A stretch of 53,872 nucleotides of DNA, taken from NCBI GenBank assembly GCA_903906315.1, contig CAIVJW010000067.1, positions 1 through 53,872 of the forward strand, in the 5' to 3' direction. This document shows, piece after piece, positions 1-53,872 of the stretch. Each line of letters starts with the position of its first letter. Positions within the stretch are counted from its first letter, which is position 1. Source of the stretch: an uncultured delta proteobacterium (GTDB taxonomy: Bacteria > Myxococcota_A > Polyangia > Polyangiales > Polyangiaceae). Under the pieces are notes generated by a model, which saw only the letters and a list, made by a program, of their open reading frames with translations, was not told the origin of the DNA and made no database searches. The position numbers and the translations under genes were made by a program.

Positions 1-194
1 GCGCCGCCCGCGCCGCCCGCCGCGGTCGACGTCGACCCGCCGCCGGCCCCGCCGGGGTCGTCGCCGCCCGTGCCGTCGCCGAAGACCGTGACGCCCTTCG
101 CGCACGCGCCCCCGAACAGCACGGCGAACCCGAGCGCCGCGAGCCGCAGACGAAACGAAGCCGACCGCACCCCCAGAGAAGACATCGCCACCAT
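1..194 (-). CDS. Partial secreted protein / lipoprotein with Gly-rich linker (3' end outside window)
   Basis: Only the N-terminal ~65 residues are present. There are two in-frame starts, ATG at 194 and ATG at 185; the second gives a more typical signal peptide. A basic Arg-containing N-terminus is followed by a hydrophobic stretch ending in LFGGACAKG. The Cys could be the lipidation site, although Gly rather than Leu/Val at -3 makes the lipobox imperfect. After the Cys comes a Gly/Ser/Thr/Ala-rich linker (GGAGGGSTST type), the low-complexity spacer commonly seen after the lipidated Cys in Polyangia. The functional domain lies beyond the window, so function is unknown. It is divergent from the membrane protein starting at 329. 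Confidence 0.6.
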   Translation of the reverse strand, partial: MVAMSSLGVRSASFRLRLAALGFAVLFGGACAKGVTVFGDGTGGDDPGGAGGGSTSTAAGGAGG

Positions 195-253
195 GCTAAC
201 AGAGCCACGCCGCGTCGACGACCGCTGCGGCGCTCCGCGCGGGCGGCGCCCCT

Positions 254-261
254 GCTAGAGT
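254..261 (+). promoter_or_regulatory. -10-like element GCTAGAGT
   Basis: GCTAGAGT, preceded by T to give an extended TGnTAnnnT form, lies about 70 bp before the start of the membrane-protein gene at 329. It matches a -10 pattern seen before many genes in this window. No convincing -35 is seen at 17 bp. Transcription would start near 268. Confidence 0.35.
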
Positions 262-328
262 CGCGCGCGCCGCGGATGGGTCAGCCCGAACGGACACGGA
301 AGCAGCGGGGCGCGCGCGGAGGGGCGCC

Positions 329-2242
329 GTGGTGACGCTTGCGAGCCTCGTCGCGGTCCTCGGGCTGATCGGCCCGACCGCGATCTTCGTCGCCGGGCGC
401 GCGCGGAGCGACAGCCGTCCGTTCGAGGTCGCGCTCGACGTCCCGACGGGGCTCGCCGTCGACGTGCTCTCGGTGCTCGCGCTGGCCCTCGCGATGCCGC
501 TCGAGCGTGCCGCCATCGTGTCGCGGCTCGCGTGGCTCGCCGGGTCGGCCGTCGCGCTGCCCCACCTGCGCCGGGCCGGCCACGCGCGGTGGCCGCTCTC
601 CCTCGGTCGGCGCGAGACGGTGGCGGCTACGGCGGCCGCGGTCGTGGGCGTCGCGACGAGCCTCCTGCTCTCGGTCCCCTACGCGATCTGGGACCGCCGC
701 TGGCACACGCCCCTCGTGGCGTCGCTGCGCGGGCAGCGCCTGCCGTTCGTCAACGTCTACCAGCCTTCGATCGGCCTCTCGTACCACTTCGCCGGCGACG
801 TCGTCGCCGCGATGCTGCAAGCGTTCTCGCTCGACACGCTGCACGCGTCGCTCGCGCTCTCGCTCGCACACGACGCGATCTTCGGGCTGACCGGGCTCTT
901 CCTCGGGCTCTGGTTCGTCGACCTCGGGGCGCGACGCGCGGGCGTCGCCTCGCTCGGCGCCGCGTCCGTCTTGCTCACGGGCCCGCTCACGCTGTTCCGC
1001 GGCGGCACCGTGCGGCCGAGCGCCGGCTACTCGTGGTTCGCGTTCCAGACGCTGAGCTTCCGGCCGCACGTCGTGCTGGCCGGCCTCCTGCTCTGCGGCT
1101 TCTTCGGCGCGGTGCTGGCGCGCCTGCGCGACGAGCGCGCGCCGATCGCGTCGACCGCGCCGGCGCTGGTGCTGACGACGGCGCTGCTCGCGATCACCGA
1201 CGAGGCCTCGATCGGGCTCGCCGGGCTGTCCCTCGGGGTCGTGTGGCTCGCGCGGCCGGACGCCGTCCACCCGAGCCGGGCGCGCGGGATCGGGATCCTC
1301 GCCGCCCTCGGGCTCGCCCTGGGCGCGACGAACGTGATCTTCCACGGCGCGCTCGCGCCGGGCGCGCCCCGACAGCACCTCGCGATCGTCCCGTGGCGGC
1401 TGCCGGGCGTCGACGCGCCGAGCGTCGCGTTGCCATCGCCAGCCGGCTTCGAGCTGCTCGTGCAGGACCTCTGGCCGCTCGGCTGCGCCGTGATCGGCGG
1501 CCTCGCGCTCGCGCGGCGCGCGCACCTGCGCGGCGAGCGTGCGCCCGTCGGGTGGCTCGTGGTGCTGACGATCGCGTCCTCGTTCGCCCTGCTCCGCGTC
1601 GAGATCAACCGATCCGCCGGCGAGAGCCACCGCTTCGTCACCGCCGCGTCACTCCTCGCCGCCTTCCTCGCGGCGAGCTGGCTCGTGCAGCTCGGCGCCC
1701 GTCGCGCGACCGAGCCTTCGGTGGGCTTCGTCGCGCCGGCGCTGCTGGCGATCGGCCTCGCGCTGCCGGCCGTGTCGACGCTCGTGTGGACGATCGCGGT
1801 GGCGCCGGTGCAGGCCGACAAGGACCGCACGTTCTTCACCACCGAGCCGCTGCGCACCTCGAGCTGCCGCGACGCCGTCGGCGCGCGCTTCGGGGCGATC
1901 CCCACCACCGCGTACCTGTCGCGCCCGATCGCGTACCTCTACGCTGGTTGCCGGCCCGTCTTCACGCCAGGCACCGAGACGAACGGCTGGGCGCTCGGCG
2001 TCGGCTTCATCGAGGGCGGCCTCGCCGCGCTGCGCGAGCTCGACCGCGCGATGATCTGGCCTGCCGAGGCGCTGCCGGTGATCTGCCCGGTTGGCAAGGA
2101 CGTGGTCGCCGACCCGGTCTGCGACGACGCGCTCGCCGCCGGCGACTGCCACCCCGAGGGCAGCCGCGTCCTGCGGTGCAACCTCTCGGCGACCGACCGC
2201 GAAGCCTTGCTCGCCCGCGGCCGGGCCCGGCCGCGACGGTGA
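329..2242 (+). CDS. Polytopic integral membrane protein, possibly glycosyltransferase-like
   Basis: 637 residues with at least ten hydrophobic segments spread through residues ~1-490. The last ~140 residues form a soluble, Cys-containing domain (pairs such as SSC..AGC and CPVG..VCDD..GDCHPEG), so it is probably exported and disulfide-bonded. Multi-spanning helices, an early loop with acidic and aromatic residues and a soluble C-terminal domain recall ArnT/PMT-type lipid-linked-sugar glycosyltransferases, but I see no diagnostic DxD/ExD motif I would rely on. The start is GTG at 329 or the adjacent GTG at 332; the GGAGGGG at 318-324 is better spaced for 332. The gene is followed by a strong hairpin shared with the convergent downstream gene. 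Confidence 0.75.
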   Translation: MVTLASLVAVLGLIGPTAIFVAGRARSDSRPFEVALDVPTGLAVDVLSVLALALAMPLERAAIVSRLAWLAGSAVALPHLRRAGHARWPLSLGRRETVAATAAAVVGVATSLLLSVPYAIWDRRWHTPLVASLRGQRLPFVNVYQPSIGLSYHFAGDVVAAMLQAFSLDTLHASLALSLAHDAIFGLTGLFLGLWFVDLGARRAGVASLGAASVLLTGPLTLFRGGTVRPSAGYSWFAFQTLSFRPHVVLAGLLLCGFFGAVLARLRDERAPIASTAPALVLTTALLAITDEASIGLAGLSLGVVWLARPDAVHPSRARGIGILAALGLALGATNVIFHGALAPGAPRQHLAIVPWRLPGVDAPSVALPSPAGFELLVQDLWPLGCAVIGGLALARRAHLRGERAPVGWLVVLTIASSFALLRVEINRSAGESHRFVTAASLLAAFLAASWLVQLGARRATEPSVGFVAPALLAIGLALPAVSTLVWTIAVAPVQADKDRTFFTTEPLRTSSCRDAVGARFGAIPTTAYLSRPIAYLYAGCRPVFTPGTETNGWALGVGFIEGGLAALRELDRAMIWPAEALPVICPVGKDVVADPVCDDALAAGDCHPEGSRVLRCNLSATDREALLARGRARPRR

Positions 2243-2260
2243 CGCGCGACGCCCCGACCG

Positions 2261-2297
2261 CGCCGCGATCGCCCTGTAAGCAGGGGCGATCGCGGCG
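2261..2297. terminator. Bidirectional hairpin between convergent genes
   Basis: A perfect 14-bp stem (2261-2274 with 2284-2297) closes a 9-nt loop. The stem contains the palindrome CGATCG. It sits exactly midway between the stop codons of the genes ending at 2242 (+) and 2315 (-), 18 bases from each. There is no T-tract, so it would act as a strong structure or a Rho-assisted end in either direction. Confidence 0.7.
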
Positions 2298-2314
2298 GGT
2301 CCGACCGAGCGGCG

Positions 2315-2752
2315 TCAGCCCTCGGCAGCTGCGGTGACGGCGACGGCGACGTCGGCCGCGACCGGCGAGGCGGGCGCGGCCGCCGCGAGCACCGCGTCGA
2401 CGTCGACGCCTGCCGCGCGCAGGGCCTCGAGGATCTCGAGCCGGGCCGCGGTGAGCTCTTCGGTCTTCAACGCGACGCCGAGCGACTCGGCGAGCTCACC
2501 CGCGAGGGCGCGCGCGTCGTCGACGGTCTTGCGGAGCTTCTTCAGCTTGGCCGTCGCGGCCGTGTCGGTCGTGAGCGCGGGGAACGCGGACGTGGTCGCG
2601 TAGAGATCGGTCGCGACCGCAGCGAGGCCCGTGCTCGCGCGCTCGATCGCGCCGCACGCGGCGGCGCGATGATCGAGGGCCGCGAGCTCGCGCAGCGCCT
2701 TCTCGCGGACCGCCTCGCGCACGAAATCCGACAGGGGAGGGTTCTTCGCCAT
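2315..2752 (-). CDS. Small alpha-helical protein of unknown function
   Basis: 145 residues beginning MAKNPPLSDF. The body is predicted almost entirely helical, rich in Ala, Leu, Glu and Arg, with heptad-like spacing in residues ~60-115 (AKLKKLRKTV...). It ends in an Ala/Val-rich tail with Pro. There is no signal peptide or membrane segment, so it is probably cytosolic. The ATG start is supported by a GAGGTG ribosome-binding site 8-9 nt upstream. It is divergently transcribed from the DUF2267 gene. I do not recognise a family; the composition suits a coiled-coil or phasin-like protein, which is speculative. Confidence 0.65.
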   Translation of the reverse strand: MAKNPPLSDFVREAVREKALRELAALDHRAAACGAIERASTGLAAVATDLYATTSAFPALTTDTAATAKLKKLRKTVDDARALAGELAESLGVALKTEELTAARLEILEALRAAGVDVDAVLAAAAPASPVAADVAVAVTAAAEG

Positions 2753-2795
2753 GACAGGTTCACCTCGTGGTGCGCCCGGAGGGCGCGGGGCGCGC

Positions 2796-2824
2796 AACCT
2801 AGCGAAGCCGGCCGGGCTGCGCAA
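2796..2824 (-). promoter_or_regulatory. Promoter TTGCGC-N17-TAGGTT
   Basis: Reading the minus strand, TTGCGC (2824-2819) is followed by exactly 17 bp and TAGGTT (2801-2796), the latter inside the recurrent GCTAnnnT context. It lies ~45 bp before the ATG of the 2315-2752 gene. Good housekeeping-sigma candidate. Confidence 0.5.
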
Positions 2825-2878
2825 GCGTTCAGGCGCGAAGCGCGGCAGGTCGATCGAGGTCGAGCGGCGCGCCGGGCC

Positions 2879-2907
2879 TTGAGCGCGGGCTCGCGAGGAC
2901 ACAGGTT
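2879..2907 (+). promoter_or_regulatory. Candidate promoter TTGAGC-N17-CAGGTT
   Basis: TTGAGC (2879-2884), 17 bp, CAGGTT (2902-2907), about 94 bp before the DUF2267 gene. The -10 differs by one base from the TAGGTT of the divergent promoter nearby. Confidence 0.35.
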
Positions 2908-3000
2908 CTCCGCCGCGGCTGCGCGTCCCGAGACGGGCCTCGCGCCCCGCCGCTGAACGGGCGACGGCGCGGGCGGCGCGCCGCCGCGGGAGGGAACACC

Positions 3001-3639
3001 ATGGACCTCGATCGCTGGATGGAGGAAGCGGCGGCACGCGCGGCGCTCGGCTCGCCGGCCGACGCGGATCGCATGCTGCGGGCGACGCTGGCGACGCTCG
3101 GACAATGCCTCGTCGCCGAGGAGGCGGACGCGGTCGCGCGCGAGCTGCCCGCGGCGCTCGCGGAGGTGCTGCGCGGAGCCCGCTACGAGCGCGATTTCGA
3201 CCCCGACGAGCTCTTCGAGCGCGTGGCCCGCCGCGAGGCGACGAGCCTGGGCTTCGCGCGCGAGCACGCGTTGGTGGTCTGTCAGCTCGTCGCCGAGTCG
3301 CTGCGCCCCGAGGTGATCGTGCGCCTCGGCAAGCACCTCGGTCCTGCCTGGGCCGGCCTCCTCGCCCCCCGCGCGCCGAGCCGACCGCCCCCTGGCCGCA
3401 CCGCGCGGTCCGAGCCCCGCTCCCGGCCGCGCGACAGCCTCGCCGAAGCACGGCCCGGCAGCCGCCGCCCGCTCGCCGAGGGGCGGCCCGAGGGCGCCCA
3501 CACCGAGTCGGTCGCGCGCAGCGACGATCCGCACGGCGACACGAAGCTATCGAGCGCGCGCGGGCTCACGCAGGAGCGCGACCGCGAGAGCCTCGCCGAG
3601 GGGCACCCGGGGCCGCGAAGGACGCTCGGCGACGCTTGA
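3001..3639 (+). CDS. DUF2267 family protein with repetitive hydrophilic tail
   Basis: 212 residues. Residues ~15-120 match the DUF2267 pattern: a helix of the type ADRMLRATLATLGQCL, then EADAVARELPAALAEVL, a FDPDELFERVA segment and a second helical pair ending near PEVIVRLGKHLGPAW. This family has no assigned enzymatic activity and often occurs with stress-related genes. From ~125 on the protein is Pro/Arg/Ser-rich and disordered. It contains an imperfect repeat: SLAEARPGSRRPLAE at ~146-160 and SLAEGHPGPRRTLGD at ~197-211. The ATG is preceded by GGAGGG at the right distance. Probably cytosolic. Confidence 0.8.
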   Translation: MDLDRWMEEAAARAALGSPADADRMLRATLATLGQCLVAEEADAVARELPAALAEVLRGARYERDFDPDELFERVARREATSLGFAREHALVVCQLVAESLRPEVIVRLGKHLGPAWAGLLAPRAPSRPPPGRTARSEPRSRPRDSLAEARPGSRRPLAEGRPEGAHTESVARSDDPHGDTKLSSARGLTQERDRESLAEGHPGPRRTLGDA

Positions 3640-3795
3640 GCGCACCGCGGTCACCGGCGCGGCGCGAGCCACGCGGGCTCGCACGATCCGGCGCCGGGAG
3701 CGACGACGCCAGCGCGCCGGGCGCGTCGAGATCGTGCTCGGAGAGCCCAGGAAATGGACCATCGCAAGGCCAGCGGGCGCACCCCGTGCTAGCAA

Positions 3796-3824
3796 TTGCG
3801 GTGATCTGCGGGTCGGCGTAGGGT
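3796..3824 (+). promoter_or_regulatory. Promoter TTGCGG-N17-TAGGGT
   Basis: TTGCGG (3796-3801), exactly 17 bp, TAGGGT (3819-3824), ~48 bp before the PAP2 gene start. It has the same architecture as the promoter at 2796-2824. Confidence 0.45.
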
Positions 3825-3872
3825 CGCCTCGCGTTCGGCCCGCCCCGGGCGTGATCGAGAGCGAGGACCTTG

Positions 3873-4949
3873 GTGCAGCCGGAGTCAGGACCCTTTGGCC
3901 CGCGAGCGAGCGAGGCGACCGCCGAGGCGCCGCCCGACGTCGCCTCTTCGCCGGTAGGGCTCGTCGCCGGCACCGCACCGTGGGGGGCGCGCGCGGACGT
4001 GCTCCGCCAGGCGCTGGGGCTGTTCGGCCTGCAGGACGGGCTGATGCTCGGGTACTTGACGATCGTGAGCTTGCTCGTCGCGAGCACGCCCGACGGCCCG
4101 GTCCGCACGCTCGCCGGTCGGCTGCTGCTCTGCTGCGTCACCGCGCAGCTCGCGGCGTGCGTCGTCGCGCGCGCCGGCCAGCGCCGCGTCGGCCTGCTGC
4201 GATCGTCGTTCTACCGGCTCCTCGTGGTCGGCGTGCTGCTCGAGACGTACCTGATGCTGCGGCACGTGCTGCCGCTCGTCCGACCCGACACGGTGGACGC
4301 CAAGCTCCTCGCGCTCGACCTCCGCCTGTTCGGGGTCGAGCCGGCGCTCTGGCTGGAGCGGATCAACACCCGCCCCGTGATCGAGTGGTTCTCGTTCTTT
4401 TACTTCAGCTACTTCACGATCTGCACGGTTTACATGATCGCGCTCGTGTGGGTCCTCCCGCCCTCGCGACGGACCGCCGAGTTCGCGGTCGGCACGACGC
4501 TCGTCTTCGGCCTGGGCCAGCTCGGCTACCTGGCCGTGCCCGGCTACGGGCCCGTGCGTCACCTCGCCGAGCAGTTCGCCGGGCCGCTCGACGGCGGCTT
4601 CTGGTGGAGCTGCGTGGCGACGACGGTCGAGGACGCCGGCGCGCTGAAGGACATCTTCCCGTCGCTCCACACGGCCGTGCCGATGTGGTTCACGCTCTTC
4701 GCGGTGAACCAGGCGCGCACCGACCGGCGCTGGCGCTGGGTCGCGGCGGTCACGGGCTTCTTCGCGTGCAACATCGTCGTGTCGACGATGCTGCTCCGGT
4801 GGCACTACGCGATCGACGTGGTCGCGGGCCTGACGCTGGCGATCACGGCCGGCGTCGTCACGCCCAAGCTCGTCCGGTGGGAGGAGCGCGTGCGCGCCGC
4901 CTACCACCTGCCGGGGCCGTGGGCGTTCGCCGCGCGGCGCGGCAAGTAG
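3873..4949 (+). CDS. PAP2-superfamily membrane phosphatase / inositolphosphotransferase-like
   Basis: About 358 residues. The first ~30 are polar and cytoplasmic; several transmembrane helices follow. The C-terminal half carries the phosphatidic acid phosphatase type 2 signature: PSLHTAVP (PSxH) and, ~50 residues later, RWHYAIDVVAG (the SR....HxxxD motif in relaxed form, as in AUR1-type members). These enzymes cleave or transfer lipid phosphate esters at the membrane. GTG at 3873 is preferred over TTG at 3870 because GAGGA at 3863-3867 then has a 5-nt spacer. The gene ends 3 bp from the stop of the convergent DUF885 gene. Confidence 0.85.
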   Translation: MQPESGPFGPRASEATAEAPPDVASSPVGLVAGTAPWGARADVLRQALGLFGLQDGLMLGYLTIVSLLVASTPDGPVRTLAGRLLLCCVTAQLAACVVARAGQRRVGLLRSSFYRLLVVGVLLETYLMLRHVLPLVRPDTVDAKLLALDLRLFGVEPALWLERINTRPVIEWFSFFYFSYFTICTVYMIALVWVLPPSRRTAEFAVGTTLVFGLGQLGYLAVPGYGPVRHLAEQFAGPLDGGFWWSCVATTVEDAGALKDIFPSLHTAVPMWFTLFAVNQARTDRRWRWVAAVTGFFACNIVVSTMLLRWHYAIDVVAGLTLAITAGVVTPKLVRWEERVRAAYHLPGPWAFAARRGK

Positions 4950-4952
4950 CCT

Positions 4953-6650
4953 TCAGGCAGGCGCGTCGAGCACCAGCTCGCGCAGCAGCTCGAGACCGAC
5001 GGACCCCGTGCCGAGCACGCGGCCGTGGAAGTCCTTCGGGTCGAAGGCGTCGCCCGCGCGCCGCCGCGCCTCGCGACGCAGCTCCAGAATGACGCGCTCG
5101 CCGACCTTGTAGGAGATGGCCTGGCCCGGCCACCCGAGGTAGCGCGTGACCTCGCTGGTCGCGTGATCGAGCGAGAGGAAGGCGCGTTCGTGCATCATCT
5201 CGACGGCGATGTCGTAGTCCCAGACACGGCCCGCGTGCGGCTCGCCGGCGGGGATCGCGAGGCCGAGGTGCAGGCCGATGTCGACCACGACGCGGCACGC
5301 GCGCATCAGCTTGGCCGCGAGCATCCCGAGCACGTACTCGGGCCGCTCGAGGTAGCCGAGCTCGTGCATCAGCTGCTCGGCGTAGAGCGCCCAGCCCTCG
5401 GCGTGGCCGGAGTACATGACGAACAGCCGGTGCAGGCGGCTCAGCCGATCCGCCAGGTGGACCGCGAGGCCGCACTGGAGGTGATGGCCGGGGAAGCCCT
5501 CGTGGTAGGCCGTCGTGACCTCGCTCCACAGGGGGAAACGCGTGAGGTCGCCGGGCGCGTACCAGACCGTGCCGGGGCGCGAGAAGTCCTCGCTCGGCGG
5601 GACGTAGTACGCGCCGAGCGCGCCGCCGGGCGGGGCCATGCGGACCTCGAGGCGGCGCAGCGGATCGGGGATGTCGAAGTGGTGGCCGGCGAGATCGGCG
5701 AGGGCCCGGTCCTGACGTTCGCGCATGGTCGCGAGGAACTCGTCGCGGCTCGAAGCGCTGCGGGACGGGTCGGACTCGAGCCGCGCCACGACCTCGCGCG
5801 CCGACGCGCCCGGCACGATCTCGGCCGCGACGCGGGCCAGCTCGGCCTCGATCGCGCGCACCTCGGTCCACCCCCAGGCGTAGGTCTCCTCGGGGTCGAT
5901 CGTGGTGCCGAGGAAGCGCGAAGCGGCGTGCACGTAGCGGTCGCGGCCGACCGGGTCGGCCTCGCGCGCGGCGGGCAGGTACACCGCCTCGAGCCAATCG
6001 GCGAGCTCGGCGAACGCGCGGCGCGCGGCCCCGACGCCCGCCTCGAGGCGCGCGGCGGCCGCGACGTCGGCGAACGGGAGGGCGGCGTACGCGGCCGAGA
6101 GCGTGCCGAAGTACGACTCGCCCCCCGCGTTCACACGCGCCTGTTCGAGGACCGCGCGCACCTGACGCCGGGCCACGACCTCGCCGCGGCGACGCCCCTC
6201 GTCGAGCCGGTCGCGGTAGCCCCGCGCGGCCTCACCGAGGGCCTCGAGGCGCGCGACGACGGCGGCCCAGCCCTCGGCCGTCGACGTGTCCATCAGGTCG
6301 AAGACCATGCGGAGGTGCTGCGGCGTCGAGTCGATGTTGTTGAGGTCGAGCCAGTGCTCACCGCGCGCGTGGTCGGTGAGGCGCTCGTCGAGGAACGCCT
6401 CCATCACGCGGGCCGCGAGGCGCTCCCACCGGTCGGTCGCGGGCGGCAGCGCGCGGAGGCGATCGCGGAAGCCCGCCAGGAGCGCGGCCATGCGCGAGAC
6501 GCCGGCGGGGCCGAGGTCGCCGAAGCGGTGGTCGTGGCCGGGGACGCCGACCATCGTGGCCTGGATCGGCGCGGCCTCGGCGAGGGCGAAGACGAGCTCG
6601 TCGGCGAGGGAGAAGACGGGACCGGTCTCGGGGCGCTGGGGGCGGGTCAC
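4953..6650 (-). CDS. DUF885 family (putative zinc metallopeptidase-like) protein
   Basis: 565 residues, full length for DUF885. The zinc-site region YHEGFPGHHLQ is at 382-392 (His383, Glu384 and His389/His390 as likely ligands or catalytic residues). Downstream Glu418 sits in HAEGWALYAEQLMHELG, the second family hallmark. The N-terminus has no signal peptide, so it is probably cytosolic. Related proteins are distant metallopeptidase relatives with few characterised members. GTG at 6650 follows a -10 box by only 6 nt with no Shine-Dalgarno sequence, suggesting a leaderless message. Confidence 0.85.
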   Translation of the reverse strand: MTRPQRPETGPVFSLADELVFALAEAAPIQATMVGVPGHDHRFGDLGPAGVSRMAALLAGFRDRLRALPPATDRWERLAARVMEAFLDERLTDHARGEHWLDLNNIDSTPQHLRMVFDLMDTSTAEGWAAVVARLEALGEAARGYRDRLDEGRRRGEVVARRQVRAVLEQARVNAGGESYFGTLSAAYAALPFADVAAAARLEAGVGAARRAFAELADWLEAVYLPAAREADPVGRDRYVHAASRFLGTTIDPEETYAWGWTEVRAIEAELARVAAEIVPGASAREVVARLESDPSRSASSRDEFLATMRERQDRALADLAGHHFDIPDPLRRLEVRMAPPGGALGAYYVPPSEDFSRPGTVWYAPGDLTRFPLWSEVTTAYHEGFPGHHLQCGLAVHLADRLSRLHRLFVMYSGHAEGWALYAEQLMHELGYLERPEYVLGMLAAKLMRACRVVVDIGLHLGLAIPAGEPHAGRVWDYDIAVEMMHERAFLSLDHATSEVTRYLGWPGQAISYKVGERVILELRREARRRAGDAFDPKDFHGRVLGTGSVGLELLRELVLDAPA

Positions 6651-6656
6651 GGCCGA

Positions 6657-6664
6657 ACCGTAGC
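6657..6664 (-). promoter_or_regulatory. -10 element GCTACGGT, leaderless start
   Basis: On the minus strand GCTACGGT ends 6 nt before the GTG start of the DUF885 gene, placing the transcription start at or next to the start codon. The same octamer precedes the helicase gene at 53799. Confidence 0.45.
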
Positions 6665-6822
6665 GTCAACCCGGGGGTGCGAGGAAGGCGCGGATCGGGG
6701 GCGCGACGCCCGGGGGATCGTTCTGCCGGACGAGGCGCAAGCGGCGGTCGCGAGGCAGACGGCGGCCGCTCACCCGCTGCGCGCGCCACGACCGCGCGGC
6801 GCAGGCGAGCGCCACCAGACCG

Positions 6823-7842
6823 TCACGGCTGCGCGGGCGGAGGCCAGCGGCCGAGCGCGCGGAGCACGAGGTCCGGCCGATCGCTCTGCAGGGCGTCGTA
6901 GCCCGCGGCGTACTTCGCGCCGTAGCCCGAGCCGTCGCCCGTGAGGCCCGCGCCGAGGTCGACCGCGAAGACGTCGGTGAAGGCGCGGTTCTTCGCGGCG
7001 TGGATCGGGGGCACCACCTCGGCGGCGTCGGAGGACGAGTCGACCTCCACGATCACGGGCGGGTGCGCGGCGAAGTGGCCGAGCTGCGAGGCGACCTCGG
7101 CGGCGGTGGCGATGCGGATCATCGTGACGAGCTTGGGCTCGAGCGCGATCGCGGCGTCGATCTTGTCCACCGACGAGGTGTCGAAGATCGCCCAGTCGAG
7201 CGTGCCGGTCTTCTGGATGGCGGCGACGAGCAGATCGACGCGATCGGTCTTGTTCGCGTCGACGAGGACGTGGACCTTGCCCTTCGCCGCCTCGAGGACC
7301 TCCTCGAGCGTCGGCACGCCCTCGCACGAGAAATCGCCCGGCGTGTCGGGGCTCTCGAGGTGCAGCGCGCGGATCTCGGCGAGCGTCCGATCGGACACGG
7401 CGCCGGTCCCGTCGGTCGTGCGATCGAGCTCCGGGTCGTGGAGGTTCACCAGCACGCCGTCCTTCGTGGGGCGCGGATCGGTCTCCACGAAGTCGATCCC
7501 GAGGACGATCGCCGCGCGCACCGCCGCGAGCGAGTCCTCGGGCGCGAGGACGCCGAGCTCGCCGCCGGCGCCGCGGTGACCGCAGACGAGCTTCGCCGTG
7601 CAGGTGGGGTCGGTCGCGCAGCCGACGGGCGTCGCGCTCACGCGCACGGGCGCCCTCGTCGCGGTGCAGTCGAAGAGCGACGGATCGAGGACGGGCGCGG
7701 GGCCGCCTCCGCCCGCGCCGCCCGCGCCGCCGCCACCGGTCGCGGTCGAGGCCGAGGTCGACGACGACGCCGGCGCGCCCTCCGAGGAGCACCCGACGAC
7801 CGCCGCGGCGAACAGCGCGCCGATCACTCCACGGATCCACAT
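6823..7842 (-). CDS. Glycerophosphodiester phosphodiesterase family lipoprotein
   Basis: 339 residues from the ATG at 7842, giving MWIRGV..., a hydrophobic core and lipobox VVGC (Cys18). A Ser/Thr/Gly-rich linker (~20-48) follows. The GDPD domain begins at CGHRGAGG (catalytic His), then EDSLAAVRAAIVLGIDFVETD with metal-binding Glu/Asp and LHDPELDRTTDG with the second His. This enzyme class hydrolyses glycerophosphodiesters to glycerol-3-phosphate and an alcohol; here it would act outside the cytoplasmic membrane. The frame stays open to 7911, but the lipoprotein signal sets the start at 7842. There is no Shine-Dalgarno sequence; a promoter lies 7 nt upstream. Confidence 0.85.
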   Translation of the reverse strand: MWIRGVIGALFAAAVVGCSSEGAPASSSTSASTATGGGGAGGAGGGGPAPVLDPSLFDCTATRAPVRVSATPVGCATDPTCTAKLVCGHRGAGGELGVLAPEDSLAAVRAAIVLGIDFVETDPRPTKDGVLVNLHDPELDRTTDGTGAVSDRTLAEIRALHLESPDTPGDFSCEGVPTLEEVLEAAKGKVHVLVDANKTDRVDLLVAAIQKTGTLDWAIFDTSSVDKIDAAIALEPKLVTMIRIATAAEVASQLGHFAAHPPVIVEVDSSSDAAEVVPPIHAAKNRAFTDVFAVDLGAGLTGDGSGYGAKYAAGYDALQSDRPDLVLRALGRWPPPAQP

Positions 7843-7849
7843 GCGCGCG

Positions 7850-7879
7850 ATTGTCGCGTCCGGCCGCCCCTCGGCGCAA
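7850..7879 (-). promoter_or_regulatory. Promoter TTGCGC-N18-GACAAT, near-leaderless
   Basis: Minus strand: TTGCGC (7879-7874), 18 bp, GACAAT (7855-7850), then 7 nt to the ATG of the GDPD gene. Transcription would start at or beside the start codon. Confidence 0.45.
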
Positions 7880-7920
7880 TCGCTACCGGGGCGCAGCGCC
7901 GCCGGAGCCACGCGGGCGGA

Positions 7921-8922
7921 TCAGCCTTGCGCGAGCGCGCGAACGAGCGCCCGCTTGACGACCACGGGCACCATGTCGCGGCGCCACTCGGCGTCCTCGT
8001 CCAGGTTCGTGAGCGGCTTGCACTCGCGGCGCGCGGCGGCGGCGACGGACGCGATCACGACCGCCGGATCGCTGCCCGGCGCGACGTCCTGCGCCGCGCG
8101 CAAGCGACGAGGCCTCGCGCCGAGCGCCGAGACGACGACGTCGACGCGGGCGATCGCGCCCGCCTCGTCGCGATCGACGACGGCGGCGACCGACAGCAGC
8201 GGGAAGTCGATCGCTCCGCGGCGGCGGAGCTTCTCGAACGCGCTGCGCCGGCGCACGGCGACGGGCAGCGCGACCCGGACGACGATCTCGCCCGGCGCGA
8301 GCACGGTGTTACGAAGGCCGTCGGCCGTGTAGAAGTCGCGCGCCGCGACCGTGCGCGCTCCGGCCGCGCCGAGGATCTCGAGGTCCGCGCCGAGCGCGAC
8401 GAGCGCGGGCGCCGTGTCGTTCGAGGCGGCCGCGACGCAGTTCTGGCCGCCCTTCACGACGTGGCAGGCGGTGCCGTCCTTCTTGAGGCAATAGCCGAGC
8501 GCTTTGCGCCAGAAGTGCGTCTGGTTGTAGTAGCGGCAGCGCGTGTCGAGGCAGACGTTGCCGCCGAGCGTGCCCATCGCGCGGTGGTGCGGGCCGCCGA
8601 CGGACGCGGCGGCCTCGGCGAGGGCGGGCGCCACGCGGCGCGCGAGCAGGCTGTCGGCGAGCTCGCCGAGGCGCACCCCCGCGCCGACGACGAGGCGCTC
8701 GGGCGCGGAGGCCGTCGCCGGCGCGAGCGCGAGGCCGCGGAGCTCCTCGATCCGGCCGATCGAGACGAGGTGATCGGGCTCGACGAGCCCGTGCTTCATG
8801 TTGGGGAGGAGGTCCGTGCCGCCCGCGAGGACGCGCGCGCGATCGCCGAGGGTGGCGAGCAGCGCGACGGCCTCCGCGAGCGTGCGGGGACGGTGGTAGT
8901 CGAAGACGGGGAGCGGGAGCAC
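7921..8922 (-). CDS. FAD-binding subunit of a molybdenum hydroxylase, 4-hydroxybenzoyl-CoA reductase beta (HcrB) type
   Basis: 333 residues, GTG start. The FAD-PCMH fold shows VLAGGTDLLP (31-40) and GTLGGNVC (117-124). Between the FAD domains is an insertion with Cys129, Cys145, Cys153 and Cys162, i.e. C-x15-C-x7-C-x8-C. From memory this matches the loop that binds an extra [4Fe-4S] cluster in Thauera aromatica HcrB and is absent from ordinary CoxM/XdhB subunits. The C-terminal CO-dehydrogenase-flavoprotein domain follows. The gene lies 21 nt after the large subunit in one operon. It should pass electrons between FAD, the extra cluster and the [2Fe-2S] subunit; the substrate is not proven. 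Confidence 0.85.
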   Translation of the reverse strand: MLPLPVFDYHRPRTLAEAVALLATLGDRARVLAGGTDLLPNMKHGLVEPDHLVSIGRIEELRGLALAPATASAPERLVVGAGVRLGELADSLLARRVAPALAEAAASVGGPHHRAMGTLGGNVCLDTRCRYYNQTHFWRKALGYCLKKDGTACHVVKGGQNCVAAASNDTAPALVALGADLEILGAAGARTVAARDFYTADGLRNTVLAPGEIVVRVALPVAVRRRSAFEKLRRRGAIDFPLLSVAAVVDRDEAGAIARVDVVVSALGARPRRLRAAQDVAPGSDPAVVIASVAAAARRECKPLTNLDEDAEWRRDMVPVVVKRALVRALAQG

Positions 8923-8943
8923 GGTCGGTTCGCCTCTCGTCGG

Positions 8944-11295
8944 TTACTCGGCCGCGGGCCGCGCGCGGGCGGCGGCCCGGAGCGCGGCGAGCACGCGCGA
9001 CGGGCTGAAGGGCAGTCGGTCGATGCGCACGCCGACCGCGTCGAAGATGGCGTTCGCGATGGCCGGGATCGACGGGTGCAGCGGGCCTTCGCCGGCCTCC
9101 TTCGCGCCGCGCGGCCCCTCGGGGTCGTCGGACTCGACGATCAGGGGGACGATGTCGGGCACGTCGAGCGTCGTCGGGATGCGGTAATCGAGCAGGTTCG
9201 GCCCGAGGTGCAGGCCGTCCTTGCCGATCACGTGCTCCTCGAAGAGGGCCTCGGCCGCGCCCATGTAGACCGATCCCGCGATCTGGCCCTCGACGGCGGT
9301 CGGACAGAGGGCCTTGCCGCAGTCGTGGGCCGCCCAGACGCGCACGACGTCGACCTTGCCCGTCTCGAGGTCGACGGCGACCTCGGCGACGTGCGCGGTG
9401 AACGAGTACGCGGGCGAGGCGCCGATGGTGCCGCCGCGGTAGTCGGCGCCGAGCTTCGGCGTGTTGTAGAAGCCGACCGCGCCGAGCGTGCCGAACTTCG
9501 CCTCGGCGAGCGCGATCGCCTCGGTCACGGGCACGCCGCGCGCGGGGTCGGCCGCGACGCAGAGCGCGCCGCGCGTGACGAGGACCTCGCGCGGGGTCAC
9601 GCCGAGCTTCTCGGCGACGGCGGCGACGAGCTTGTGGCGGACCTCGCGCGCGGCGGAGAGCGCGGCGTTGCCGTTCATGAACGTGCCGCGCGACGAGTAC
9701 GCGCCCAGATCGACGGGCGCGAGGTCGGTGTCGCCCGAGACGACGCGCACCGATCCGAGGTCGAGCCCGAGCTCGTCGGCCACGATCACCGCGAGCATCG
9801 CGTCGCAGCCCTGGCCGATCTCGCTCTGCCCCGAGAAGACCGTCACCACGCCCGATCGGTCGACCTTGAGCTGCACCGCGCTCTGCGGCATGTCATTCGG
9901 ATAGATCGCGTAGTTGGTGCCGCTGATGTAGGCGCTCGAGGCCACGCCGAGGCCGCGACCGACGCCGAGCTTGCCGCGCCGCTCGGCCCAGCCGCTCGCG
10001 CTCTCGACGGCGTCGAGGCACTGGGCGATGCCGTTCGAGGTCACGCGCAGGCCGTTCAGCGTCGTCGAGTCCGGCGGGACGAGGTTGCGACGACGGAGGT
10101 CGATCGGGTCGAGGCCGAGGGCGACGGCGAGCTTGTCGAGCGCGGTCTCGAAGGCGAAGCGGGGCTGGACGCTGCCGTGGCCGCGCTTGGGGCCGCAGGG
10201 CGGCTTGTTGGTGAAGTAGCGCGTCGACTTGAAGCGGTACGCCTGGGCGAACGCGGGCAGCGTGAGGAGCTGGCCCGAGTAGTACGAGGTCACGAGGCCG
10301 AACGACGAGTAGGCGCCGCCGTCGATGGCCGTCTCGGCGTCGACGGCCGTGAGCGTGCCGTCGGCCATCGCGCCGACCTTCATGCGGATGCGCATCGGGT
10401 GGCGGCCGCGGTGGGCGTAGAACTCCTCCTCGCGGGTGTAGAGGAACTTCACCGGGCGCCCCGTGACCATGGCGAGCTTCGCGGCGCAGAACTCGAGCGA
10501 GAAGGGCTCGCTCTTGCCGCCGAACGCGCCGCCGATGGGCGGCTGCACGACGCGGATGCGCGTGGGGGGCAGGCGCAGGACGCGCGACAGCTCGCGGTGC
10601 AGGTAGTGCGGCACCTGCGTCGTCGACCAGACGGTGAGCAGCCCGTTCTTGTCGAGCTGGGCGAGCGCGCAGTGGGTCTCGATCGGCGCGTGGGCCGAGC
10701 CCTCGTAGTGGATCTCGCCCTCGACGACGACGTCCGAGGCCGCGAGGAGGCCGTCGACGTCACCGAACGCGAGCGCGACCTCCTTCGAGACGTTGTCGGT
10801 GCCGGCGCGGCCGAGGCCGACCTCGGGGCGCGCGATCGCGCCGTCGAGATCGGTCGCAGCGGGCAGGATCTCGTACTCGACGTCGACGAGGTCGGCGGCC
10901 TCGTGCGCGGCGCGTTCGTCGGTCGCGCAGACCGCGGCCACGGCGTCGCCGACGAAGCGGGCGCGATCGAGCGCGAGCGGGTACTCGTCGGGCGTCCACG
11001 GGATGATGCCGAAGCGCTCGGGCAGGTCCTTGCCCGTGATGACCGCGACGACGCCCGGCCGCGCGAGCGCGCGCGTCGCGTCGATGCCGACGATGCGCGC
11101 GTGCGGGTGCGGGCAGCGCACGAGGCGCCCGAAGAGCATGCGAGGCAGCGCGAGGTCGTCGGTGTAGCGGACCTGACCGGTCACCCGAGGCGCGATGAGC
11201 GCGCGGCCGCGGCGCCCGACGAGGCCCGATCCCTCGTTCGCGCCGGCGGGCTCGCGCGGCGCGGGCCGAACGCGCGTGTCGTCGCTCGCCGCCAT
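8944..11295 (-). CDS. Molybdopterin-binding large subunit of a xanthine-oxidase-family hydroxylase (HcrA-like)
   Basis: 783 residues, the usual length. The N-terminal aldehyde-oxidase a/b hammerhead domain starts near residue 35 (TGQVRYTDDLALPRMLFGR). The Mo-cofactor domains contain GGAFGGKSEP, GPKRGHGSVQPRF, GQSEIGQGCDAM and, near the C-terminus, GAKEAGEG with the catalytic Glu. The enzyme uses molybdopterin cytosine dinucleotide to hydroxylate, or reductively dehydroxylate, a carbon centre. The ATG at 11295 lies 1 nt after the stop of the fusion gene upstream, so the two are coupled. Partnering with an HcrB-type flavoprotein suggests an aromatic acyl-CoA-like substrate, but no benzoyl-CoA genes are visible. 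Confidence 0.88.
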   Translation of the reverse strand: MAASDDTRVRPAPREPAGANEGSGLVGRRGRALIAPRVTGQVRYTDDLALPRMLFGRLVRCPHPHARIVGIDATRALARPGVVAVITGKDLPERFGIIPWTPDEYPLALDRARFVGDAVAAVCATDERAAHEAADLVDVEYEILPAATDLDGAIARPEVGLGRAGTDNVSKEVALAFGDVDGLLAASDVVVEGEIHYEGSAHAPIETHCALAQLDKNGLLTVWSTTQVPHYLHRELSRVLRLPPTRIRVVQPPIGGAFGGKSEPFSLEFCAAKLAMVTGRPVKFLYTREEEFYAHRGRHPMRIRMKVGAMADGTLTAVDAETAIDGGAYSSFGLVTSYYSGQLLTLPAFAQAYRFKSTRYFTNKPPCGPKRGHGSVQPRFAFETALDKLAVALGLDPIDLRRRNLVPPDSTTLNGLRVTSNGIAQCLDAVESASGWAERRGKLGVGRGLGVASSAYISGTNYAIYPNDMPQSAVQLKVDRSGVVTVFSGQSEIGQGCDAMLAVIVADELGLDLGSVRVVSGDTDLAPVDLGAYSSRGTFMNGNAALSAAREVRHKLVAAVAEKLGVTPREVLVTRGALCVAADPARGVPVTEAIALAEAKFGTLGAVGFYNTPKLGADYRGGTIGASPAYSFTAHVAEVAVDLETGKVDVVRVWAAHDCGKALCPTAVEGQIAGSVYMGAAEALFEEHVIGKDGLHLGPNLLDYRIPTTLDVPDIVPLIVESDDPEGPRGAKEAGEGPLHPSIPAIANAIFDAVGVRIDRLPFSPSRVLAALRAAARARPAAE

Positions 11296-11296
11296 G

Positions 11297-12985
11297 TCAG
11301 AGGCCCTGCTTCCGCGGCGCGTCGTGGGAAGCCAGCGCCGGCGGCGAGGCCTCCGCGAACGGTCGATCGCCGGGCCGATCCGCCTCGCCGCGGCGGATGC
11401 GCGCGGCCTGATCGACCGCGTCGAGGATCGGCCCGTAGCCGGTGCAGCGGCAGAGGTTGCCCGAGAGCGCGACCTTGATCTCGGCGCGCGTCGGCCGCGG
11501 GTTCTTCTCGAGCAGCGCCGTCGCGCTCATCAGCATGCCCGGCGTGCAGAAGCCGCACTGCCCGCCCCCGGCGTGGTCGAAGCAGTCGACGAGCGGGTCG
11601 AGGTGGTCGAGATCCGCCGACCCGAGGTGCTCGACGGTGCGGACCTCGCGGCCGTCGGCGTCGAGCGCCAGCACGAGGCACGCTAGCACGGGGTCGCCGT
11701 CGAGCAGCACCGTGCACGCGCCGCAATCGCCCTTGTCGCAGCCTTGCTTCGTGCCGATGAGGTCGAGGTCGTAGCGGAGCGCCTCGAGGAGGGTGCGGCG
11801 CGGGTGCACGGCGAGCTGGACGACCTCACCGGCGAGCCGCAGCGTCATGGGGACGAGGGGCTCGGTGCCGCCGCCGGCGAGGGGGCGAGGCCGGACGCTG
11901 GCCGGCGCCCTCGGCGGCGAGGCGTGCCCGACAGCGCGCGCTGGTGGGACTTCCTCGCGCTCCTCGAGCTCCGCGACCACGCGATACGCGCGCGATCCGG
12001 AGGCCTCGCGCAGAAAGCGCCGCCCGGCGATCGGGTGGTCGGGCGGCAGCGACCAGGAGAGAGCGCGCGCGGCGAGCTCGCAGTACTCCGCGAGGTGCTT
12101 GCGCGGCACCGGGGGGCGGGCACCGACGCGCGCCAGGTTGTCGACGAGCAGCTCGAGCGGCGTGTTGCCGACGCGCTCGCCGACGCCGAGCCCGGTGCCG
12201 TGCACGCGGCCGACGCCGTTCGACGCGGCCCAGAGGGCCGTCGGCAGGCCGAGACCGCGGTCGTTGTGGCCGTGCCAGTCGAGGCCGACGTGCTTCGCGC
12301 CCCACTCGGAGAGCTCGATCTGCACGAACCCGACGAGCGCCTCGACCCCGTAGGGCGTGACGTGGCCGGTCGTGTCGCACAGGCAGAGGCGAGCGGCGCC
12401 CTCGTCGATCGCGGCGCGATAGAGGACGCGCAGCAGGTCCGGGTGCGCGCGCGTCGTGTCCTCGGTGACGAGCACGAAGGGGAGCCCGGCGTCGCGCGCC
12501 GCGGACGCGGCCGAGCGCACGCAACCGACCAGGAAGCCCTCGTCCCAGCTCTCGGAGTAGTGCCGGATGGGCGAGCTGCCGATGAACGCGTAGACCTCGA
12601 TCGGCATGCCGGCGCTCTCGGCGGCGCGCGCGATGGCGAGGACGTCACCGACCACGGTGCGCGCGGCGGCCGTCGGGACGAGGGGCAGGCGCGCCGCCTG
12701 GATCTCCCGGCAGAGCAGGCCGCAGTCCTCCTCGTGGCGTGCGCCCGCCGCGGGCAGGCCGACGCTGACGACGTCGACGCCGACGCGCGCCATCGCGTGG
12801 AGGAGGTCCATCTTGAGGCCGACGGGCGGGTTGACCCCGGACGCGTTCTGAAGGCCGTCACGGAGCGTCTCGTCGACGACCATGACCCCCTTCGCGCCGC
12901 CGCCGAAGGGGATCCATCCCCCCGGCCCCGTGGCGGACGGCGACGTGCCGTCCGGCGAGTTCCAGTCGTAGATCGCAGGCTGCAT
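11297..12985 (-). CDS. Fusion: HMGL/2-isopropylmalate-synthase-like domain + [2Fe-2S] molybdenum-hydroxylase small subunit
   Basis: 562 residues from the ATG at 12985. Residues ~30-325 are an HMGL-like TIM barrel: VVDETLRDGLQNASGVNP with the metal-binding Asp and catalytic Arg, then HGHNDRGLGLPTA and GTGLGVGERVGNTPLE, the signature of the isopropylmalate/homocitrate synthase group. No LeuA regulatory domain follows. After a Pro/Arg-rich linker (~340-378), residues 380-530 form a CoxS/HcrC-type small subunit: plant-type CDKGDCGACTVLLDG...C and helical C-terminal GQCGFCTPG...NLCRCTGY. The frame is open throughout. Met380 (11848) could serve as an internal start but has no good ribosome-binding site. 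Just upstream of hcrA-like and hcrB-like genes. Confidence 0.85.
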   Translation of the reverse strand: MQPAIYDWNSPDGTSPSATGPGGWIPFGGGAKGVMVVDETLRDGLQNASGVNPPVGLKMDLLHAMARVGVDVVSVGLPAAGARHEEDCGLLCREIQAARLPLVPTAAARTVVGDVLAIARAAESAGMPIEVYAFIGSSPIRHYSESWDEGFLVGCVRSAASAARDAGLPFVLVTEDTTRAHPDLLRVLYRAAIDEGAARLCLCDTTGHVTPYGVEALVGFVQIELSEWGAKHVGLDWHGHNDRGLGLPTALWAASNGVGRVHGTGLGVGERVGNTPLELLVDNLARVGARPPVPRKHLAEYCELAARALSWSLPPDHPIAGRRFLREASGSRAYRVVAELEEREEVPPARAVGHASPPRAPASVRPRPLAGGGTEPLVPMTLRLAGEVVQLAVHPRRTLLEALRYDLDLIGTKQGCDKGDCGACTVLLDGDPVLACLVLALDADGREVRTVEHLGSADLDHLDPLVDCFDHAGGGQCGFCTPGMLMSATALLEKNPRPTRAEIKVALSGNLCRCTGYGPILDAVDQAARIRRGEADRPGDRPFAEASPPALASHDAPRKQGL

Positions 12986-13015
12986 GGCTCTTTCGCGGGC
13001 TCTCCGGAGGGTCGC

Positions 13016-13024
13016 AGACCTAGC
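13016..13024 (-). promoter_or_regulatory. -10-like element GCTAGGTCT
   Basis: Minus strand GCTAGGTCT (with preceding T, extended TGCTAGGTC) about 30 nt before the ATG of the fusion gene. Likely promoter of the three-gene molybdenum-hydroxylase operon. No clear -35. Confidence 0.35.
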
Positions 13025-13134
13025 ACGAGCGCGCATTCACCGCGATGGCCCGAGCGATCCGGCGCGCGCAAAGCCACGACGCGGCGCGCCGCGACGGGCA
13101 GCCCGAGCGCGTCATTCGTGATCCCCGAAACGCT

Positions 13135-14211
13135 CTAGATTCGAGGTTCCTGCTGAGAGAGGCAGTGCAGGGTCCCGAGGCCCCACACGAGGTCGAGCGC
13201 GTGGATCCCGATCACGGGACGATCGGGCAGCAGCTCGGCGAGGATGCCGAGGGCGTGACGGTCGGCGGGGTCGTCGAACGTCGGCACGAGCACGGCCGCG
13301 TTGCAGACGTAGAAGTTCGCGTAGCTCGCCGGCAGGCGCTGGCCGGCGAAGACCACGGGGCGGGGCATCGGCAGGCGCACGATCTCGGGGCGCGATCCGT
13401 CCTCGAGGCGCGCGCCTTCGAGGCGCTCGCGGTTGTCCTCGAGCAGCGCGTGGTTTTCGTCGCTCGCGTCGGGCTCGTGCGCGAGCACGATGGTGCGCGG
13501 GCCGACGAAGCGCGCGAGGTCGTCGACGTGACCGTGCGTGTCGTCGCCGACGATGCCCCGGCCGAGCCAGATCGTGATCGGCGCGCCGAGCGCGTCGCGG
13601 AACACCGCCTCGTAGTCGGCGCGATCGAAGCCGGGGTTGCGCACCTGGATCGTCGGGTGCAGGAGGCACTCCTCGGTCGTGAGGATCGCGCCGCGGCCGT
13701 TCACGTCGATGGCGCCGCCCTCGAGCACGACGTGCCGCCCGCGGTGGACGACCTTCGGCGCCTCGACGCCGACCGCCTTCGCGCCGCGCGCGGCGACCTT
13801 CGCGTCGCGATCGTGGTCGGGGTACTTCGACCAGGCGTCGAAGCGGAAGCGCGCGACGGCCTTCGCCGGATCGGCGCCGCCGCGGCGAACGAAGATCGGG
13901 CCCGTGTCGCGGCTCCAGATGCGGTTCGTGGGGAGGTGGCGGAGCTCGACCTTCGCGAGGTCGACGCCGGCGCGCACGAGCACCCGGCGCGCCTTCGCCT
14001 CGTGCGCCGCGTCGTTCACCGACAGGCGCACGGTCTCGCCGCGCGCGACGTTGCGCACGATCTCGGCGTAGACCCAGGGGATCGGCGCGAACCGGCCGGG
14101 CCAGTCCTTCACGTTGTGAGGCCACGCGAGCCACGTCGCCTCGTGCGGCTCCCACTCGCCCGGCATCGCGAAGCCGCGCGCCGCGAGCGTCTCCTCGGTC
14201 GCGGGGCTCAA
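13135..14211 (-). CDS. aguA: Agmatine deiminase (agmatine iminohydrolase)
   Basis: 358 residues, Porphyromonas-type peptidylarginine deiminase fold. Hallmarks are MPGEWEPHEATWLAWPHN near the N-terminus, NRIWSRDTGPIF, EGGAIDVNGRG, GDDTHGHVDDLARF (catalytic His/Asp) and the C-terminal TLHCLSQQEP with catalytic Cys at ~350. It hydrolyses agmatine to N-carbamoylputrescine and ammonia in the cytoplasm. The start is taken as TTG at 14211, which overlaps the aguB stop (TTGA) and gives the N-terminal extension normal for the family; ATG at 14166 is the alternative. Coupled to aguB directly upstream, giving a two-step agmatine-to-putrescine route. Confidence 0.9.
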   Translation of the reverse strand: MSPATEETLAARGFAMPGEWEPHEATWLAWPHNVKDWPGRFAPIPWVYAEIVRNVARGETVRLSVNDAAHEAKARRVLVRAGVDLAKVELRHLPTNRIWSRDTGPIFVRRGGADPAKAVARFRFDAWSKYPDHDRDAKVAARGAKAVGVEAPKVVHRGRHVVLEGGAIDVNGRGAILTTEECLLHPTIQVRNPGFDRADYEAVFRDALGAPITIWLGRGIVGDDTHGHVDDLARFVGPRTIVLAHEPDASDENHALLEDNRERLEGARLEDGSRPEIVRLPMPRPVVFAGQRLPASYANFYVCNAAVLVPTFDDPADRHALGILAELLPDRPVIGIHALDLVWGLGTLHCLSQQEPRI

Positions 14212-15101
14212 TCGACGAACCGCCGGTCGATGCCGTCGTACGCGTCGATCCGGCGATCGCGCAGGAACGGCCAGTTGCGGCGCACCTCCTCGATGCGCCC
14301 CACGTCGACCTCGCCGACGAGGATCTCCTCGCGGTCGGTCGAGGCCTCCGCGACCACGATCCCGAACGGGTCGCAGAGAAACGAGGTGCCCCAGAACTCG
14401 AGCCCGGCGCCGCCGGTCGGGCTGGGCTCGAAGCCGACGCGGTTGACCGACGCGACGAACACGCCGTTCGCGATGGCGTGCGACCGCTGGATGGTCCTCC
14501 ACGCGTCGCGCTGGGCGACGCCGTGCTCGGCCTTCTCGGCCGGATGCCAGCCGATCGCGGTCGGGTAGAACAGGACGCTCGCGCCGCGGAGCGCGGTGCA
14601 CCGGGCGGCCTCGGGGTACCACTGGTCCCAGCAGATGAGCGTGCCGATGCGGCCCGCGCGCACGTCGAACGCGCGGAAGCCGAGATCGCCGGGGGCGAAG
14701 TAGAACTTCTCGTAGAAGCCCGGGTCGTCGGGGATGTGCATCTTGCGGTAGAGGCCCGCGATCGCCCCGTCCTCGCCCAGAATGGCCGCCGAGTTGTGGT
14801 AGAGGCCCGGCGCCCGCTGCTCGAACACCGGGACGACGACCGCCACACCGAGACGCTTCGCCACGGCGCCCAGGCGGTCCGTGCTCGGCCCGGGGACGGT
14901 CTCCGCCAGGTCGAACGCGGCGTGGTCCTCGCTCTGGCAGAAGTACGGCGTGCGGTACATCTCGGGCAGGCAGACGACCTGGGCCCCGAGGGCGGCGGCC
15001 TCCTCGACCTTGGCGACGGCCTTCTCGAGGTTCTGGCCGGGGTCGGTCGACATCGCCATCTGGACGAGTCCGACGCGGAATTTCTGGGCGCGGTGCGACA
15101 T
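14208..15101 (-). CDS. aguB: N-carbamoylputrescine amidase (nitrilase superfamily)
   Basis: 297 residues. The carbon-nitrogen hydrolase triad is visible: Glu47 (CLPEMYRTPYF), Lys120 (LYRKMHIPDD) and Cys157 (LICWDQWYPEAAR). The sequences around these are those of N-carbamoylputrescine amidases, including YEKFYFAPGD and FWGTSFLCDPFG. It converts N-carbamoylputrescine to putrescine, CO2 and ammonia. The ATG at 15101 has CAGGAG ~10 nt upstream. First gene of the aguB-aguA operon; divergent from the kinase gene. Confidence 0.92.
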   Translation of the reverse strand: MSHRAQKFRVGLVQMAMSTDPGQNLEKAVAKVEEAAALGAQVVCLPEMYRTPYFCQSEDHAAFDLAETVPGPSTDRLGAVAKRLGVAVVVPVFEQRAPGLYHNSAAILGEDGAIAGLYRKMHIPDDPGFYEKFYFAPGDLGFRAFDVRAGRIGTLICWDQWYPEAARCTALRGASVLFYPTAIGWHPAEKAEHGVAQRDAWRTIQRSHAIANGVFVASVNRVGFEPSPTGGAGLEFWGTSFLCDPFGIVVAEASTDREEILVGEVDVGRIEEVRRNWPFLRDRRIDAYDGIDRRFVD

Positions 15102-15159
15102 GGGGAGAGCGCTCCTGAGGGAAACGAGCCTCGCCGGTCGCGAGGCCGGCGGCCGGCGG

Positions 15160-15188
15160 ATTGTGCCAGACGGCCCCTCGACGACCAA
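15160..15188 (-). promoter_or_regulatory. Promoter TTGGTC-N17-CACAAT before aguB
   Basis: Minus strand TTGGTC (15188-15183), 17 bp, CACAAT (15165-15160), ~58 bp before the aguB ATG. Confidence 0.4.
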
Positions 15189-15273
15189 GCGCGGGCGCGG
15201 CCGGCGCGATCCGCGCCGCCTGGCGTCGACGGTCCCGATCGCACTTTTCCTGGCTCCGGCGGGCGGCTCGCCC

Positions 15274-15302
15274 TGGAACGCGCCGGGCGAGGCCTGTATC
15301 CT
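15274..15302 (+). promoter_or_regulatory. Candidate promoter TGGAAC-N17-TATCCT before the kinase gene
   Basis: TGGAAC (15274-15279), 17 bp, TATCCT (15297-15302). Weak -35, fair -10; transcription would begin near 15309, about 117 nt before the GTG start. Confidence 0.3.
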
Positions 15303-15425
15303 CGGAGCCGGCCCCGACGTGCGGACGAAGCGCCAAGAAGTTCGAGCGCCTGCGCGCGCCACCGGCCAGCACGAACCGACGCGGCAGCCTCGTCGCGCCA
15401 CGATCCGGCCGGGCACGCGAGCCTC

Positions 15426-18400
15426 GTGAACAGCGACGAGCTCCAGGAGGTCGTCGTGTGCGCGCTCTTGGACATCCAGGAGATGCGCGGCATCGCGCAG
15501 GCCGCGCTCGAGGAGACGGTCACGCTCGTGTCGCTGCACGTCGCGCCGCCGTCGGGGTCGTTCGTGCTCGAGCTGCACGCGCCCGGATCACGGCCCGTCG
15601 TGCTGCTCGCGGAGAACGCCGGCGAGGAATCGGACGGCGTCTACCCGCTGCTCTTGCGGCCGTTCGACGACGAGCACTGCGGCGAGCTGCTCGCGTTCGT
15701 CTGCGAGCACGCCTCGCTGCTGCCGCCTGCGACGCGCTGGACGCTCGACATTCCGCGCAGCGACTCGACTCCACGCTTCGACACCCAGCCCGGCGTCGGG
15801 TCCTCGGGGATCGACTCGGGGGATCGGCACAACCCGAGCACGGCGCCCGATCCGCTGATCGGGCGCGGCCTCGCGGGGGGCAAGTACGTGATCGAGGCCC
15901 TCCTCGGCGAGGGGTCGTGGGGCGCCGTGTACCGCGCGCGGCACGTGGCCCTCGACATGTCGCTCGCCATCAAGGTGCTGCACCCGCGCTTCCGCGCGGA
16001 CGGGTCCTTCTCCAAGCGCTTCATCGCCGAGGCCCGCGCCGCGAGCCGCATCGATCACCCGAACGTCGCGCGCGTGCAGGACTTCGGCGAGGAGCCCGAC
16101 GGGCTGCTCTACATCGTCATGGAGCTCCTGCGCGGCACGGACCTGCGCGAGCTGCTGAGCCACCAGGAGCTGTCACGCGAGCGGCGCATGGAGGTGCTCG
16201 CCAGCGTGCTGCGCGCCCTCTCGGTCGCCGACGACCACGGCATCGTCCACCGGGACATCAAGCCCGAGAACGTCGTGGTGGTGGCGGCGCGCAACGAGGA
16301 CGGCAAGGACGTCGACCTCGTGAAGGTGTGCGACTTCGGGCTCGCGACCGTCAAGCCGCGGAGCTCGGGCACGACCGGCGCGACCGACGTGCGCCGCGCG
16401 GCCGCGTCGATGAGCTTCGTGGCCGGCACGCCCGAGTACATGTCGCCCGAGCAGATCGTCGGCGAGGAGGTCGACATCCGCGCGGACCTGTACGCCTGCG
16501 GGGTGATGATGTTCGAGCTGCTCACGGGCCGGCGCCCGTTCGTGGGGAAATCGATCGTCGATCTCCTGCGCCAGCAGCTCTACGAGCTGCCCGTCGCGCC
16601 CCGCAGCCTCGACCCGACGATCGACCCGCGCCTCGAGGCGCTCGTGCTGCGGGCCCTCAGCAAGGAGCGCGATCGACGCCCGGCGTCCCCGCGGGAGTTT
16701 CGCGAGGAGCTGCGCCTCGCGATGAAGCCGCGCGCTCGCGGCACCGAGGCGCCTCTCTCCACGCCGAAGGTCGGGCTCGGCGACTTCCTCGCGGCGCTCA
16801 CGGTCGCGCTCGGGCGCGCGCCGCTGCCCCGCCGTGACCGGCTGAACGCGGACGCGAGGCTGACGAGCAACGCGGAGCTCGCCCTCCACGGGCGCGGCGC
16901 GATCACGATCACGCGGCGCGCCCACGATGACGTGGATTCCTGGGTCGTGCTCTCCGGCGGCACGCCGACCAAGCTCGGCGCGACGATGCGCCAGCGATCG
17001 GTCACGGGCCCCGGCGAGAGCGAGACGAACGCCTCGAGGATGGCCAAGCTCCTCGAGGCCCGCGGGGTCGCGTCGATCACGTTCGTCGAGGGCGTCGCGC
17101 GCGACGAGCTCTCGGACGTGGTCGCGCTGCTCGCCGACCCGGCCATCGGCGCCGACGATCTCGGCGCGAGCCTCGAGCGCCAGCGCGCCGAGAACGTCGC
17201 CGTGCTGCTCGACGGCGAGCTGCTCGGGCACTCGCGCAGCCTGCCGTGGGTCGTGAACCTGTGCGTGTCGCGCCTCGCCCTGTGGCTCGCGGGCCTCGGC
17301 ACCCCGAGCGACGCGGACCCTGCCTACGCCGCGCTGCTCCGCGCGAAGCTCCTCGCCGACGAGGTCGGCGCGCTCGGGGAGCCCGACGGGCTGCGGCGCC
17401 TGATCGACCACGCCGATCTGCTCGCGGAAGCGATGAAGCACGTACCGGAGCTGCAGGGCGCAGAGCCGATGGCGGTCATCGTCAACGCGATGGACGTCGA
17501 CGCGTGCCTCCAGGTCGCCGCGTCGTACCTCGACGAGGCCGACCGCACGGGCGCCCTCGCGCCGAGGACGCTCGTCGCGGTGCGGCTGCTCGGCCTGCGC
17601 CTGCTGCTCGAGCGGAGCCCGAGCGTCACGGACGTGCTGTCGCGGATGGCGCGGCGGTCGGTGCTCTCGGCCGCCGAGCTGCCGCCGGAGCTCCAGGGGT
17701 CGGCGCTCGCCGTGCAGACGGCCGATCGCCTGCTGGAGGACGAGGCGGCCGTGCTCGGCGAGCTCGCGTCGGCCCCGACGCAGCGCGCCCTCGCGGCGCG
17801 GCTGCGCGCGATCGTGCCGGCGATCCCGGTGCTGATGGAACGCGGCGCCATGTCGACGCTCGGCGCGCTCGGCCGCGCGCTCGCCCGCGCCCAGACGCGT
17901 TCGTCGACGAGCCTGACGGCGAGCCCTCCGCGATCGACGACGCAGAGCGGCGCCGGGACGGAGGACGAGCTCCCGCGCGACCTCACCGCGAGGGCGATCG
18001 CGATGCTGCGCGACGGGGCGTTCCAGGTGCGGCTCGCCGAGCGGCTCGTGACCGCGCCCGTGGCGCACGAGGACGCCGTCCGCGAGCTCTTCCTGCTCGG
18101 CGGCGCGAAGGCCGCGGCGGCGCTGGTCGACGCGCGGGCGCGGGCGACGGGGGAGTCGAACCGATCGGGGTTCGTGACGGCGCTGCGATCGCTCGGCCCG
18201 ATGGCCGTGGCCCCGATCGTGCGGGCGATCACGGCGCTCGCCGACGCGCACGACGGCGGCGAGCCGTGCCTCGTCGAGGACCTCGTCCGCGCGCTGCCGG
18301 AGGGCCCATTGCCGGAGCTCGCCACCGCCTCCAAGGCGCTCGCGCACCACGGCGCCGCGAACGTGCGCCGCGTGGTCGTGGCGCGCCTGCCCGACATGCT

Positions 18401-18839
18401 CGGCCCGAGCGCGCGCCCCGCCCTCCGCGTCGCCGCGCGCGATCTCGAGGACTCGGTCCGGATTGCGGCGTTCGCTTCGCTGCGCCGGATCGGCGCCGTC
18501 GATGGCGGCGTCGTGTCGCTGGCGCGCGGGCTGCTCGCGGGCGGCGCGACGGGATCGCTCGAGCTGCGGGTCGCCGCCGCGGCTGCGCTCGGCGACGCGG
18601 TGATCGAGCACCGCGCCGAGGCGGTCGAGCTGCTCCGCGAGGCGATCCGCCCGCGCTCGCGGTCGCTCATCGGGATGCTGCGGCTCTCCGAGGAGGCGCA
18701 GGAGGAGCCCGCGCTGCTCGAGGCGGTCGCTCGCGCGCTCCTCGCGATCGGCGGCGAGGACGGCCGCCGTGAGGTCGAGCGCCGCGCCGCGGCGTCGCGC
18801 CCGGACGTCCGCAGCCGCCTCGAGGCCGTGCTGCGCTGA
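15426..18839 (+). CDS. Large Ser/Thr protein kinase with N-terminal sensor-like and long HEAT-like C-terminal region
   Basis: 1137 residues from GTG at 15426. Residues 1-130 are a small alpha/beta region of unknown type. The Hanks-type kinase domain spans ~153-430: GEGSWGAVYRARH (P-loop), Ala-Ile-Lys183, HRDIKPEN (275-282), DFG (303-305), GTPEYMSPEQ, and a conserved Arg in ERDRRPASP. All catalytic residues are present, so it should be active. The remaining ~700 residues contain no transmembrane segment and are Ala/Leu/Arg-rich helical. From ~950 they show HEAT-like helix pairs (ALRSLGPMAVAPIVRAI, DSVRIAAFASLRRIGAV, LELRVAAAAALGDAV), a likely protein-interaction scaffold. Cytosolic. The start is uncertain because upstream sequence stays open. 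Confidence 0.88.
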   Translation: MNSDELQEVVVCALLDIQEMRGIAQAALEETVTLVSLHVAPPSGSFVLELHAPGSRPVVLLAENAGEESDGVYPLLLRPFDDEHCGELLAFVCEHASLLPPATRWTLDIPRSDSTPRFDTQPGVGSSGIDSGDRHNPSTAPDPLIGRGLAGGKYVIEALLGEGSWGAVYRARHVALDMSLAIKVLHPRFRADGSFSKRFIAEARAASRIDHPNVARVQDFGEEPDGLLYIVMELLRGTDLRELLSHQELSRERRMEVLASVLRALSVADDHGIVHRDIKPENVVVVAARNEDGKDVDLVKVCDFGLATVKPRSSGTTGATDVRRAAASMSFVAGTPEYMSPEQIVGEEVDIRADLYACGVMMFELLTGRRPFVGKSIVDLLRQQLYELPVAPRSLDPTIDPRLEALVLRALSKERDRRPASPREFREELRLAMKPRARGTEAPLSTPKVGLGDFLAALTVALGRAPLPRRDRLNADARLTSNAELALHGRGAITITRRAHDDVDSWVVLSGGTPTKLGATMRQRSVTGPGESETNASRMAKLLEARGVASITFVEGVARDELSDVVALLADPAIGADDLGASLERQRAENVAVLLDGELLGHSRSLPWVVNLCVSRLALWLAGLGTPSDADPAYAALLRAKLLADEVGALGEPDGLRRLIDHADLLAEAMKHVPELQGAEPMAVIVNAMDVDACLQVAASYLDEADRTGALAPRTLVAVRLLGLRLLLERSPSVTDVLSRMARRSVLSAAELPPELQGSALAVQTADRLLEDEAAVLGELASAPTQRALAARLRAIVPAIPVLMERGAMSTLGALGRALARAQTRSSTSLTASPPRSTTQSGAGTEDELPRDLTARAIAMLRDGAFQVRLAERLVTAPVAHEDAVRELFLLGGAKAAAALVDARARATGESNRSGFVTALRSLGPMAVAPIVRAITALADAHDGGEPCLVEDLVRALPEGPLPELATASKALAHHGAANVRRVVVARLPDMLGPSARPALRVAARDLEDSVRIAAFASLRRIGAVDGGVVSLARGLLAGGATGSLELRVAAAAALGDAVIEHRAEAVELLREAIRPRSRSLIGMLRLSEEAQEEPALLEAVARALLAIGGEDGRREVERRAAASRPDVRSRLEAVLR

Positions 18840-19053
18840 CCGCGGGCCGCGCCTTCGTCGCCCGGCGGGCTCGACGCCGGACGTGATGTCCCCTACCTGA
18901 CGGACGCGGGGGGCGAGCGCAGCCCAGGCCGATCGCGGCGCTCCGGGGCCCGTCGACGTGGCCCGGGGCAGCGCCGAGATCGAGGTGCGCGGCGACGGCT
19001 CGCGCGAGGCGTAGCGGGACGGCGGGGCGGGCAGCGGAGGACGCGAGGCGACG

Positions 19054-19998
19054 ATGGACCTGGGATCCGCGATCGTGGCTCTGATGATGGTCGTGCTCCT
19101 CAAGCCGGCCGTCATGATCCTCGGCCTGCGCCTCGTGCTCCGCCTGCGGCCGGCGATCGGACGCGCGCCGTCGAGGTCGCCGGTCTACGCGATCGCGCCC
19201 GAGGACCTCGCCGACGCCCGCGTGGTCTTCTGGGCGCTCGCCGTCTTCTTCGCGTCCGAGTGCATGTGCGGCGTCGAGGTCTACGTCGTCGTCGGGTCGT
19301 CGCCGGTCTTCTCGGCGCTGCACGCGTCGCTCTCGGCGCTCGGGATGGGCCTCACCGGCCTCGCGGTCGCGCGCGTGGTCGACCGGAAGGTCCTGCGCTA
19401 CGCCGATCCGGGCTGCGCCGCGGCCCGCCTCTGCCGCGGCTGCACGGTGCAGACACCCCTCGGCTGCAAGCTCCGGGGCGTGCTCGAGCTCGCCTCGGGC
19501 CTCGCCGCCTTCGCGGCGATCGCGCCCTTCTTCGCATCGGTGAAGGAGATGGCCGCCGACACCGGCCGGTGGGAGCTCCCCTTCCCGAGCCTCAACGCGT
19601 GGTACGACGCGCACGTCGTGCCGCGCCTGGTCGCCACGCTCCCTGGCTACTCGCCGCACGGCGTCGGCTTCTCGATGCAGGCCTCCGAGCTGGTGCTCGA
19701 ATACCGGGTGATCCCGGGCCTCGCGCTCGCGCTCTTCGTCGTCGCGTTCGTGGCCGCACGCGCGCGGCGCGAGGCGGTCGCCGTGCGGGTGCTCGCGTTC
19801 GGCCTCGGCCTCGTCGTGTACTCGCTCCTCGAGCTCGTGCTCTACGACGTGACGGGCGACGTGATCCTCGGTTCGCTCGGTCACGAGCTCACCGAGCTCT
19901 GGTTCGTCGTGTTCGCGGGCGAGGCGCTGCGCCGGACGTACGGCGCGGAGGCCGCCCCGCCCCGCCCGCCTCAGGCGCTCCGCGTGTTGGCCGCGTGA
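19054..19998 (+). CDS. Multi-spanning membrane protein of unknown function (first gene of the radical-SAM/FAS cluster)
   Basis: 314 residues with about six predicted transmembrane helices. The first is at the very N-terminus (AIVALMMVVLLKPAVMILGL); the last ends near residue 290. It has two Cys-containing segments: ECMCGVEVY at the start of a helix, and CAAARLCRGCTVQTPLGCK, with four Cys in a ~18-residue loop, possibly metal- or cluster-binding. A second loop (~160-210) is predicted non-cytoplasmic. The ATG has a GAGGCG-type ribosome-binding site. Its stop overlaps the start of the next SDR gene (GTGA), tying it to the cluster. No family recognised. Confidence 0.7.
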   Translation: MDLGSAIVALMMVVLLKPAVMILGLRLVLRLRPAIGRAPSRSPVYAIAPEDLADARVVFWALAVFFASECMCGVEVYVVVGSSPVFSALHASLSALGMGLTGLAVARVVDRKVLRYADPGCAAARLCRGCTVQTPLGCKLRGVLELASGLAAFAAIAPFFASVKEMAADTGRWELPFPSLNAWYDAHVVPRLVATLPGYSPHGVGFSMQASELVLEYRVIPGLALALFVVAFVAARARREAVAVRVLAFGLGLVVYSLLELVLYDVTGDVILGSLGHELTELWFVVFAGEALRRTYGAEAAPPRPPQALRVLAA

Positions 19999-20738
19999 CG
20001 GCCCGCCTCGCCGGCAAGCGCGCGCTCGTCACGGGGGCGTCGCGCGGCCTCGGGCGCGCGATCGCGCTGCGGTTCGCCGAGGAGGGGGCGCGGGTCGCGT
20101 TCACGTACTCGCGCGACGAGGCCGGCGCCGCCGAGACCCTCCGCGCGCTCCAGCACGGCGGGCGCGAGGCGCGGGGGACGCGCTGCTCGGTGCTCGACGC
20201 GCGCGGCACCGAGGCCCTGGTCCGCGAGATCGAGCGCGACTGGGGCGGCCTCGACATCCTCGTGAACAACGCGGGCGTGAGCCAGAACCTGCCGCTCGCG
20301 CTGCTCGAGGAGGAGGACTGGGACCACGTGATGGACGTGAACGTGAAGGGCACGTTCCTCACGTCGCGCGCCGTCGTGCGCGGCATGATCCGCAGGAAGG
20401 GCGGCGTCGTCCTCAACATCGGATCGCTCGCAGGCGTGCGGATGATCGAGGCGCCGATCCACTATTTCACCAGCAAAGCTGCGATCAAGGGCTTCACCGA
20501 GGCGCTCGCGAAGGAGGTCGCGCACCACGGGGTCCGCGTGCTGTGCCTCGCTCCGGGCCTGCTCGAGGACGGCCTCGGCAAGAACCTGCCCGATCACCGG
20601 CTCGCCGCCTACCTGAAGCACACCGCGCTCCGCCGCGTGGGCACGCTCGACGAGGTCGCGCGCGTGGCCGCGTTCCTCGTCTCCGACGCGAACGGCTACA
20701 TGGTCGGCGAGACCGTCGTCGCCGACGGGGGGCTGTAG
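19995..20738 (+). CDS. SDR oxidoreductase, FabG-like (SDR-A copy 1)
   Basis: 247 residues. Classical SDR: TGASRGLGRAIA cofactor loop, NNAGVSQ, active-site Ser in NIGSLAG and YFTSK (Tyr-x3-Lys), terminal ADGGL. FabG-like enzymes reduce 3-oxoacyl-ACP with NADPH. It is strikingly similar to the gene at 25235-26056; both share LPLALLEE, RGMIRRK, APIHY and CLAPGLLEDGLGKNLP, so they are cluster-internal paralogues. GTG start overlaps the preceding stop by 4 nt; the next gene begins 4 nt downstream. Confidence 0.88.
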   Translation: MTARLAGKRALVTGASRGLGRAIALRFAEEGARVAFTYSRDEAGAAETLRALQHGGREARGTRCSVLDARGTEALVREIERDWGGLDILVNNAGVSQNLPLALLEEEDWDHVMDVNVKGTFLTSRAVVRGMIRRKGGVVLNIGSLAGVRMIEAPIHYFTSKAAIKGFTEALAKEVAHHGVRVLCLAPGLLEDGLGKNLPDHRLAAYLKHTALRRVGTLDEVARVAAFLVSDANGYMVGETVVADGGL

Positions 20739-20742
20739 GGCG

Positions 20743-21498
20743 ATGGCGATCGGCCGAGCGCCGGCGCGCTGCCTCGTCTTCGGCGGATCGGGCGCGCTCG
20801 GGGGCGCCGTGTGCGAGGCCCTCGCCGCCGCGGGCGCGCGCGTCGCGCTCACCTACCACGCGAACCGAGCCGCGGCCGAGGCGCTCGCGGCCCGCCTCCC
20901 GGGGGCGATCCCGCTCGCCGTCGACGTCGCGTCGGTCGCGGAGGTCGACCGCGTCGTCGACGCCGCCTCCGACGCGCTCGGCGGGATCGATGCGTTCGTC
21001 CACGCGGCCGCGATCGGCGTCGCGGTCGCCTGCGAGGGCGCGGCGTCGAGCCACCGCCTGCCGCAGATCGACGAGGCCGCCTTCGACCGCCTGATCGCGG
21101 TGAACCTCAGGAGCGCGTTCTTCGCGGTGCGGCGAGTCGCCCCGATCATGGCCGCGGACGGCGGCGGCAGCGTCGTCCTCGTGGGATCCGTCGACGGCGT
21201 GAAGGCCATCCCGTCGCCGGCGCACTACGCGGCCTCGAAGGCGGGCCTCGGCGGCTTCGTGCGAGCCGCGTCGAAGGAGCTCGGCGAGGCCCGCGTGCTG
21301 CTCAACGTCGTCGCGCCCGGCGTGCTGGAGGCGGGCCTCTCGCGCCTGATACCGGAGAACCTGCACCGCGAGTACGAGAAGCACTGCGGCCTGCGCCGCC
21401 GCGGCCGCCTCGCCGAGATCGCCGCGACGTGCGCGTGGCTCGCGCTCGAGAACACGTACGTCACCGGCCAGACGATCCTGATCGATGGCGCCCTCTGA
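20743..21498 (+). CDS. SDR oxidoreductase (SDR-B copy 1)
   Basis: 251 residues. The cofactor loop is divergent, FGGSGALGGAV instead of TGxxxGxG. HAAAIGVA replaces the usual NNAG. The active site is intact: GSVDG (Ser) and YAASK. It ends LIDGAL. Paralogue of the gene at 26056-26799, with which it shares GGSGA, VGSVDG/LGSVDG, APGVL.AGL.RL.P and YVTGQ. It probably forms a pair with the SDR-A protein before it, as heteromeric or successive reductases; that pairing is inference from the duplicated order. Confidence 0.85.
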   Translation: MAIGRAPARCLVFGGSGALGGAVCEALAAAGARVALTYHANRAAAEALAARLPGAIPLAVDVASVAEVDRVVDAASDALGGIDAFVHAAAIGVAVACEGAASSHRLPQIDEAAFDRLIAVNLRSAFFAVRRVAPIMAADGGGSVVLVGSVDGVKAIPSPAHYAASKAGLGGFVRAASKELGEARVLLNVVAPGVLEAGLSRLIPENLHREYEKHCGLRRRGRLAEIAATCAWLALENTYVTGQTILIDGAL

Positions 21499-22078
21499 CG
21501 CGGTCGCGCCCCCGCGCGCGGGCCGCGATCGCGCGACGGTCCGGATCGGCGCCGTCGCGCTCGCCGCGTGGGCTTTCCACGCCGCGGATCAGCTGCGCCA
21601 GCACCACCCGGAGAACCTGCTCTGGTGCTGCCACGTCGGCGGCCTCGGCGTCGCGATCGGCCTGATCTTGCGCGCGCCGCGCGTCCTGGCGCCCGCCGCG
21701 TTCCTCTCGCTGCTCGGCGTCGTCATGTGGCCGATCGACGTCATCGTGACCGGCGACCTCGAGCCGAGCTCGGCCGTGGCGCACGTCGCCGGCATCGCGC
21801 TCGGCCTCGCCGGGATCCGGCGGCTCGGCCTGCCGCGCGGGACCTGGCTGCGCGCCGGGGCGACCCTCTTCGCGCTGACCGTGACGGCTCGCCTCGTCAC
21901 GCCGCCCGCGGAGAACGTGAACCTCGCGTTCGCCGTGCACCCGAGCCTCGCGGGGCACGTTCAATCCCACGGGATCTACGTCGCGGGCGTCGGCGCGCTG
22001 GTGCTGATGGGTTTCTTCGCGCTCGATCGCGCGCTGCGGGCGACCGGAGTCCGCACCGCCGGCCGGCACTTCCATTGA
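21485..22078 (+). CDS. Small integral membrane protein of unknown function
   Basis: 197 residues, about five to six transmembrane helices after a short polar N-terminus. His-rich segments sit near helix ends (FHAADQLRQHHPEN, WCCHVGG, AHVAG, VHPSLAGH, SHGIY), which could bind metal, haem or a quinone-like ligand. The ATG lies 14 nt inside the end of the SDR-B gene, so translation is probably coupled; there is no strong ribosome-binding site. Unique to the first half of the duplicated module. No family recognised. Confidence 0.65.
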   Translation: MAPSDAVAPPRAGRDRATVRIGAVALAAWAFHAADQLRQHHPENLLWCCHVGGLGVAIGLILRAPRVLAPAAFLSLLGVVMWPIDVIVTGDLEPSSAVAHVAGIALGLAGIRRLGLPRGTWLRAGATLFALTVTARLVTPPAENVNLAFAVHPSLAGHVQSHGIYVAGVGALVLMGFFALDRALRATGVRTAGRHFH

Positions 22079-22155
22079 CGCCCCCGACGCGCCGGGTTGA
22101 ATTCGATCGGAGGGCGGCAGGGCGCGCGCGACGCCCGGCGATCGAGGGGAGAGCG

Positions 22156-23709
22156 ATGACGATCTGCGCACCGTGCGCGCCGCCGAGGACGTCCTCCGAT
22201 CACGTCTACTTCGGGTCGACGCGGAGCCTTTGCGCGACCTGCAAGCGCGGCGTCGAGGCCAAGATCCAGTTCGAGGACGACCGCGTCTACCTGGCCAAGC
22301 ACTGCCCGGATCACGGCCCCGAGCGCGTCCTCGTCGCGTCGAGCGTCGCCTGGTACCTCGACGCGCTCTCCTTCGTCGCGCCGAGCACGCCGCCGGGCGG
22401 CCCCGTGCGCGCGGTCGCGCACGGCTGCCCGTTCGACTGCGGCCCGTGCGCCTCGCACCAGCAGCGCGTGGCGCTGCCGGTCATCCCGATCACGAGCGCG
22501 TGCAACCTCGACTGCCCCATCTGCTACACGGTCAACAAGAACGACGGCGCCCACGCGATCTCGCGCGACGGCTTGCAGCGGATCCTCGACCACCTCCGCG
22601 CGCAGCACGGCGACCTCGACGTCATCAACTTCACGGGCGGCGAGCCCACGCTCCACCCGGAGCTGCCCGAGCTGCTGCGCATGGCGCGGCGCGCGGGGTT
22701 CCGCCGCCTCACGGTGTCGACCAATGGCCTGCGCCTGACCGACGAGGCCTACGTGCGCGAGCTCGCCGAGGTCGACGCGCGCGTCGTGCTGTCGCTCGAC
22801 ACCTTCGACGACGAGGTCGATCGGGCGCTGCTCGGCGCGACCACCGTGAAGACCAAGCTCCGCGCCCTCGACCTGCTCGAGGCGCACGACGTGACGACCA
22901 CGATCCTGCCGGCCGTCGCCGCGGGCTACAACGACCGCGAGGTGCCCGCGCTGCTCGATGTCGTGCTGCGGCGGCCCAACTGCTGCTCGCTCGAGCTGCA
23001 CACGCTCGCGTTCACCGGGCAGGGCGGCGCGGGCTTCCCGCGCGCGGCGCGCGTGACGACGCCCGACCTCCACCGCATCCTCGACGAGGCGACGGGCGGG
23101 CGCCTCACCGGCCTCGACTTCGTCCCGTCACCGCTCGCGCACCCGCACTGCTACTCGATCGCGTACCTGCTCCTCCTCGACGACGCCGACGGCGTGCGGC
23201 GGCCGGGCCTCGCGGGCGGCTGGGTGCCCTTCACGCGCTTCATGCCGCGCGCGCGCCTCTTCGCGCTGCTCGCGGACTCGATCTACCTCGAGCCGCGCGA
23301 GAGCGTGGAGCGCGCGCTCTCCGAGGCCATCGACGCCGTGTGGTCCGACCCCGACGCCCACCCGGAGGCGGACCGCATCCTCGCGACCCTCAAGCGCCTC
23401 GTGCGGCAGCTCTTCCCGTCCGAGGGGCCGATCTCGCTCGAGGCGCGGCGAGCGATCGCCGAGCGCGCGAGCAAGGCGATCTACATCCACTCGCACATGG
23501 ACGAGGAGACGTTCGACGTGTCGCGCATCCTGCGCTGCAGCGTCGGCGTGCCCGAGGAGGACGGGTCGAACGTCCCGACGTGCGCGTACAACGTGCTCTA
23601 CCGCGAGCGCGACCCGCGGTTCGCGAGCGGCGAGGCCCTCGCGCGAGCCCGCGACGCGTGGCCCGCCCCCCAGGGCGCACCCCGCCGCTCGCTGCCGATC
23701 GCCCGCTGA
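22156..23709 (+). CDS. Radical-SAM protein, tetraether-lipid-synthase (Tes/MSS, COG1964) type, copy 1
   Basis: 517 residues. An N-terminal rubredoxin-like site has Cys26/Cys29 (LCATCK) and Cys50 (KHCPDHG). CPFDCGPC (91-98) is an extra cluster motif. The radical-SAM motif CNLDCPIC gives Cys116/120/123, followed by INFTGGEPT (SAM-binding GGE) and STNGLR. C-terminal Cys residues in LRCSVGVP and PTCAYN presumably bind a further cluster. This arrangement matches archaeal Tes (MJ0619 group), which joins lipid tails through sp3 C-C bonds using several [4Fe-4S] clusters and one rubredoxin-like iron. ATG at 22156 with GGGGAG upstream. 20 nt before its paralogue. Confidence 0.85.
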   Translation: MTICAPCAPPRTSSDHVYFGSTRSLCATCKRGVEAKIQFEDDRVYLAKHCPDHGPERVLVASSVAWYLDALSFVAPSTPPGGPVRAVAHGCPFDCGPCASHQQRVALPVIPITSACNLDCPICYTVNKNDGAHAISRDGLQRILDHLRAQHGDLDVINFTGGEPTLHPELPELLRMARRAGFRRLTVSTNGLRLTDEAYVRELAEVDARVVLSLDTFDDEVDRALLGATTVKTKLRALDLLEAHDVTTTILPAVAAGYNDREVPALLDVVLRRPNCCSLELHTLAFTGQGGAGFPRAARVTTPDLHRILDEATGGRLTGLDFVPSPLAHPHCYSIAYLLLLDDADGVRRPGLAGGWVPFTRFMPRARLFALLADSIYLEPRESVERALSEAIDAVWSDPDAHPEADRILATLKRLVRQLFPSEGPISLEARRAIAERASKAIYIHSHMDEETFDVSRILRCSVGVPEEDGSNVPTCAYNVLYRERDPRFASGEALARARDAWPAPQGAPRRSLPIAR

Positions 23710-23729
23710 CGCGCCCACGGAGGCCCGCG

Positions 23730-25238
23730 ATGCCGAAGCTCCCCCTCGTCCGGCCCGAGCCCACGATCCTCCCCGCCGCGGCGGGGCAGGAGGTCTTCCA
23801 CTCGTATTCCCGCGCGCTCTGCCCGACCTGCAAGCGCGCGGTCGACGGCGCGCGCGTGATCCGCGACGGCCGGGTCTTCCTCCGCAAGCAGTGCCCGGAG
23901 CACGGGCGGTCGGAGGCGCTGATCAGCGGCGACGCGGCGTGGTTCCTGCGATCGCTGACGTACGCCAAGGAGGGATCGATCCCGCTCGGCCACTCCATGC
24001 CCGTCGCGCGCGGCTGCCCGGACGACTGCGGCCTCTGCCCCGATCACGAGCAGCACTCCTGCCTGCCCATCCTCGAGATCACGAACCACTGCGACCTCGA
24101 CTGCCCGATCTGCATCGTCGAAAACCGGCACAACTACGACATGAGCCGCGAGGAGCTCGGCCGCATCCTCGACGGCCTCGTCGAGAAGGAGGGGCGCCTC
24201 GAGACCATCAACCTCTCGGGCGGCGAGCCGACCACGCACCCCGATTTTTTCGCGATGCTCGACCTGTGCCTCGCGAGGCCGGAGATCGCGCGCGTGTCGG
24301 TGTCGACGAACGGCCTGCGCTGCGCGAGCGATCCCGCGTTCTGCGACGAGCTCGCGCGGCGCGGCGTCTACGTGAGCCTGCAGCTCGACGCGCTCTCGAG
24401 CCCCGCGCTCCGCACGCTGCGCGGCGCGGGCGACCACCGCGCGGCCCGCGAGCGCGCCCTCGACCACCTGGAGCGCGCCGGCGTGCGCACGACGATCGTG
24501 TCGACGGTCGCGCGCGGCGTGAACGACCACCTCGTCGGCGAGTGCGTGAAGCTGCTCTACGAGCGCGACTTCATCCTCTCGCTCATGTTCCAGCCGGCCG
24601 CGTACACCGGCACGGGCGGCGCGCACTTCGGGCCCCACGACCCGCTCGACGTCGTCACCATCCCCGACGTCGTGCGCGCGGCCGAGGAGCAGAGCGGCGG
24701 CCTGCTCCGGCGAAGCGACTTCCTGCCCCTGCCCTGCTCGCACCCGAGCTGCTTCGCGCTCACGTACCTGCTCGGCACCGACACGGGCTACATCCCGTTC
24801 CCCCGCTTCCTCGACCTCGATCGCTACCTCGAGCTCTTGACCAACCGCGGCACCATCCGCCCCGACGCCGAGTTCGAGGACGCGATCAAGTCGACCGTCG
24901 ACGAGCTGTGGACGAGCAGCGCGCAGGTGCCGGACGCCGACAAGATCCTCCGCAGCCTGCGGCGCGCGATCTTCCTCATGTACCCCGAGGACCGCGCGCT
25001 CGAGCTCGAGGAGCGGCTGCGCGTCGGCGAGCGCCTCGTGAAGACGATCTTCATCCACGGCTTCATGGACGCCCACACCTTCGAGCTCGAGCGCGTGAAG
25101 AAGTGCTGCACGCACTACGCGCTTCCCGACGGGCGGCTGATGCCCGGCTGCGCGTACAACAACCTGTACCGCGGGCGCGATCCGCGCTTCGCGGGGCCCA
25201 TCGGCCCGCCGCGTCGCGCGGCCGGCGAGGCCACGTGA
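23730..25238 (+). CDS. Radical-SAM protein, tetraether-lipid-synthase (Tes/MSS, COG1964) type, copy 2
   Basis: 502 residues, same architecture as the preceding gene: LCPTCK (31, 34) and QCPEHG (55), CPDDCGLC (96-103), radical-SAM CDLDCPIC (121, 125, 128), INLSGGEPTTH, VSVSTNGLR and C-terminal KKCCTHY ... PGCAYNNLYRG. It lacks the PGLAGG insertion seen in copy 1 near the SIAYLLLLDD region and has a longer N-terminal lead. The two copies are clearly diverged, so they probably act on different substrates or steps. ATG at 23730 with ACGGAGG ~7 nt upstream; the stop overlaps the next SDR start (GTGA). Confidence 0.87.
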   Translation: MPKLPLVRPEPTILPAAAGQEVFHSYSRALCPTCKRAVDGARVIRDGRVFLRKQCPEHGRSEALISGDAAWFLRSLTYAKEGSIPLGHSMPVARGCPDDCGLCPDHEQHSCLPILEITNHCDLDCPICIVENRHNYDMSREELGRILDGLVEKEGRLETINLSGGEPTTHPDFFAMLDLCLARPEIARVSVSTNGLRCASDPAFCDELARRGVYVSLQLDALSSPALRTLRGAGDHRAARERALDHLERAGVRTTIVSTVARGVNDHLVGECVKLLYERDFILSLMFQPAAYTGTGGAHFGPHDPLDVVTIPDVVRAAEEQSGGLLRRSDFLPLPCSHPSCFALTYLLGTDTGYIPFPRFLDLDRYLELLTNRGTIRPDAEFEDAIKSTVDELWTSSAQVPDADKILRSLRRAIFLMYPEDRALELEERLRVGERLVKTIFIHGFMDAHTFELERVKKCCTHYALPDGRLMPGCAYNNLYRGRDPRFAGPIGPPRRAAGEAT

Positions 25239-26056
25239 CCGCGCCGTACGAGGCTCTCGCGCGCGCGCCGCGGCTCGCGGGCAAGGCCGTGATCGTCACG
25301 GGCGGCAGCCGCGGGCTCGGGCGCGCGATCGCGATCGCGGCCGCGCGGGACGGCGCGCGCGTCGCGTTCTCCTACGCGCGCGACGAGGCCGCCGCGCGCG
25401 AGGCCGTCGGCGCGATCGAGGCCGCGATCGCCGACGCCGAGCCTCGCCTCCGCGCGGCCGGCGCCCCCCCGTCGCCGGGCCCGCTCGCCCTCTCGTTTCG
25501 CGCGCGCGCGTTCGACGTGGCCGAGACGGACGCGATGGTGCGCGCCGCCGAGCAGGCCTTCGGCGCCATCGACGTGCTCGTGAACAACGCCGGCGTGTCG
25601 CAGGCGCTGCCGCTCGCGCTCCTCGAGGAGGACGACTTCGACCACGTGATGCGCGTCAACGTGAAGGGCGCCTTCGTCACCTCGCGCGCCGTGCTCCGCG
25701 GCATGATCCGCCGCAAATCCGGGGTGATCGTGAACATCGGATCGCTCGCGGGCGGCCGCATGCTCGACGCCCCGATCCACTACGCGACGAGCAAGGCCGC
25801 GCTCGAGGGCATGACGCGCGCGATGGCGAAGGAGATGGCGCGCCACGGCGTGCGCGTCGTGTGCCTCGCGCCCGGGCTGCTCGAGGACGGCCTCGGCAAG
25901 AACCTGCCACCCCACCGCCTCGCCGACTACCTCCACCACTGCGCGCTCGGGCGCGTCGGCACCTTCGCCGAGGTGGCCGAGGCCTGCGTGATGCTGGCGT
26001 CGCCCGAGGCGAGCTACCTGACGGGCGCCGTCGTCGCGATGGACGGGGGCGTCTGA
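25235..26056 (+). CDS. SDR oxidoreductase, FabG-like (SDR-A copy 2)
   Basis: 273 residues. TGGSRGLGRAIA, NNAGVSQ, NIGSLAG (Ser), YATSK, terminal MDGGV: complete SDR active site. Compared with its paralogue at 19995 it carries a ~14-residue N-terminal lead and a Pro/Ala-rich insertion at ~75-90 (AAGAPPSPGPLAL) in the loop before the second Rossmann half. GTG start overlaps the radical-SAM stop; its own stop overlaps the next ATG by one base (TGATG). Confidence 0.87.
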   Translation: MTAPYEALARAPRLAGKAVIVTGGSRGLGRAIAIAAARDGARVAFSYARDEAAAREAVGAIEAAIADAEPRLRAAGAPPSPGPLALSFRARAFDVAETDAMVRAAEQAFGAIDVLVNNAGVSQALPLALLEEDDFDHVMRVNVKGAFVTSRAVLRGMIRRKSGVIVNIGSLAGGRMLDAPIHYATSKAALEGMTRAMAKEMARHGVRVVCLAPGLLEDGLGKNLPPHRLADYLHHCALGRVGTFAEVAEACVMLASPEASYLTGAVVAMDGGV

Positions 26057-26799
26057 TGGCGCCGCGGCGGCCGGCGTGCGTGGTGGTCGGCGGATCGGGC
26101 GCGGTGGGCGGTGCGATCGCCGAGGCGCTCGCAGCGCGCGGCGCCCGGGTGGGGATCACGTTCCACCGCGGCGAGGCGCGGGCGCGCGAGATCGCGGCGC
26201 GGCTCGACGGCGCCGTCGCGCGGCCCCTCGACCTCTGTGACGCCGCGGCGATCGAGCCGGCGATCCGCGAGCTCGCCGCGGAGCTCGGCGGGCTCGACGC
26301 CCTGGTGCACGCGGCGGCGGTGCCGTCGGCCGCGGCGACCGAGACGTGGGACCGCCTCGCGGATCTCGACCCCACCGCACTGCGGCGCCTCTTCGCGGTG
26401 AACGTCGAGAGCGCGCTCCTCTGCGCGCGCGCCGTCGACGCGATCACGGCGGGCGGCGTGGCCACGCGGAGCCTCGTGTTCCTCGGGTCGGTCGACGGGC
26501 TGAAGCCGCTCCCGACCGCCGCGGCGTACGCGGCCAGCAAGGGCGCGATCGCCGCGATGGTCCGGGCGCTGGCCAAGGAGCTCGGCCCGCGGGGGGTGCG
26601 CGTGAACGCCGTCGCGCCGGGCGTGCTCGACGCCGGCCTGACGAGGCTCGTGCCCGACGACGTGCGCCGCGAGTACCGGAAGCACGCGGCGCTCGGGCGC
26701 TTCGGCACCTGCGCCGAGGTGGCGCGCCTCGTCGCGTGGCTCTGCCTGGACGACACCTACGTGACGGGTCAGTCGATCCCCCTCGACGGCGGCTTGTGA
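26056..26799 (+). CDS. SDR oxidoreductase (SDR-B copy 2)
   Basis: 247 residues. GGSGAVGGAI cofactor loop (same GGSGA deviation as its paralogue at 20743), VHAAAVP, FLGSVDG (Ser), YAASK, SIPLDGGL. Probable NADPH-dependent reductase acting together with the SDR-A protein encoded just upstream. Start ATG within TGATG. Confidence 0.86.
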   Translation: MAPRRPACVVVGGSGAVGGAIAEALAARGARVGITFHRGEARAREIAARLDGAVARPLDLCDAAAIEPAIRELAAELGGLDALVHAAAVPSAAATETWDRLADLDPTALRRLFAVNVESALLCARAVDAITAGGVATRSLVFLGSVDGLKPLPTAAAYAASKGAIAAMVRALAKELGPRGVRVNAVAPGVLDAGLTRLVPDDVRREYRKHAALGRFGTCAEVARLVAWLCLDDTYVTGQSIPLDGGL

Positions 26800-26824
26800 T
26801 GGCTCGAACGGAAGGCAACGCGCG

Positions 26825-28192
26825 ATGACCGCTCGCAATCACCCGGTGGTGGAGGCCTACGCCGCCCACGTCAGCCCAGCCTTCGTGAAGCTCCTCGGCG
26901 CGCTCGGCTACGGGCGCGTCTTCGTGCGCGCGAAGGGCACGCGCCTCTGGGACCACGACGGCCGCGAGTACCTCGATCTCCTCGCCGGCTTCGGCTCGAT
27001 GAACCTCGGCCACAACCCGGAGGCCGTGATCGAGGCGGTCCGCGCCGCGCTCGACGACGGCGCGCCGTCGATCCTGCACGTCGGCCCGCACGGCCCCGCG
27101 GCCGACCTCGCCGCCGATCTCGCGCGCCTCGCGCCCCCGCTCACGCGCTGCCTGTTCTCGACGTCGGGCGGCGAGGCCGTCGAGAGCGCGATGAAGCTCG
27201 CGCGCGCCGCGACCGGGCGGACCGCGATCGTGTACGCCGACGGCGGCTTCCACGGCACCGGGCTCGGGTCGCTCTCGGTCATGGGCAGCCGGCGCATGCG
27301 CGCGCCGTTCGAGCCGCTCGTGCCCGACTGCCACGCCGTCGCGTTCGGCGACCTCGACGCGCTCCGCAAGGCCCTGCGCAAGCGGCCCGTCGCGGCCGTC
27401 TTGCTCGAGCCGATCCAGGTCGAGGCCGGCGTCGTCGTGCCGCCGGCGGGCTACCTCGCCGAGGCGCGCGCGCTCTGCCACGCGCACGGCGCGCTCTTCG
27501 TCCTCGACGAGGTGCAGACGGGCCTCGGTCGCACCGGCGCGCTCTTCGCCTACCAGCACGACGACGCCGTCCCCGACGTGCTCGTGCTCGGCAAGGCCCT
27601 CGGCGGGTCGATCCTGCCGGTGTCGTGCGCGCTCACGACGCCGGCGATCCACGACCGCGCCTACGGCCGCGTCGACCGCTTCGACCTGCACGGCAGCACC
27701 TTCTCGGGCTACGCGCTCGGCTGCGCCGCCGCGCGCGCCACCTTGCGCGCCATCGCGGACCACGGCCTCGTCGACGCCGCCCGCGCTCGCGGCGAACGCC
27801 TGCTCCTCGGCCTGCGGTCGCGCCTCGCCGGCCACCCGTTCGTGCGCGGCGTCCGCGGCCGCGGCCTGATCGTGGGCATCGAGCTCGGCCCCACCGCGAA
27901 GGGCGGCGTGCTCTCGCGGCTGCTGCCCGGCGTCGTCGCGGGCGTGTCGCGGCAGGTCTTCGGCCAGTGGCTCGCGCTGCGGCTGCTCGAGGCCGGCTTC
28001 GTCGCGCAGCCCGCCTCGAGCCAGTGGAACGTGCTGCGCATCGAGCCCGCGCTCACCGTGACCGACGACGAGATCGATCGCGCCATCGACGCGATCGCCA
28101 CGATCCTGGGGGAGTACCGCGATCTCGGCGCGCTGCTCGCCGACGCGGGCGCGCGGCTCGGCGCGCAGGCGATCGGCGGCTTCGGGTTCTGA
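26825..28192 (+). CDS. Class III PLP-dependent aminotransferase
   Basis: 455 residues. Fold-type I class III features: SGGEAVESAMKLAR (phosphate-binding Gly), FHGTGLGSL, EPIQVEAGV, LDEVQTGLGRTG with Asp228 for the pyridine N, LGKALGGSILP with Lys257 for the Schiff base, and HGSTFSG. The group includes putrescine, ornithine and beta-alanine/omega-amino-acid transaminases. In this cluster it could transfer an amino group onto an aldehyde or ketone made from the acyl chain, which is inference. ATG with GGAAGG 8 nt upstream; the next start is 1 nt after its stop. Confidence 0.9.
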   Translation: MTARNHPVVEAYAAHVSPAFVKLLGALGYGRVFVRAKGTRLWDHDGREYLDLLAGFGSMNLGHNPEAVIEAVRAALDDGAPSILHVGPHGPAADLAADLARLAPPLTRCLFSTSGGEAVESAMKLARAATGRTAIVYADGGFHGTGLGSLSVMGSRRMRAPFEPLVPDCHAVAFGDLDALRKALRKRPVAAVLLEPIQVEAGVVVPPAGYLAEARALCHAHGALFVLDEVQTGLGRTGALFAYQHDDAVPDVLVLGKALGGSILPVSCALTTPAIHDRAYGRVDRFDLHGSTFSGYALGCAAARATLRAIADHGLVDAARARGERLLLGLRSRLAGHPFVRGVRGRGLIVGIELGPTAKGGVLSRLLPGVVAGVSRQVFGQWLALRLLEAGFVAQPASSQWNVLRIEPALTVTDDEIDRAIDAIATILGEYRDLGALLADAGARLGAQAIGGFGF

Positions 28193-28193
28193 C

Positions 28194-29210
28194 GTGCTCG
28201 CGCGCCTCGGCAAGGACGCCGCGTTCGCCGAGGCGGTGCTGCGGAGGCAGCCGTTCTCGGCGCTCGTGCAGGTCACGAACCGCTGCAACCTGCGCTGCTC
28301 GTTCTGCGATTTCTGGCGACACCCCGCCCCGCCGCGCGACGAGCTGACCGTCGCCGACTACGAGCGCGTCGCCGACGAGCTGGCCGTTCACGGCTGCTTC
28401 CTCGTCTCGATCGAGGGCGGAGAGCCGCTCTTGCGCGACGATCTCCCCGGCATCGTGCGCGCCTTCGCGCGCGGGCACTTGCCGGTGCTCTTCACGAGCG
28501 GCTGGCACGTGACGCCGGCGGTCGCGCGCGAGCTCTGGGCCGCGGGCCTGCACCAGGCGGGCGTCTCGATCGACTTCCCCGACGCCGCGCGCCACGACGC
28601 CAAGCGGGGCGCGCCCGGGACGTTCGACCGCGCGTGGAGCGCGGTCGACACGCTGCGCGACACCGCGCCGCGGGGCCCGAAGCAGGTCTTCGTGATGACC
28701 GTGATCATGGCGGCGAACCACGAGGCGATGGAGACGATGCTGCTCCAGAGCCGCGCGCGCCGGGTCGGCCACCAGGTGACGCTGATCAACGTGTCCGGCA
28801 CGCGCCGCGCGCACGGCGAGGGCGACGCGCTGCCGCCGCCCGAGGCCGGCCCGGCGATGGTCGCGCTCCACCGGCGCTACCCGCACCTCGCGTTCTTCGA
28901 GGACTACTTCGCGCGAATGGAGAGCTTCCTCTCGGGCGGCGCGATGCCGACCTGCACCGCCGGCCAGCAGGGGCTGAACCTCGACCACCTCGGCAACGTC
29001 GCGACCTGCATCGAGACGATCGGATCGCCCGTCGGCAACGTGCGCACCGAGCCGGTCGGCTCCCTGCTGGCGAAGCTCCGAGCGAAGCGCGCCGAGGTCG
29101 CGGGCTGCCAGGACTGCTGGACGGCGTGCCGCGGCTTCCAGCAGGCGCTCCGCGACGGCGGCACCCTCGCGGCGTGGCGCGAGCTCGGCTCGCGGATGCG
29201 ACCGTACTGA
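28194..29210 (+). CDS. Radical-SAM protein with SPASM-like C-terminal cluster domain
   Basis: 338 residues. Radical-SAM motif CNLRCSFC (Cys31, 35, 38), GGEPLLR, TSGWHV. The C-terminal half has Cys residues in PTCTAGQQGLNLDHLGNVATC and GCQDCWTACRGF, the arrangement of SPASM/twitch domains that bind auxiliary [4Fe-4S] clusters. It differs from the two Tes-like proteins in length and motif. SPASM enzymes modify peptides, sugars or small molecules; the substrate here is unknown. GTG start one base after the aminotransferase stop. Confidence 0.87.
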   Translation: MLARLGKDAAFAEAVLRRQPFSALVQVTNRCNLRCSFCDFWRHPAPPRDELTVADYERVADELAVHGCFLVSIEGGEPLLRDDLPGIVRAFARGHLPVLFTSGWHVTPAVARELWAAGLHQAGVSIDFPDAARHDAKRGAPGTFDRAWSAVDTLRDTAPRGPKQVFVMTVIMAANHEAMETMLLQSRARRVGHQVTLINVSGTRRAHGEGDALPPPEAGPAMVALHRRYPHLAFFEDYFARMESFLSGGAMPTCTAGQQGLNLDHLGNVATCIETIGSPVGNVRTEPVGSLLAKLRAKRAEVAGCQDCWTACRGFQQALRDGGTLAAWRELGSRMRPY

Positions 29211-29230
29211 TCGGGCTCGGTCCGCGCGCC

Positions 29231-29260
29231 TTGCGCCCCGCCCGTCGCCTCGGGCACCAT
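29231..29260 (+). promoter_or_regulatory. Possible internal promoter TTGCGC-N18-CACCAT
   Basis: In the 59-nt gap before the FabZ-like gene, TTGCGC and CACCAT are separated by 18 bp and the -10 ends 9 nt before the GTG. Same layout as the GDPD promoter at 7850-7879. It could give a second transcript for the FAS half of the cluster. Confidence 0.3.
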
Positions 29261-29269
29261 CGCGCCGCC

Positions 29270-29746
29270 GTGCGCTACTTCCTGATCGATCGCGTCACCG
29301 ACGTCGTGCCCGGCGAGTCGGCGCGCGGCATCAAGAACGTGACCCTGACCGACGAGGTCCTGCACGACCACTTCCCCGACTTCCCGATCCTGCCGGGCGC
29401 CCTGATCGTCGAGGCGATGGCGCAGCTCGCGGGCTTCTTGCTCGAGGTCTCCGAGAACGCGCCCGGAAAGCCGATCGTCCGCGCCCTCCTCGGCCAGATC
29501 AAGAGCGCCAAGTTCACCACGCCCGCGGAGCCGGGCGACCAGATCGAGGTCGTCGTGCGGCTCGTCCGCGGGCTCGACACGGCGGCCGAGGTGCACGCCG
29601 AGGCGCTCGTCGAAGGGCGCCGCATCGCGCGCGCGCAGCTCACGTTCCTCCTGCGACGCGTCGACTCCGAGCGCGTGCATGCGCAGCGGCGCGCGCTCTA
29701 CCACCTGTGGACGCGCCGGCTCGGCAAGGAGATCCCGATCCCGTGA
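29270..29746 (+). CDS. FabZ/FabA-like hotdog-fold 3-hydroxyacyl-ACP dehydratase
   Basis: 158 residues. The core motif HDHFPDFPILPGALIVEAMAQLAG contains the catalytic His34 and Glu48 of FabZ. It removes water from 3-hydroxyacyl chains on a carrier protein. The C-terminus (~130-158, YHLWTRRLGKEIPIP) is longer and more basic than in housekeeping FabZ. GTG start without a Shine-Dalgarno sequence; the stop overlaps the next start (GTGA). Confidence 0.88.
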   Translation: MRYFLIDRVTDVVPGESARGIKNVTLTDEVLHDHFPDFPILPGALIVEAMAQLAGFLLEVSENAPGKPIVRALLGQIKSAKFTTPAEPGDQIEVVVRLVRGLDTAAEVHAEALVEGRRIARAQLTFLLRRVDSERVHAQRRALYHLWTRRLGKEIPIP

Positions 29747-30609
29747 TCGCGCTGACGGGGGCCGGCCACGTGCTCGGCGAGCAGGCCGATCCGACGCCGT
29801 TCCTGAAGGTGCGCAAGAGCCGCAAGTTCATGGGCCCGCAGGACGACCTCCTCGTCGTCGCCGCCGGGCGCGCGATCGCGGCGGCCGGCCTCGCGGGGGC
29901 GCCCCTCGGCGAGCGCGCGGGCCTCTACGTCGCGGTCGGCCACATCCCGTTCCGCGAGGAGGACATCGACCCGGTGCTCGCCGCGTCGACCGACGATCGC
30001 GGCGACTTCGATCTGCGGCGCTTCGGCGCAGCCGGGTTCTTGCGCGCGCACCCGCTGCTCACGTTTCGCTGCCTCCCCAACATGCCCGCGTACCACGTGT
30101 CGGCGAATTTCGACGTCCAGGGCCCCTACCTCGTCACGTACCCCGGGGCCGGCCAGCTCCACGCGGCGATCGAGGAGGCGGTGGCCGCTATCGACGAGGG
30201 GCGCGTCGACGTGGCACTCGTCGGCGCCGTCGCCCAGCAGCGAAACTTCCTCGTGGAGCACCATTTCGCGCGCGTCGATCCCCCGGTGCCGGCGAGCGCG
30301 CTGCGCGACGTCGCTGCGCTGATCGTGCTCGAGGCCGAGGGCCGCGCGCGCGATCGCGGGGCGCGCGTCCTCGCCACGCTCGAGGCTGCGACGTCGTGGT
30401 ACGAGCCATTCGACGTGCTCCACGAGGGGCGCGCAGCGCGCGAGTCGGTGGGCGGCTTCGCGAGCGACGCCGACGCCGGCGAGCTCGGCCCGGCGCGCCT
30501 ACCGACCGCCCTCTCGATCGCCGCCGCGAGCGGCTTTCGCGGCGTGATCCGCCACGCGCTCGCCGGGCGCGACGGCGTGTCGGCCGAGAGCCGCTGGGTG
30601 TGGCCGTGA
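29743..30609 (+). CDS. Ketosynthase-like protein without catalytic Cys (chain-length-factor / Ketoacyl-synt_2 type)
   Basis: 288 residues. The thiolase-fold N-terminal half is recognisable: LYVAVGHIPF, then CLPNMPAYHVSANFDVQGPYLVTYPGAGQLHAAIEEAV aligns with the ketosynthase nucleophile-elbow region. Where ketosynthases have TACSSG it has TYPGAG (133-137), so no nucleophile. The His residues of the C-terminal half are also missing. It resembles the short ketosynthase-like proteins of aryl-polyene clusters. Likely a non-catalytic partner of the ketosynthase encoded next. GTG start, overlaps on both sides. Confidence 0.8.
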   Translation: MIALTGAGHVLGEQADPTPFLKVRKSRKFMGPQDDLLVVAAGRAIAAAGLAGAPLGERAGLYVAVGHIPFREEDIDPVLAASTDDRGDFDLRRFGAAGFLRAHPLLTFRCLPNMPAYHVSANFDVQGPYLVTYPGAGQLHAAIEEAVAAIDEGRVDVALVGAVAQQRNFLVEHHFARVDPPVPASALRDVAALIVLEAEGRARDRGARVLATLEAATSWYEPFDVLHEGRAARESVGGFASDADAGELGPARLPTALSIAAASGFRGVIRHALAGRDGVSAESRWVWP

Positions 30610-31841
30610 CGCGCCCGCGCCATCGCGTCGTCGTGACCGGCATGGGCGTCGTCTGTCCGCTCGGCGGGTCGGTCGCGGCGCTCGCCGAGGGCCTGTTCGC
30701 GGGGCGATCCGGCATCCGCACGATCTCGGTCTTCGACGCGAGCACGCTGCCGACCCGGATCGCCGGCGAGTCCGAGCTGCCCCCCGACGCGCCGCTCGGC
30801 GACCGCAAGATCGCCTTCGCGATCGAGGCCGCGCGCCAGGCGATGCGGGCGGCGTGCGCGCGGGGAGGACGCCCCGCGATCGGCCGCGACGCCGTCGTCT
30901 CGATGGGCGTCGGGCTCGAGTTCTTCTCGGCTCAGCACCTGATCGACCGGCGTCGTCCCGGCTTCGCGCTGCCGACGTCGATCGAGGCTCGGCTCTCGTT
31001 CCTCCAGACGCCCTCGGACCTCTGCGTGCACCTCCTCGCGCGCGAGCACGGCCTGCACGCGCCGCCGATCGTGCACGTCTCCGCCTGCGCCGCGGGCGCG
31101 GACGCGATCGGCCACGCCTACCGGCTCATCGCGAGCGGCAGGCGGCGCGCGGCCCTCGCGGGCGGCACCGACTCGATGGTGAACCCGCTCGGCGTCGCCG
31201 GCTTCTGCGCGCTGCGCGCGACGAGCACGCGCAACGACGAGCCGGATCGCGCCTCGCGCCCGTTCGACGGCGACCGCGACGGCTTCGTGATGGGCGAAGG
31301 CGCCGGCGCGATCGTGCTCGAGCGCCGGGACGACGCCCTCGCGCGAGGCGCGACGATCCACGCCGAGGTCTCGGGCTTCGGCTCCTCGCTCGACGCGCAC
31401 GGCATCAGCGAGCCGCACCCCGAGGGCCGCGGCGCAGCGCAGGCGATCCGGCGCGCGATCGACGACGCCGGCCTCACCCCCGAGGACATCGGCGCCATCA
31501 ACGCGCACGGCACGGGCACCCCGAAGAACGACCCCGTCGAGACGCTCGCCATCAAGCGCGTCTTCGGCGACCGCGCGCGATCCATCCCGATCTCGGCGAC
31601 GAAGTCGATGATCGGCCACCTCATCTCCGCGGCGGGCGCGGTCGAGGCCATCGCGGCGATCCTCGGCCTCGAGCGCCAGGCCGTGCACCCGACGCGAAAC
31701 CTCGAGTGCCCGGACCCCGCCTGCGACCTCGACTACGTCCCCGGCGCGGCGCGCGCGCACGCCCACCGGCACGTCCTGTCCACCTCGTACGGCTTCGGCG
31801 GGCACAACGCGGCCATCATCCTGTCGAGGGCGGACTCGTGA
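30606..31841 (+). CDS. Beta-ketoacyl-ACP synthase (FabF-like, KS-alpha)
   Basis: 411 residues, full FabF length. The catalytic triad is present: Cys161 (VSACAAGADAIG), His301 (NAHGTGTPKND) and His338 (ATKSMIGHL). GTDSM, EGAGAIVLE and STSYGFGGHNAAI are also present. It performs decarboxylative chain extension on a carrier protein. Preceded by its Cys-less relative and followed, with a 4-nt overlap, by an SDR, the order of type II polyketide/aryl-polyene systems. Confidence 0.92.
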   Translation: MTRPRHRVVVTGMGVVCPLGGSVAALAEGLFAGRSGIRTISVFDASTLPTRIAGESELPPDAPLGDRKIAFAIEAARQAMRAACARGGRPAIGRDAVVSMGVGLEFFSAQHLIDRRRPGFALPTSIEARLSFLQTPSDLCVHLLAREHGLHAPPIVHVSACAAGADAIGHAYRLIASGRRRAALAGGTDSMVNPLGVAGFCALRATSTRNDEPDRASRPFDGDRDGFVMGEGAGAIVLERRDDALARGATIHAEVSGFGSSLDAHGISEPHPEGRGAAQAIRRAIDDAGLTPEDIGAINAHGTGTPKNDPVETLAIKRVFGDRARSIPISATKSMIGHLISAAGAVEAIAAILGLERQAVHPTRNLECPDPACDLDYVPGAARAHAHRHVLSTSYGFGGHNAAIILSRADS

Positions 31842-32587
31842 CCGCGCTCGCGGGCCGCGCCGTCGCGGTGACCGGCGCGAGCCGGGGCCTCGGGCGCGCG
31901 ATCGCGATCGCCGCCGCGCGGTCGGGAGCGCGCGTGGGCGTCGCCTACCGGTCCTCGCGCGAGGCCGCCATCGAGGTCTGCCGCGCGATCGAAGCGGCCG
32001 GCGGCGAGGCGATCCCCTTCGCGATCGACGTCGCCTCCCCCGACGACGTCCGGCGCGCGGTCGGCGCGATCGACGACGCCATCGGGGGCCTCGACGGCTG
32101 GGTGTCGAACGCCGCGGTCCACGTCGCTGGCCCGCTCGTCACGGCCGACACCGACGCGCTCCGGCGCCTGGTCGACACGAACGTGCTCGGCCCGATCGTC
32201 TGCGCGCGCGAGGTGATCGCGCGGATGCTCCCGCGGCGCCGCGGCGTCGTCGTGCACGTCGGGTCCGTCGCGGCGAGCCGCCCGTCGCGCGGACAGGCGG
32301 CGTACGCAGCCACCAAGGGGTCGCTCGAGGCGCTCACGCGCGCGATCGCCGTCGAGTACGGGCGCAAGGGGCTACGCGCCGTGTGCGTGCGCCCGGGCGC
32401 CGTCGACACGGACATGCTCGCCGCGACGCGGGCCCTCGCCGAGGACGAGATCCTGGCGCGCATTCCGATGCGCCGCATCGCGCGCCCCGACGAGGTCGCG
32501 CGCGCGGTGGTGTTCGCGCTCGGCGACGACGCGAGCTACGTGAACGGCGCGGTCATCGACGTGGACGGAGGCTACGCGGCGTCATGA
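31838..32587 (+). CDS. SDR oxidoreductase, FabG-like (third type)
   Basis: 249 residues. TGASRGLGRAIA, SNAAVHVAG, GSVAASRPSRGQAAYAATK (Ser, Tyr, Lys), terminal DVDGGY. Not a member of either duplicated SDR pair in this cluster. Closest in pattern to 3-oxoacyl-ACP reductase and the natural reductase for the ketosynthase just upstream. GTG start overlaps the ketosynthase stop; its stop overlaps the next ATG (ATGA). Confidence 0.88.
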   Translation: MTALAGRAVAVTGASRGLGRAIAIAAARSGARVGVAYRSSREAAIEVCRAIEAAGGEAIPFAIDVASPDDVRRAVGAIDDAIGGLDGWVSNAAVHVAGPLVTADTDALRRLVDTNVLGPIVCAREVIARMLPRRRGVVVHVGSVAASRPSRGQAAYAATKGSLEALTRAIAVEYGRKGLRAVCVRPGAVDTDMLAATRALAEDEILARIPMRRIARPDEVARAVVFALGDDASYVNGAVIDVDGGYAAS

Positions 32588-33207
32588 TCGTCGACGCGAT
32601 GCGGGCGCGGCGCAGCGTGCGGCGCTTCAAGGCGGACGCGGTGCCGCGCGCGCTGGTCGTGCGCGTCCTCGAGGCCGCGGTGACCGCACCCTCGGCGAGC
32701 AACAAGCAGCCGTGGCGCTTCTTCGTGGTCGAGACGCGGGCGACGATCGCGCGCATGGCGGACGCCGTGCGCGAGGCGACCGGGCGGATCGAGGCGACCG
32801 TGCCCGAGGAGGGCCGCGCCGCGTTTCGCGCCTACGGCGACTACTTCACCCGCTTCGAGGGCGCGCCGTGCGTGATCGTGCCGGCGTTCCGTGGCCACGC
32901 GGTCCTCTCGCACCTCGTCGCGGCGACCGCGTCGCCGGAGGACCTCGCGATCGTGGCCGCGATGGAGCGAGACGGCGCCCTCGTCGGCGCATCGCTCGCG
33001 CTGATGAGCCTCCTGCTCGCGGCGCACGAGGCCGGGCTCGGCGCCTCCGCGATGACGGGCCCGCTCGTCGCCGCGCCCGCGATCCGTGCGATCCTGGGCG
33101 TACCGGCCACCTTCGGCCTCGTCGCGCTCGTCCCGATCGGCTTCCCCGACGAAGCGCCCGCGCCGACGGACCGCAAGCCCCTCGACAACGTGGTCCGCTG
33201 GATCTGA
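32584..33207 (+). CDS. Nitroreductase-family flavoprotein
   Basis: 207 residues. FMN-binding motifs RARRSVRRFKADAVP and APSASNKQPWRFFVV are at the N-terminus; ASLALMSLLLAAHEAGLGASAM and VALVPIGFPDE follow further on. A member of the FMN-dependent nitroreductase superfamily. In a biosynthetic cluster it could reduce or oxidise a C=C or C=N bond, but the natural substrate cannot be read from sequence. Overlaps the upstream SDR (ATGA). Confidence 0.88.
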   Translation: MIVDAMRARRSVRRFKADAVPRALVVRVLEAAVTAPSASNKQPWRFFVVETRATIARMADAVREATGRIEATVPEEGRAAFRAYGDYFTRFEGAPCVIVPAFRGHAVLSHLVAATASPEDLAIVAAMERDGALVGASLALMSLLLAAHEAGLGASAMTGPLVAAPAIRAILGVPATFGLVALVPIGFPDEAPAPTDRKPLDNVVRWI

Positions 33208-33221
33208 CCCTGAGAGCGCCC

Positions 33222-33644
33222 ATGACGAACGAGCCCATCGCCCCCGAGGTCCTCTGCGCCGTCCGCCGCTGCGTCGCCGACAGCCTCGCCGTGCCGGAAG
33301 CCGAGGTGCTGCCCGAGAGCCGCCTCATCGACGATCTCGGCGCCGACTCGCTCGATTTCGTCGACATCGTCTTCGCGCTCGACCGCGCGCTCGACGTGCG
33401 CGTGCGCGAGACCGAGTTCAACTTCCTGACCCGGCTCGACTTCTCGTCGCCCGAGATCATGAAGGGCGCGCACCTCGCCGAGCCGGTCCTCGCGCGCCTC
33501 GAGAGCTGGCTCCCCGCGCTTCGCGAGGTCGCCGACCGCGCCCGCGTGACGCCTCGCGGCCTGTTCTCGATGATCACGATCGAGTCGCTGTGCCTCGCCT
33601 GCCAGCACGCGATCGCCGCGCGCGACGCCGCGAAGGCGCGCTGA
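33222..33644 (+). CDS. Acyl-carrier-protein-like protein with C-terminal extension
   Basis: 140 residues, against ~80 for normal ACP. Residues 1-85 have the ACP fold, with the phosphopantetheine site DDLGADSLDFVDI (Ser43). Residues ~85-140 form an extra helical segment with two Cys (SLCLACQHA) and a Phe-Ser-Met-Ile-Thr stretch, not part of standard ACP. Last gene of the cluster, 14 nt after the nitroreductase. It would carry the growing chain for the adjacent FabZ/KS/SDR enzymes. Confidence 0.87.
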   Translation: MTNEPIAPEVLCAVRRCVADSLAVPEAEVLPESRLIDDLGADSLDFVDIVFALDRALDVRVRETEFNFLTRLDFSSPEIMKGAHLAEPVLARLESWLPALREVADRARVTPRGLFSMITIESLCLACQHAIAARDAAKAR

Positions 33645-34091
33645 CCGCCGGCGGGCCCACGCCCGGCCCTTCGGCGCGCGACGCGCGGACGGCGAGGTGC
33701 GCAACGACGACGCGATCGCGGCGGTGGAGCCTCTCGTGAGGGCGTGACGCTCGACCTCCCGTGCACCCCGCCTGTCGACGTTGCCGGCGTCGGCGCGCTC
33801 CAGGTGAGGAGCCGCAGCCTCGGCGAAGGAGCGACCGCGAAGGCGAGCCTTGATGGCGTCCGTGCACTCCAGTGCGGCTCCACCTGTGCTGAGCGTGGAG
33901 ACGCGGGCGTCAATGACCGTCGGCTCGCGGTGCGGCTGCTCGGAGGAGCTCCGCCGCGCCTTGCGGAGCGCGTCGACACGCGGGCTCCGCTCATGGCGTC
34001 ACGCCCCGAGATCGTCCTCGCGTACGGCGAGGCGCCCTTGGTCGCTGGGCCTCGCGTGCCCGCTCGCGATCGCCGACGCGCGCCGGGCCGC
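33645..34091. other. Gene-poor region after the biosynthetic cluster
   Basis: About 450 bp with no reading frame I believe in either strand. A short in-frame plus-strand stretch (GEVRNDDAIAAVEPLVRA then stop, near 33691-33747) looks protein-like and could be a decayed 3' end. The rest shows no coherent codon usage. With the WD40 remnant next to it, this looks like a zone of gene decay. Confidence 0.4.
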
Positions 34092-34469
34092 CTACGGGTC
34101 GAGGACCGTCGCGTCGCCGCGCAGCACGCGGCCGGCGAGGTCCGCGACGACGACTCGGTCGCGGCAGAGCTCGAAGGGAAAGACCCTCGCGCCCACGCGG
34201 CACACGAGCGCCGCGCGAGCCGCGTCGCCGAACACCTCGACCCGCGAATCCAGCCCGCCCGCGAGGACGTAGCTCGCGTCCGCGCCTGCGATCGCGCCGA
34301 TCGTGAGCAGCTCGCCGCCGGTCGCCACGGACCTCACGCGCAGCGGCCCCTCGCGCGAGCCGGTCGCGATCGCCGCGCCGTCGGGGCGAAACGCCAGGAC
34401 GCCCCTCGACCCCGCCTCGGGGAGCTTTGCGCGCTCGGTGCCCGTCGCGGCGTCCCATCGGCCCGATCC
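34092..34469 (-). pseudogene. Remnant of a WD40-repeat protein (C-terminal ~125 residues)
   Basis: On the minus strand a coherent beta-propeller-like sequence runs from about 34469 to a stop at 34092: RWDAATGTERAKL, GVLAFRPDGAAIATGS, LRVRSVATGGELLTI, YVLAGGLDSRVEVFG and VVVADLAGRVLRGDATV. These are typical WD40/YVTN blades (FRPDG..IATGS). No start codon or ribosome-binding site precedes it; going upstream the frame becomes a G-run with Arg-rich nonsense and meets a TAG just short of the esterase gene end. It is therefore the tail of a larger gene whose front is gone. Confidence 0.55.
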
Positions 34470-34535
34470 ACCGTGCGATCGAGCGCACCGCCGCCCGGAT
34501 CCGAGCCCCCCCCAGGTTCGGCGCCGCCTCGGCCG

Positions 34536-35300
34536 CTAGATGTAGCGGCAGCGGTCCGCGAGCAGCGTCGGCAGCATCGTCCGCCACCAGGGCCAGTCGT
34601 GGTTCACGTCGTGGCCCCAGACGTCGAGATCGTGCCAGATGCCCTTGGTCCACAGGAGATCCGAGAGCTGCCGCGCGCGGTGCGGCGCCTCGTAGGCCCC
34701 CTGGCCGGTGACGATGTGGATGTCGCACGCGCGGCGGACGAGCTCGACGCGGTCGTGGTCCCAGTTCGCGATGTAGGAGACCGGGTTGTTGAAGTAGAGG
34801 TCGTCGCCCCGATAGCCCTGCGTGTACCCGGGCTCGAGGTCGTAGAAGCCGCTCATCGCGATCAGCGTGTCGAAGAGCTCGGGCCTCCGAAACAGCATGT
34901 TTGCCGCGTGGAAGGCCCCGAAGCTCGCGCCCGTCACCGCGAGGCGAGCGCCGCCGTCGCCGACGCGCCGGCGGATGTGCGGGACGACCTCCTCCTCGAC
35001 GTACTCGTTGTAGAGCGCCGTTCGCCGCGCCGCCTCGTGCGGAGGCACGGCTTCGTTCATCCACGCGAAGCGGTTGATGCTGTCGATCGAGAAGACGCGG
35101 ATGCGCCCGGCGAAGATCAGCGGCTCGATCGAGCGGATCAGGTCGAAGCGCTCGTTCTCGAGGTAGTCGGCCTGCGCCGTGGGGAAGATGAGCAGCGGGT
35201 GGCCCGCGTACCCGTACTCGACGATGGGCATCTCGAGGCCGAGGCGCTGGCTGTACCAGCCGAAGAGGGATCGCGGGAGGTTCGAATCGACGTGCGGCAC
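34536..35300 (-). CDS. Putative esterase (alpha/beta hydrolase, esterase D/Fes-like family)
   Basis: 254 residues. Alpha/beta hydrolase: nucleophile elbow GASFGAF (Gly-x-Ser-x-Gly) around residue 118, and a C-terminal GHDVNHDWPWW supplying the His. HLLIFPTAQADYLENE-type residues near the N-terminus match the esterase PF00756 group often called putative esterase in Myxococcota. No signal peptide, so cytosolic. GTG at 35300 is chosen because AAGGAG lies 8 nt upstream; the frame continues open far upstream but without supporting signals. A -10 element lies ~27 nt upstream. Confidence 0.82.
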   Translation of the reverse strand: MPHVDSNLPRSLFGWYSQRLGLEMPIVEYGYAGHPLLIFPTAQADYLENERFDLIRSIEPLIFAGRIRVFSIDSINRFAWMNEAVPPHEAARRTALYNEYVEEEVVPHIRRRVGDGGARLAVTGASFGAFHAANMLFRRPELFDTLIAMSGFYDLEPGYTQGYRGDDLYFNNPVSYIANWDHDRVELVRRACDIHIVTGQGAYEAPHRARQLSDLLWTKGIWHDLDVWGHDVNHDWPWWRTMLPTLLADRCRYI

Positions 35301-35326
35301 GGGGGCGCTCCTTGGTGAGGCCAGGG

Positions 35327-35334
35327 AGCGTAGC
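35327..35334 (-). promoter_or_regulatory. -10 element GCTACGCT before esterase gene
   Basis: Minus strand GCTACGCT, ~27 nt before the GTG start, fits the recurrent GCTAnnnT pattern. The leader would be about 20 nt and contains the AAGGAG site. Confidence 0.4.
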
Positions 35335-35371
35335 CGACCCGCCGCGATCGCGTGACCCCGTCGCGCACCCT

Positions 35372-36175
35372 TCAGCGCGGAGCGCCGGCCTCGGCGGGCG
35401 TCGGCTCGGGCGCGCCGAACGGGACGCACTCCGTGAAGCACTCGGCGACGCAGTCGGTCTCGCCGTTCGGGCTCGCGCACGTCGAGCAGGTGGTCTGCTC
35501 CTGCGACCCCGGCGGGCAGAGCTGCGAGTCGGGGACGCAGGTCATCGAGCACGGGCCGTCGGGCATCGGAACCGGGTCCGGGCCGGGCATGCAGCGCACC
35601 GGCTTCGACGCGCCCTGGCTCCCGTCCACCTGCTCGGGCGACCCGACCGCGCCGCCGCCGGAGCACATCCACTCGGCGTGCGATCCGACCGGGCACTCCG
35701 CGGGGACACAGATGAGCTCGCAGCTCGGCGTGGGCTCGGGCGGCGCCACGCAATCGCTGCCGGGCGGGCAGTCGGGGGCGCCGTACGCGGCCACCGAGCA
35801 CACCTCCTGCTGCACGAAGCCGGCCCCGCACGGGCTGTCCGGCACGCACTCGTCGTGACACTCGGCCGGGGGCGGCGCGGGCACGTCGTCCTGGCCGAGG
35901 CACTGCGGGCGATAGCCGGGCTCCGACCCCTGGGCCGGATCGGCGCAGCCCACGGACGGCCGCTGCGCGCCCTCCTCGACGGAGCAGAGCTGGTCGAGGT
36001 GCCAACCGGCGGCGCAGGCCGGGCCCGGCGCGGGCTCGAACGGCGGCGCAGGCGTCGCCTGCGGCGGGTCCTCGAGGACGACCTTGCCGCAACCCTGGCC
36101 GTTGGCGCCGGTGAGGAACGTCATGGCCGAGACGAGGAAGGCGGTCTGGAGCGAGCGGAGGGCGAGGGTCTTCAT
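35372..36175 (-). CDS. Cys/Pro-rich secreted protein of unknown function
   Basis: 267 residues from ATG at 36175. Signal peptide-like N-terminus (MKTLALRSLQTAFLVSAMTFLTGANGQ) followed by Cys29. The mature part has over 20 Cys in repeating blocks of ~45-55 residues, each with a C-x-x-x-C pair, e.g. ECHDECVPDSPCG, SCELICVPAECPVGSH, CSMTCVPDSQLCPPGSQ and CFTECVPFG. It is rich in Pro and Gly. Disulfide-stabilised, exported repeat protein; such proteins are frequent in Polyangia and mostly uncharacterised. A sigma-54-like promoter lies upstream. Confidence 0.78.
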   Translation of the reverse strand: MKTLALRSLQTAFLVSAMTFLTGANGQGCGKVVLEDPPQATPAPPFEPAPGPACAAGWHLDQLCSVEEGAQRPSVGCADPAQGSEPGYRPQCLGQDDVPAPPPAECHDECVPDSPCGAGFVQQEVCSVAAYGAPDCPPGSDCVAPPEPTPSCELICVPAECPVGSHAEWMCSGGGAVGSPEQVDGSQGASKPVRCMPGPDPVPMPDGPCSMTCVPDSQLCPPGSQEQTTCSTCASPNGETDCVAECFTECVPFGAPEPTPAEAGAPR

Positions 36176-36235
36176 GACGGCGGTCCTGTCGTGAGGTGGT
36201 TGGTGGGTGGCGCGTCCTGCGCCGCGACTTTGGCT

Positions 36236-36254
36236 TAAGCAGGAGTGATGCCAA
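36236..36254 (-). promoter_or_regulatory. Sigma-54-type -24/-12 promoter candidate
   Basis: Minus strand TTGGCATCACTCCTGCTTA: the invariant GG and GC are separated by exactly 10 nt, as required for RpoN. TGGCAT and CTGCT match the -24 and -12 elements closely. ~60 nt before the ATG of the Cys-rich gene. Myxococcota use many sigma-54 promoters. Confidence 0.4.
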
Positions 36255-36478
36255 CCCGGAAGCGCCCCTCGATAGACCCAGAATCTGGCTGATTTTGGCC
36301 CAATGGCCCGGCGAGAGTCGCCCGACCGGTGAAGACTGCGACGGCACACTCGCGATGAGCCAGGATCCTTGCGCCATGTGGCACACGACTTGGCACACCA
36401 TGGCGTCGGCACGCCAGCGCGAGGGCGTCGGGTCAGCGGGCGGTGGTCGCGACCCGGTCGGGGAGGGCGCGCGCGAGA

Positions 36479-36530
36479 CGACTGGCGTGGCGACTGGCGT
36501 GGCGAGTGGCGCGTGGCGCGTGGCGCGTGG
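36479..36530. repeat. Short tandem repeat (CGACTGGCGTGG x2, then GTGGCGC units)
   Basis: Two perfect copies of CGACTGGCGTGG (36479-36490, 36491-36502) run into a degenerate series of GTGGCGC units to 36530. Non-coding, downstream of the CBS-like gene. Slippage product or structure-forming tail. Confidence 0.6.
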
Positions 36531-36574
36531 AGGAGCGACGCCCCCGCCCACGTCCCGAACCACGACGGCCCCGA

Positions 36575-37549
36575 TCAGCCGCCGCGGCTCATCCAGGGCT
36601 TCGAGGCGTAGCGGTCCCAGCTGTCCGGCAGCACGACGACCACCGGCCCGTCGATGCGGCCCGAGGCCGCCACGCGGAGCGCGGCCACGACCGCGGTGCC
36701 GGACGAGCCGCCGACGAGCAGCCCCTCCTCGCGCAGCAGCCGGTGCACCATCGCGAAGCTCTCCGCGTCGGGCACGCGCTCGACGTCGTCGATCACCGTG
36801 CGGTCGAGGATCGCGGGAGGCTTGCCCGATCCGATGCCCTCGACCTGGTAGGGCCCGTCGGGGCCGACGACGCCGGTCTCGACCCACGCGGCGAGGCCCG
36901 ATCCGACCGGGTCGGCGAGCACGATGCGCGCGGCCGGCTGCGCCCGCGCGAGGAAGCGGCCGACGCCGGTGATGGTGCCGCCCGTGCCCGCGCCCGCGAC
37001 GAACGCGCCGATCGTCCCGCCGGCCTGATCGAGGATCTCGGGGCCGGTCGTCTCCTCGTGGACGCGGACGTTGGCGGGACTCTCGAACTGGTCGGTGAGG
37101 AAGTAGCCCTCCTCGGCGGCGATGCGCCGCGCGACGACCTGGAAGTTGTCGGGGTGATCGGGCGGCGCGTTCGGCGTGACGACGACGCGCACGCCGAGCG
37201 CCGCGAGCGAGGCCCGCTTGTCGACCGACATTTTCGCGGGCATCACGCAGACGAGCGAGTAGCCGCGCACCGCCGCGACGAGAGCAAGGCCGATCCCGGT
37301 GTTGCCGGCGGTCGCCTCGATCAGCGTCGCACCCGGCCGGATCACGCCGCGCCGCTCGGCGTCGTCGACGATCGCGACGGCGACGCGGTCCTTCACGCTG
37401 CCGCCCGGGTTCATGTGCTCGCACTTGGCCAGCACGATCGACGGCAAGCCCGCGCCGATCCGCGCGAGCGGCACGAGCGGGGTGCCGCCGATCCAGTCGA
37501 GGATGCCGCGGGCGCGCCCGGCGGACCGGGTGGGCGGCGCGAGGCTCAT
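36575..37549 (-). CDS. Cysteine synthase / cystathionine beta-synthase family PLP enzyme
   Basis: 324 residues. Fold-type II PLP enzyme: MNPGGSVKDR with the PLP Lys, ATAGNTGIGLA, GAGTGGTITGVGR (phosphate loop), GGSSGTAVVAAL. The C-terminus PDSWDRYASKPWM is closer to cystathionine beta-synthases (DS.RNYMTKF..D.WM) than to CysK, though no regulatory CBS domain is present. It condenses serine or O-acetylserine with homocysteine or sulfide. The ATG overlaps the stop of a tiny Cys-rich lipoprotein gene (ATGA), so the two are translated together. Confidence 0.88.
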   Translation of the reverse strand: MSLAPPTRSAGRARGILDWIGGTPLVPLARIGAGLPSIVLAKCEHMNPGGSVKDRVAVAIVDDAERRGVIRPGATLIEATAGNTGIGLALVAAVRGYSLVCVMPAKMSVDKRASLAALGVRVVVTPNAPPDHPDNFQVVARRIAAEEGYFLTDQFESPANVRVHEETTGPEILDQAGGTIGAFVAGAGTGGTITGVGRFLARAQPAARIVLADPVGSGLAAWVETGVVGPDGPYQVEGIGSGKPPAILDRTVIDDVERVPDAESFAMVHRLLREEGLLVGGSSGTAVVAALRVAASGRIDGPVVVVLPDSWDRYASKPWMSRGG

Positions 37550-37746
37550 CGGTGTCCCCTGACCTCTTCGCAGCGCTTCATGCAGTCGAGGTTGTCGGCG
37601 CACGCCGTGGCGCAATCGCGGGACTTGTCGAGCCGACCGGCGCAGTCCGGATCGCGCTCGCACTTCATCGGATCGCGCGCGGCAGCCTTCTCGAACGCCC
37701 CGCAGCCGAGCCCCGCGAGCGCCAAGACCAGGATCAGGCGAGCCAT
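37546..37746 (-). CDS. Tiny Cys-rich lipoprotein-like protein
   Basis: 66 residues. Signal MARLILVLALAGLGC, with Cys15 as the probable lipidated residue (the lipobox has Gly at -3, so slightly off). The mature ~50 residues contain six more Cys in CERDPDC, RDCATAC and LDCMKRC, spaced like two or three disulfides (C-x5-C, C-x3-C, C-x3-C). AGGAG 3-7 nt before the ATG. Overlaps the CBS-like gene by 4 nt. Small Cys-knot-like exported proteins of this kind are common in Polyangia; function unknown. Confidence 0.72.
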   Translation of the reverse strand: MARLILVLALAGLGCGAFEKAAARDPMKCERDPDCAGRLDKSRDCATACADNLDCMKRCEEVRGHR

Positions 37747-37880
37747 GTCTCCTGGTATCACGCGCGCGCGTCTCGCGATATCGGAGGACGATCGGAGTGG
37801 GCCGGATCGCGCGGCGATCGACCCGTGCGGTCCCGTCCCCTCCCCCCCACGGCTCCCGGGCCGCCGGCGGCCACACCAAT

Positions 37881-37888
37881 GCTAGGCT
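37881..37888 (+). promoter_or_regulatory. -10 element GCTAGGCT, leaderless start
   Basis: GCTAGGCT (with preceding T, extended -10) ends 6 nt before the ATG of the lipid-kinase gene; transcription would begin at the ATG. No Shine-Dalgarno sequence. Confidence 0.45.
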
Positions 37889-37894
37889 CGCCGG

Positions 37895-38917
37895 ATGTCG
37901 ACCGGTCGCCCCACGCATCTGCTCGTCGGCAACCCCACGGCGCAGAGCGGGAAGAACGCCGCGCGCATCGATCGCGCGCTCGCCTTCCTGCGCGCGCAGG
38001 GCGTCTCGTGCGAGCTCGTCGCCACCCTGCCCGCGGGCCGGACGATCCCCGCGGTGCGCGAGGCCCTCGACGCGGGCGCCCACCGCGTGGTCATCGCCAT
38101 GGGCGGCGACGGGACGTTCCGCGAGGTCGCCGCCGGGCTCTGCGAGAGCGCCCGCCGCGAGGACGTCGCGCTCGGGATGCTGCCGACCGGCACGGCCAAC
38201 GATCAGGGCAAGAGCTTCGGGCTCGAGGCCGGCGAGGCCGAGCTCGAGCGCAACCTGTCGGTCGTCCTCGCGGGCAACGAGACGCGGCTCGACGCGGGGG
38301 TGATCGAGCACCTCGACGCGAGCGGCGCCGTCACGCTCGCGACGCGCTTCTTCGACTCGGCGGGCTGGGGCATCTCGGCGCGCGTGCTGGCGCAGCGCAA
38401 CGAGGACCGCGAGATCGTCAGTTCCATCCCCATCCTCAAGCACGTCTATCGCGATCACCTCGTGTACGCCGGCGCGTTCTTCCGCACGTTCCTCGAGTCG
38501 TACGTGACGACCGACGAGTTCGACGCCGTCGTCGAGACAGAGGACGGCACGACGGAGCTCACGGGCCTGACGGACCTCGTGGTCAAGGCGACGCGGGTCT
38601 ACGGCGGCGCGTGGGTGTTCGACCGGACGTCGCGCCACGACGACGGCCTCTTCGAGATCGTGCCGTTCCGCGGCAAGCTCGACTGGACCAGCAAGGGGAT
38701 CGTCGACCTCGACGGCAACCCGCTGACCGAGGAGCGGCTCAACACGGTCGGCGTCAGCCACTCGCGCCCGTTCCGCGCGGCGCGGATGCGCTTCCACTTC
38801 ACGACGCGCGCCGGCGGGGCCGATCTCGCCGCGCAGATCGACGGCGAGGAGCTCCGCGCGTGCGCCGACGTGAGTATCCGCGTGCTGCCCCGCGCGCTGC
38901 GCCTGATCGTCCCCTGA
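37895..38917 (+). CDS. YegS/DAGK-type lipid kinase (diacylglycerol kinase catalytic domain)
   Basis: 340 residues. The N-terminal nucleotide-binding domain has LLVGNPTAQSGKNA and MGGDGTFREVAAGL (GGDGT signature), then MLPTGTANDQGKSFGL (GTxND). The C-terminal beta-sandwich lipid-binding domain includes DAGVIEHLD and LARDG-like DGGLFEIVPF. Cytosolic or peripheral membrane kinase that phosphorylates diacylglycerol, sphingoid or related lipids; the substrate is not decidable. ATG at 37895. Confidence 0.9.
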   Translation: MSTGRPTHLLVGNPTAQSGKNAARIDRALAFLRAQGVSCELVATLPAGRTIPAVREALDAGAHRVVIAMGGDGTFREVAAGLCESARREDVALGMLPTGTANDQGKSFGLEAGEAELERNLSVVLAGNETRLDAGVIEHLDASGAVTLATRFFDSAGWGISARVLAQRNEDREIVSSIPILKHVYRDHLVYAGAFFRTFLESYVTTDEFDAVVETEDGTTELTGLTDLVVKATRVYGGAWVFDRTSRHDDGLFEIVPFRGKLDWTSKGIVDLDGNPLTEERLNTVGVSHSRPFRAARMRFHFTTRAGGADLAAQIDGEELRACADVSIRVLPRALRLIVP

Positions 38918-38958
38918 CCTCGGCGCCCCGGATCGCCCTGCGCGGGCGCTGAAAGCAG

Positions 38959-38987
38959 TCGAGCCGCCCGGGTGAGGGGCGGCTCGA
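38959..38987. terminator. Bidirectional hairpin terminator
   Basis: An 11-bp perfect stem (TCGAGCCGCCC / GGGCGGCTCGA; 38959-38969 with 38977-38987) with a 7-nt loop, followed by TT on the plus side. It lies between the convergent lipid-kinase (stop 38917) and rubrerythrin (stop 39019) genes. Confidence 0.75.
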
Positions 38988-39018
38988 TTGCCTTCGACGG
39001 ACCGGAGGCGGCCCGCGT

Positions 39019-39654
39019 TCAGCCGGCGACGAACTGCTCGCGCTCGGTCTCGAGCATCGCGACGTGCTCCTCTTCCTCGGCCGCGAGCTCCTTGCAGACG
39101 TCCTTCACCTTGCCGGGCGGCAGGTTCTTGGCGAGGTCACGGAAGTAGTCGCGCGTGCGCCGCTCCATCTCGATCGCCTTGTCGTAGAGGCCGACGGGGG
39201 CGAGCTTCGGGTCGGTGAAGTCGATGCCCGCGAAGAGCGAGTCGGCGAGCAGCGTGTCGGCGTCCGGGCGGAGGTTCAAGACCTCCTCGTTCAGGTGCGT
39301 GTGATAGCGCTCTTGCAACAGGTGGAGGTGATCCACCTCGTGCTGATAGAGCTGCTCGAAGATGGCCTTGAGCGTCGGGTCCTCCGCGCGGAGCAGGGCC
39401 AGCCGGTAGAAGTGGTACGTGTTCAGCTCGAACTGCACCGCTTGGCGGATCGGCGCGACCGTCATCGGGTCGTCGAACTCCGTGCCCTTGGTGACCTCGA
39501 GCTTGCCGCCGCAGAGGAAGCAGCGGCCGTACGGGACCGCGAAGCCCGTGGAGACCTTGTGGCAGCTCGTGCACTTCCACGTGTAGACGAGATCGGCGCA
39601 GCAGACGTCGTCGTCGGCGACGACCTCATGGCACTTGGGACAAGTCGAAGGCAT
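39019..39654 (-). CDS. Rubrerythrin-like ferritin-fold protein with N-terminal zinc ribbon
   Basis: 211 residues. N-terminal Cys pairs CPKC, CTSC and CFLC (with CC at 18-19) form one or two rubredoxin/zinc-ribbon-like metal sites. The four-helix ferritin-like domain carries the di-iron ligands in FELNTYHFYRL, QHEVDHLHLL, AIEMERRTRDYF and AAEEEEHVAML. In rubrerythrins the rubredoxin domain is usually C-terminal; here it is N-terminal (reverse order). It reduces peroxide using electrons from reduced flavoproteins or ferredoxin. AGGAG precedes the ATG and the gene lies 11 nt after the NfnAB-like fusion, a possible electron donor. Confidence 0.87.
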   Translation of the reverse strand: MPSTCPKCHEVVADDDVCCADLVYTWKCTSCHKVSTGFAVPYGRCFLCGGKLEVTKGTEFDDPMTVAPIRQAVQFELNTYHFYRLALLRAEDPTLKAIFEQLYQHEVDHLHLLQERYHTHLNEEVLNLRPDADTLLADSLFAGIDFTDPKLAPVGLYDKAIEMERRTRDYFRDLAKNLPPGKVKDVCKELAAEEEEHVAMLETEREQFVAG

Positions 39655-39665
39655 CTCTGTGGCTC

Positions 39666-42098
39666 CTAGTTCGCGTCGTCGTCGTCGTCGGTCACGGGCG
39701 CGGGCGGGGCGGGCATGGCCTCGACGCCGAGGAAGTCGAGGATGCCGGCGGCGGCCTTGCGACCGGCGCCCATGGCGAGGATGACGGTAGCAGCGCCGGT
39801 CACGATGTCACCGCCGGCGAAGACGCCGGGCAGCGACGTGCCATTGGTGCGCTCGTCGACCTCGATGTAGCCCCACTTGTTGAGCTTCAGGCCCGGGGTC
39901 GTCTGCGCGATGACCGGGTTCGCCGTGGTGCCGAGGGCGCAGATCACGGTGTCGACCTCGAGGATGAACTCGGAGCCCTTCTTCACGACGGGGCGACGAC
40001 GACCGGAGTCGTCCGGCTCGCCGAGCGTCATCTCGACGCACTCCATCGACTCGACCCAGCCGCCCTCGTTGGTGTTCACCTTCGCCGGGTTCGTGAGCCA
40101 CTTGAAGATGACGCCCTCCTCCTTCGCGTGGTGGAGCTCCTCGATGCGGGCCGGGGACTCCTTCTCGCTGCGGCGGTAGACGACCGTGACCTCCTCGGCG
40201 CCCATGCGCTTGGCGACGCGCGCCGCGTCCATCGCGGTGTTGCCCGCGCCGACGACGGCGACCTTCTTCCCCATGCCGACGGGCGTGTCGTAGATGGGCT
40301 GCTCGTTGCCGCGCATCAGGTTGACGCGCGTGAGAAACTCGTTCGCCGAGAAGACACCGTTGGCGGCCTCGCCGGGGATGCCCATGAACTTGGGCGATCC
40401 CGCGCCGGTGCCGACGAAGACGGCCGAGTAGCCCATCTCGCCCATCAGCTGCGGGATGGTGAAGAGGCGGCCGATGATCGCGTCGAGCTCGAACTTCACC
40501 CCGCTCTTGCGCAGGTTCTCGACCTCGGCGTCGATGATGTGGTTCGGCAGGCGGAACTCCGGGATGCCGTACTTGAGGACGCCGCCGGCGACGTGGAGCG
40601 CCTCGAAGACCGTCACCTCGACGCCCTTCTTCACGAGGTCGCCCGCGCAGGCGAGGCCGGCGGGGCCCGAGCCGATGATCGCGGCCTTCTTGCCGGTCGG
40701 CGTCACGTCGACGGCCTGGTCCCAGCCTCGCCCCATGGCGAAGTCGGCGACGAAGCGCTCGAGGCGGCCGATGCTGACCGGCTCGATCTTCTTGCCGATG
40801 ATGCAGGGCGCCTCGCACTGGCTCTCCTGCGGGCAGACGCGCCCGCAGACGGCCGGCATCGCGTTCGACGCCTTGAGGATCTCGTAGGCCTTGCGGAGGT
40901 CCTTGCGGCCGAGCGCGCCGATGAACGCCGGGATGTCGATGCTGACCGGGCAGCCGGGCACGCAGCGCGGCTTCTTGCACTCGAGGCAGCGGTCCGCCTC
41001 GATGAGCGCCTCGTCGAGGCCGAAGCCGAGGTTGACCTCGTTGAAGTTCTTGTTGCGGACGTCCGCGTCCTGCGTGGGCATGGGCAGGCGCGTCGGCGCG
41101 ATCGTGCGGATCGTCTTGACGATGCGCTTGGCGGGCGGCGGCAACGGCTCGGGCAACGCGGCGAGCGTGGCCGGATCGCACCACGCGGGCGGCGCGTTTT
41201 CCGCCTGCGCGCGCTGCACCGAGACGGACGCCATCGGGTCGTTCGATGCCATCGGCAGGTGCTTGAGCTTCGCGGCCTCGGCCTCGTAGCGCGAGAGGGC
41301 CTCGGTCTCCTCGCGGACGAAGCGCTTCTGGCGGAGCATCAGCTCGTTGAAGTTGACCTTGTGGCCGTCGAAGTCGGGGCCGTCGACGCACGCGAAGCGC
41401 ATCGCGCCGTCGATGGTGACGCGGCACGAACCGCACATGCCCGTGCCGTCGACCATGATCGAGTTGAGGCTGACGAGCGTGTGGATCCCGTACGGGCGCG
41501 TGACCTCGGCGCAGGCGCGCATCATCACGAGCGGGCCGATCGCGACGACCTCCTTCACGTCCGGGTTCGCGTCGAGCACGCGCTTGAGCGCGTCGGTCAC
41601 GAAGCCCTTGGAGCCGTAGGACCCGTCGTCGGTCGTGACGAGCAGCTCGTCGGAGTACTGGCCGAACTTGTCCTGCCAGAACATCAGGTCCTTGTTGCGG
41701 AACCCGATGATGCTGATCGTCTTGTTGCCCTTCTCCTTGTAGGAGCGCAGCTGCGGGAACACCGGCGCGACGCCGAGGCCGCCGCCGACGAGCACGACGG
41801 TGCCCGGGGTGCCGATGTGGCTCGGGACGCCGAGCGGGCCGACGAAGTCGAGGATCTCTGCGCCCTCCGGGAGCGCCATCATCTGCCGCGTGGTCTTGCC
41901 GACCGCCTGGATGACGACGGTGACCGTGCCGCGGTCGGGATCCATGTCGGCGACGGTGAGCGGGATGCGCTCGCCGGTGTCGTCGATGCGGACCATGAGG
42001 AAGTGGCCGGGGCGCGCCGCCTTGGCGACGAACGGGGCTTCGACGTCCCAGAGGAAGGTGACGGGACCGAACTGCTCGCGCTTAACGATTCGAAACAC
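39666..42098 (-). CDS. Fused NfnA-NfnB-like (sulfide dehydrogenase / GltD-type) iron-sulfur flavoprotein
   Basis: 810 residues from GTG at 42098 (GGAG 5 nt upstream). Residues 1-260 are ferredoxin-NADP-reductase-like (VLVGGGLGVAPVFPQL for NAD(P)) and end in a [2Fe-2S] motif with Cys222, Cys225 and Cys237, as in NfnA/SudB. After a ~90-residue linker the NfnB/SudA part has CLECKKPRCVPGCP (371-383) and CGRVCPQESQCEAPC (418-432) for [4Fe-4S], an FAD site IIGSGPAGLACAG and NADP site VVGAGNTAMDAAR. It likely links NADH, NADPH and ferredoxin, by bifurcation or transhydrogenation; separate subunits in Clostridia and Thermotoga, one chain here. Ends in an Asp-rich tail. Confidence 0.88.
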   Translation of the reverse strand: MFRIVKREQFGPVTFLWDVEAPFVAKAARPGHFLMVRIDDTGERIPLTVADMDPDRGTVTVVIQAVGKTTRQMMALPEGAEILDFVGPLGVPSHIGTPGTVVLVGGGLGVAPVFPQLRSYKEKGNKTISIIGFRNKDLMFWQDKFGQYSDELLVTTDDGSYGSKGFVTDALKRVLDANPDVKEVVAIGPLVMMRACAEVTRPYGIHTLVSLNSIMVDGTGMCGSCRVTIDGAMRFACVDGPDFDGHKVNFNELMLRQKRFVREETEALSRYEAEAAKLKHLPMASNDPMASVSVQRAQAENAPPAWCDPATLAALPEPLPPPAKRIVKTIRTIAPTRLPMPTQDADVRNKNFNEVNLGFGLDEALIEADRCLECKKPRCVPGCPVSIDIPAFIGALGRKDLRKAYEILKASNAMPAVCGRVCPQESQCEAPCIIGKKIEPVSIGRLERFVADFAMGRGWDQAVDVTPTGKKAAIIGSGPAGLACAGDLVKKGVEVTVFEALHVAGGVLKYGIPEFRLPNHIIDAEVENLRKSGVKFELDAIIGRLFTIPQLMGEMGYSAVFVGTGAGSPKFMGIPGEAANGVFSANEFLTRVNLMRGNEQPIYDTPVGMGKKVAVVGAGNTAMDAARVAKRMGAEEVTVVYRRSEKESPARIEELHHAKEEGVIFKWLTNPAKVNTNEGGWVESMECVEMTLGEPDDSGRRRPVVKKGSEFILEVDTVICALGTTANPVIAQTTPGLKLNKWGYIEVDERTNGTSLPGVFAGGDIVTGAATVILAMGAGRKAAAGILDFLGVEAMPAPPAPVTDDDDDAN

Positions 42099-42118
42099 GC
42101 GCTCTCCTAGGTCGAACT

Positions 42119-42136
42119 TTGCGCGGAAGCGCGCAA
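42119..42136. other. Small hairpin before the NfnAB-like gene
   Basis: TTGCGCG-GAAG-CGCGCAA, 7-bp stem with a tetraloop, in the 119-bp gap between the surface-protein stop (42218) and the NfnAB-like start (42098). Could be a weak terminator of the upstream gene; no T-tract. Confidence 0.35.
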
Positions 42137-42217
42137 GACTTACGCCAACGGCCGAGGGGGGGCCGGACGCGGCGCGCACATGCAAGCGGTGAACCGCCGG
42201 AGAGCGCCCCCGGCGGA

Positions 42218-44233
42218 TCAGTACCAGACGGCGCCGACCCCGAAGCTCGCGACGGTGGGAAGGTCCCCCGTCGGCGGGTGCACCGCCGCGTGGACGCGGA
42301 GCTGCGGCTCGAGCGAGGGGCGGCCCGTGGCGGGCACGCGGATGCCCGCCACGTCGAGGGTCAGCCCGAAGCCGAGCGCGTGGAACCGGGTCCGCGGCCA
42401 GGACTGCGCCTGCGCGAGGCCCGGCTGGCTGCCGTTCGTCTCGTGGAAGGTCGTGTGCGTGAGCGCCGGCTCGTAGTCCACGCCGATCACGACGCCGCGC
42501 CAGTGGCGGTGGCCGAGGAACCAGCCGCCGCCGAGGAGGGCGCCGACGCGGAACGGGACGCGCACGAGGAGATACGGATCGACGCCGTCGACGCCGATCG
42601 GGCTCGTGACGAGCGCCGTGAGGTCGACGCCCGTGCCGAGGCGGGCGCCGAAGATCGCCGAGCTCCGCCACGGCTCCGGCGACCGCAGGAGCACGACGCC
42701 GGCGCGCAGCGCGACCCCTCCACCGCCGCCGAAGGTGTACGGCGTGCCGAATTTCCACGATCCCGTCGGGCGCACGTAGCTCGCCGGCTTGTGGTGAAAG
42801 ATCGAGCCCTCGGCGCTCGCGCCGAGCTCGGGCCAGAAGCCCGTGCGCGGCCCCCACGATGCGCGCAGCGCCTCGGGCGTGTCCTCGGGCCCGACGCGCG
42901 GCGCGGTGACCGCACGAGGCGGCGCGGCCTCGCCGACGCCGTGGCGCACGCGGGCGACCAGATCCCACGCGAGCGTCTCCGACCCGCCGTCGGGCGTCTG
43001 CACGACGACCACCGTGCCGGGCTCCTCGCGCACGACCTTGCCGAGGATCGACGTCCCATCCCGCAGGACGACCACGTCGCCGCCCTCGCTCGAGGCGTCC
43101 TCCTCCGAGCCCTGCGCGGGCGCAGCGACGGCGCCGTCGTCGGGCTTCGCGGGCTCCGATCCCTTCGGCGCGTCGACGCGCCCCTTCTTCACCGCCTCGC
43201 CGAGGCGCCCCACGTGCGCGAGCGCGAGGCCGCCGCCGGTCGCGGCGCCCTGATAGAAGAAGCGCGCCCCGAGGATCCAGCTTCCGAGCTCGAGGCCCGT
43301 CAGCGCGTTGACCTGGAGCGTGTCGGGGACGTGGGCGCCCGCCGCAGGGTCGACGGAGACGCCAGGCTGGATCGCGAGCGTCGTCGGCCAGAGGTCGATC
43401 GCGTAGCGCGCGAGCAGCTGCGTCGGGACCTTGACCCCGGTGGAGTAGGCGAAATCGACCGCCGCGCCGGCGCCGAGGTGGGAGATGCCGAGTCGCTTCG
43501 ACACCCCGGCGAGCCCGCCGACGCCGACCTGGTAGACCACGCTCGTCTCGATGTCGGTGCCGGTGTCCACGAACAGCTGGAGCGGCACCGCGATGGCGGC
43601 GAAGGCGCGCGTGGCCGAGGGCGCGTCGTCGCCGAATGCGAAGCGGAAGCCCGGACGGATCGACCCGCCGAACTGCGCGAGCCCGTCGCCCTTGCCCACG
43701 TGCAGCGCCCCCGCCAGATCGACCGCGTTGCGGGACTCGAGGACGTAGGTCTTCGACAGGGGGATCGAGAGGCCGAGGACGCTGCCGCTCGTCGCGTCGA
43801 ACGCGCCGCCGACGCTGAGCGGCTGCGGGCCGCGAGCCTGCGGCGGTCGCTCCGCGGAGCGGAAGGCGTGGTCCGCGGCGATCGCCTGCATGCCAGTCGT
43901 CGACGCCGACGGCGCGAGGGCGGCGCCCTGGTTGACGCAGTAAGCCTGGTAGCCTCGATTGAGCCCGGCGCTGAGCGCCGCGTTGCTCGACGCATCGACG
44001 CGGAGGCTGCCCCAGTGACAGCTCGGGCCCGCGCAGCTCACGCCCACGTTGCAGATGCTGCACGTGAAGTTGTCGCTCTGAGCCGCCTGATTCTCGCACT
44101 GCGAGAGGCCCTCGCCGAACCACTCCTCGGGCCCGGCGAGCGCGACGCGCCCCGTCCCCAGCAGCGCGGCGAAGACGGCACACGAGAGCGCAAGGCGTCC
44201 GGCGTCGCGGACCGCGAGGCGTCGCCGCATCAC
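42218..44233 (-). CDS. Large exported, probably outer-membrane beta-barrel-like protein
   Basis: 671 residues. Signal peptide MMRRRLAVRDAGRLALSCAVFAALLGTGRVALAG with Ala-Leu-Ala cleavage. A Cys-rich N-terminal mini-domain (CENQ..FTCSICNVGVSCAGPSCHWG) follows. Then come alternating Gly/aromatic beta-strand segments (GGSIRPGFRFAFGDD, VVYQVGVGGLAGVSK, GVSVDPAAG) up to ~360. An acidic Ala/Pro linker (~355-385) leads to a small domain (VVLRDGTSILGKVVREEPGTVVVVQTPDG, an SH3-like fold seen in Polyangia proteins). A second barrel-like half ends in VASFGVGAVWY, with the C-terminal aromatic typical of outer-membrane proteins. Function unknown. 27 nt after the Cys-rich lipoprotein gene. Confidence 0.75.
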   Translation of the reverse strand: MMRRRLAVRDAGRLALSCAVFAALLGTGRVALAGPEEWFGEGLSQCENQAAQSDNFTCSICNVGVSCAGPSCHWGSLRVDASSNAALSAGLNRGYQAYCVNQGAALAPSASTTGMQAIAADHAFRSAERPPQARGPQPLSVGGAFDATSGSVLGLSIPLSKTYVLESRNAVDLAGALHVGKGDGLAQFGGSIRPGFRFAFGDDAPSATRAFAAIAVPLQLFVDTGTDIETSVVYQVGVGGLAGVSKRLGISHLGAGAAVDFAYSTGVKVPTQLLARYAIDLWPTTLAIQPGVSVDPAAGAHVPDTLQVNALTGLELGSWILGARFFYQGAATGGGLALAHVGRLGEAVKKGRVDAPKGSEPAKPDDGAVAAPAQGSEEDASSEGGDVVVLRDGTSILGKVVREEPGTVVVVQTPDGGSETLAWDLVARVRHGVGEAAPPRAVTAPRVGPEDTPEALRASWGPRTGFWPELGASAEGSIFHHKPASYVRPTGSWKFGTPYTFGGGGGVALRAGVVLLRSPEPWRSSAIFGARLGTGVDLTALVTSPIGVDGVDPYLLVRVPFRVGALLGGGWFLGHRHWRGVVIGVDYEPALTHTTFHETNGSQPGLAQAQSWPRTRFHALGFGLTLDVAGIRVPATGRPSLEPQLRVHAAVHPPTGDLPTVASFGVGAVWY

Positions 44234-44260
44234 CCTACCCGCCCGCCGCGCGAACGCCGA

Positions 44261-45541
44261 TCAGTGGCAACCCGGCACCGTGAGCCCCTGCTCGACCACG
44301 ACCAAGCACGATTGGCCGCCCGAGCACGCCTTCTCGAGCGCCATCTTCTCGCCCACGCAGCTCAGGATCTGCGTCTGGTCGGCCGAGCAACGCTTGTAGC
44401 CGTCGGGGAAGTTGCAGAGGTCGCCGACCGCGTAGCCGCTCGACGCGCAGTCGAGCACGTTGCCCGGCAGCTGCTTGCACTCCTGGCCCCCGGGACAGCC
44501 CTTGTGGGTGCCGAGGACGCCGCCGGAGCACTCCAGCACGGCGGTCAGGTCGACCGAGCAGGCAACCTTGCCCTCGAAGGAGCAGACGTCGCCCGACGAG
44601 TAGCCGCCGTTCTCGCAGGCGATGTAGCCATTCGATCCGTCGTTCTGCGCCACCCACGCGCAGTCGAGGGGCGCGCAGTGGACCTCGTCGGTCCAGAGGC
44701 CGCCGCGGCACTTGTTGACGCTCTTGCTGTCGAGCGAGCAGGCGGCGGAGCCCTCCTTCGCGCACGGCGATCCGGTCGCCGAGTAGATGCGCATCCGCTC
44801 GAAGGTGCCGCAGGTGTAGCGGTCGTGCGCCCCGACGTTCGTGTAGCAGTATCCCGGGGTGTCGAGGCACCGGAGCTCGGTCGGAGTGTAGACGCCGCCC
44901 TGGCAGAGGACCGCGCTCTGGCCCGCTGCCGTGCACGCGAGCGCGCCCTCCTCCTCGCACGCGTCGCCCGGCGCCGCGTCCACGCACGCCGCGACCCCGC
45001 TGCCGTCCTCGCGGCAGACCTGCGCCGCCCTGGCGCAGTCGTCGACGTAGTAGCTCTGCACGACCTTGTTGCCCTCGCAGTGCGACGCGCCCGTCGACGA
45101 GCCGCCGTCCGGCTGGTCAAAGGTCGGCGCGACGCCCGGCGGAAACTCCACGACCCGCCCGACCCCCTTGTCGCCGCACACCTGACCGCCGGCGGCGATG
45201 GCTTCGTCCCGAGAGATACAGCCGCTCGCCGCGCAGCCGCCTTGCGGGCTCACCATCCCATCGGCGCAGTACACGGCGTACTGCGGGCATTGCAGCGCGC
45301 TGCAAGCGCCGCTCGAGGTCCCGCCGCCCGCGGGCGCGAGATGGGTCGTCGTCGGCTCGCCCGAGCAGCCCTGGGCGGAGACCGACACGCCGACACCGAG
45401 CGCAGCGACCAGCACGCCGAGCGCCCCGGCGGCCTCCAGGCTCCATGGCTTGGGTCCCGCGACGGCCGACCGCGGCGCGGGCAGCTCGCTCCCCCGCTGT
45501 TGTACCCGACGATCCCTACCCGGCAGTCTCGAGATGCGCAT
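44261..45541 (-). CDS. Cys-rich repeat lipoprotein-like surface protein
   Basis: 426 residues. A ~35-residue polar N-terminus precedes a hydrophobic segment (AAGALGVLVAALGVGVSVSAQGC) whose Cys is a possible lipidation site; the real start may be downstream of 45541. The exported part contains several degenerate repeats of ~45 residues with the pattern GD.C...G..AC......L.C..G, e.g. GDACEEEGALACTAAGQSAVLCQGG, GDVCSFEGKVACSVDLTAV and GDLCNFPDGYKRCSADQTQILSC. Disulfide-rich extracellular protein, unknown role. Same direction as the outer-membrane protein 27 nt downstream, so probably co-transcribed. Confidence 0.72.
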   Translation of the reverse strand: MRISRLPGRDRRVQQRGSELPAPRSAVAGPKPWSLEAAGALGVLVAALGVGVSVSAQGCSGEPTTTHLAPAGGGTSSGACSALQCPQYAVYCADGMVSPQGGCAASGCISRDEAIAAGGQVCGDKGVGRVVEFPPGVAPTFDQPDGGSSTGASHCEGNKVVQSYYVDDCARAAQVCREDGSGVAACVDAAPGDACEEEGALACTAAGQSAVLCQGGVYTPTELRCLDTPGYCYTNVGAHDRYTCGTFERMRIYSATGSPCAKEGSAACSLDSKSVNKCRGGLWTDEVHCAPLDCAWVAQNDGSNGYIACENGGYSSGDVCSFEGKVACSVDLTAVLECSGGVLGTHKGCPGGQECKQLPGNVLDCASSGYAVGDLCNFPDGYKRCSADQTQILSCVGEKMALEKACSGGQSCLVVVEQGLTVPGCH

Positions 45542-45829
45542 TCGTCCCCCAGCGAGGCACGCACGGGCGCGCCGCGAGGGGAGAACCTCTCACGAAGCCT
45601 TCGCCACCTCAACGGCCGATGTGCGCCCGCCCACATTCTGAACTGCCGATTTCCACGCTGGGGTATCGTCGAGCAGCCGCAGGGCGCGATCGCCGGATCC
45701 TCCCCGGGGAGCACCACGGACGCTCCGAGGCGTTCGTCGCGAGTGACCCGGTGCGACGAAGCCCGATGCAACAACGGCGCGCCGTATTCCGGTGCGCGCG
45801 ACGGACGCGCCAGGGCCCCGGGCGGCCTC

Positions 45830-46606
45830 TCAGCCGACCCGGACGCCGGGCGGGAGCCTCGCCTGGAAGGTGAGGCTGCGCTGGACGAACAGCGGCGACG
45901 CGCCCTCGAGGCCGAGCGCGCGCACGGACTCGGCCATCGGGTGCGCCGACGGGCCGACGCGCAGACAGAGCGCGCGGCCGAGGCTCGTCTCGACGCGGGC
46001 GCGCACGTCGACGACGGTCCTCAGGATCGCGCCGTCGCGCCGCGAGTAGAGGACCACGTCGAGGCCGACCCCGGGCACGCCCGCGGGCACGCGCCCCTCG
46101 AGCACCACGCTGGGCTCGCCGGTCGTCGGGTCGACGACCTCGCCGCGGAAGCGGCCCGGCGTGAAGTCGAGCGGGAGGTCGGCGAGGAACGTCGGGTAGC
46201 CCCAGATCTCGCCCCCCGCGGCGCGGGCGGCGGCGGTCGTGACCGGCAAGTGAAGGACGTGGAAGCCGAGCCGGCGCTGCCGCCCGACCGATCGCAGGTC
46301 CCCCGCGAGCAGGCGCAGGGCGGACCGGTCGCCGGCGAGCCGCACGACCAACCCGAGGGCGGCCTCGTGGTGCGGGCCGAGGCTCGTGTCGCGGTGGTCG
46401 AGGAACGCGAGGCCCGCGATCGCCTTCGGGCCGACGACCACGGGCTCGAGGCCGGTGCCCTCGAGCGCGCGCCGCGCGGCCCACGCATCGGCGAGGAAGA
46501 ACGCCTGGAACAGCGAGGCGTCCCCGTAGAGGATCGGCAGCCTCACCTCGCCGGCGGTGGTCGTGTGGGGCGCCTGGGGGACGTCGAAGAACGCGGTCGC
46601 GGTCAT
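45830..46606 (-). CDS. Acetoacetate-decarboxylase-fold protein lacking the catalytic lysines
   Basis: 258 residues, normal for the ADC superfamily. GGEIWGYPTFLADLPLDF matches the family's ligand-channel segment (G.E..GYPKK/F), but the lysine pair of Clostridium acetobutylicum decarboxylase (Lys115/116, recalled) is Thr-Phe here. Other features fit: LPILYGDASLFQAFF near the N-terminus and RVPAGVPGVGLDVVLYS. Without the Schiff-base lysine it probably does not decarboxylate acetoacetate; related proteins act as aldolase-dehydratases or have unknown roles. ATG at 46606 with GAGGGT upstream. No evident partner. Confidence 0.75.
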   Translation of the reverse strand: MTATAFFDVPQAPHTTTAGEVRLPILYGDASLFQAFFLADAWAARRALEGTGLEPVVVGPKAIAGLAFLDHRDTSLGPHHEAALGLVVRLAGDRSALRLLAGDLRSVGRQRRLGFHVLHLPVTTAAARAAGGEIWGYPTFLADLPLDFTPGRFRGEVVDPTTGEPSVVLEGRVPAGVPGVGLDVVLYSRRDGAILRTVVDVRARVETSLGRALCLRVGPSAHPMAESVRALGLEGASPLFVQRSLTFQARLPPGVRVG

Positions 46607-46840
46607 GTCGCTACCCTCGTCGCCGCGCCGGATCGAGGAGAGAGCGCTTCGTGCTGGTCCTCGAGGACGGGGAGGCGGTTGACCTGGTAGCGGCCTTCGT
46701 AGATCCGCCCGGGGCGCGCGTCACGGGGACTCGTGCAAGGCGCGGCAGGATGCCGCCGCGCAGCGTCGCGCAATCCCCGCGTGGCCCGACGACAGCGGCT
46801 GCGACTCGCCGTCGGCGCCGAATCCGCCCGCGGAAGCGCC

Positions 46841-47248
46841 CTACTTGCCGAAGCTGCGGATCAGCGCGACGAGCCCGTCGAGCGTCTCCGGCTTGTCGAG
46901 CTGCGGGCTCCCCGGCATGATCGGCGACTTGCCGACCGCGGTGCCGCCGTACTGAATGACCTTCTTGATGTCGGCGTCGGAGGTCTTCTTCTGCCACTCC
47001 TTGTCGGTGTAGTTGCGCGGCTTCGGGTTGAGCGCGACCGAGCCGGGACCGTCGCCCCTGCCGGACTCGCCGTGGCACGGCGCGCAGGTGTTCTTGAAGG
47101 TCTCCCGGATGGCCGGCGTGATCGCGGCGGCCGAGGCGCCGGGCTCCTTCGCGGCGACGCCGCCTGCGGGCGCCGGCTCCTTGCTGCAACCGAGGGACAG
47201 GGCGCCGAGGACCAGAGTCGACGAGACGAGCCAGAGAGTGCGGGACAT
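46841..47248 (-). CDS. Lipoprotein cytochrome c (class I, single haem)
   Basis: 135 residues. Lipoprotein signal MSRTLWLVSSTLVLGALSLGC (Cys21) and an Ala/Gly/Glu linker precede the haem motif CAPCH (55-59). The distal Met is likely in KSPIMPGSPQL (~113). Small periplasmic, membrane-anchored electron carrier. Downstream of nosY and preceded by the same palindrome as nosZ, so it is the likely electron donor to nitrous-oxide reductase in the absence of nosR. Confidence 0.9.
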   Translation of the reverse strand: MSRTLWLVSSTLVLGALSLGCSKEPAPAGGVAAKEPGASAAAITPAIRETFKNTCAPCHGESGRGDGPGSVALNPKPRNYTDKEWQKKTSDADIKKVIQYGGTAVGKSPIMPGSPQLDKPETLDGLVALIRSFGK

Positions 47249-47299
47249 GGATGCTCCTTTCAGCGAGCCGAGCTTGGCGCGAACGCGAGGCCGCGTCGC

Positions 47300-47311
47300 T
47301 GACCGATGTCA
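47300..47311 (-). promoter_or_regulatory. TGAC-N4-GTCA palindrome (candidate Crp/Fnr-family operator) before cytochrome c gene
   Basis: TGACATCGGTCA on the minus strand, centred ~57 bp before the cytochrome ATG and partly overlapping the nosY stop. The 17-bp sequence TGACATCGGTCAGCGAC is identical to one upstream of nosZ. A centre at -41.5 would put the transcription start ~16 nt before the ATG. Confidence 0.55.
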
Positions 47312-48175
47312 GCCGACGAGATCCGCGCGGCGCAGGCGGCGCGCGGTCACTGCGATCGCGACCACGCCGATCGCGAGCGGCCAGGCGACGCCGACGGCGA
47401 GGGTGAGGCGCGGGCCGAGCGTGTTCGCGAGCCAGAAGCCCACGGGGCCGAGCACGCTGAGCTCGGGGTCGACGCCGCTGAGGATGGCGAGGCGCGCGGC
47501 CTCGACCGGGTTCGCGGCGGCGAGCGCGAAGACGACGGCCGGCGGCATGCGGGCCCGGAGCAGCGCGCCGACGAGCGCGAAGTCGTGCAGCGCGCTGCCG
47601 GCGAGCCACGCGAGGAGCGCGTAGACCGTCGCGCGCTCCGGGGTGCGGGCGATGGAGGAGAGCAGGAACCCGACGCCGACGAACGCGATGACGAGCGAGA
47701 CGACGACGGCGAGGCTGCGCGCGACCAGCGGCGCGATCGAGGCCTCGCCCGCCACGCGCCCGTAGGCGAGCGCCGCGAGGAACAGCACGACGATCGGGCC
47801 GGCGACGACGAGCACGCGCGACGCGACGACCGCTCCGAGCCAGTCGGACCGCTTGCACGGCTGCGCGAGGAAGAGCTCGAAGAAGCCGCTCGATCGCGCC
47901 TTCACGATGGCCTGACAGGTCGCGACCAGCGCGACGAGCGGCACCGCGAGCACGACGGCGTTCGAGACGTTGAGCACGACGCGCGAGATGCCGGTGAAGC
48001 CGAGCACCGTGGACTCGCGCAGGCCGAGCCAGACGAAGCCGCCGAAGACCAGCGTGTAGACGACCGCCGTGAAGGCGACCCAGCGCGAGCGGCGCGCCTC
48101 GGCGAGCTCGAGGCGGAAGAAGGCGCGCTCGGCCGCGGTGGCGGCGAAGGCGCCCGAGGGCGCAACGGAGCTCAT
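47309..48175 (-). CDS. nosY: NosY-type ABC transporter permease
   Basis: 288 residues, about six transmembrane helices. Typical NosY/ABC-2 permease start (ERAFFRLELAEARRSRWVAF) and RVVLNVSNAVVLAVPLVALVATC. The loop SSGFFELFLAQPCKRSDWLGA contains the coupling-helix region. With NosF and NosD it forms the transporter needed for maturation of the copper-sulfide site of NosZ. The ATG overlaps the nosL stop. Confidence 0.9.
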   Translation of the reverse strand: MSSVAPSGAFAATAAERAFFRLELAEARRSRWVAFTAVVYTLVFGGFVWLGLRESTVLGFTGISRVVLNVSNAVVLAVPLVALVATCQAIVKARSSGFFELFLAQPCKRSDWLGAVVASRVLVVAGPIVVLFLAALAYGRVAGEASIAPLVARSLAVVVSLVIAFVGVGFLLSSIARTPERATVYALLAWLAGSALHDFALVGALLRARMPPAVVFALAAANPVEAARLAILSGVDPELSVLGPVGFWLANTLGPRLTLAVGVAWPLAIGVVAIAVTARRLRRADLVG

Positions 48176-48594
48176 CGGGGACCTGCCTTCTCCGCGTCGG
48201 ATCGAGCCACGAGCACCCGCTCGACCTCCTCGAACGTCGCGTCGCCCGAGGCCGAGGCCGAAAACCCGTAGTCCATGGGTGTCTTCTGGCCGCGCGCGTA
48301 GCGGGCCGCGCGCGCGTCGACCCAGCGCGATTCGTCGCGCGCCCACGCGCCGCGCACCTCGGGCTTGCGCTGCCGGAGGTAGTGCACGAGGCAGCCGACG
48401 TCGTCGAAGTAGAGGCGATCACCGGGCGAGGTCGTGAGCTCGGCCGCGTGGCGCCGATCCGACACCAGCATCCCGCACGCGGCGCAGGCCTGCTTGCCCC
48501 ACACCGGATCGGTCGGCTGCGAGCCGTCGTCGCACGCGCCCAGCGCGATCGCGCCGATTGCGAGGCCGAGGCCGAGGATCGTGCGGCGGGTCAT
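48172..48594 (-). CDS. nosL: NosL copper-chaperone lipoprotein
   Basis: 140 residues. Signal MTRRTILGLGLAIGAIALGAC with lipobox LGAC (Cys21). The copper motif C-x2-C-x-M is at Cys37-Cys40-Met42 (ACAACGM). LYFDDVGCLVHYL is the second NosL hallmark. It delivers Cu(I) to apo-NosZ in the periplasm. Overlaps nosF upstream and nosY downstream by 4 nt. Confidence 0.93.
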   Translation of the reverse strand: MTRRTILGLGLAIGAIALGACDDGSQPTDPVWGKQACAACGMLVSDRRHAAELTTSPGDRLYFDDVGCLVHYLRQRKPEVRGAWARDESRWVDARAARYARGQKTPMDYGFSASASGDATFEEVERVLVARSDAEKAGPR

Positions 48595-49496
48595 CGCACC
48601 ACCCGCAGCGCGGGGGCCGCGCGCCGATCGCCTTCGCGGAGATCGCCCTCCTGGTAGATGGATAGATCCACGATCTCGCCCTCGTGCGCGCGGAGCAGGC
48701 GCGCGACGACCTCCACCTTCTCGGCCTGCGTGAAGAGCGCGCCGAGGCGCCCGCCCCCGATGGCGACGAAGCCGTTCGCGCGCAGGAACTCCGCGGCGCG
48801 CGCGGCGCCCGGCCCGAGCGCGACCTCGACCCGGTAGCTGCGGAGCTCGGCGAAGATCTCGGCGACCGAGGCGTCGCGATCGACGCGGCCGTCGCGGAGC
48901 TCGATCACGCGGTCGACGAGCTTCTGCACCTCCTCGATGCGGTGCGAGCAGAGCACGACGACGTGCCCCTTTGGCCGCTCGTCCACCTGTTCGAAGAACG
49001 CGGCGCGCGCGGCGGCGTCGAGGTTCGCCGTCGGCTCGTCGCAGACGAGGACCTCGGCGTCGACGGCGAGCGCCATCGCCGCGAGCAGCTTCTGCTTCAT
49101 CCCTCCGGACAGGTCCCGAAAGCGCTTGCTCGCCGCGACCTCGAGGTCGAGGCCGAGCCGCGCGGCGCGCTCGGCGACCGCGCCTTCCGCGAGGGCGCGC
49201 AGGGCGCACCACGCGCGCACGACCTCGCGCACGGGCGCCTCGAGCGGCGGGGCGATCTGCGGGATGTAGGCGATCTGGCGGAGCGCCGTCTCGGGCTCGC
49301 GCGCGACGTCGACCCCGCCGACCGCGACGCGCCCGTCGACGCGCACGAGGCCGAGCAGCGCGCGCAGGAGCGTGGTCTTGCCCGACCCGTTCGGCCCGAC
49401 GAACGCGACGCGCTCGCCGCGCCCGACGTGGAGCGACACGTCGACGAGCGCGGCGACGCGCCCGAAGGACTTGGAGACGTGCTGTACGTCGATCAT
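48591..49496 (-). CDS. nosF: NosF-type ABC transporter ATPase
   Basis: 301 residues. Walker A GPNGSGKTT, Q-loop YIPQIAPP, signature LSGGMKQK, Walker B VLVCDEPT and H-loop CSHR are all present. The C-terminal ~90 residues form the extra NosF domain. Drives the NosFY transporter. Overlaps nosD (ATGA). Confidence 0.92.
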   Translation of the reverse strand: MIDVQHVSKSFGRVAALVDVSLHVGRGERVAFVGPNGSGKTTLLRALLGLVRVDGRVAVGGVDVAREPETALRQIAYIPQIAPPLEAPVREVVRAWCALRALAEGAVAERAARLGLDLEVAASKRFRDLSGGMKQKLLAAMALAVDAEVLVCDEPTANLDAAARAAFFEQVDERPKGHVVVLCSHRIEEVQKLVDRVIELRDGRVDRDASVAEIFAELRSYRVEVALGPGAARAAEFLRANGFVAIGGGRLGALFTQAEKVEVVARLLRAHEGEIVDLSIYQEGDLREGDRRAAPALRVVR

Positions 49497-50830
49497 CGAG
49501 GCCTCGCGTGCGGGAGGTGGGCGGGCCGCGCGTCGAAGAGCAGGCGCCGGCTGGCCAGGACGGGGACGGCATGCGCGATCGCGTCGACGAGCCCCATCGC
49601 GAAGGTGCCCTCGAAGAGCTTCAGATCCGGGTGCGCGTCGGTGAGCTCGCCCGAGAGGCGCTTCACCTCGAACGCGACGTCGCCGACGCCGTCGCCGTCG
49701 AGGTCGTAGCCCGCGTAGTCCGACCAGTAGTTACCGCGAAACTCGGTCTTGAGCGCGTCGCCGCCGCCGTCGACCTCCGCGGCGACGACGTTCTCGCGAA
49801 AGTCGTTGCCGAGGAAGTGCGCGCCCTCGTCGGCGCCGTGCAGGCGCAGCGCGACGTCGTTCAGCGCGAGGACGTTGCCCTCGAAGGTGACCGGACGGTC
49901 GGGGGATCGGGGCGTGCGATCGAGGTAGCTCCCGGTCGTGTTGGCGACCAGCCAGTTGCGGCGGACGCTGACGCCGTCGCTCTCCTTGAAGCCGATGCCG
50001 ACGCCCGCGGCGCCGCGCGCGCCGGCGATCACGTTGTCTTCGATCGCGATGCGGTCGCTGTACATGACGAAGATGCCGACGACGTCGTCGACGAGCCGGC
50101 TGCGCGTCACGCGCGCGTCGTTCGCGTACATGAAATGCGTGCCGTAGCGGCTCCTCGTGATCGTGTTCTGGTCGAGCGTGACGCGCTTCGAGTACCAGAC
50201 GACGACGTCGCGCGCGCGATCGACGACGCAGCCGCGCACGACCGCGTCGCTCGACTCCCAGAGCTTGATGCCGTCGCCGCGCTGCTCGTGGTCGCCGTCC
50301 TGCCCGATCACGTGGCTCTTCTCGAGCACGCACGACGGGCAGGGGCCGAGCGTGATGCCGAAGTGGGCGTCCTCGACGCGCAGGCGCGAGAGCCGCGCGC
50401 GAGCCCCCTTGACCTTCACGCCCGCGTCCTCCGCGGTGCTGTGCCGGCCGGAGTGGCGAAACGCGAGGTTGTCGACGACGACGTCGTCGGCCTCGACGTG
50501 GAGCACGGTCCCCTGCCCCGTGCCCTCGATCACGGCCCCCTCTTCGCCGCGGAGCGCGAGCGGGCGCCGGACCTCGAAATCCCCCCGGTAGATGCCCCTT
50601 CGCAGCCAGATCTCGCGCGGGCCGTCGGCCCTGGCGAGCAGGTCGCGCAGCGCGGCCGCGTCTTCGGCGACGACGGCGCCGGCGGGGATCGCCTGCGCGC
50701 CGGGCCCGGCGTCGACCGGCGGGGGCGGCGGGCCCTCGAGCGCGCCGGTGCTCGACCCGGCGCGGCGCACGGCGAAGAGCGCGACGAGCGCGCAGGCCGC
50801 GACGCCGATCGCTCTCCGCGAGCGCGTCAC
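49493..50830 (-). CDS. nosD: NosD periplasmic copper-site maturation protein
   Basis: 445 residues, GTG start overlapping the upstream stop. N-terminal signal anchor (RAIGVAACALVALFAV), then a right-handed parallel beta-helix of CASH repeats. Examples are DVVVDNLAFRHSG, RGDGIKLWESSDAVVRGCVV, SKRVTLDQNTITRSRYGTHFMY, SDRIAIEDNVIAG and GNYWSDYAGYDLDGDGVGD. The last of these is the NosD family hallmark. Works with NosFY in assembling the catalytic Cu site of NosZ. Confidence 0.93.
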   Translation of the reverse strand: MTRSRRAIGVAACALVALFAVRRAGSSTGALEGPPPPPVDAGPGAQAIPAGAVVAEDAAALRDLLARADGPREIWLRRGIYRGDFEVRRPLALRGEEGAVIEGTGQGTVLHVEADDVVVDNLAFRHSGRHSTAEDAGVKVKGARARLSRLRVEDAHFGITLGPCPSCVLEKSHVIGQDGDHEQRGDGIKLWESSDAVVRGCVVDRARDVVVWYSKRVTLDQNTITRSRYGTHFMYANDARVTRSRLVDDVVGIFVMYSDRIAIEDNVIAGARGAAGVGIGFKESDGVSVRRNWLVANTTGSYLDRTPRSPDRPVTFEGNVLALNDVALRLHGADEGAHFLGNDFRENVVAAEVDGGGDALKTEFRGNYWSDYAGYDLDGDGVGDVAFEVKRLSGELTDAHPDLKLFEGTFAMGLVDAIAHAVPVLASRRLLFDARPAHLPHARPR

Positions 50831-51588
50831 GGGGCCACCTTCGGCGGGCGCTCGGGCAGGAGGAACGCCCGCGGACAGACCACGCCGCACGTGCCGGCCT
50901 GCGGGCAGACCTTGCAGACGCGGCCGCGCAGGACGACCGCGCCCGCGAGCACGACGACCCCCGCGACCGCCAGCCAGAAGCCCTGCCCGGGCTGCGCGAA
51001 GGTCAGAAACTGCCCGATCTGGCCGTTGCCCGCCAGCGCGGGGGTGAACGGCGGGATGCGGATGGGCGCCTTCGGGTCGAGGTCGTGGCCGAACTTCCAC
51101 ATCCAGTAGAAGGTGTCGGCCACGAACAGGACCGGGAGCGCGAGGCCCGGCAAGAGGGTCAGTCGACCGACCTTCTTGCCGGTGACGAGCGCGAGCGCGA
51201 CCACCATCGCGCCGACCGCGCCGATGCCGAACGCGGCCATGTCGCGCTCGAACTTCGCCGCGTCGGCGAGGTGGCCCATGCCGATGTAGTGGTTGATCGT
51301 GTCGATCTCGCGGACGTCGCCCGTCACCCCGGAGAGCGAGATGACGAGCTTCAGCCCGAAGGGATACTGCGGCGCATAGAGCACGAAGCTCCAGTACGGC
51401 CGGAAGTACGACGCCACGAACAGGAGGACGGCCAAGACCGCCAGCCCGACGACGAGCCAGCGGTGGAGCCGGGACGCCTTCGGCGCGGGCGGCGCCGAGG
51501 CGACGACGGAGAGGTGCCGATGACCGTCCCGAGCCCCTTCGCCCCCCGAAGAGCTGTCGGGCGTGCGCGGATCCAGGTCGGCGGTCAT
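50827..51588 (-). CDS. nosB: NosB-like membrane protein of clade II nos clusters
   Basis: 253 residues. A polar N-terminus of ~40 residues is followed by five to six transmembrane helices, with conserved-looking loop residues (FRPYWSFVLYAPQYPFGL, INHYIGMGHL, WMWKFGHDLDPKAPI). The C-terminal tail has four Cys, CKVCPQAGTCGVVCP. It lies 10 nt after nosZ, the position occupied by nosB in clade II clusters such as Wolinella. Its ribosome-binding site AGGAG overlaps the nosZ stop. NosB is essential for N2O reduction in Epsilonproteobacteria but its biochemical role is unsettled. Confidence 0.78.
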   Translation of the reverse strand: MTADLDPRTPDSSSGGEGARDGHRHLSVVASAPPAPKASRLHRWLVVGLAVLAVLLFVASYFRPYWSFVLYAPQYPFGLKLVISLSGVTGDVREIDTINHYIGMGHLADAAKFERDMAAFGIGAVGAMVVALALVTGKKVGRLTLLPGLALPVLFVADTFYWMWKFGHDLDPKAPIRIPPFTPALAGNGQIGQFLTFAQPGQGFWLAVAGVVVLAGAVVLRGRVCKVCPQAGTCGVVCPRAFLLPERPPKVAP

Positions 51589-51598
51589 TGGCAGTCTC

Positions 51599-53599
51599 CT
51601 ACTTCTTCGGCTTGACGAGCATGTAGCCGGCCATCTCGAGGTGCAGCGCCGAGCAGAACTCGGTGCAGTACATCGGATAGACGCCGGGCATGTCGGCCTT
51701 GAACGTGATGTTCTCGTGCTTGCCGGGCTCGAGCGACAGGTCGATGTTGTACATGTTGATCGTGAACCCGTGCGTCTGGTCCTCGGCCTGCTCGAGGTTC
51801 GTGATGTGCATCGTCACCTCGTCGCCCTCCTCGAGCTCGAGCTGATCGGGCACGAAGTGGCTGCGGATGGCGGTCATGAAGACCTCCACCTTCTTGCCAT
51901 TGCGGACGATGCGCTCTTTGCCACCCTCGACCGCGTTCGGGTCGATCTTGCCCGTGTAGGGGTTCGTGCCCGTCTTGTACATCTTGATGGGCTTGAGCTT
52001 GTCCGTCTTGATCATCTGCGAGTAGTGGGGCTCGCCGATGCCGATCGGAGCGTCGTAGAGCAGCCGCATCGAGGGCGCGTTGACGTCGATGAGCTGGAAG
52101 TTCTGCGGGTAGAGCGGGCCGACCGGCGCGAAGCGGTCGATCGACATCTTGTTCATGGCCACGACGTACTTGCCGTCGGGGCTCACGGTGTCGCCCTCGG
52201 CCGCCATGATGTGGCCGATGTTGTAGTGGACCTTGAGCTTCTCCACGACCTTGAGGTCCTTGAGGTTCCACTTGGCGACGACGCTCTCGAGGAACACGCT
52301 CGTGTACGCGAAGCCCTTGTCGTCGAAGACCGTGTGCAGCGGGCCGAGGCCGATCTCGACCTGACCGCGGATCGACTCCTTGAAGGGCAGGATGCCGACG
52401 CCGTACGGGTCCCTCGACTCGTACTTCTTCTGCGCGATGAGGTTCTTGATCTTCTCGAACTCGTAGACCGTGCCGTGCGTGTCGAGCTTGCCGCCGACGA
52501 CGATGTCCTTGCCGTCGGGCGTGACGTCGCAGCCGTGCGGGCTCTTCGGCTCGCCGACCAGCGTGAGGATGCTCTCCTCGCCGGCGGTCTTGAGCGAGAT
52601 GACCCGGATGCCCTTGATCGTGTCGGTCTTGCCCGCCAGGACGACCTGCTCGGCCTTCTTCCAGTCGATGATGTGCAGGTAGTCCATGTCGTTCTGCGAG
52701 GCGCCGCTCTCGATCGGCGGCTTGCCCTGCAGCGTCCCGCCGGTGGCCATCTCGGTGTTGAACGAGTTGATGAACACCCAGCCGTCGGAGACGAGCTTGC
52801 CGGCGTCGGCGAGGTCCTGCGTGTACGGCGGCAGCTCGATGCCGAAGCTCTTCGCGACGTCGATTCGGCCCTTCTCGCGGTCGAACTTCCAGAACATCGC
52901 GAGGCCGCGGTACTTCTCCTTGTACTCGCTGAGAGGGGCGTACTCGCGGCCGAGGGGCGCGGGATACTGGCTCGTCTCGATGACGTAGTCCGTATTGGGC
53001 GTGACGAACGCGCCGCCGTGATCGCTCGCGACGAGCGGGTTCGCGACGATCTGCTTCGTCATGAAGTCCTCGAGATCGACGACGGCCACGCGACCGTTGG
53101 CCTTGTCGTTCACGAAGAGGAACTTGCCGTCGTAGTCGCCCTTGGTCTCGGAGAGGTTCGGGTGGTGGACGTCGGCCCAGGTGATCTTGTGGGTGCCCTG
53201 CGCGCCCTCGGCGATGACGCGGTCGCTCTCGCCGCCGTAGCCGTAGCCCTGCCACGGCTCGGGCGTGAAGACGCCGATGACCTTGAGCAGGCGCATCGAC
53301 GGCACGCCCATCACGAGCACCTGCCCGGACTGCCCGCCCGAGGCGAAGATCATGTACTCATCGAGCTTGCCAGTGGGGACATACGTCTTGACCGCGGCCT
53401 CGACGTCCGCCTCACTGAGGCCGCGCGCGGCCATCAGGTCCTTCAGCGAGCCGGAGGCGCCGAGCGACGCCCCTCCGGCGGCGGGCCCCTGCGGCTTGGT
53501 GAACTGCTGTTCCGCCTTGTTCTCGCACGCCACGACCGCAACTGCGGCGCCGGCGGCGACGCCGGCAAAGGCCAATCCTCGCTTCATCCACGCTCTCAT
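51599..53599 (-). CDS. nosZ: Nitrous-oxide reductase NosZ, clade II (Sec/lipoprotein-type signal)
   Basis: 666 residues from ATG at 53599 (GGAGG just upstream); ATG at 53587 is also possible. No Tat motif; a Sec-type signal ends in VVAC (Cys25), so it is probably lipidated. The seven-bladed propeller carries the CuZ His residues in DVHHPNLSETKG, SDHGGAF, PHGCDV, LGPLHTVFD, GHIMAAEGD and EPHYSQM. The C-terminal cupredoxin has the CuA motif CTEFCSALHLEM (C-x3-C-x3-H-x2-M). It reduces N2O to N2 outside the cytoplasm. First gene of a six-gene overlapping cluster. Confidence 0.96.
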   Translation of the reverse strand: MRAWMKRGLAFAGVAAGAAVAVVACENKAEQQFTKPQGPAAGGASLGASGSLKDLMAARGLSEADVEAAVKTYVPTGKLDEYMIFASGGQSGQVLVMGVPSMRLLKVIGVFTPEPWQGYGYGGESDRVIAEGAQGTHKITWADVHHPNLSETKGDYDGKFLFVNDKANGRVAVVDLEDFMTKQIVANPLVASDHGGAFVTPNTDYVIETSQYPAPLGREYAPLSEYKEKYRGLAMFWKFDREKGRIDVAKSFGIELPPYTQDLADAGKLVSDGWVFINSFNTEMATGGTLQGKPPIESGASQNDMDYLHIIDWKKAEQVVLAGKTDTIKGIRVISLKTAGEESILTLVGEPKSPHGCDVTPDGKDIVVGGKLDTHGTVYEFEKIKNLIAQKKYESRDPYGVGILPFKESIRGQVEIGLGPLHTVFDDKGFAYTSVFLESVVAKWNLKDLKVVEKLKVHYNIGHIMAAEGDTVSPDGKYVVAMNKMSIDRFAPVGPLYPQNFQLIDVNAPSMRLLYDAPIGIGEPHYSQMIKTDKLKPIKMYKTGTNPYTGKIDPNAVEGGKERIVRNGKKVEVFMTAIRSHFVPDQLELEEGDEVTMHITNLEQAEDQTHGFTINMYNIDLSLEPGKHENITFKADMPGVYPMYCTEFCSALHLEMAGYMLVKPKK

Positions 53600-53671
53600 C
53601 GGTTCCTCCGTGGCTCGGTCTCGGACGGGACCGAACGCGGACACTCTCCGCCTCGGCGCCCCCCGTGTCGC

Positions 53672-53683
53672 TGACCGATGTCA
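53672..53683 (-). promoter_or_regulatory. TGAC-N4-GTCA palindrome (candidate Crp/Fnr-family operator) before nosZ
   Basis: TGACATCGGTCA, centred ~78 bp before the nosZ ATG. Flanked by GCGAC exactly as in the copy at 47300-47311. Fits the half-site pattern of Crp/Fnr-family regulators (TGA-N8-TCA type) that control denitrification genes elsewhere. Confidence 0.55.
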
Positions 53684-53779
53684 TCCCCCGGCGGCACGAT
53701 GGCGAAGGGAAGCATTGCGGCAGCCTGCCCCATCCTGCGGCGTTCCGCCGCGCGACCAGCCGGGCGCGCGCGCGTGCTT

Positions 53780-53787
53780 CTGCTACG
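53780..53787 (+). promoter_or_regulatory. -10 element GCTACGGT before helicase gene
   Basis: Identical octamer to the one before the DUF885 gene; ends 11 nt before the ATG at 53799, giving a leader of only a few nt with no Shine-Dalgarno sequence. Confidence 0.4.
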
Positions 53788-53798
53788 GTGCGCGCCCC

Positions 53799-53872
53799 CC
53801 ATGACCGAAGCTTCGCCGTTCGACGCCGTCTCGCCCCCGCTCCGCGCCGCCCTCGAGGCCCGCGGCTTCACC
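53799..53872 (+). CDS. Partial DEAD-box RNA helicase (N-terminus only)
   Basis: Only the first 24 residues are in the window. F-D-A-V and PLRAALEARGFT match the start of DEAD-box helicases, where a Phe and (L/A)EARGF(T)-x-P-T-P-I/V-Q form the Q-motif region that contacts adenine. The motif itself continues beyond the window, so the call rests on this N-terminal pattern. Divergent from nosZ. Confidence 0.6.

Follow-up and report, generated by a model that had tools for sequence, protein, structure and literature searches.

Which reaction is catalyzed by two adjacent radical-SAM proteins that resemble the archaeal tetraether synthase (Tes) and are encoded in a bacterium? This question is raised by a stretch of 53,872 nucleotides, referred to here as the window, the source of which is related to Sorangium, a bacterium of soils. 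An earlier note on this DNA had pointed to two diverged radical-SAM genes lying 20 nt apart, and both were found to be complete. Gene 1 (rSAM1 type; 22156..23709, + strand) runs from the ATG at 22156 to the TGA at 23709 and encodes a Tes-fold protein of 517 aa; gene 2 (rSAM2 type; 23730..25238, + strand) runs from the ATG at 23730 to the TGA at 25238 and encodes one of 502 aa. The spacer (23710-23729) measures 20 nt, and the two proteins share 38% identity. The coding GC-position signal of the host genome was found in the frames of both genes, which, together with the gene-run context, rules out a chance or wrong frame.

Fold and predicted metal sites of the gene pair

Both proteins match the Pfam families Radical_SAM (E 6.6e-27 for gene 1 and 1.1e-22 for gene 2) and Zn_ribbon_HMPTM (3.8e-16 and 6.4e-16). 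The motifs that the earlier note had recognized were all confirmed in both proteins: a rubredoxin-like site (C26, C29, C50 and H53 in gene 1; C31, C34, C55 and H58 in gene 2), an N-terminal cluster (C91, C95, C98 and H101; C96, C100, C103 and H106), the CxxxCxxC radical-SAM cysteines (C116, C120 and C123; C121, C125 and C128), and the C-terminal cluster cysteines (C332, C461 and C476; C341, C459 and C474). As these motifs are conserved across large sets of homologues, they are not due to chance. The C-terminal motif reads RCSVGV in gene 1, and CC..Y in gene 2 and Tes.

The best PDB sequence match of both proteins is 7tol, the M. jannaschii GDGT-MAS/Tes (MjTes), with E values of 3.3e-50 for gene 1 and 3.1e-62 for gene 2. 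The structural models align with the archaeal tetraether synthase 7TOM over almost their whole length, namely, with a Z score of 46.2 over 445 residues (rmsd 2.8) for gene 1 and of 49.1 over 440 residues (rmsd 2.9) for gene 2; the next family reached 20.6 and 18.7, respectively, where the absence of a family from the results does not exclude that family. Models devoid of the auxiliary metal sites had been named beforehand as an outcome that would speak against the assignment; at the level of residues and fold, this outcome did not occur, and gene 1 and gene 2 share the Tes fold together with the residues for four predicted metal sites.

The filing of the pair as Tes, in contrast, had to be abandoned. 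The NCBIfam Tes model NF045702 gave 196.9 bits for gene 1 and 251.5 bits for gene 2, below its cut-off of 450, and TrsS (NF045646, a radical SAM (seleno)protein), the best-scoring model, gave 215.7 and 265.4 bits, below its cut-off of 490. All 35 members of a gene-2 alignment match both models, TrsS slightly better (best E 1.3e-86 versus 6.3e-85 for Tes), a difference that does not discriminate between the two. Membership of TrsS was rejected on its cut-off, and that of Tes proper on its own cut-off, on the position of both genes in clades that exclude MjTes, and on a His in the column of Met439, as detailed below.

Two sister clades and their active-site residues

Homologues were collected by a scan with two peptide patterns of the gene-1 type only, and the best 80 of the 121 matches were kept; the gene-1 type is therefore over-represented in all counts that follow, which are silent on gene-2 types occurring without gene 1. 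Two loci (L035 and L073) were excluded from the trees since they duplicate the records L021/L034 and L022, as were matches with a frame of fewer than 380 residues, including ones in L078, L094, L100 and L108 and the gene-1 copies of L097 and L105. For the best 80 of 121 matches, the trees contain two sister clades of 83 gene-1-type and 40 gene-2-type sequences. MjTes falls outside this clade of 123 sequences (support 1.0; UFBoot 100 in a tree of 38 sequences), a single confirmed archaeal Tes having been included in these trees. The two types go back to an old duplication into two clades. Outgroups were obtained from a plasmid collection of nine records, among which there was no named MSS (membrane-spanning lipid synthase); a protein of the same fold on an M. 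vanbaalenii plasmid has CcdA and a methyltransferase as neighbours.

Among the best 80 of 121 matches, 32 pairs lie within 1.5 kb, 30 of them in the order 1-2, and the two paralogues always differ in the pairs seen. A mirror-tree analysis of the 32 pairs gave a distance-matrix correlation of r 0.965, a value reached in 0 of 2000 permutations, so that the alignments argue strongly for inheritance of the two genes as a pair. This fits the idea that they encode partner enzymes, although any genes of one cluster would show the same. The pair was found in loci labelled Myxococcota, Planctomycetota and Verrucomicrobia, among others. The gene-2 type occurs in 34 of 68 loci, a lower bound as many of them stop at contig ends, and the gene-1 type is often found without it nearby (again among the best 80 of 121 matches). 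Cultured carriers are Sorangium, with the pair, and Polyangium and Massilia, with the gene-1 type. In Sorangium cellulosum So ce26, the cluster forms a compact run of 11 genes at about 6.509-6.519 Mb of NZ_CP012673.1.

Several active-site positions set these clades apart from archaeal Tes. Across the alignment (best 80 of 121 matches), the radical-SAM and C-terminal cysteines are retained in 123/123 sequences, and the column of the labile Met ligand of the Tes C-terminal cluster holds a His in all 123. In the window, this residue corresponds to His445 in gene 1 (codon 23488..23490, + strand) and His443 in gene 2 (25056..25058, + strand), both in the column of Met439 of MjTes. Two residues on, gene 1 has His447 in place of Phe, and this second His is present in 83/83 gene-1-type sequences (best 80 of 121 matches). 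In MjTes, Arg210 and Gln268 contact 5'-deoxyadenosine (PMC9433317). In the same best 80 of 121 matches, both are kept in 40/40 gene-2-type sequences, whereas Arg210 is absent from 83/83 and Gln268 from 71/83 of the gene-1 type, gene 1 of the window lacking both. Arg275 of MjTes has been lost in both genes, and the Tyr459 column holds Val in gene 1 and Tyr in gene 2.

Met439 and Tyr459 are reported to be invariant in 1000 archaeal homologues, yet Tes tolerates Y459F, Y459L and M439A (PMC9433317), so the swaps in the pair do not exclude sp3 coupling chemistry. As 12 of 13 relatives outside both clades are also devoid of Tyr459, its absence from gene 1 says little, and its loss was dropped as a sign of inactivation. 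Decay of gene 1 into a pseudo-enzyme is likewise not favoured because its clade retains the cluster cysteines. Gene 2 is probably the more Tes-like catalyst, having kept the Tes adenosine contacts and Tyr459; gene 1, in which these contacts are replaced and an HxH lies next to the C-terminal cluster, is likely to serve a different step or position. A change in the reaction itself may be signified by the His swap and by the missing Arg210 and Arg275.

The gene run around the pair

The pair is embedded in a run of genes that are all on the + strand. It is preceded by two short-chain dehydrogenase/reductase-like genes with similarity to the Pfam-scanned SDR_C, SDR_A1 (19995..20738) and SDR_A2 (20743..21498), and by a gene for a small hydrophobic protein (21485..22078) that has no Pfam match and is conserved in the cluster. 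It is followed by SDR_B1 (25235..26056; about 60% identity to SDR_A1), SDR_B2 (26056..26799; 48-50% identity to SDR_A2), a class III aminotransferase (26825..28192; best NCBIfam model PigE, 411.9 bits with a cut-off of 850), and a third radical-SAM protein, rSAM3 (28194..29210), in which no Tes N-terminal domain was found. Further downstream are a FabZ-like 3-hydroxyacyl-ACP dehydratase (29270..29746; start codon uncertain), a CLF-like ketosynthase partner (29707..30609) in which the active-site Cys is absent (VTYPGAGQ) and no ketosynthase (KS) C-terminal domain was found, a FabF-type ketosynthase (30606..31841) with the Cys-His-His motifs VSACAAG, HGTGTP and KSMIGH, the FabG-like SDR_C (31838..32587) and a nitroreductase-family protein (32584..33207), both assigned by Pfam/NCBIfam, and an acyl carrier protein (ACP; 33222..33644) with a DSL motif and a C-terminal extension. 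For this ACP, an AcpXL-type assignment was rejected since its PDB and NCBIfam scores fail to set it apart from ordinary ACPs. Elsewhere in the window, agmatine deiminase/C-N hydrolase-like genes are present at 13.1-15.0 kb.

With a KS of the active type, a Cys-less KS-like partner, a ketoreductase, a dehydratase and an ACP, all assigned by motif and family match, the run has the predicted composition of a KS/CLF type II cluster. The pair had been described as lying next to ketosynthase genes; the same-strand KS cluster was confirmed, but "next to" is loose, as the KS genes begin about 4.5 kb downstream of the pair (29707). Of the named pair loci, 14 extend for at least 5.5 kb in both directions; KS/CLF genes were identified in 12 of these, a dehydratase in 11 and an ACP in 10, counts that are lower bounds because many loci stop at contig ends; no KS was found in two of these 14 loci (L053 and L071). 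The predicted gene contents tie the pair to KS/CLF, dehydratase and ACP genes.

Possible reactions and relation to known systems

The reading that we prefer, at somewhat less than even confidence, is that gene 1 and gene 2 encode partner enzymes of the Tes fold that act on acyl chains from the FAS-II-like set of the cluster and make carbon-carbon bonds, either coupling chains or closing rings. The chains would be products of this set, and the radical-SAM centre of each enzyme would abstract a hydrogen atom at a carbon that is not activated, within a long acyl chain bound to the ACP or already moved onto a lipid. The substrate radical might be stored on the C-terminal [4Fe-4S] cluster, as in Tes, which couples sp3 carbons via a cluster-bound intermediate (PMC9433317). 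The carbon-carbon bond would then be completed between two chains or within one, and the SDR, aminotransferase and nitroreductase enzymes may tailor the chain afterwards. The pair might, as the earlier note suggested, carry out two successive couplings or form a heterodimer; membrane-spanning lipids are no more than a conceivable product. Against the preferred reading speak the occurrence of the fold in other settings, as on the M. vanbaalenii plasmid, the possible change of reaction indicated by the His swap and the missing arginines, the many gene-1-type loci in which no gene-2 type was seen, and the two well-flanked pair loci in which no KS was found. On a polyene chain, moreover, a coupling of sp3 carbons would hardly be the first reaction to expect.

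The same fold may also support other chain chemistry, such as dehydrogenation, sulfur insertion, or alkyl or methyl transfer. A pair that carries out no carbon-carbon coupling appears unlikely, though it deserves serious consideration: both proteins score slightly better to TrsS, the function of which is unknown, than to Tes, the labile Met is replaced by His throughout both clades, and MjTes is able to form a lipid that contains sulfur when SAM is limiting (PMC9433317). However, the TrsS cut-offs fail as the Tes cut-offs do, and the whole-length structural match is to Tes, in a comparison that contained no TrsS structure. We consider it improbable that the pair is a true MSS that joins fatty acyl tails of glycerolipids. 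The Tes-like fold and the metal-site residues would agree with this, as would Mss matches reported at loose thresholds in 12 of 347 Myxococcota MAGs from the Black Sea (PMC11868695), but KS/CLF and ACP genes are part of the cluster itself, the scanned proteins include no recognizable product of a glycerolipid acyltransferase or ether-forming gene, and the two paralogues differ in every pair seen.

The absence of 5'-deoxyadenosine contacts from the gene-1 type, their retention in the gene-2 type, and the close pairing of both genes would suit a gene 1 that has little or no catalytic activity and serves gene 2 as a partner subunit. This is rather improbable given that 83/83 gene-1-type sequences retain CxxxCxxC together with the C-terminal cysteines, that this type often has no gene 2 nearby, and that Tyr459 is also missing from relatives outside the clades. 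Very improbable, finally, is the construction of strained carbocycles on a polyene chain by a ladderane-like pathway outside anammox bacteria. It is suggested by the Kuenenia candidates kuste3342 and kuste3343, radical-SAM genes that lie side by side and share their cluster with FabZ, FabG, ACP, FabF and a non-canonical FabF (PMC2649909, PMC4790861), but this likeness is by published gene content and not by sequence, the view preferred in print is that of a cobalamin-type radical-SAM enzyme (PMC13142503), and the accessible part of PMC9902471 reports no ladderanes outside anammox bacteria.

A broader form of the preferred carbon-carbon bond reading, which we regard as doubtful, is that the pair marks an undescribed, cross-phylum class of clusters in which a KS/CLF chain builder feeds a two-enzyme radical synthase of Tes-fold descent, in which His replaces the labile Met of the cluster that stores the radical. 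This synthase would form carbon-carbon bonds in chains carried on ACP and might weld two chains or close carbocycles (ladderane-like, outside anammox bacteria). A full-text literature search, outside of which most subscription papers lie, returned no description of the pair or the cluster. The authors of the Tes structure state that, to their knowledge, nature offers no example of two unactivated sp3 carbons being coupled, apart from bond formation of the methylation type (PMC9433317). A bacterial pair that combines the Tes fold and its metal-site residues with a ligand swap that defines its clade and with a portable cluster would make such coupling testable in culturable bacteria (Sorangium for the pair, Polyangium and Massilia for the gene-1 type), and the pair may make a lipid with unusual carbon-carbon bonds of a kind not yet known. 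Furthermore, homology screens for Mss/Tes have used thresholds of E 1e-30 and 30% identity (PMC11868695, PMC13274423); screens as loose as these might credit the separate gene-1/gene-2 clade with the production of membrane-spanning lipids, a point of relevance to the source tracing of brGDGT climate proxies.

With Tes/GDGT-MAS (MJ0619, PDB 7TOL/7TOM, NF045702), which joins the ends of phytanyl chains, the pair shares the whole fold, the rubredoxin-like site, the N-terminal cluster with its His, CxxxCxxC and the three C-terminal cysteines. It differs in scoring below the family cut-off, in forming separate clades, in the His for Met439 and in the loss of Arg275, to which gene 1 adds the loss of Arg210, Gln268 and Tyr459, and in being a tandem pair inside a KS/CLF cluster. 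TrsS is its best-scoring NCBIfam model, yet below the cut-off. A bacterial membrane-spanning lipid synthase, MSS, was reportedly described by Sahonero-Canavesi et al. in 2022. It is reported to have the catalytic architecture of Tes (PMC13274423) and to occur with Ger/PlsA genes and to act on glycerolipids, whereas the window pair is part of a KS/CLF-ACP cluster; a PF06050 search of the genome for a Ger/PlsA-type ether gene gave two neighbouring matches, both on contig C96 and assignable to no particular protein. The Kuenenia ladderane candidates (kuste3335-3352) share, in gene content as published, two adjacent radical-SAM genes accompanied by FabZ, FabG, ACP, FabF and a non-canonical FabF, and have phytoene desaturases and methyltransferases as extras of their own. 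KS/CLF type II (highly reducing) acyl-chain clusters are composed of a FabF-type KS, a Cys-less KS-like partner, a dehydratase, a ketoreductase and an ACP. The window run shares all of these and adds to them the tandem Tes-fold enzymes, the SDR pairs, the class III aminotransferase and the nitroreductase.

Fold, phylogeny and pairing of the two radical-SAM proteins

Two radical-SAM proteins are encoded next to each other on the + strand, by gene 1 (22156-23709; 517 amino acids) and gene 2 (23730-25238; 502 amino acids), which are separated by 20 nt and whose products share 38% identity. Both proteins possess the Pfam domains Radical_SAM and HMPTM zinc ribbon, and for both the closest solved structure by sequence is that of the M. 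jannaschii tetraether synthase (MjTes). The AlphaFold models of gene 1 (mean pLDDT 90.9) and gene 2 (mean pLDDT 84.1) matched the MjTes structure 7TOM over 445 residues (Z 46.2, rmsd 2.8) and 440 residues (Z 49.1, rmsd 2.9), respectively, and the next-best fold families were MoaA-like (Z 20.6 and 18.7). On all these counts, the two adjacent, diverged Tes-like genes proposed in the earlier note are confirmed.

In a FastTree phylogeny of 136 sequences, 123 form a single clade (support 1.0) that divides into a gene-1 type (n=83, support 1.0) and a gene-2 type (n=40, support 0.977), with MjTes, one haloarchaeal protein, one Mycolicibacterium protein and others outside. An IQ-TREE analysis of 38 of these sequences was concordant (supports 100, 100 and 87). 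The proteins of gene 1 and gene 2 have the Tes fold, yet belong to two clades of their own. Judged by the curated NCBIfam cut-offs, of which their scores fall short, neither is Tes or a member of the radical-SAM family TrsS.

Within individual loci, 36 same-strand combinations of both types were found, 32 of them within 1.5 kb; gene 1 precedes gene 2 in 30 of these close pairs, and the spacing is within 100 nt in 25. The distance matrices of the two types in close pairs correlate at 0.965, a value matched by none of 2000 permutations, which, at the level of sequence distances, shows joint inheritance of the pair and says nothing of physical contact.

Metal-site and active-site residues

Residues are given in MjTes numbering, and the ligand numbers of the rubredoxin and N-terminal cluster sites follow the Tes structure paper (PMC9433317). 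Gaps aside, the three rubredoxin cysteines are retained across the 123-sequence clade. His36 is present in both window proteins, in 71 of the 83 gene-1-type and in 26 of the 40 gene-2-type sequences, and is otherwise replaced by Cys or Asp. C73, C77, H83, the radical-SAM CxxxCxxC motif and the C-terminal cysteines C338, C455 and C470 occur in 123/123 sequences, and C80 in 122/123; this conservation suggests that H83 and the three C-terminal cysteines serve as ligands. Met439, the labile ligand of the Tes C-terminal cluster, is invariant in archaeal Tes (PMC9433317). The corresponding column holds His in all 123 clade members and Met in 7 of the 13 sequences outside. This assignment is safe because the spacing to C455 is constant at 16 residues (136/136), even though one pairwise alignment (gene 2 versus MjTes) is gapped nearby.

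Of the pair, gene 1 is the shifted member. A second His, two residues past the 439 column, is found in 83/83 gene-1-type sequences; gene-2-type proteins have Phe (34) or Tyr (6) there, and the other 13 have Phe. In MjTes, 5'-deoxyadenosine is contacted by Arg210, Gln268, Ser271 and Phe106, and Arg275 aids active-site closure (PMC9433317). Arg210 is present in 0/83 gene-1-type, 40/40 gene-2-type and 13/13 other sequences, Gln268 in 12/83, 40/40 and 12/13, and Arg275 in 1/83, 4/40 and 13/13. Tyr459 (0/83 and 40/40) occurs in only one of the 13 others, MjTes itself, so that its absence from gene 1 is not unusual; the MjTes variants Y459F, Y459L and M439A remain active (PMC9433317).

Two further Tes-like variants were noted. 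In one MAG labelled Deltaproteobacteria, a third such protein (L046:8400-9782) is encoded immediately upstream of the pair; it branches outside both clades and retains Met at the 439 column. A separate Tes-fold group from related genomes and Persicobacter (L028, L029, L030, L031, L032 and L111) has Ser in place of Cys455 and Asp/Glu in place of Cys470, and its C-terminal cluster, if any, is therefore held differently.

Gene neighbourhood and distribution

Both genes lie inside a same-strand run (about 20.0 to 33.6 kb) in the order SDR, SDR, small hydrophobic protein, gene 1, gene 2, SDR, SDR, class III aminotransferase, third radical-SAM gene, FabZ, Cys-less ketosynthase-like partner (CLF), FabF-type ketosynthase (KS), FabG-like SDR, nitroreductase and ACP. 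Among the five SDR genes, the FabG-like one (31838-32587) was family-scanned and the other four were named by similarity. The second SDR pair (25235-26799) is a second copy of the first (19995-21498; about 60% and 48-50% identity), and the two bracket genes 1 and 2; most other clusters seen have a single pair. The genome (8.79 Mb) has 19 ketoacyl-synthase-family matches, two of them in this run. Four others cluster on another contig of this genome (G000:C200:14000-33000), a searched stretch with no Tes-like gene. Elsewhere in the window, a single open frame (11297-13036, - strand) unusually fuses an HMGL-like (DRE-TIM) domain to a CoxS-type pair of [2Fe-2S] domains and adjoins molybdenum hydroxylase large (8944-11295) and medium (7921-8922) subunits, and a PAD_porph (agmatine deiminase-type) gene lies beside a carbon-nitrogen hydrolase gene (13112-14996, - strand), possibly a putrescine route.

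A scan of named genomes with a gene-1-type alignment gave 121 confirmed stretches, the best 80 of which correspond to 75 loci, from two Sorangium cellulosum strains, Polyangium strains, four Massilia species and MAGs labelled, perhaps wrongly in places, as Myxococcales, Deltaproteobacteria, Planctomycetota, Verrucomicrobia, Riflebacteria, Elusimicrobia, Rokubacteria, Acidobacteria and others. Matches at E 1e-100 or better occur in 31 of 371 Myxococcota genomes, the present one included, and by our reading two such matches are adjacent on the same strand in 10 of the 31. Comparison of the window proteins with the 75 loci revealed a recurring set that comprises gene 1, gene 2, two SDRs, the small protein, FabZ, CLF, KS, a further SDR, nitroreductase and ACP, and in some loci also the aminotransferase and third radical-SAM gene. 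In Sorangium So ce26 and So0008-312 the cluster is a compact run of 11 genes; verrucomicrobial and phycisphaeral loci carry a diverged version, and several of them also encode a hexapeptide transferase and a FabA-like protein. As the trees separate the two types, their duplication predates the divergence of these two versions.

KS/CLF genes were seen within the examined DNA at 16 of 29 named loci with the pair within 1.5 kb. Where at least 5.5 kb was available on each side (n=14), KS/CLF was present in 12, a dehydratase in 11 and ACP in 10, and none of these was found in two (L053 and L071). Against strict pairing, among 68 named loci that encode a gene-1-type protein, a gene-2 type was seen in 34 and any KS, dehydratase or ACP in 37. 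Polyangium and Massilia loci have a gene-1 type, with no gene-2 type observed, near SDR, ACP or aminotransferase genes. In one genome (G014), the gene-2 type and KS genes lie about 18 kb from the gene-1 type, so partners can sit further off than the loci extend. On a Mycolicibacterium vanbaalenii plasmid (L110:7302-12342), no KS genes accompany the Tes/TrsS relative (38.6% to gene 2); its neighbours are CcdA, a disulfide oxidoreductase, a methyltransferase and a further radical-SAM gene.

Possible pathway and comparison with known systems

A long chain would likely be built first by KS/CLF, dehydratase, ketoreductase and ACP. No dedicated enoyl reductase was recognised among the family-scanned proteins of the run, which include one of its five SDRs; since an SDR or the nitroreductase could reduce chain double bonds, a saturated chain and a polyene are both possible. 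The pair may then make carbon-carbon bonds in the manner of Tes, with the radical stored on a C-terminal cluster that here is probably ligated by His, and two-chain joining and ring closure would each be compatible with this step.

No description of this pair or cluster came up in searches of the open-licence full-text literature. Zeng et al. reported 456 bacterial Tes homologues and suggested brGDGT roles (PMC8941075), and the Tes structure paper noted bacterial homologues of unknown role (PMC9433317). Ladderane ring formation has been attributed, as a published opinion, to a cobalamin-dependent radical-SAM enzyme (PMC13142503), and antiSMASH "ladderane" clusters of unknown function were reported in Myxococcota and Verrucomicrobiota MAGs (PMC9902471). 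At the level of gene lists, the printed Kuenenia ladderane candidates resemble the window run in having two adjacent radical-SAM genes together with FabZ, FabG, ACP, FabF and a non-canonical FabF (PMC2649909, PMC4790861), a likeness that makes a ladderane link of this cluster a lead.
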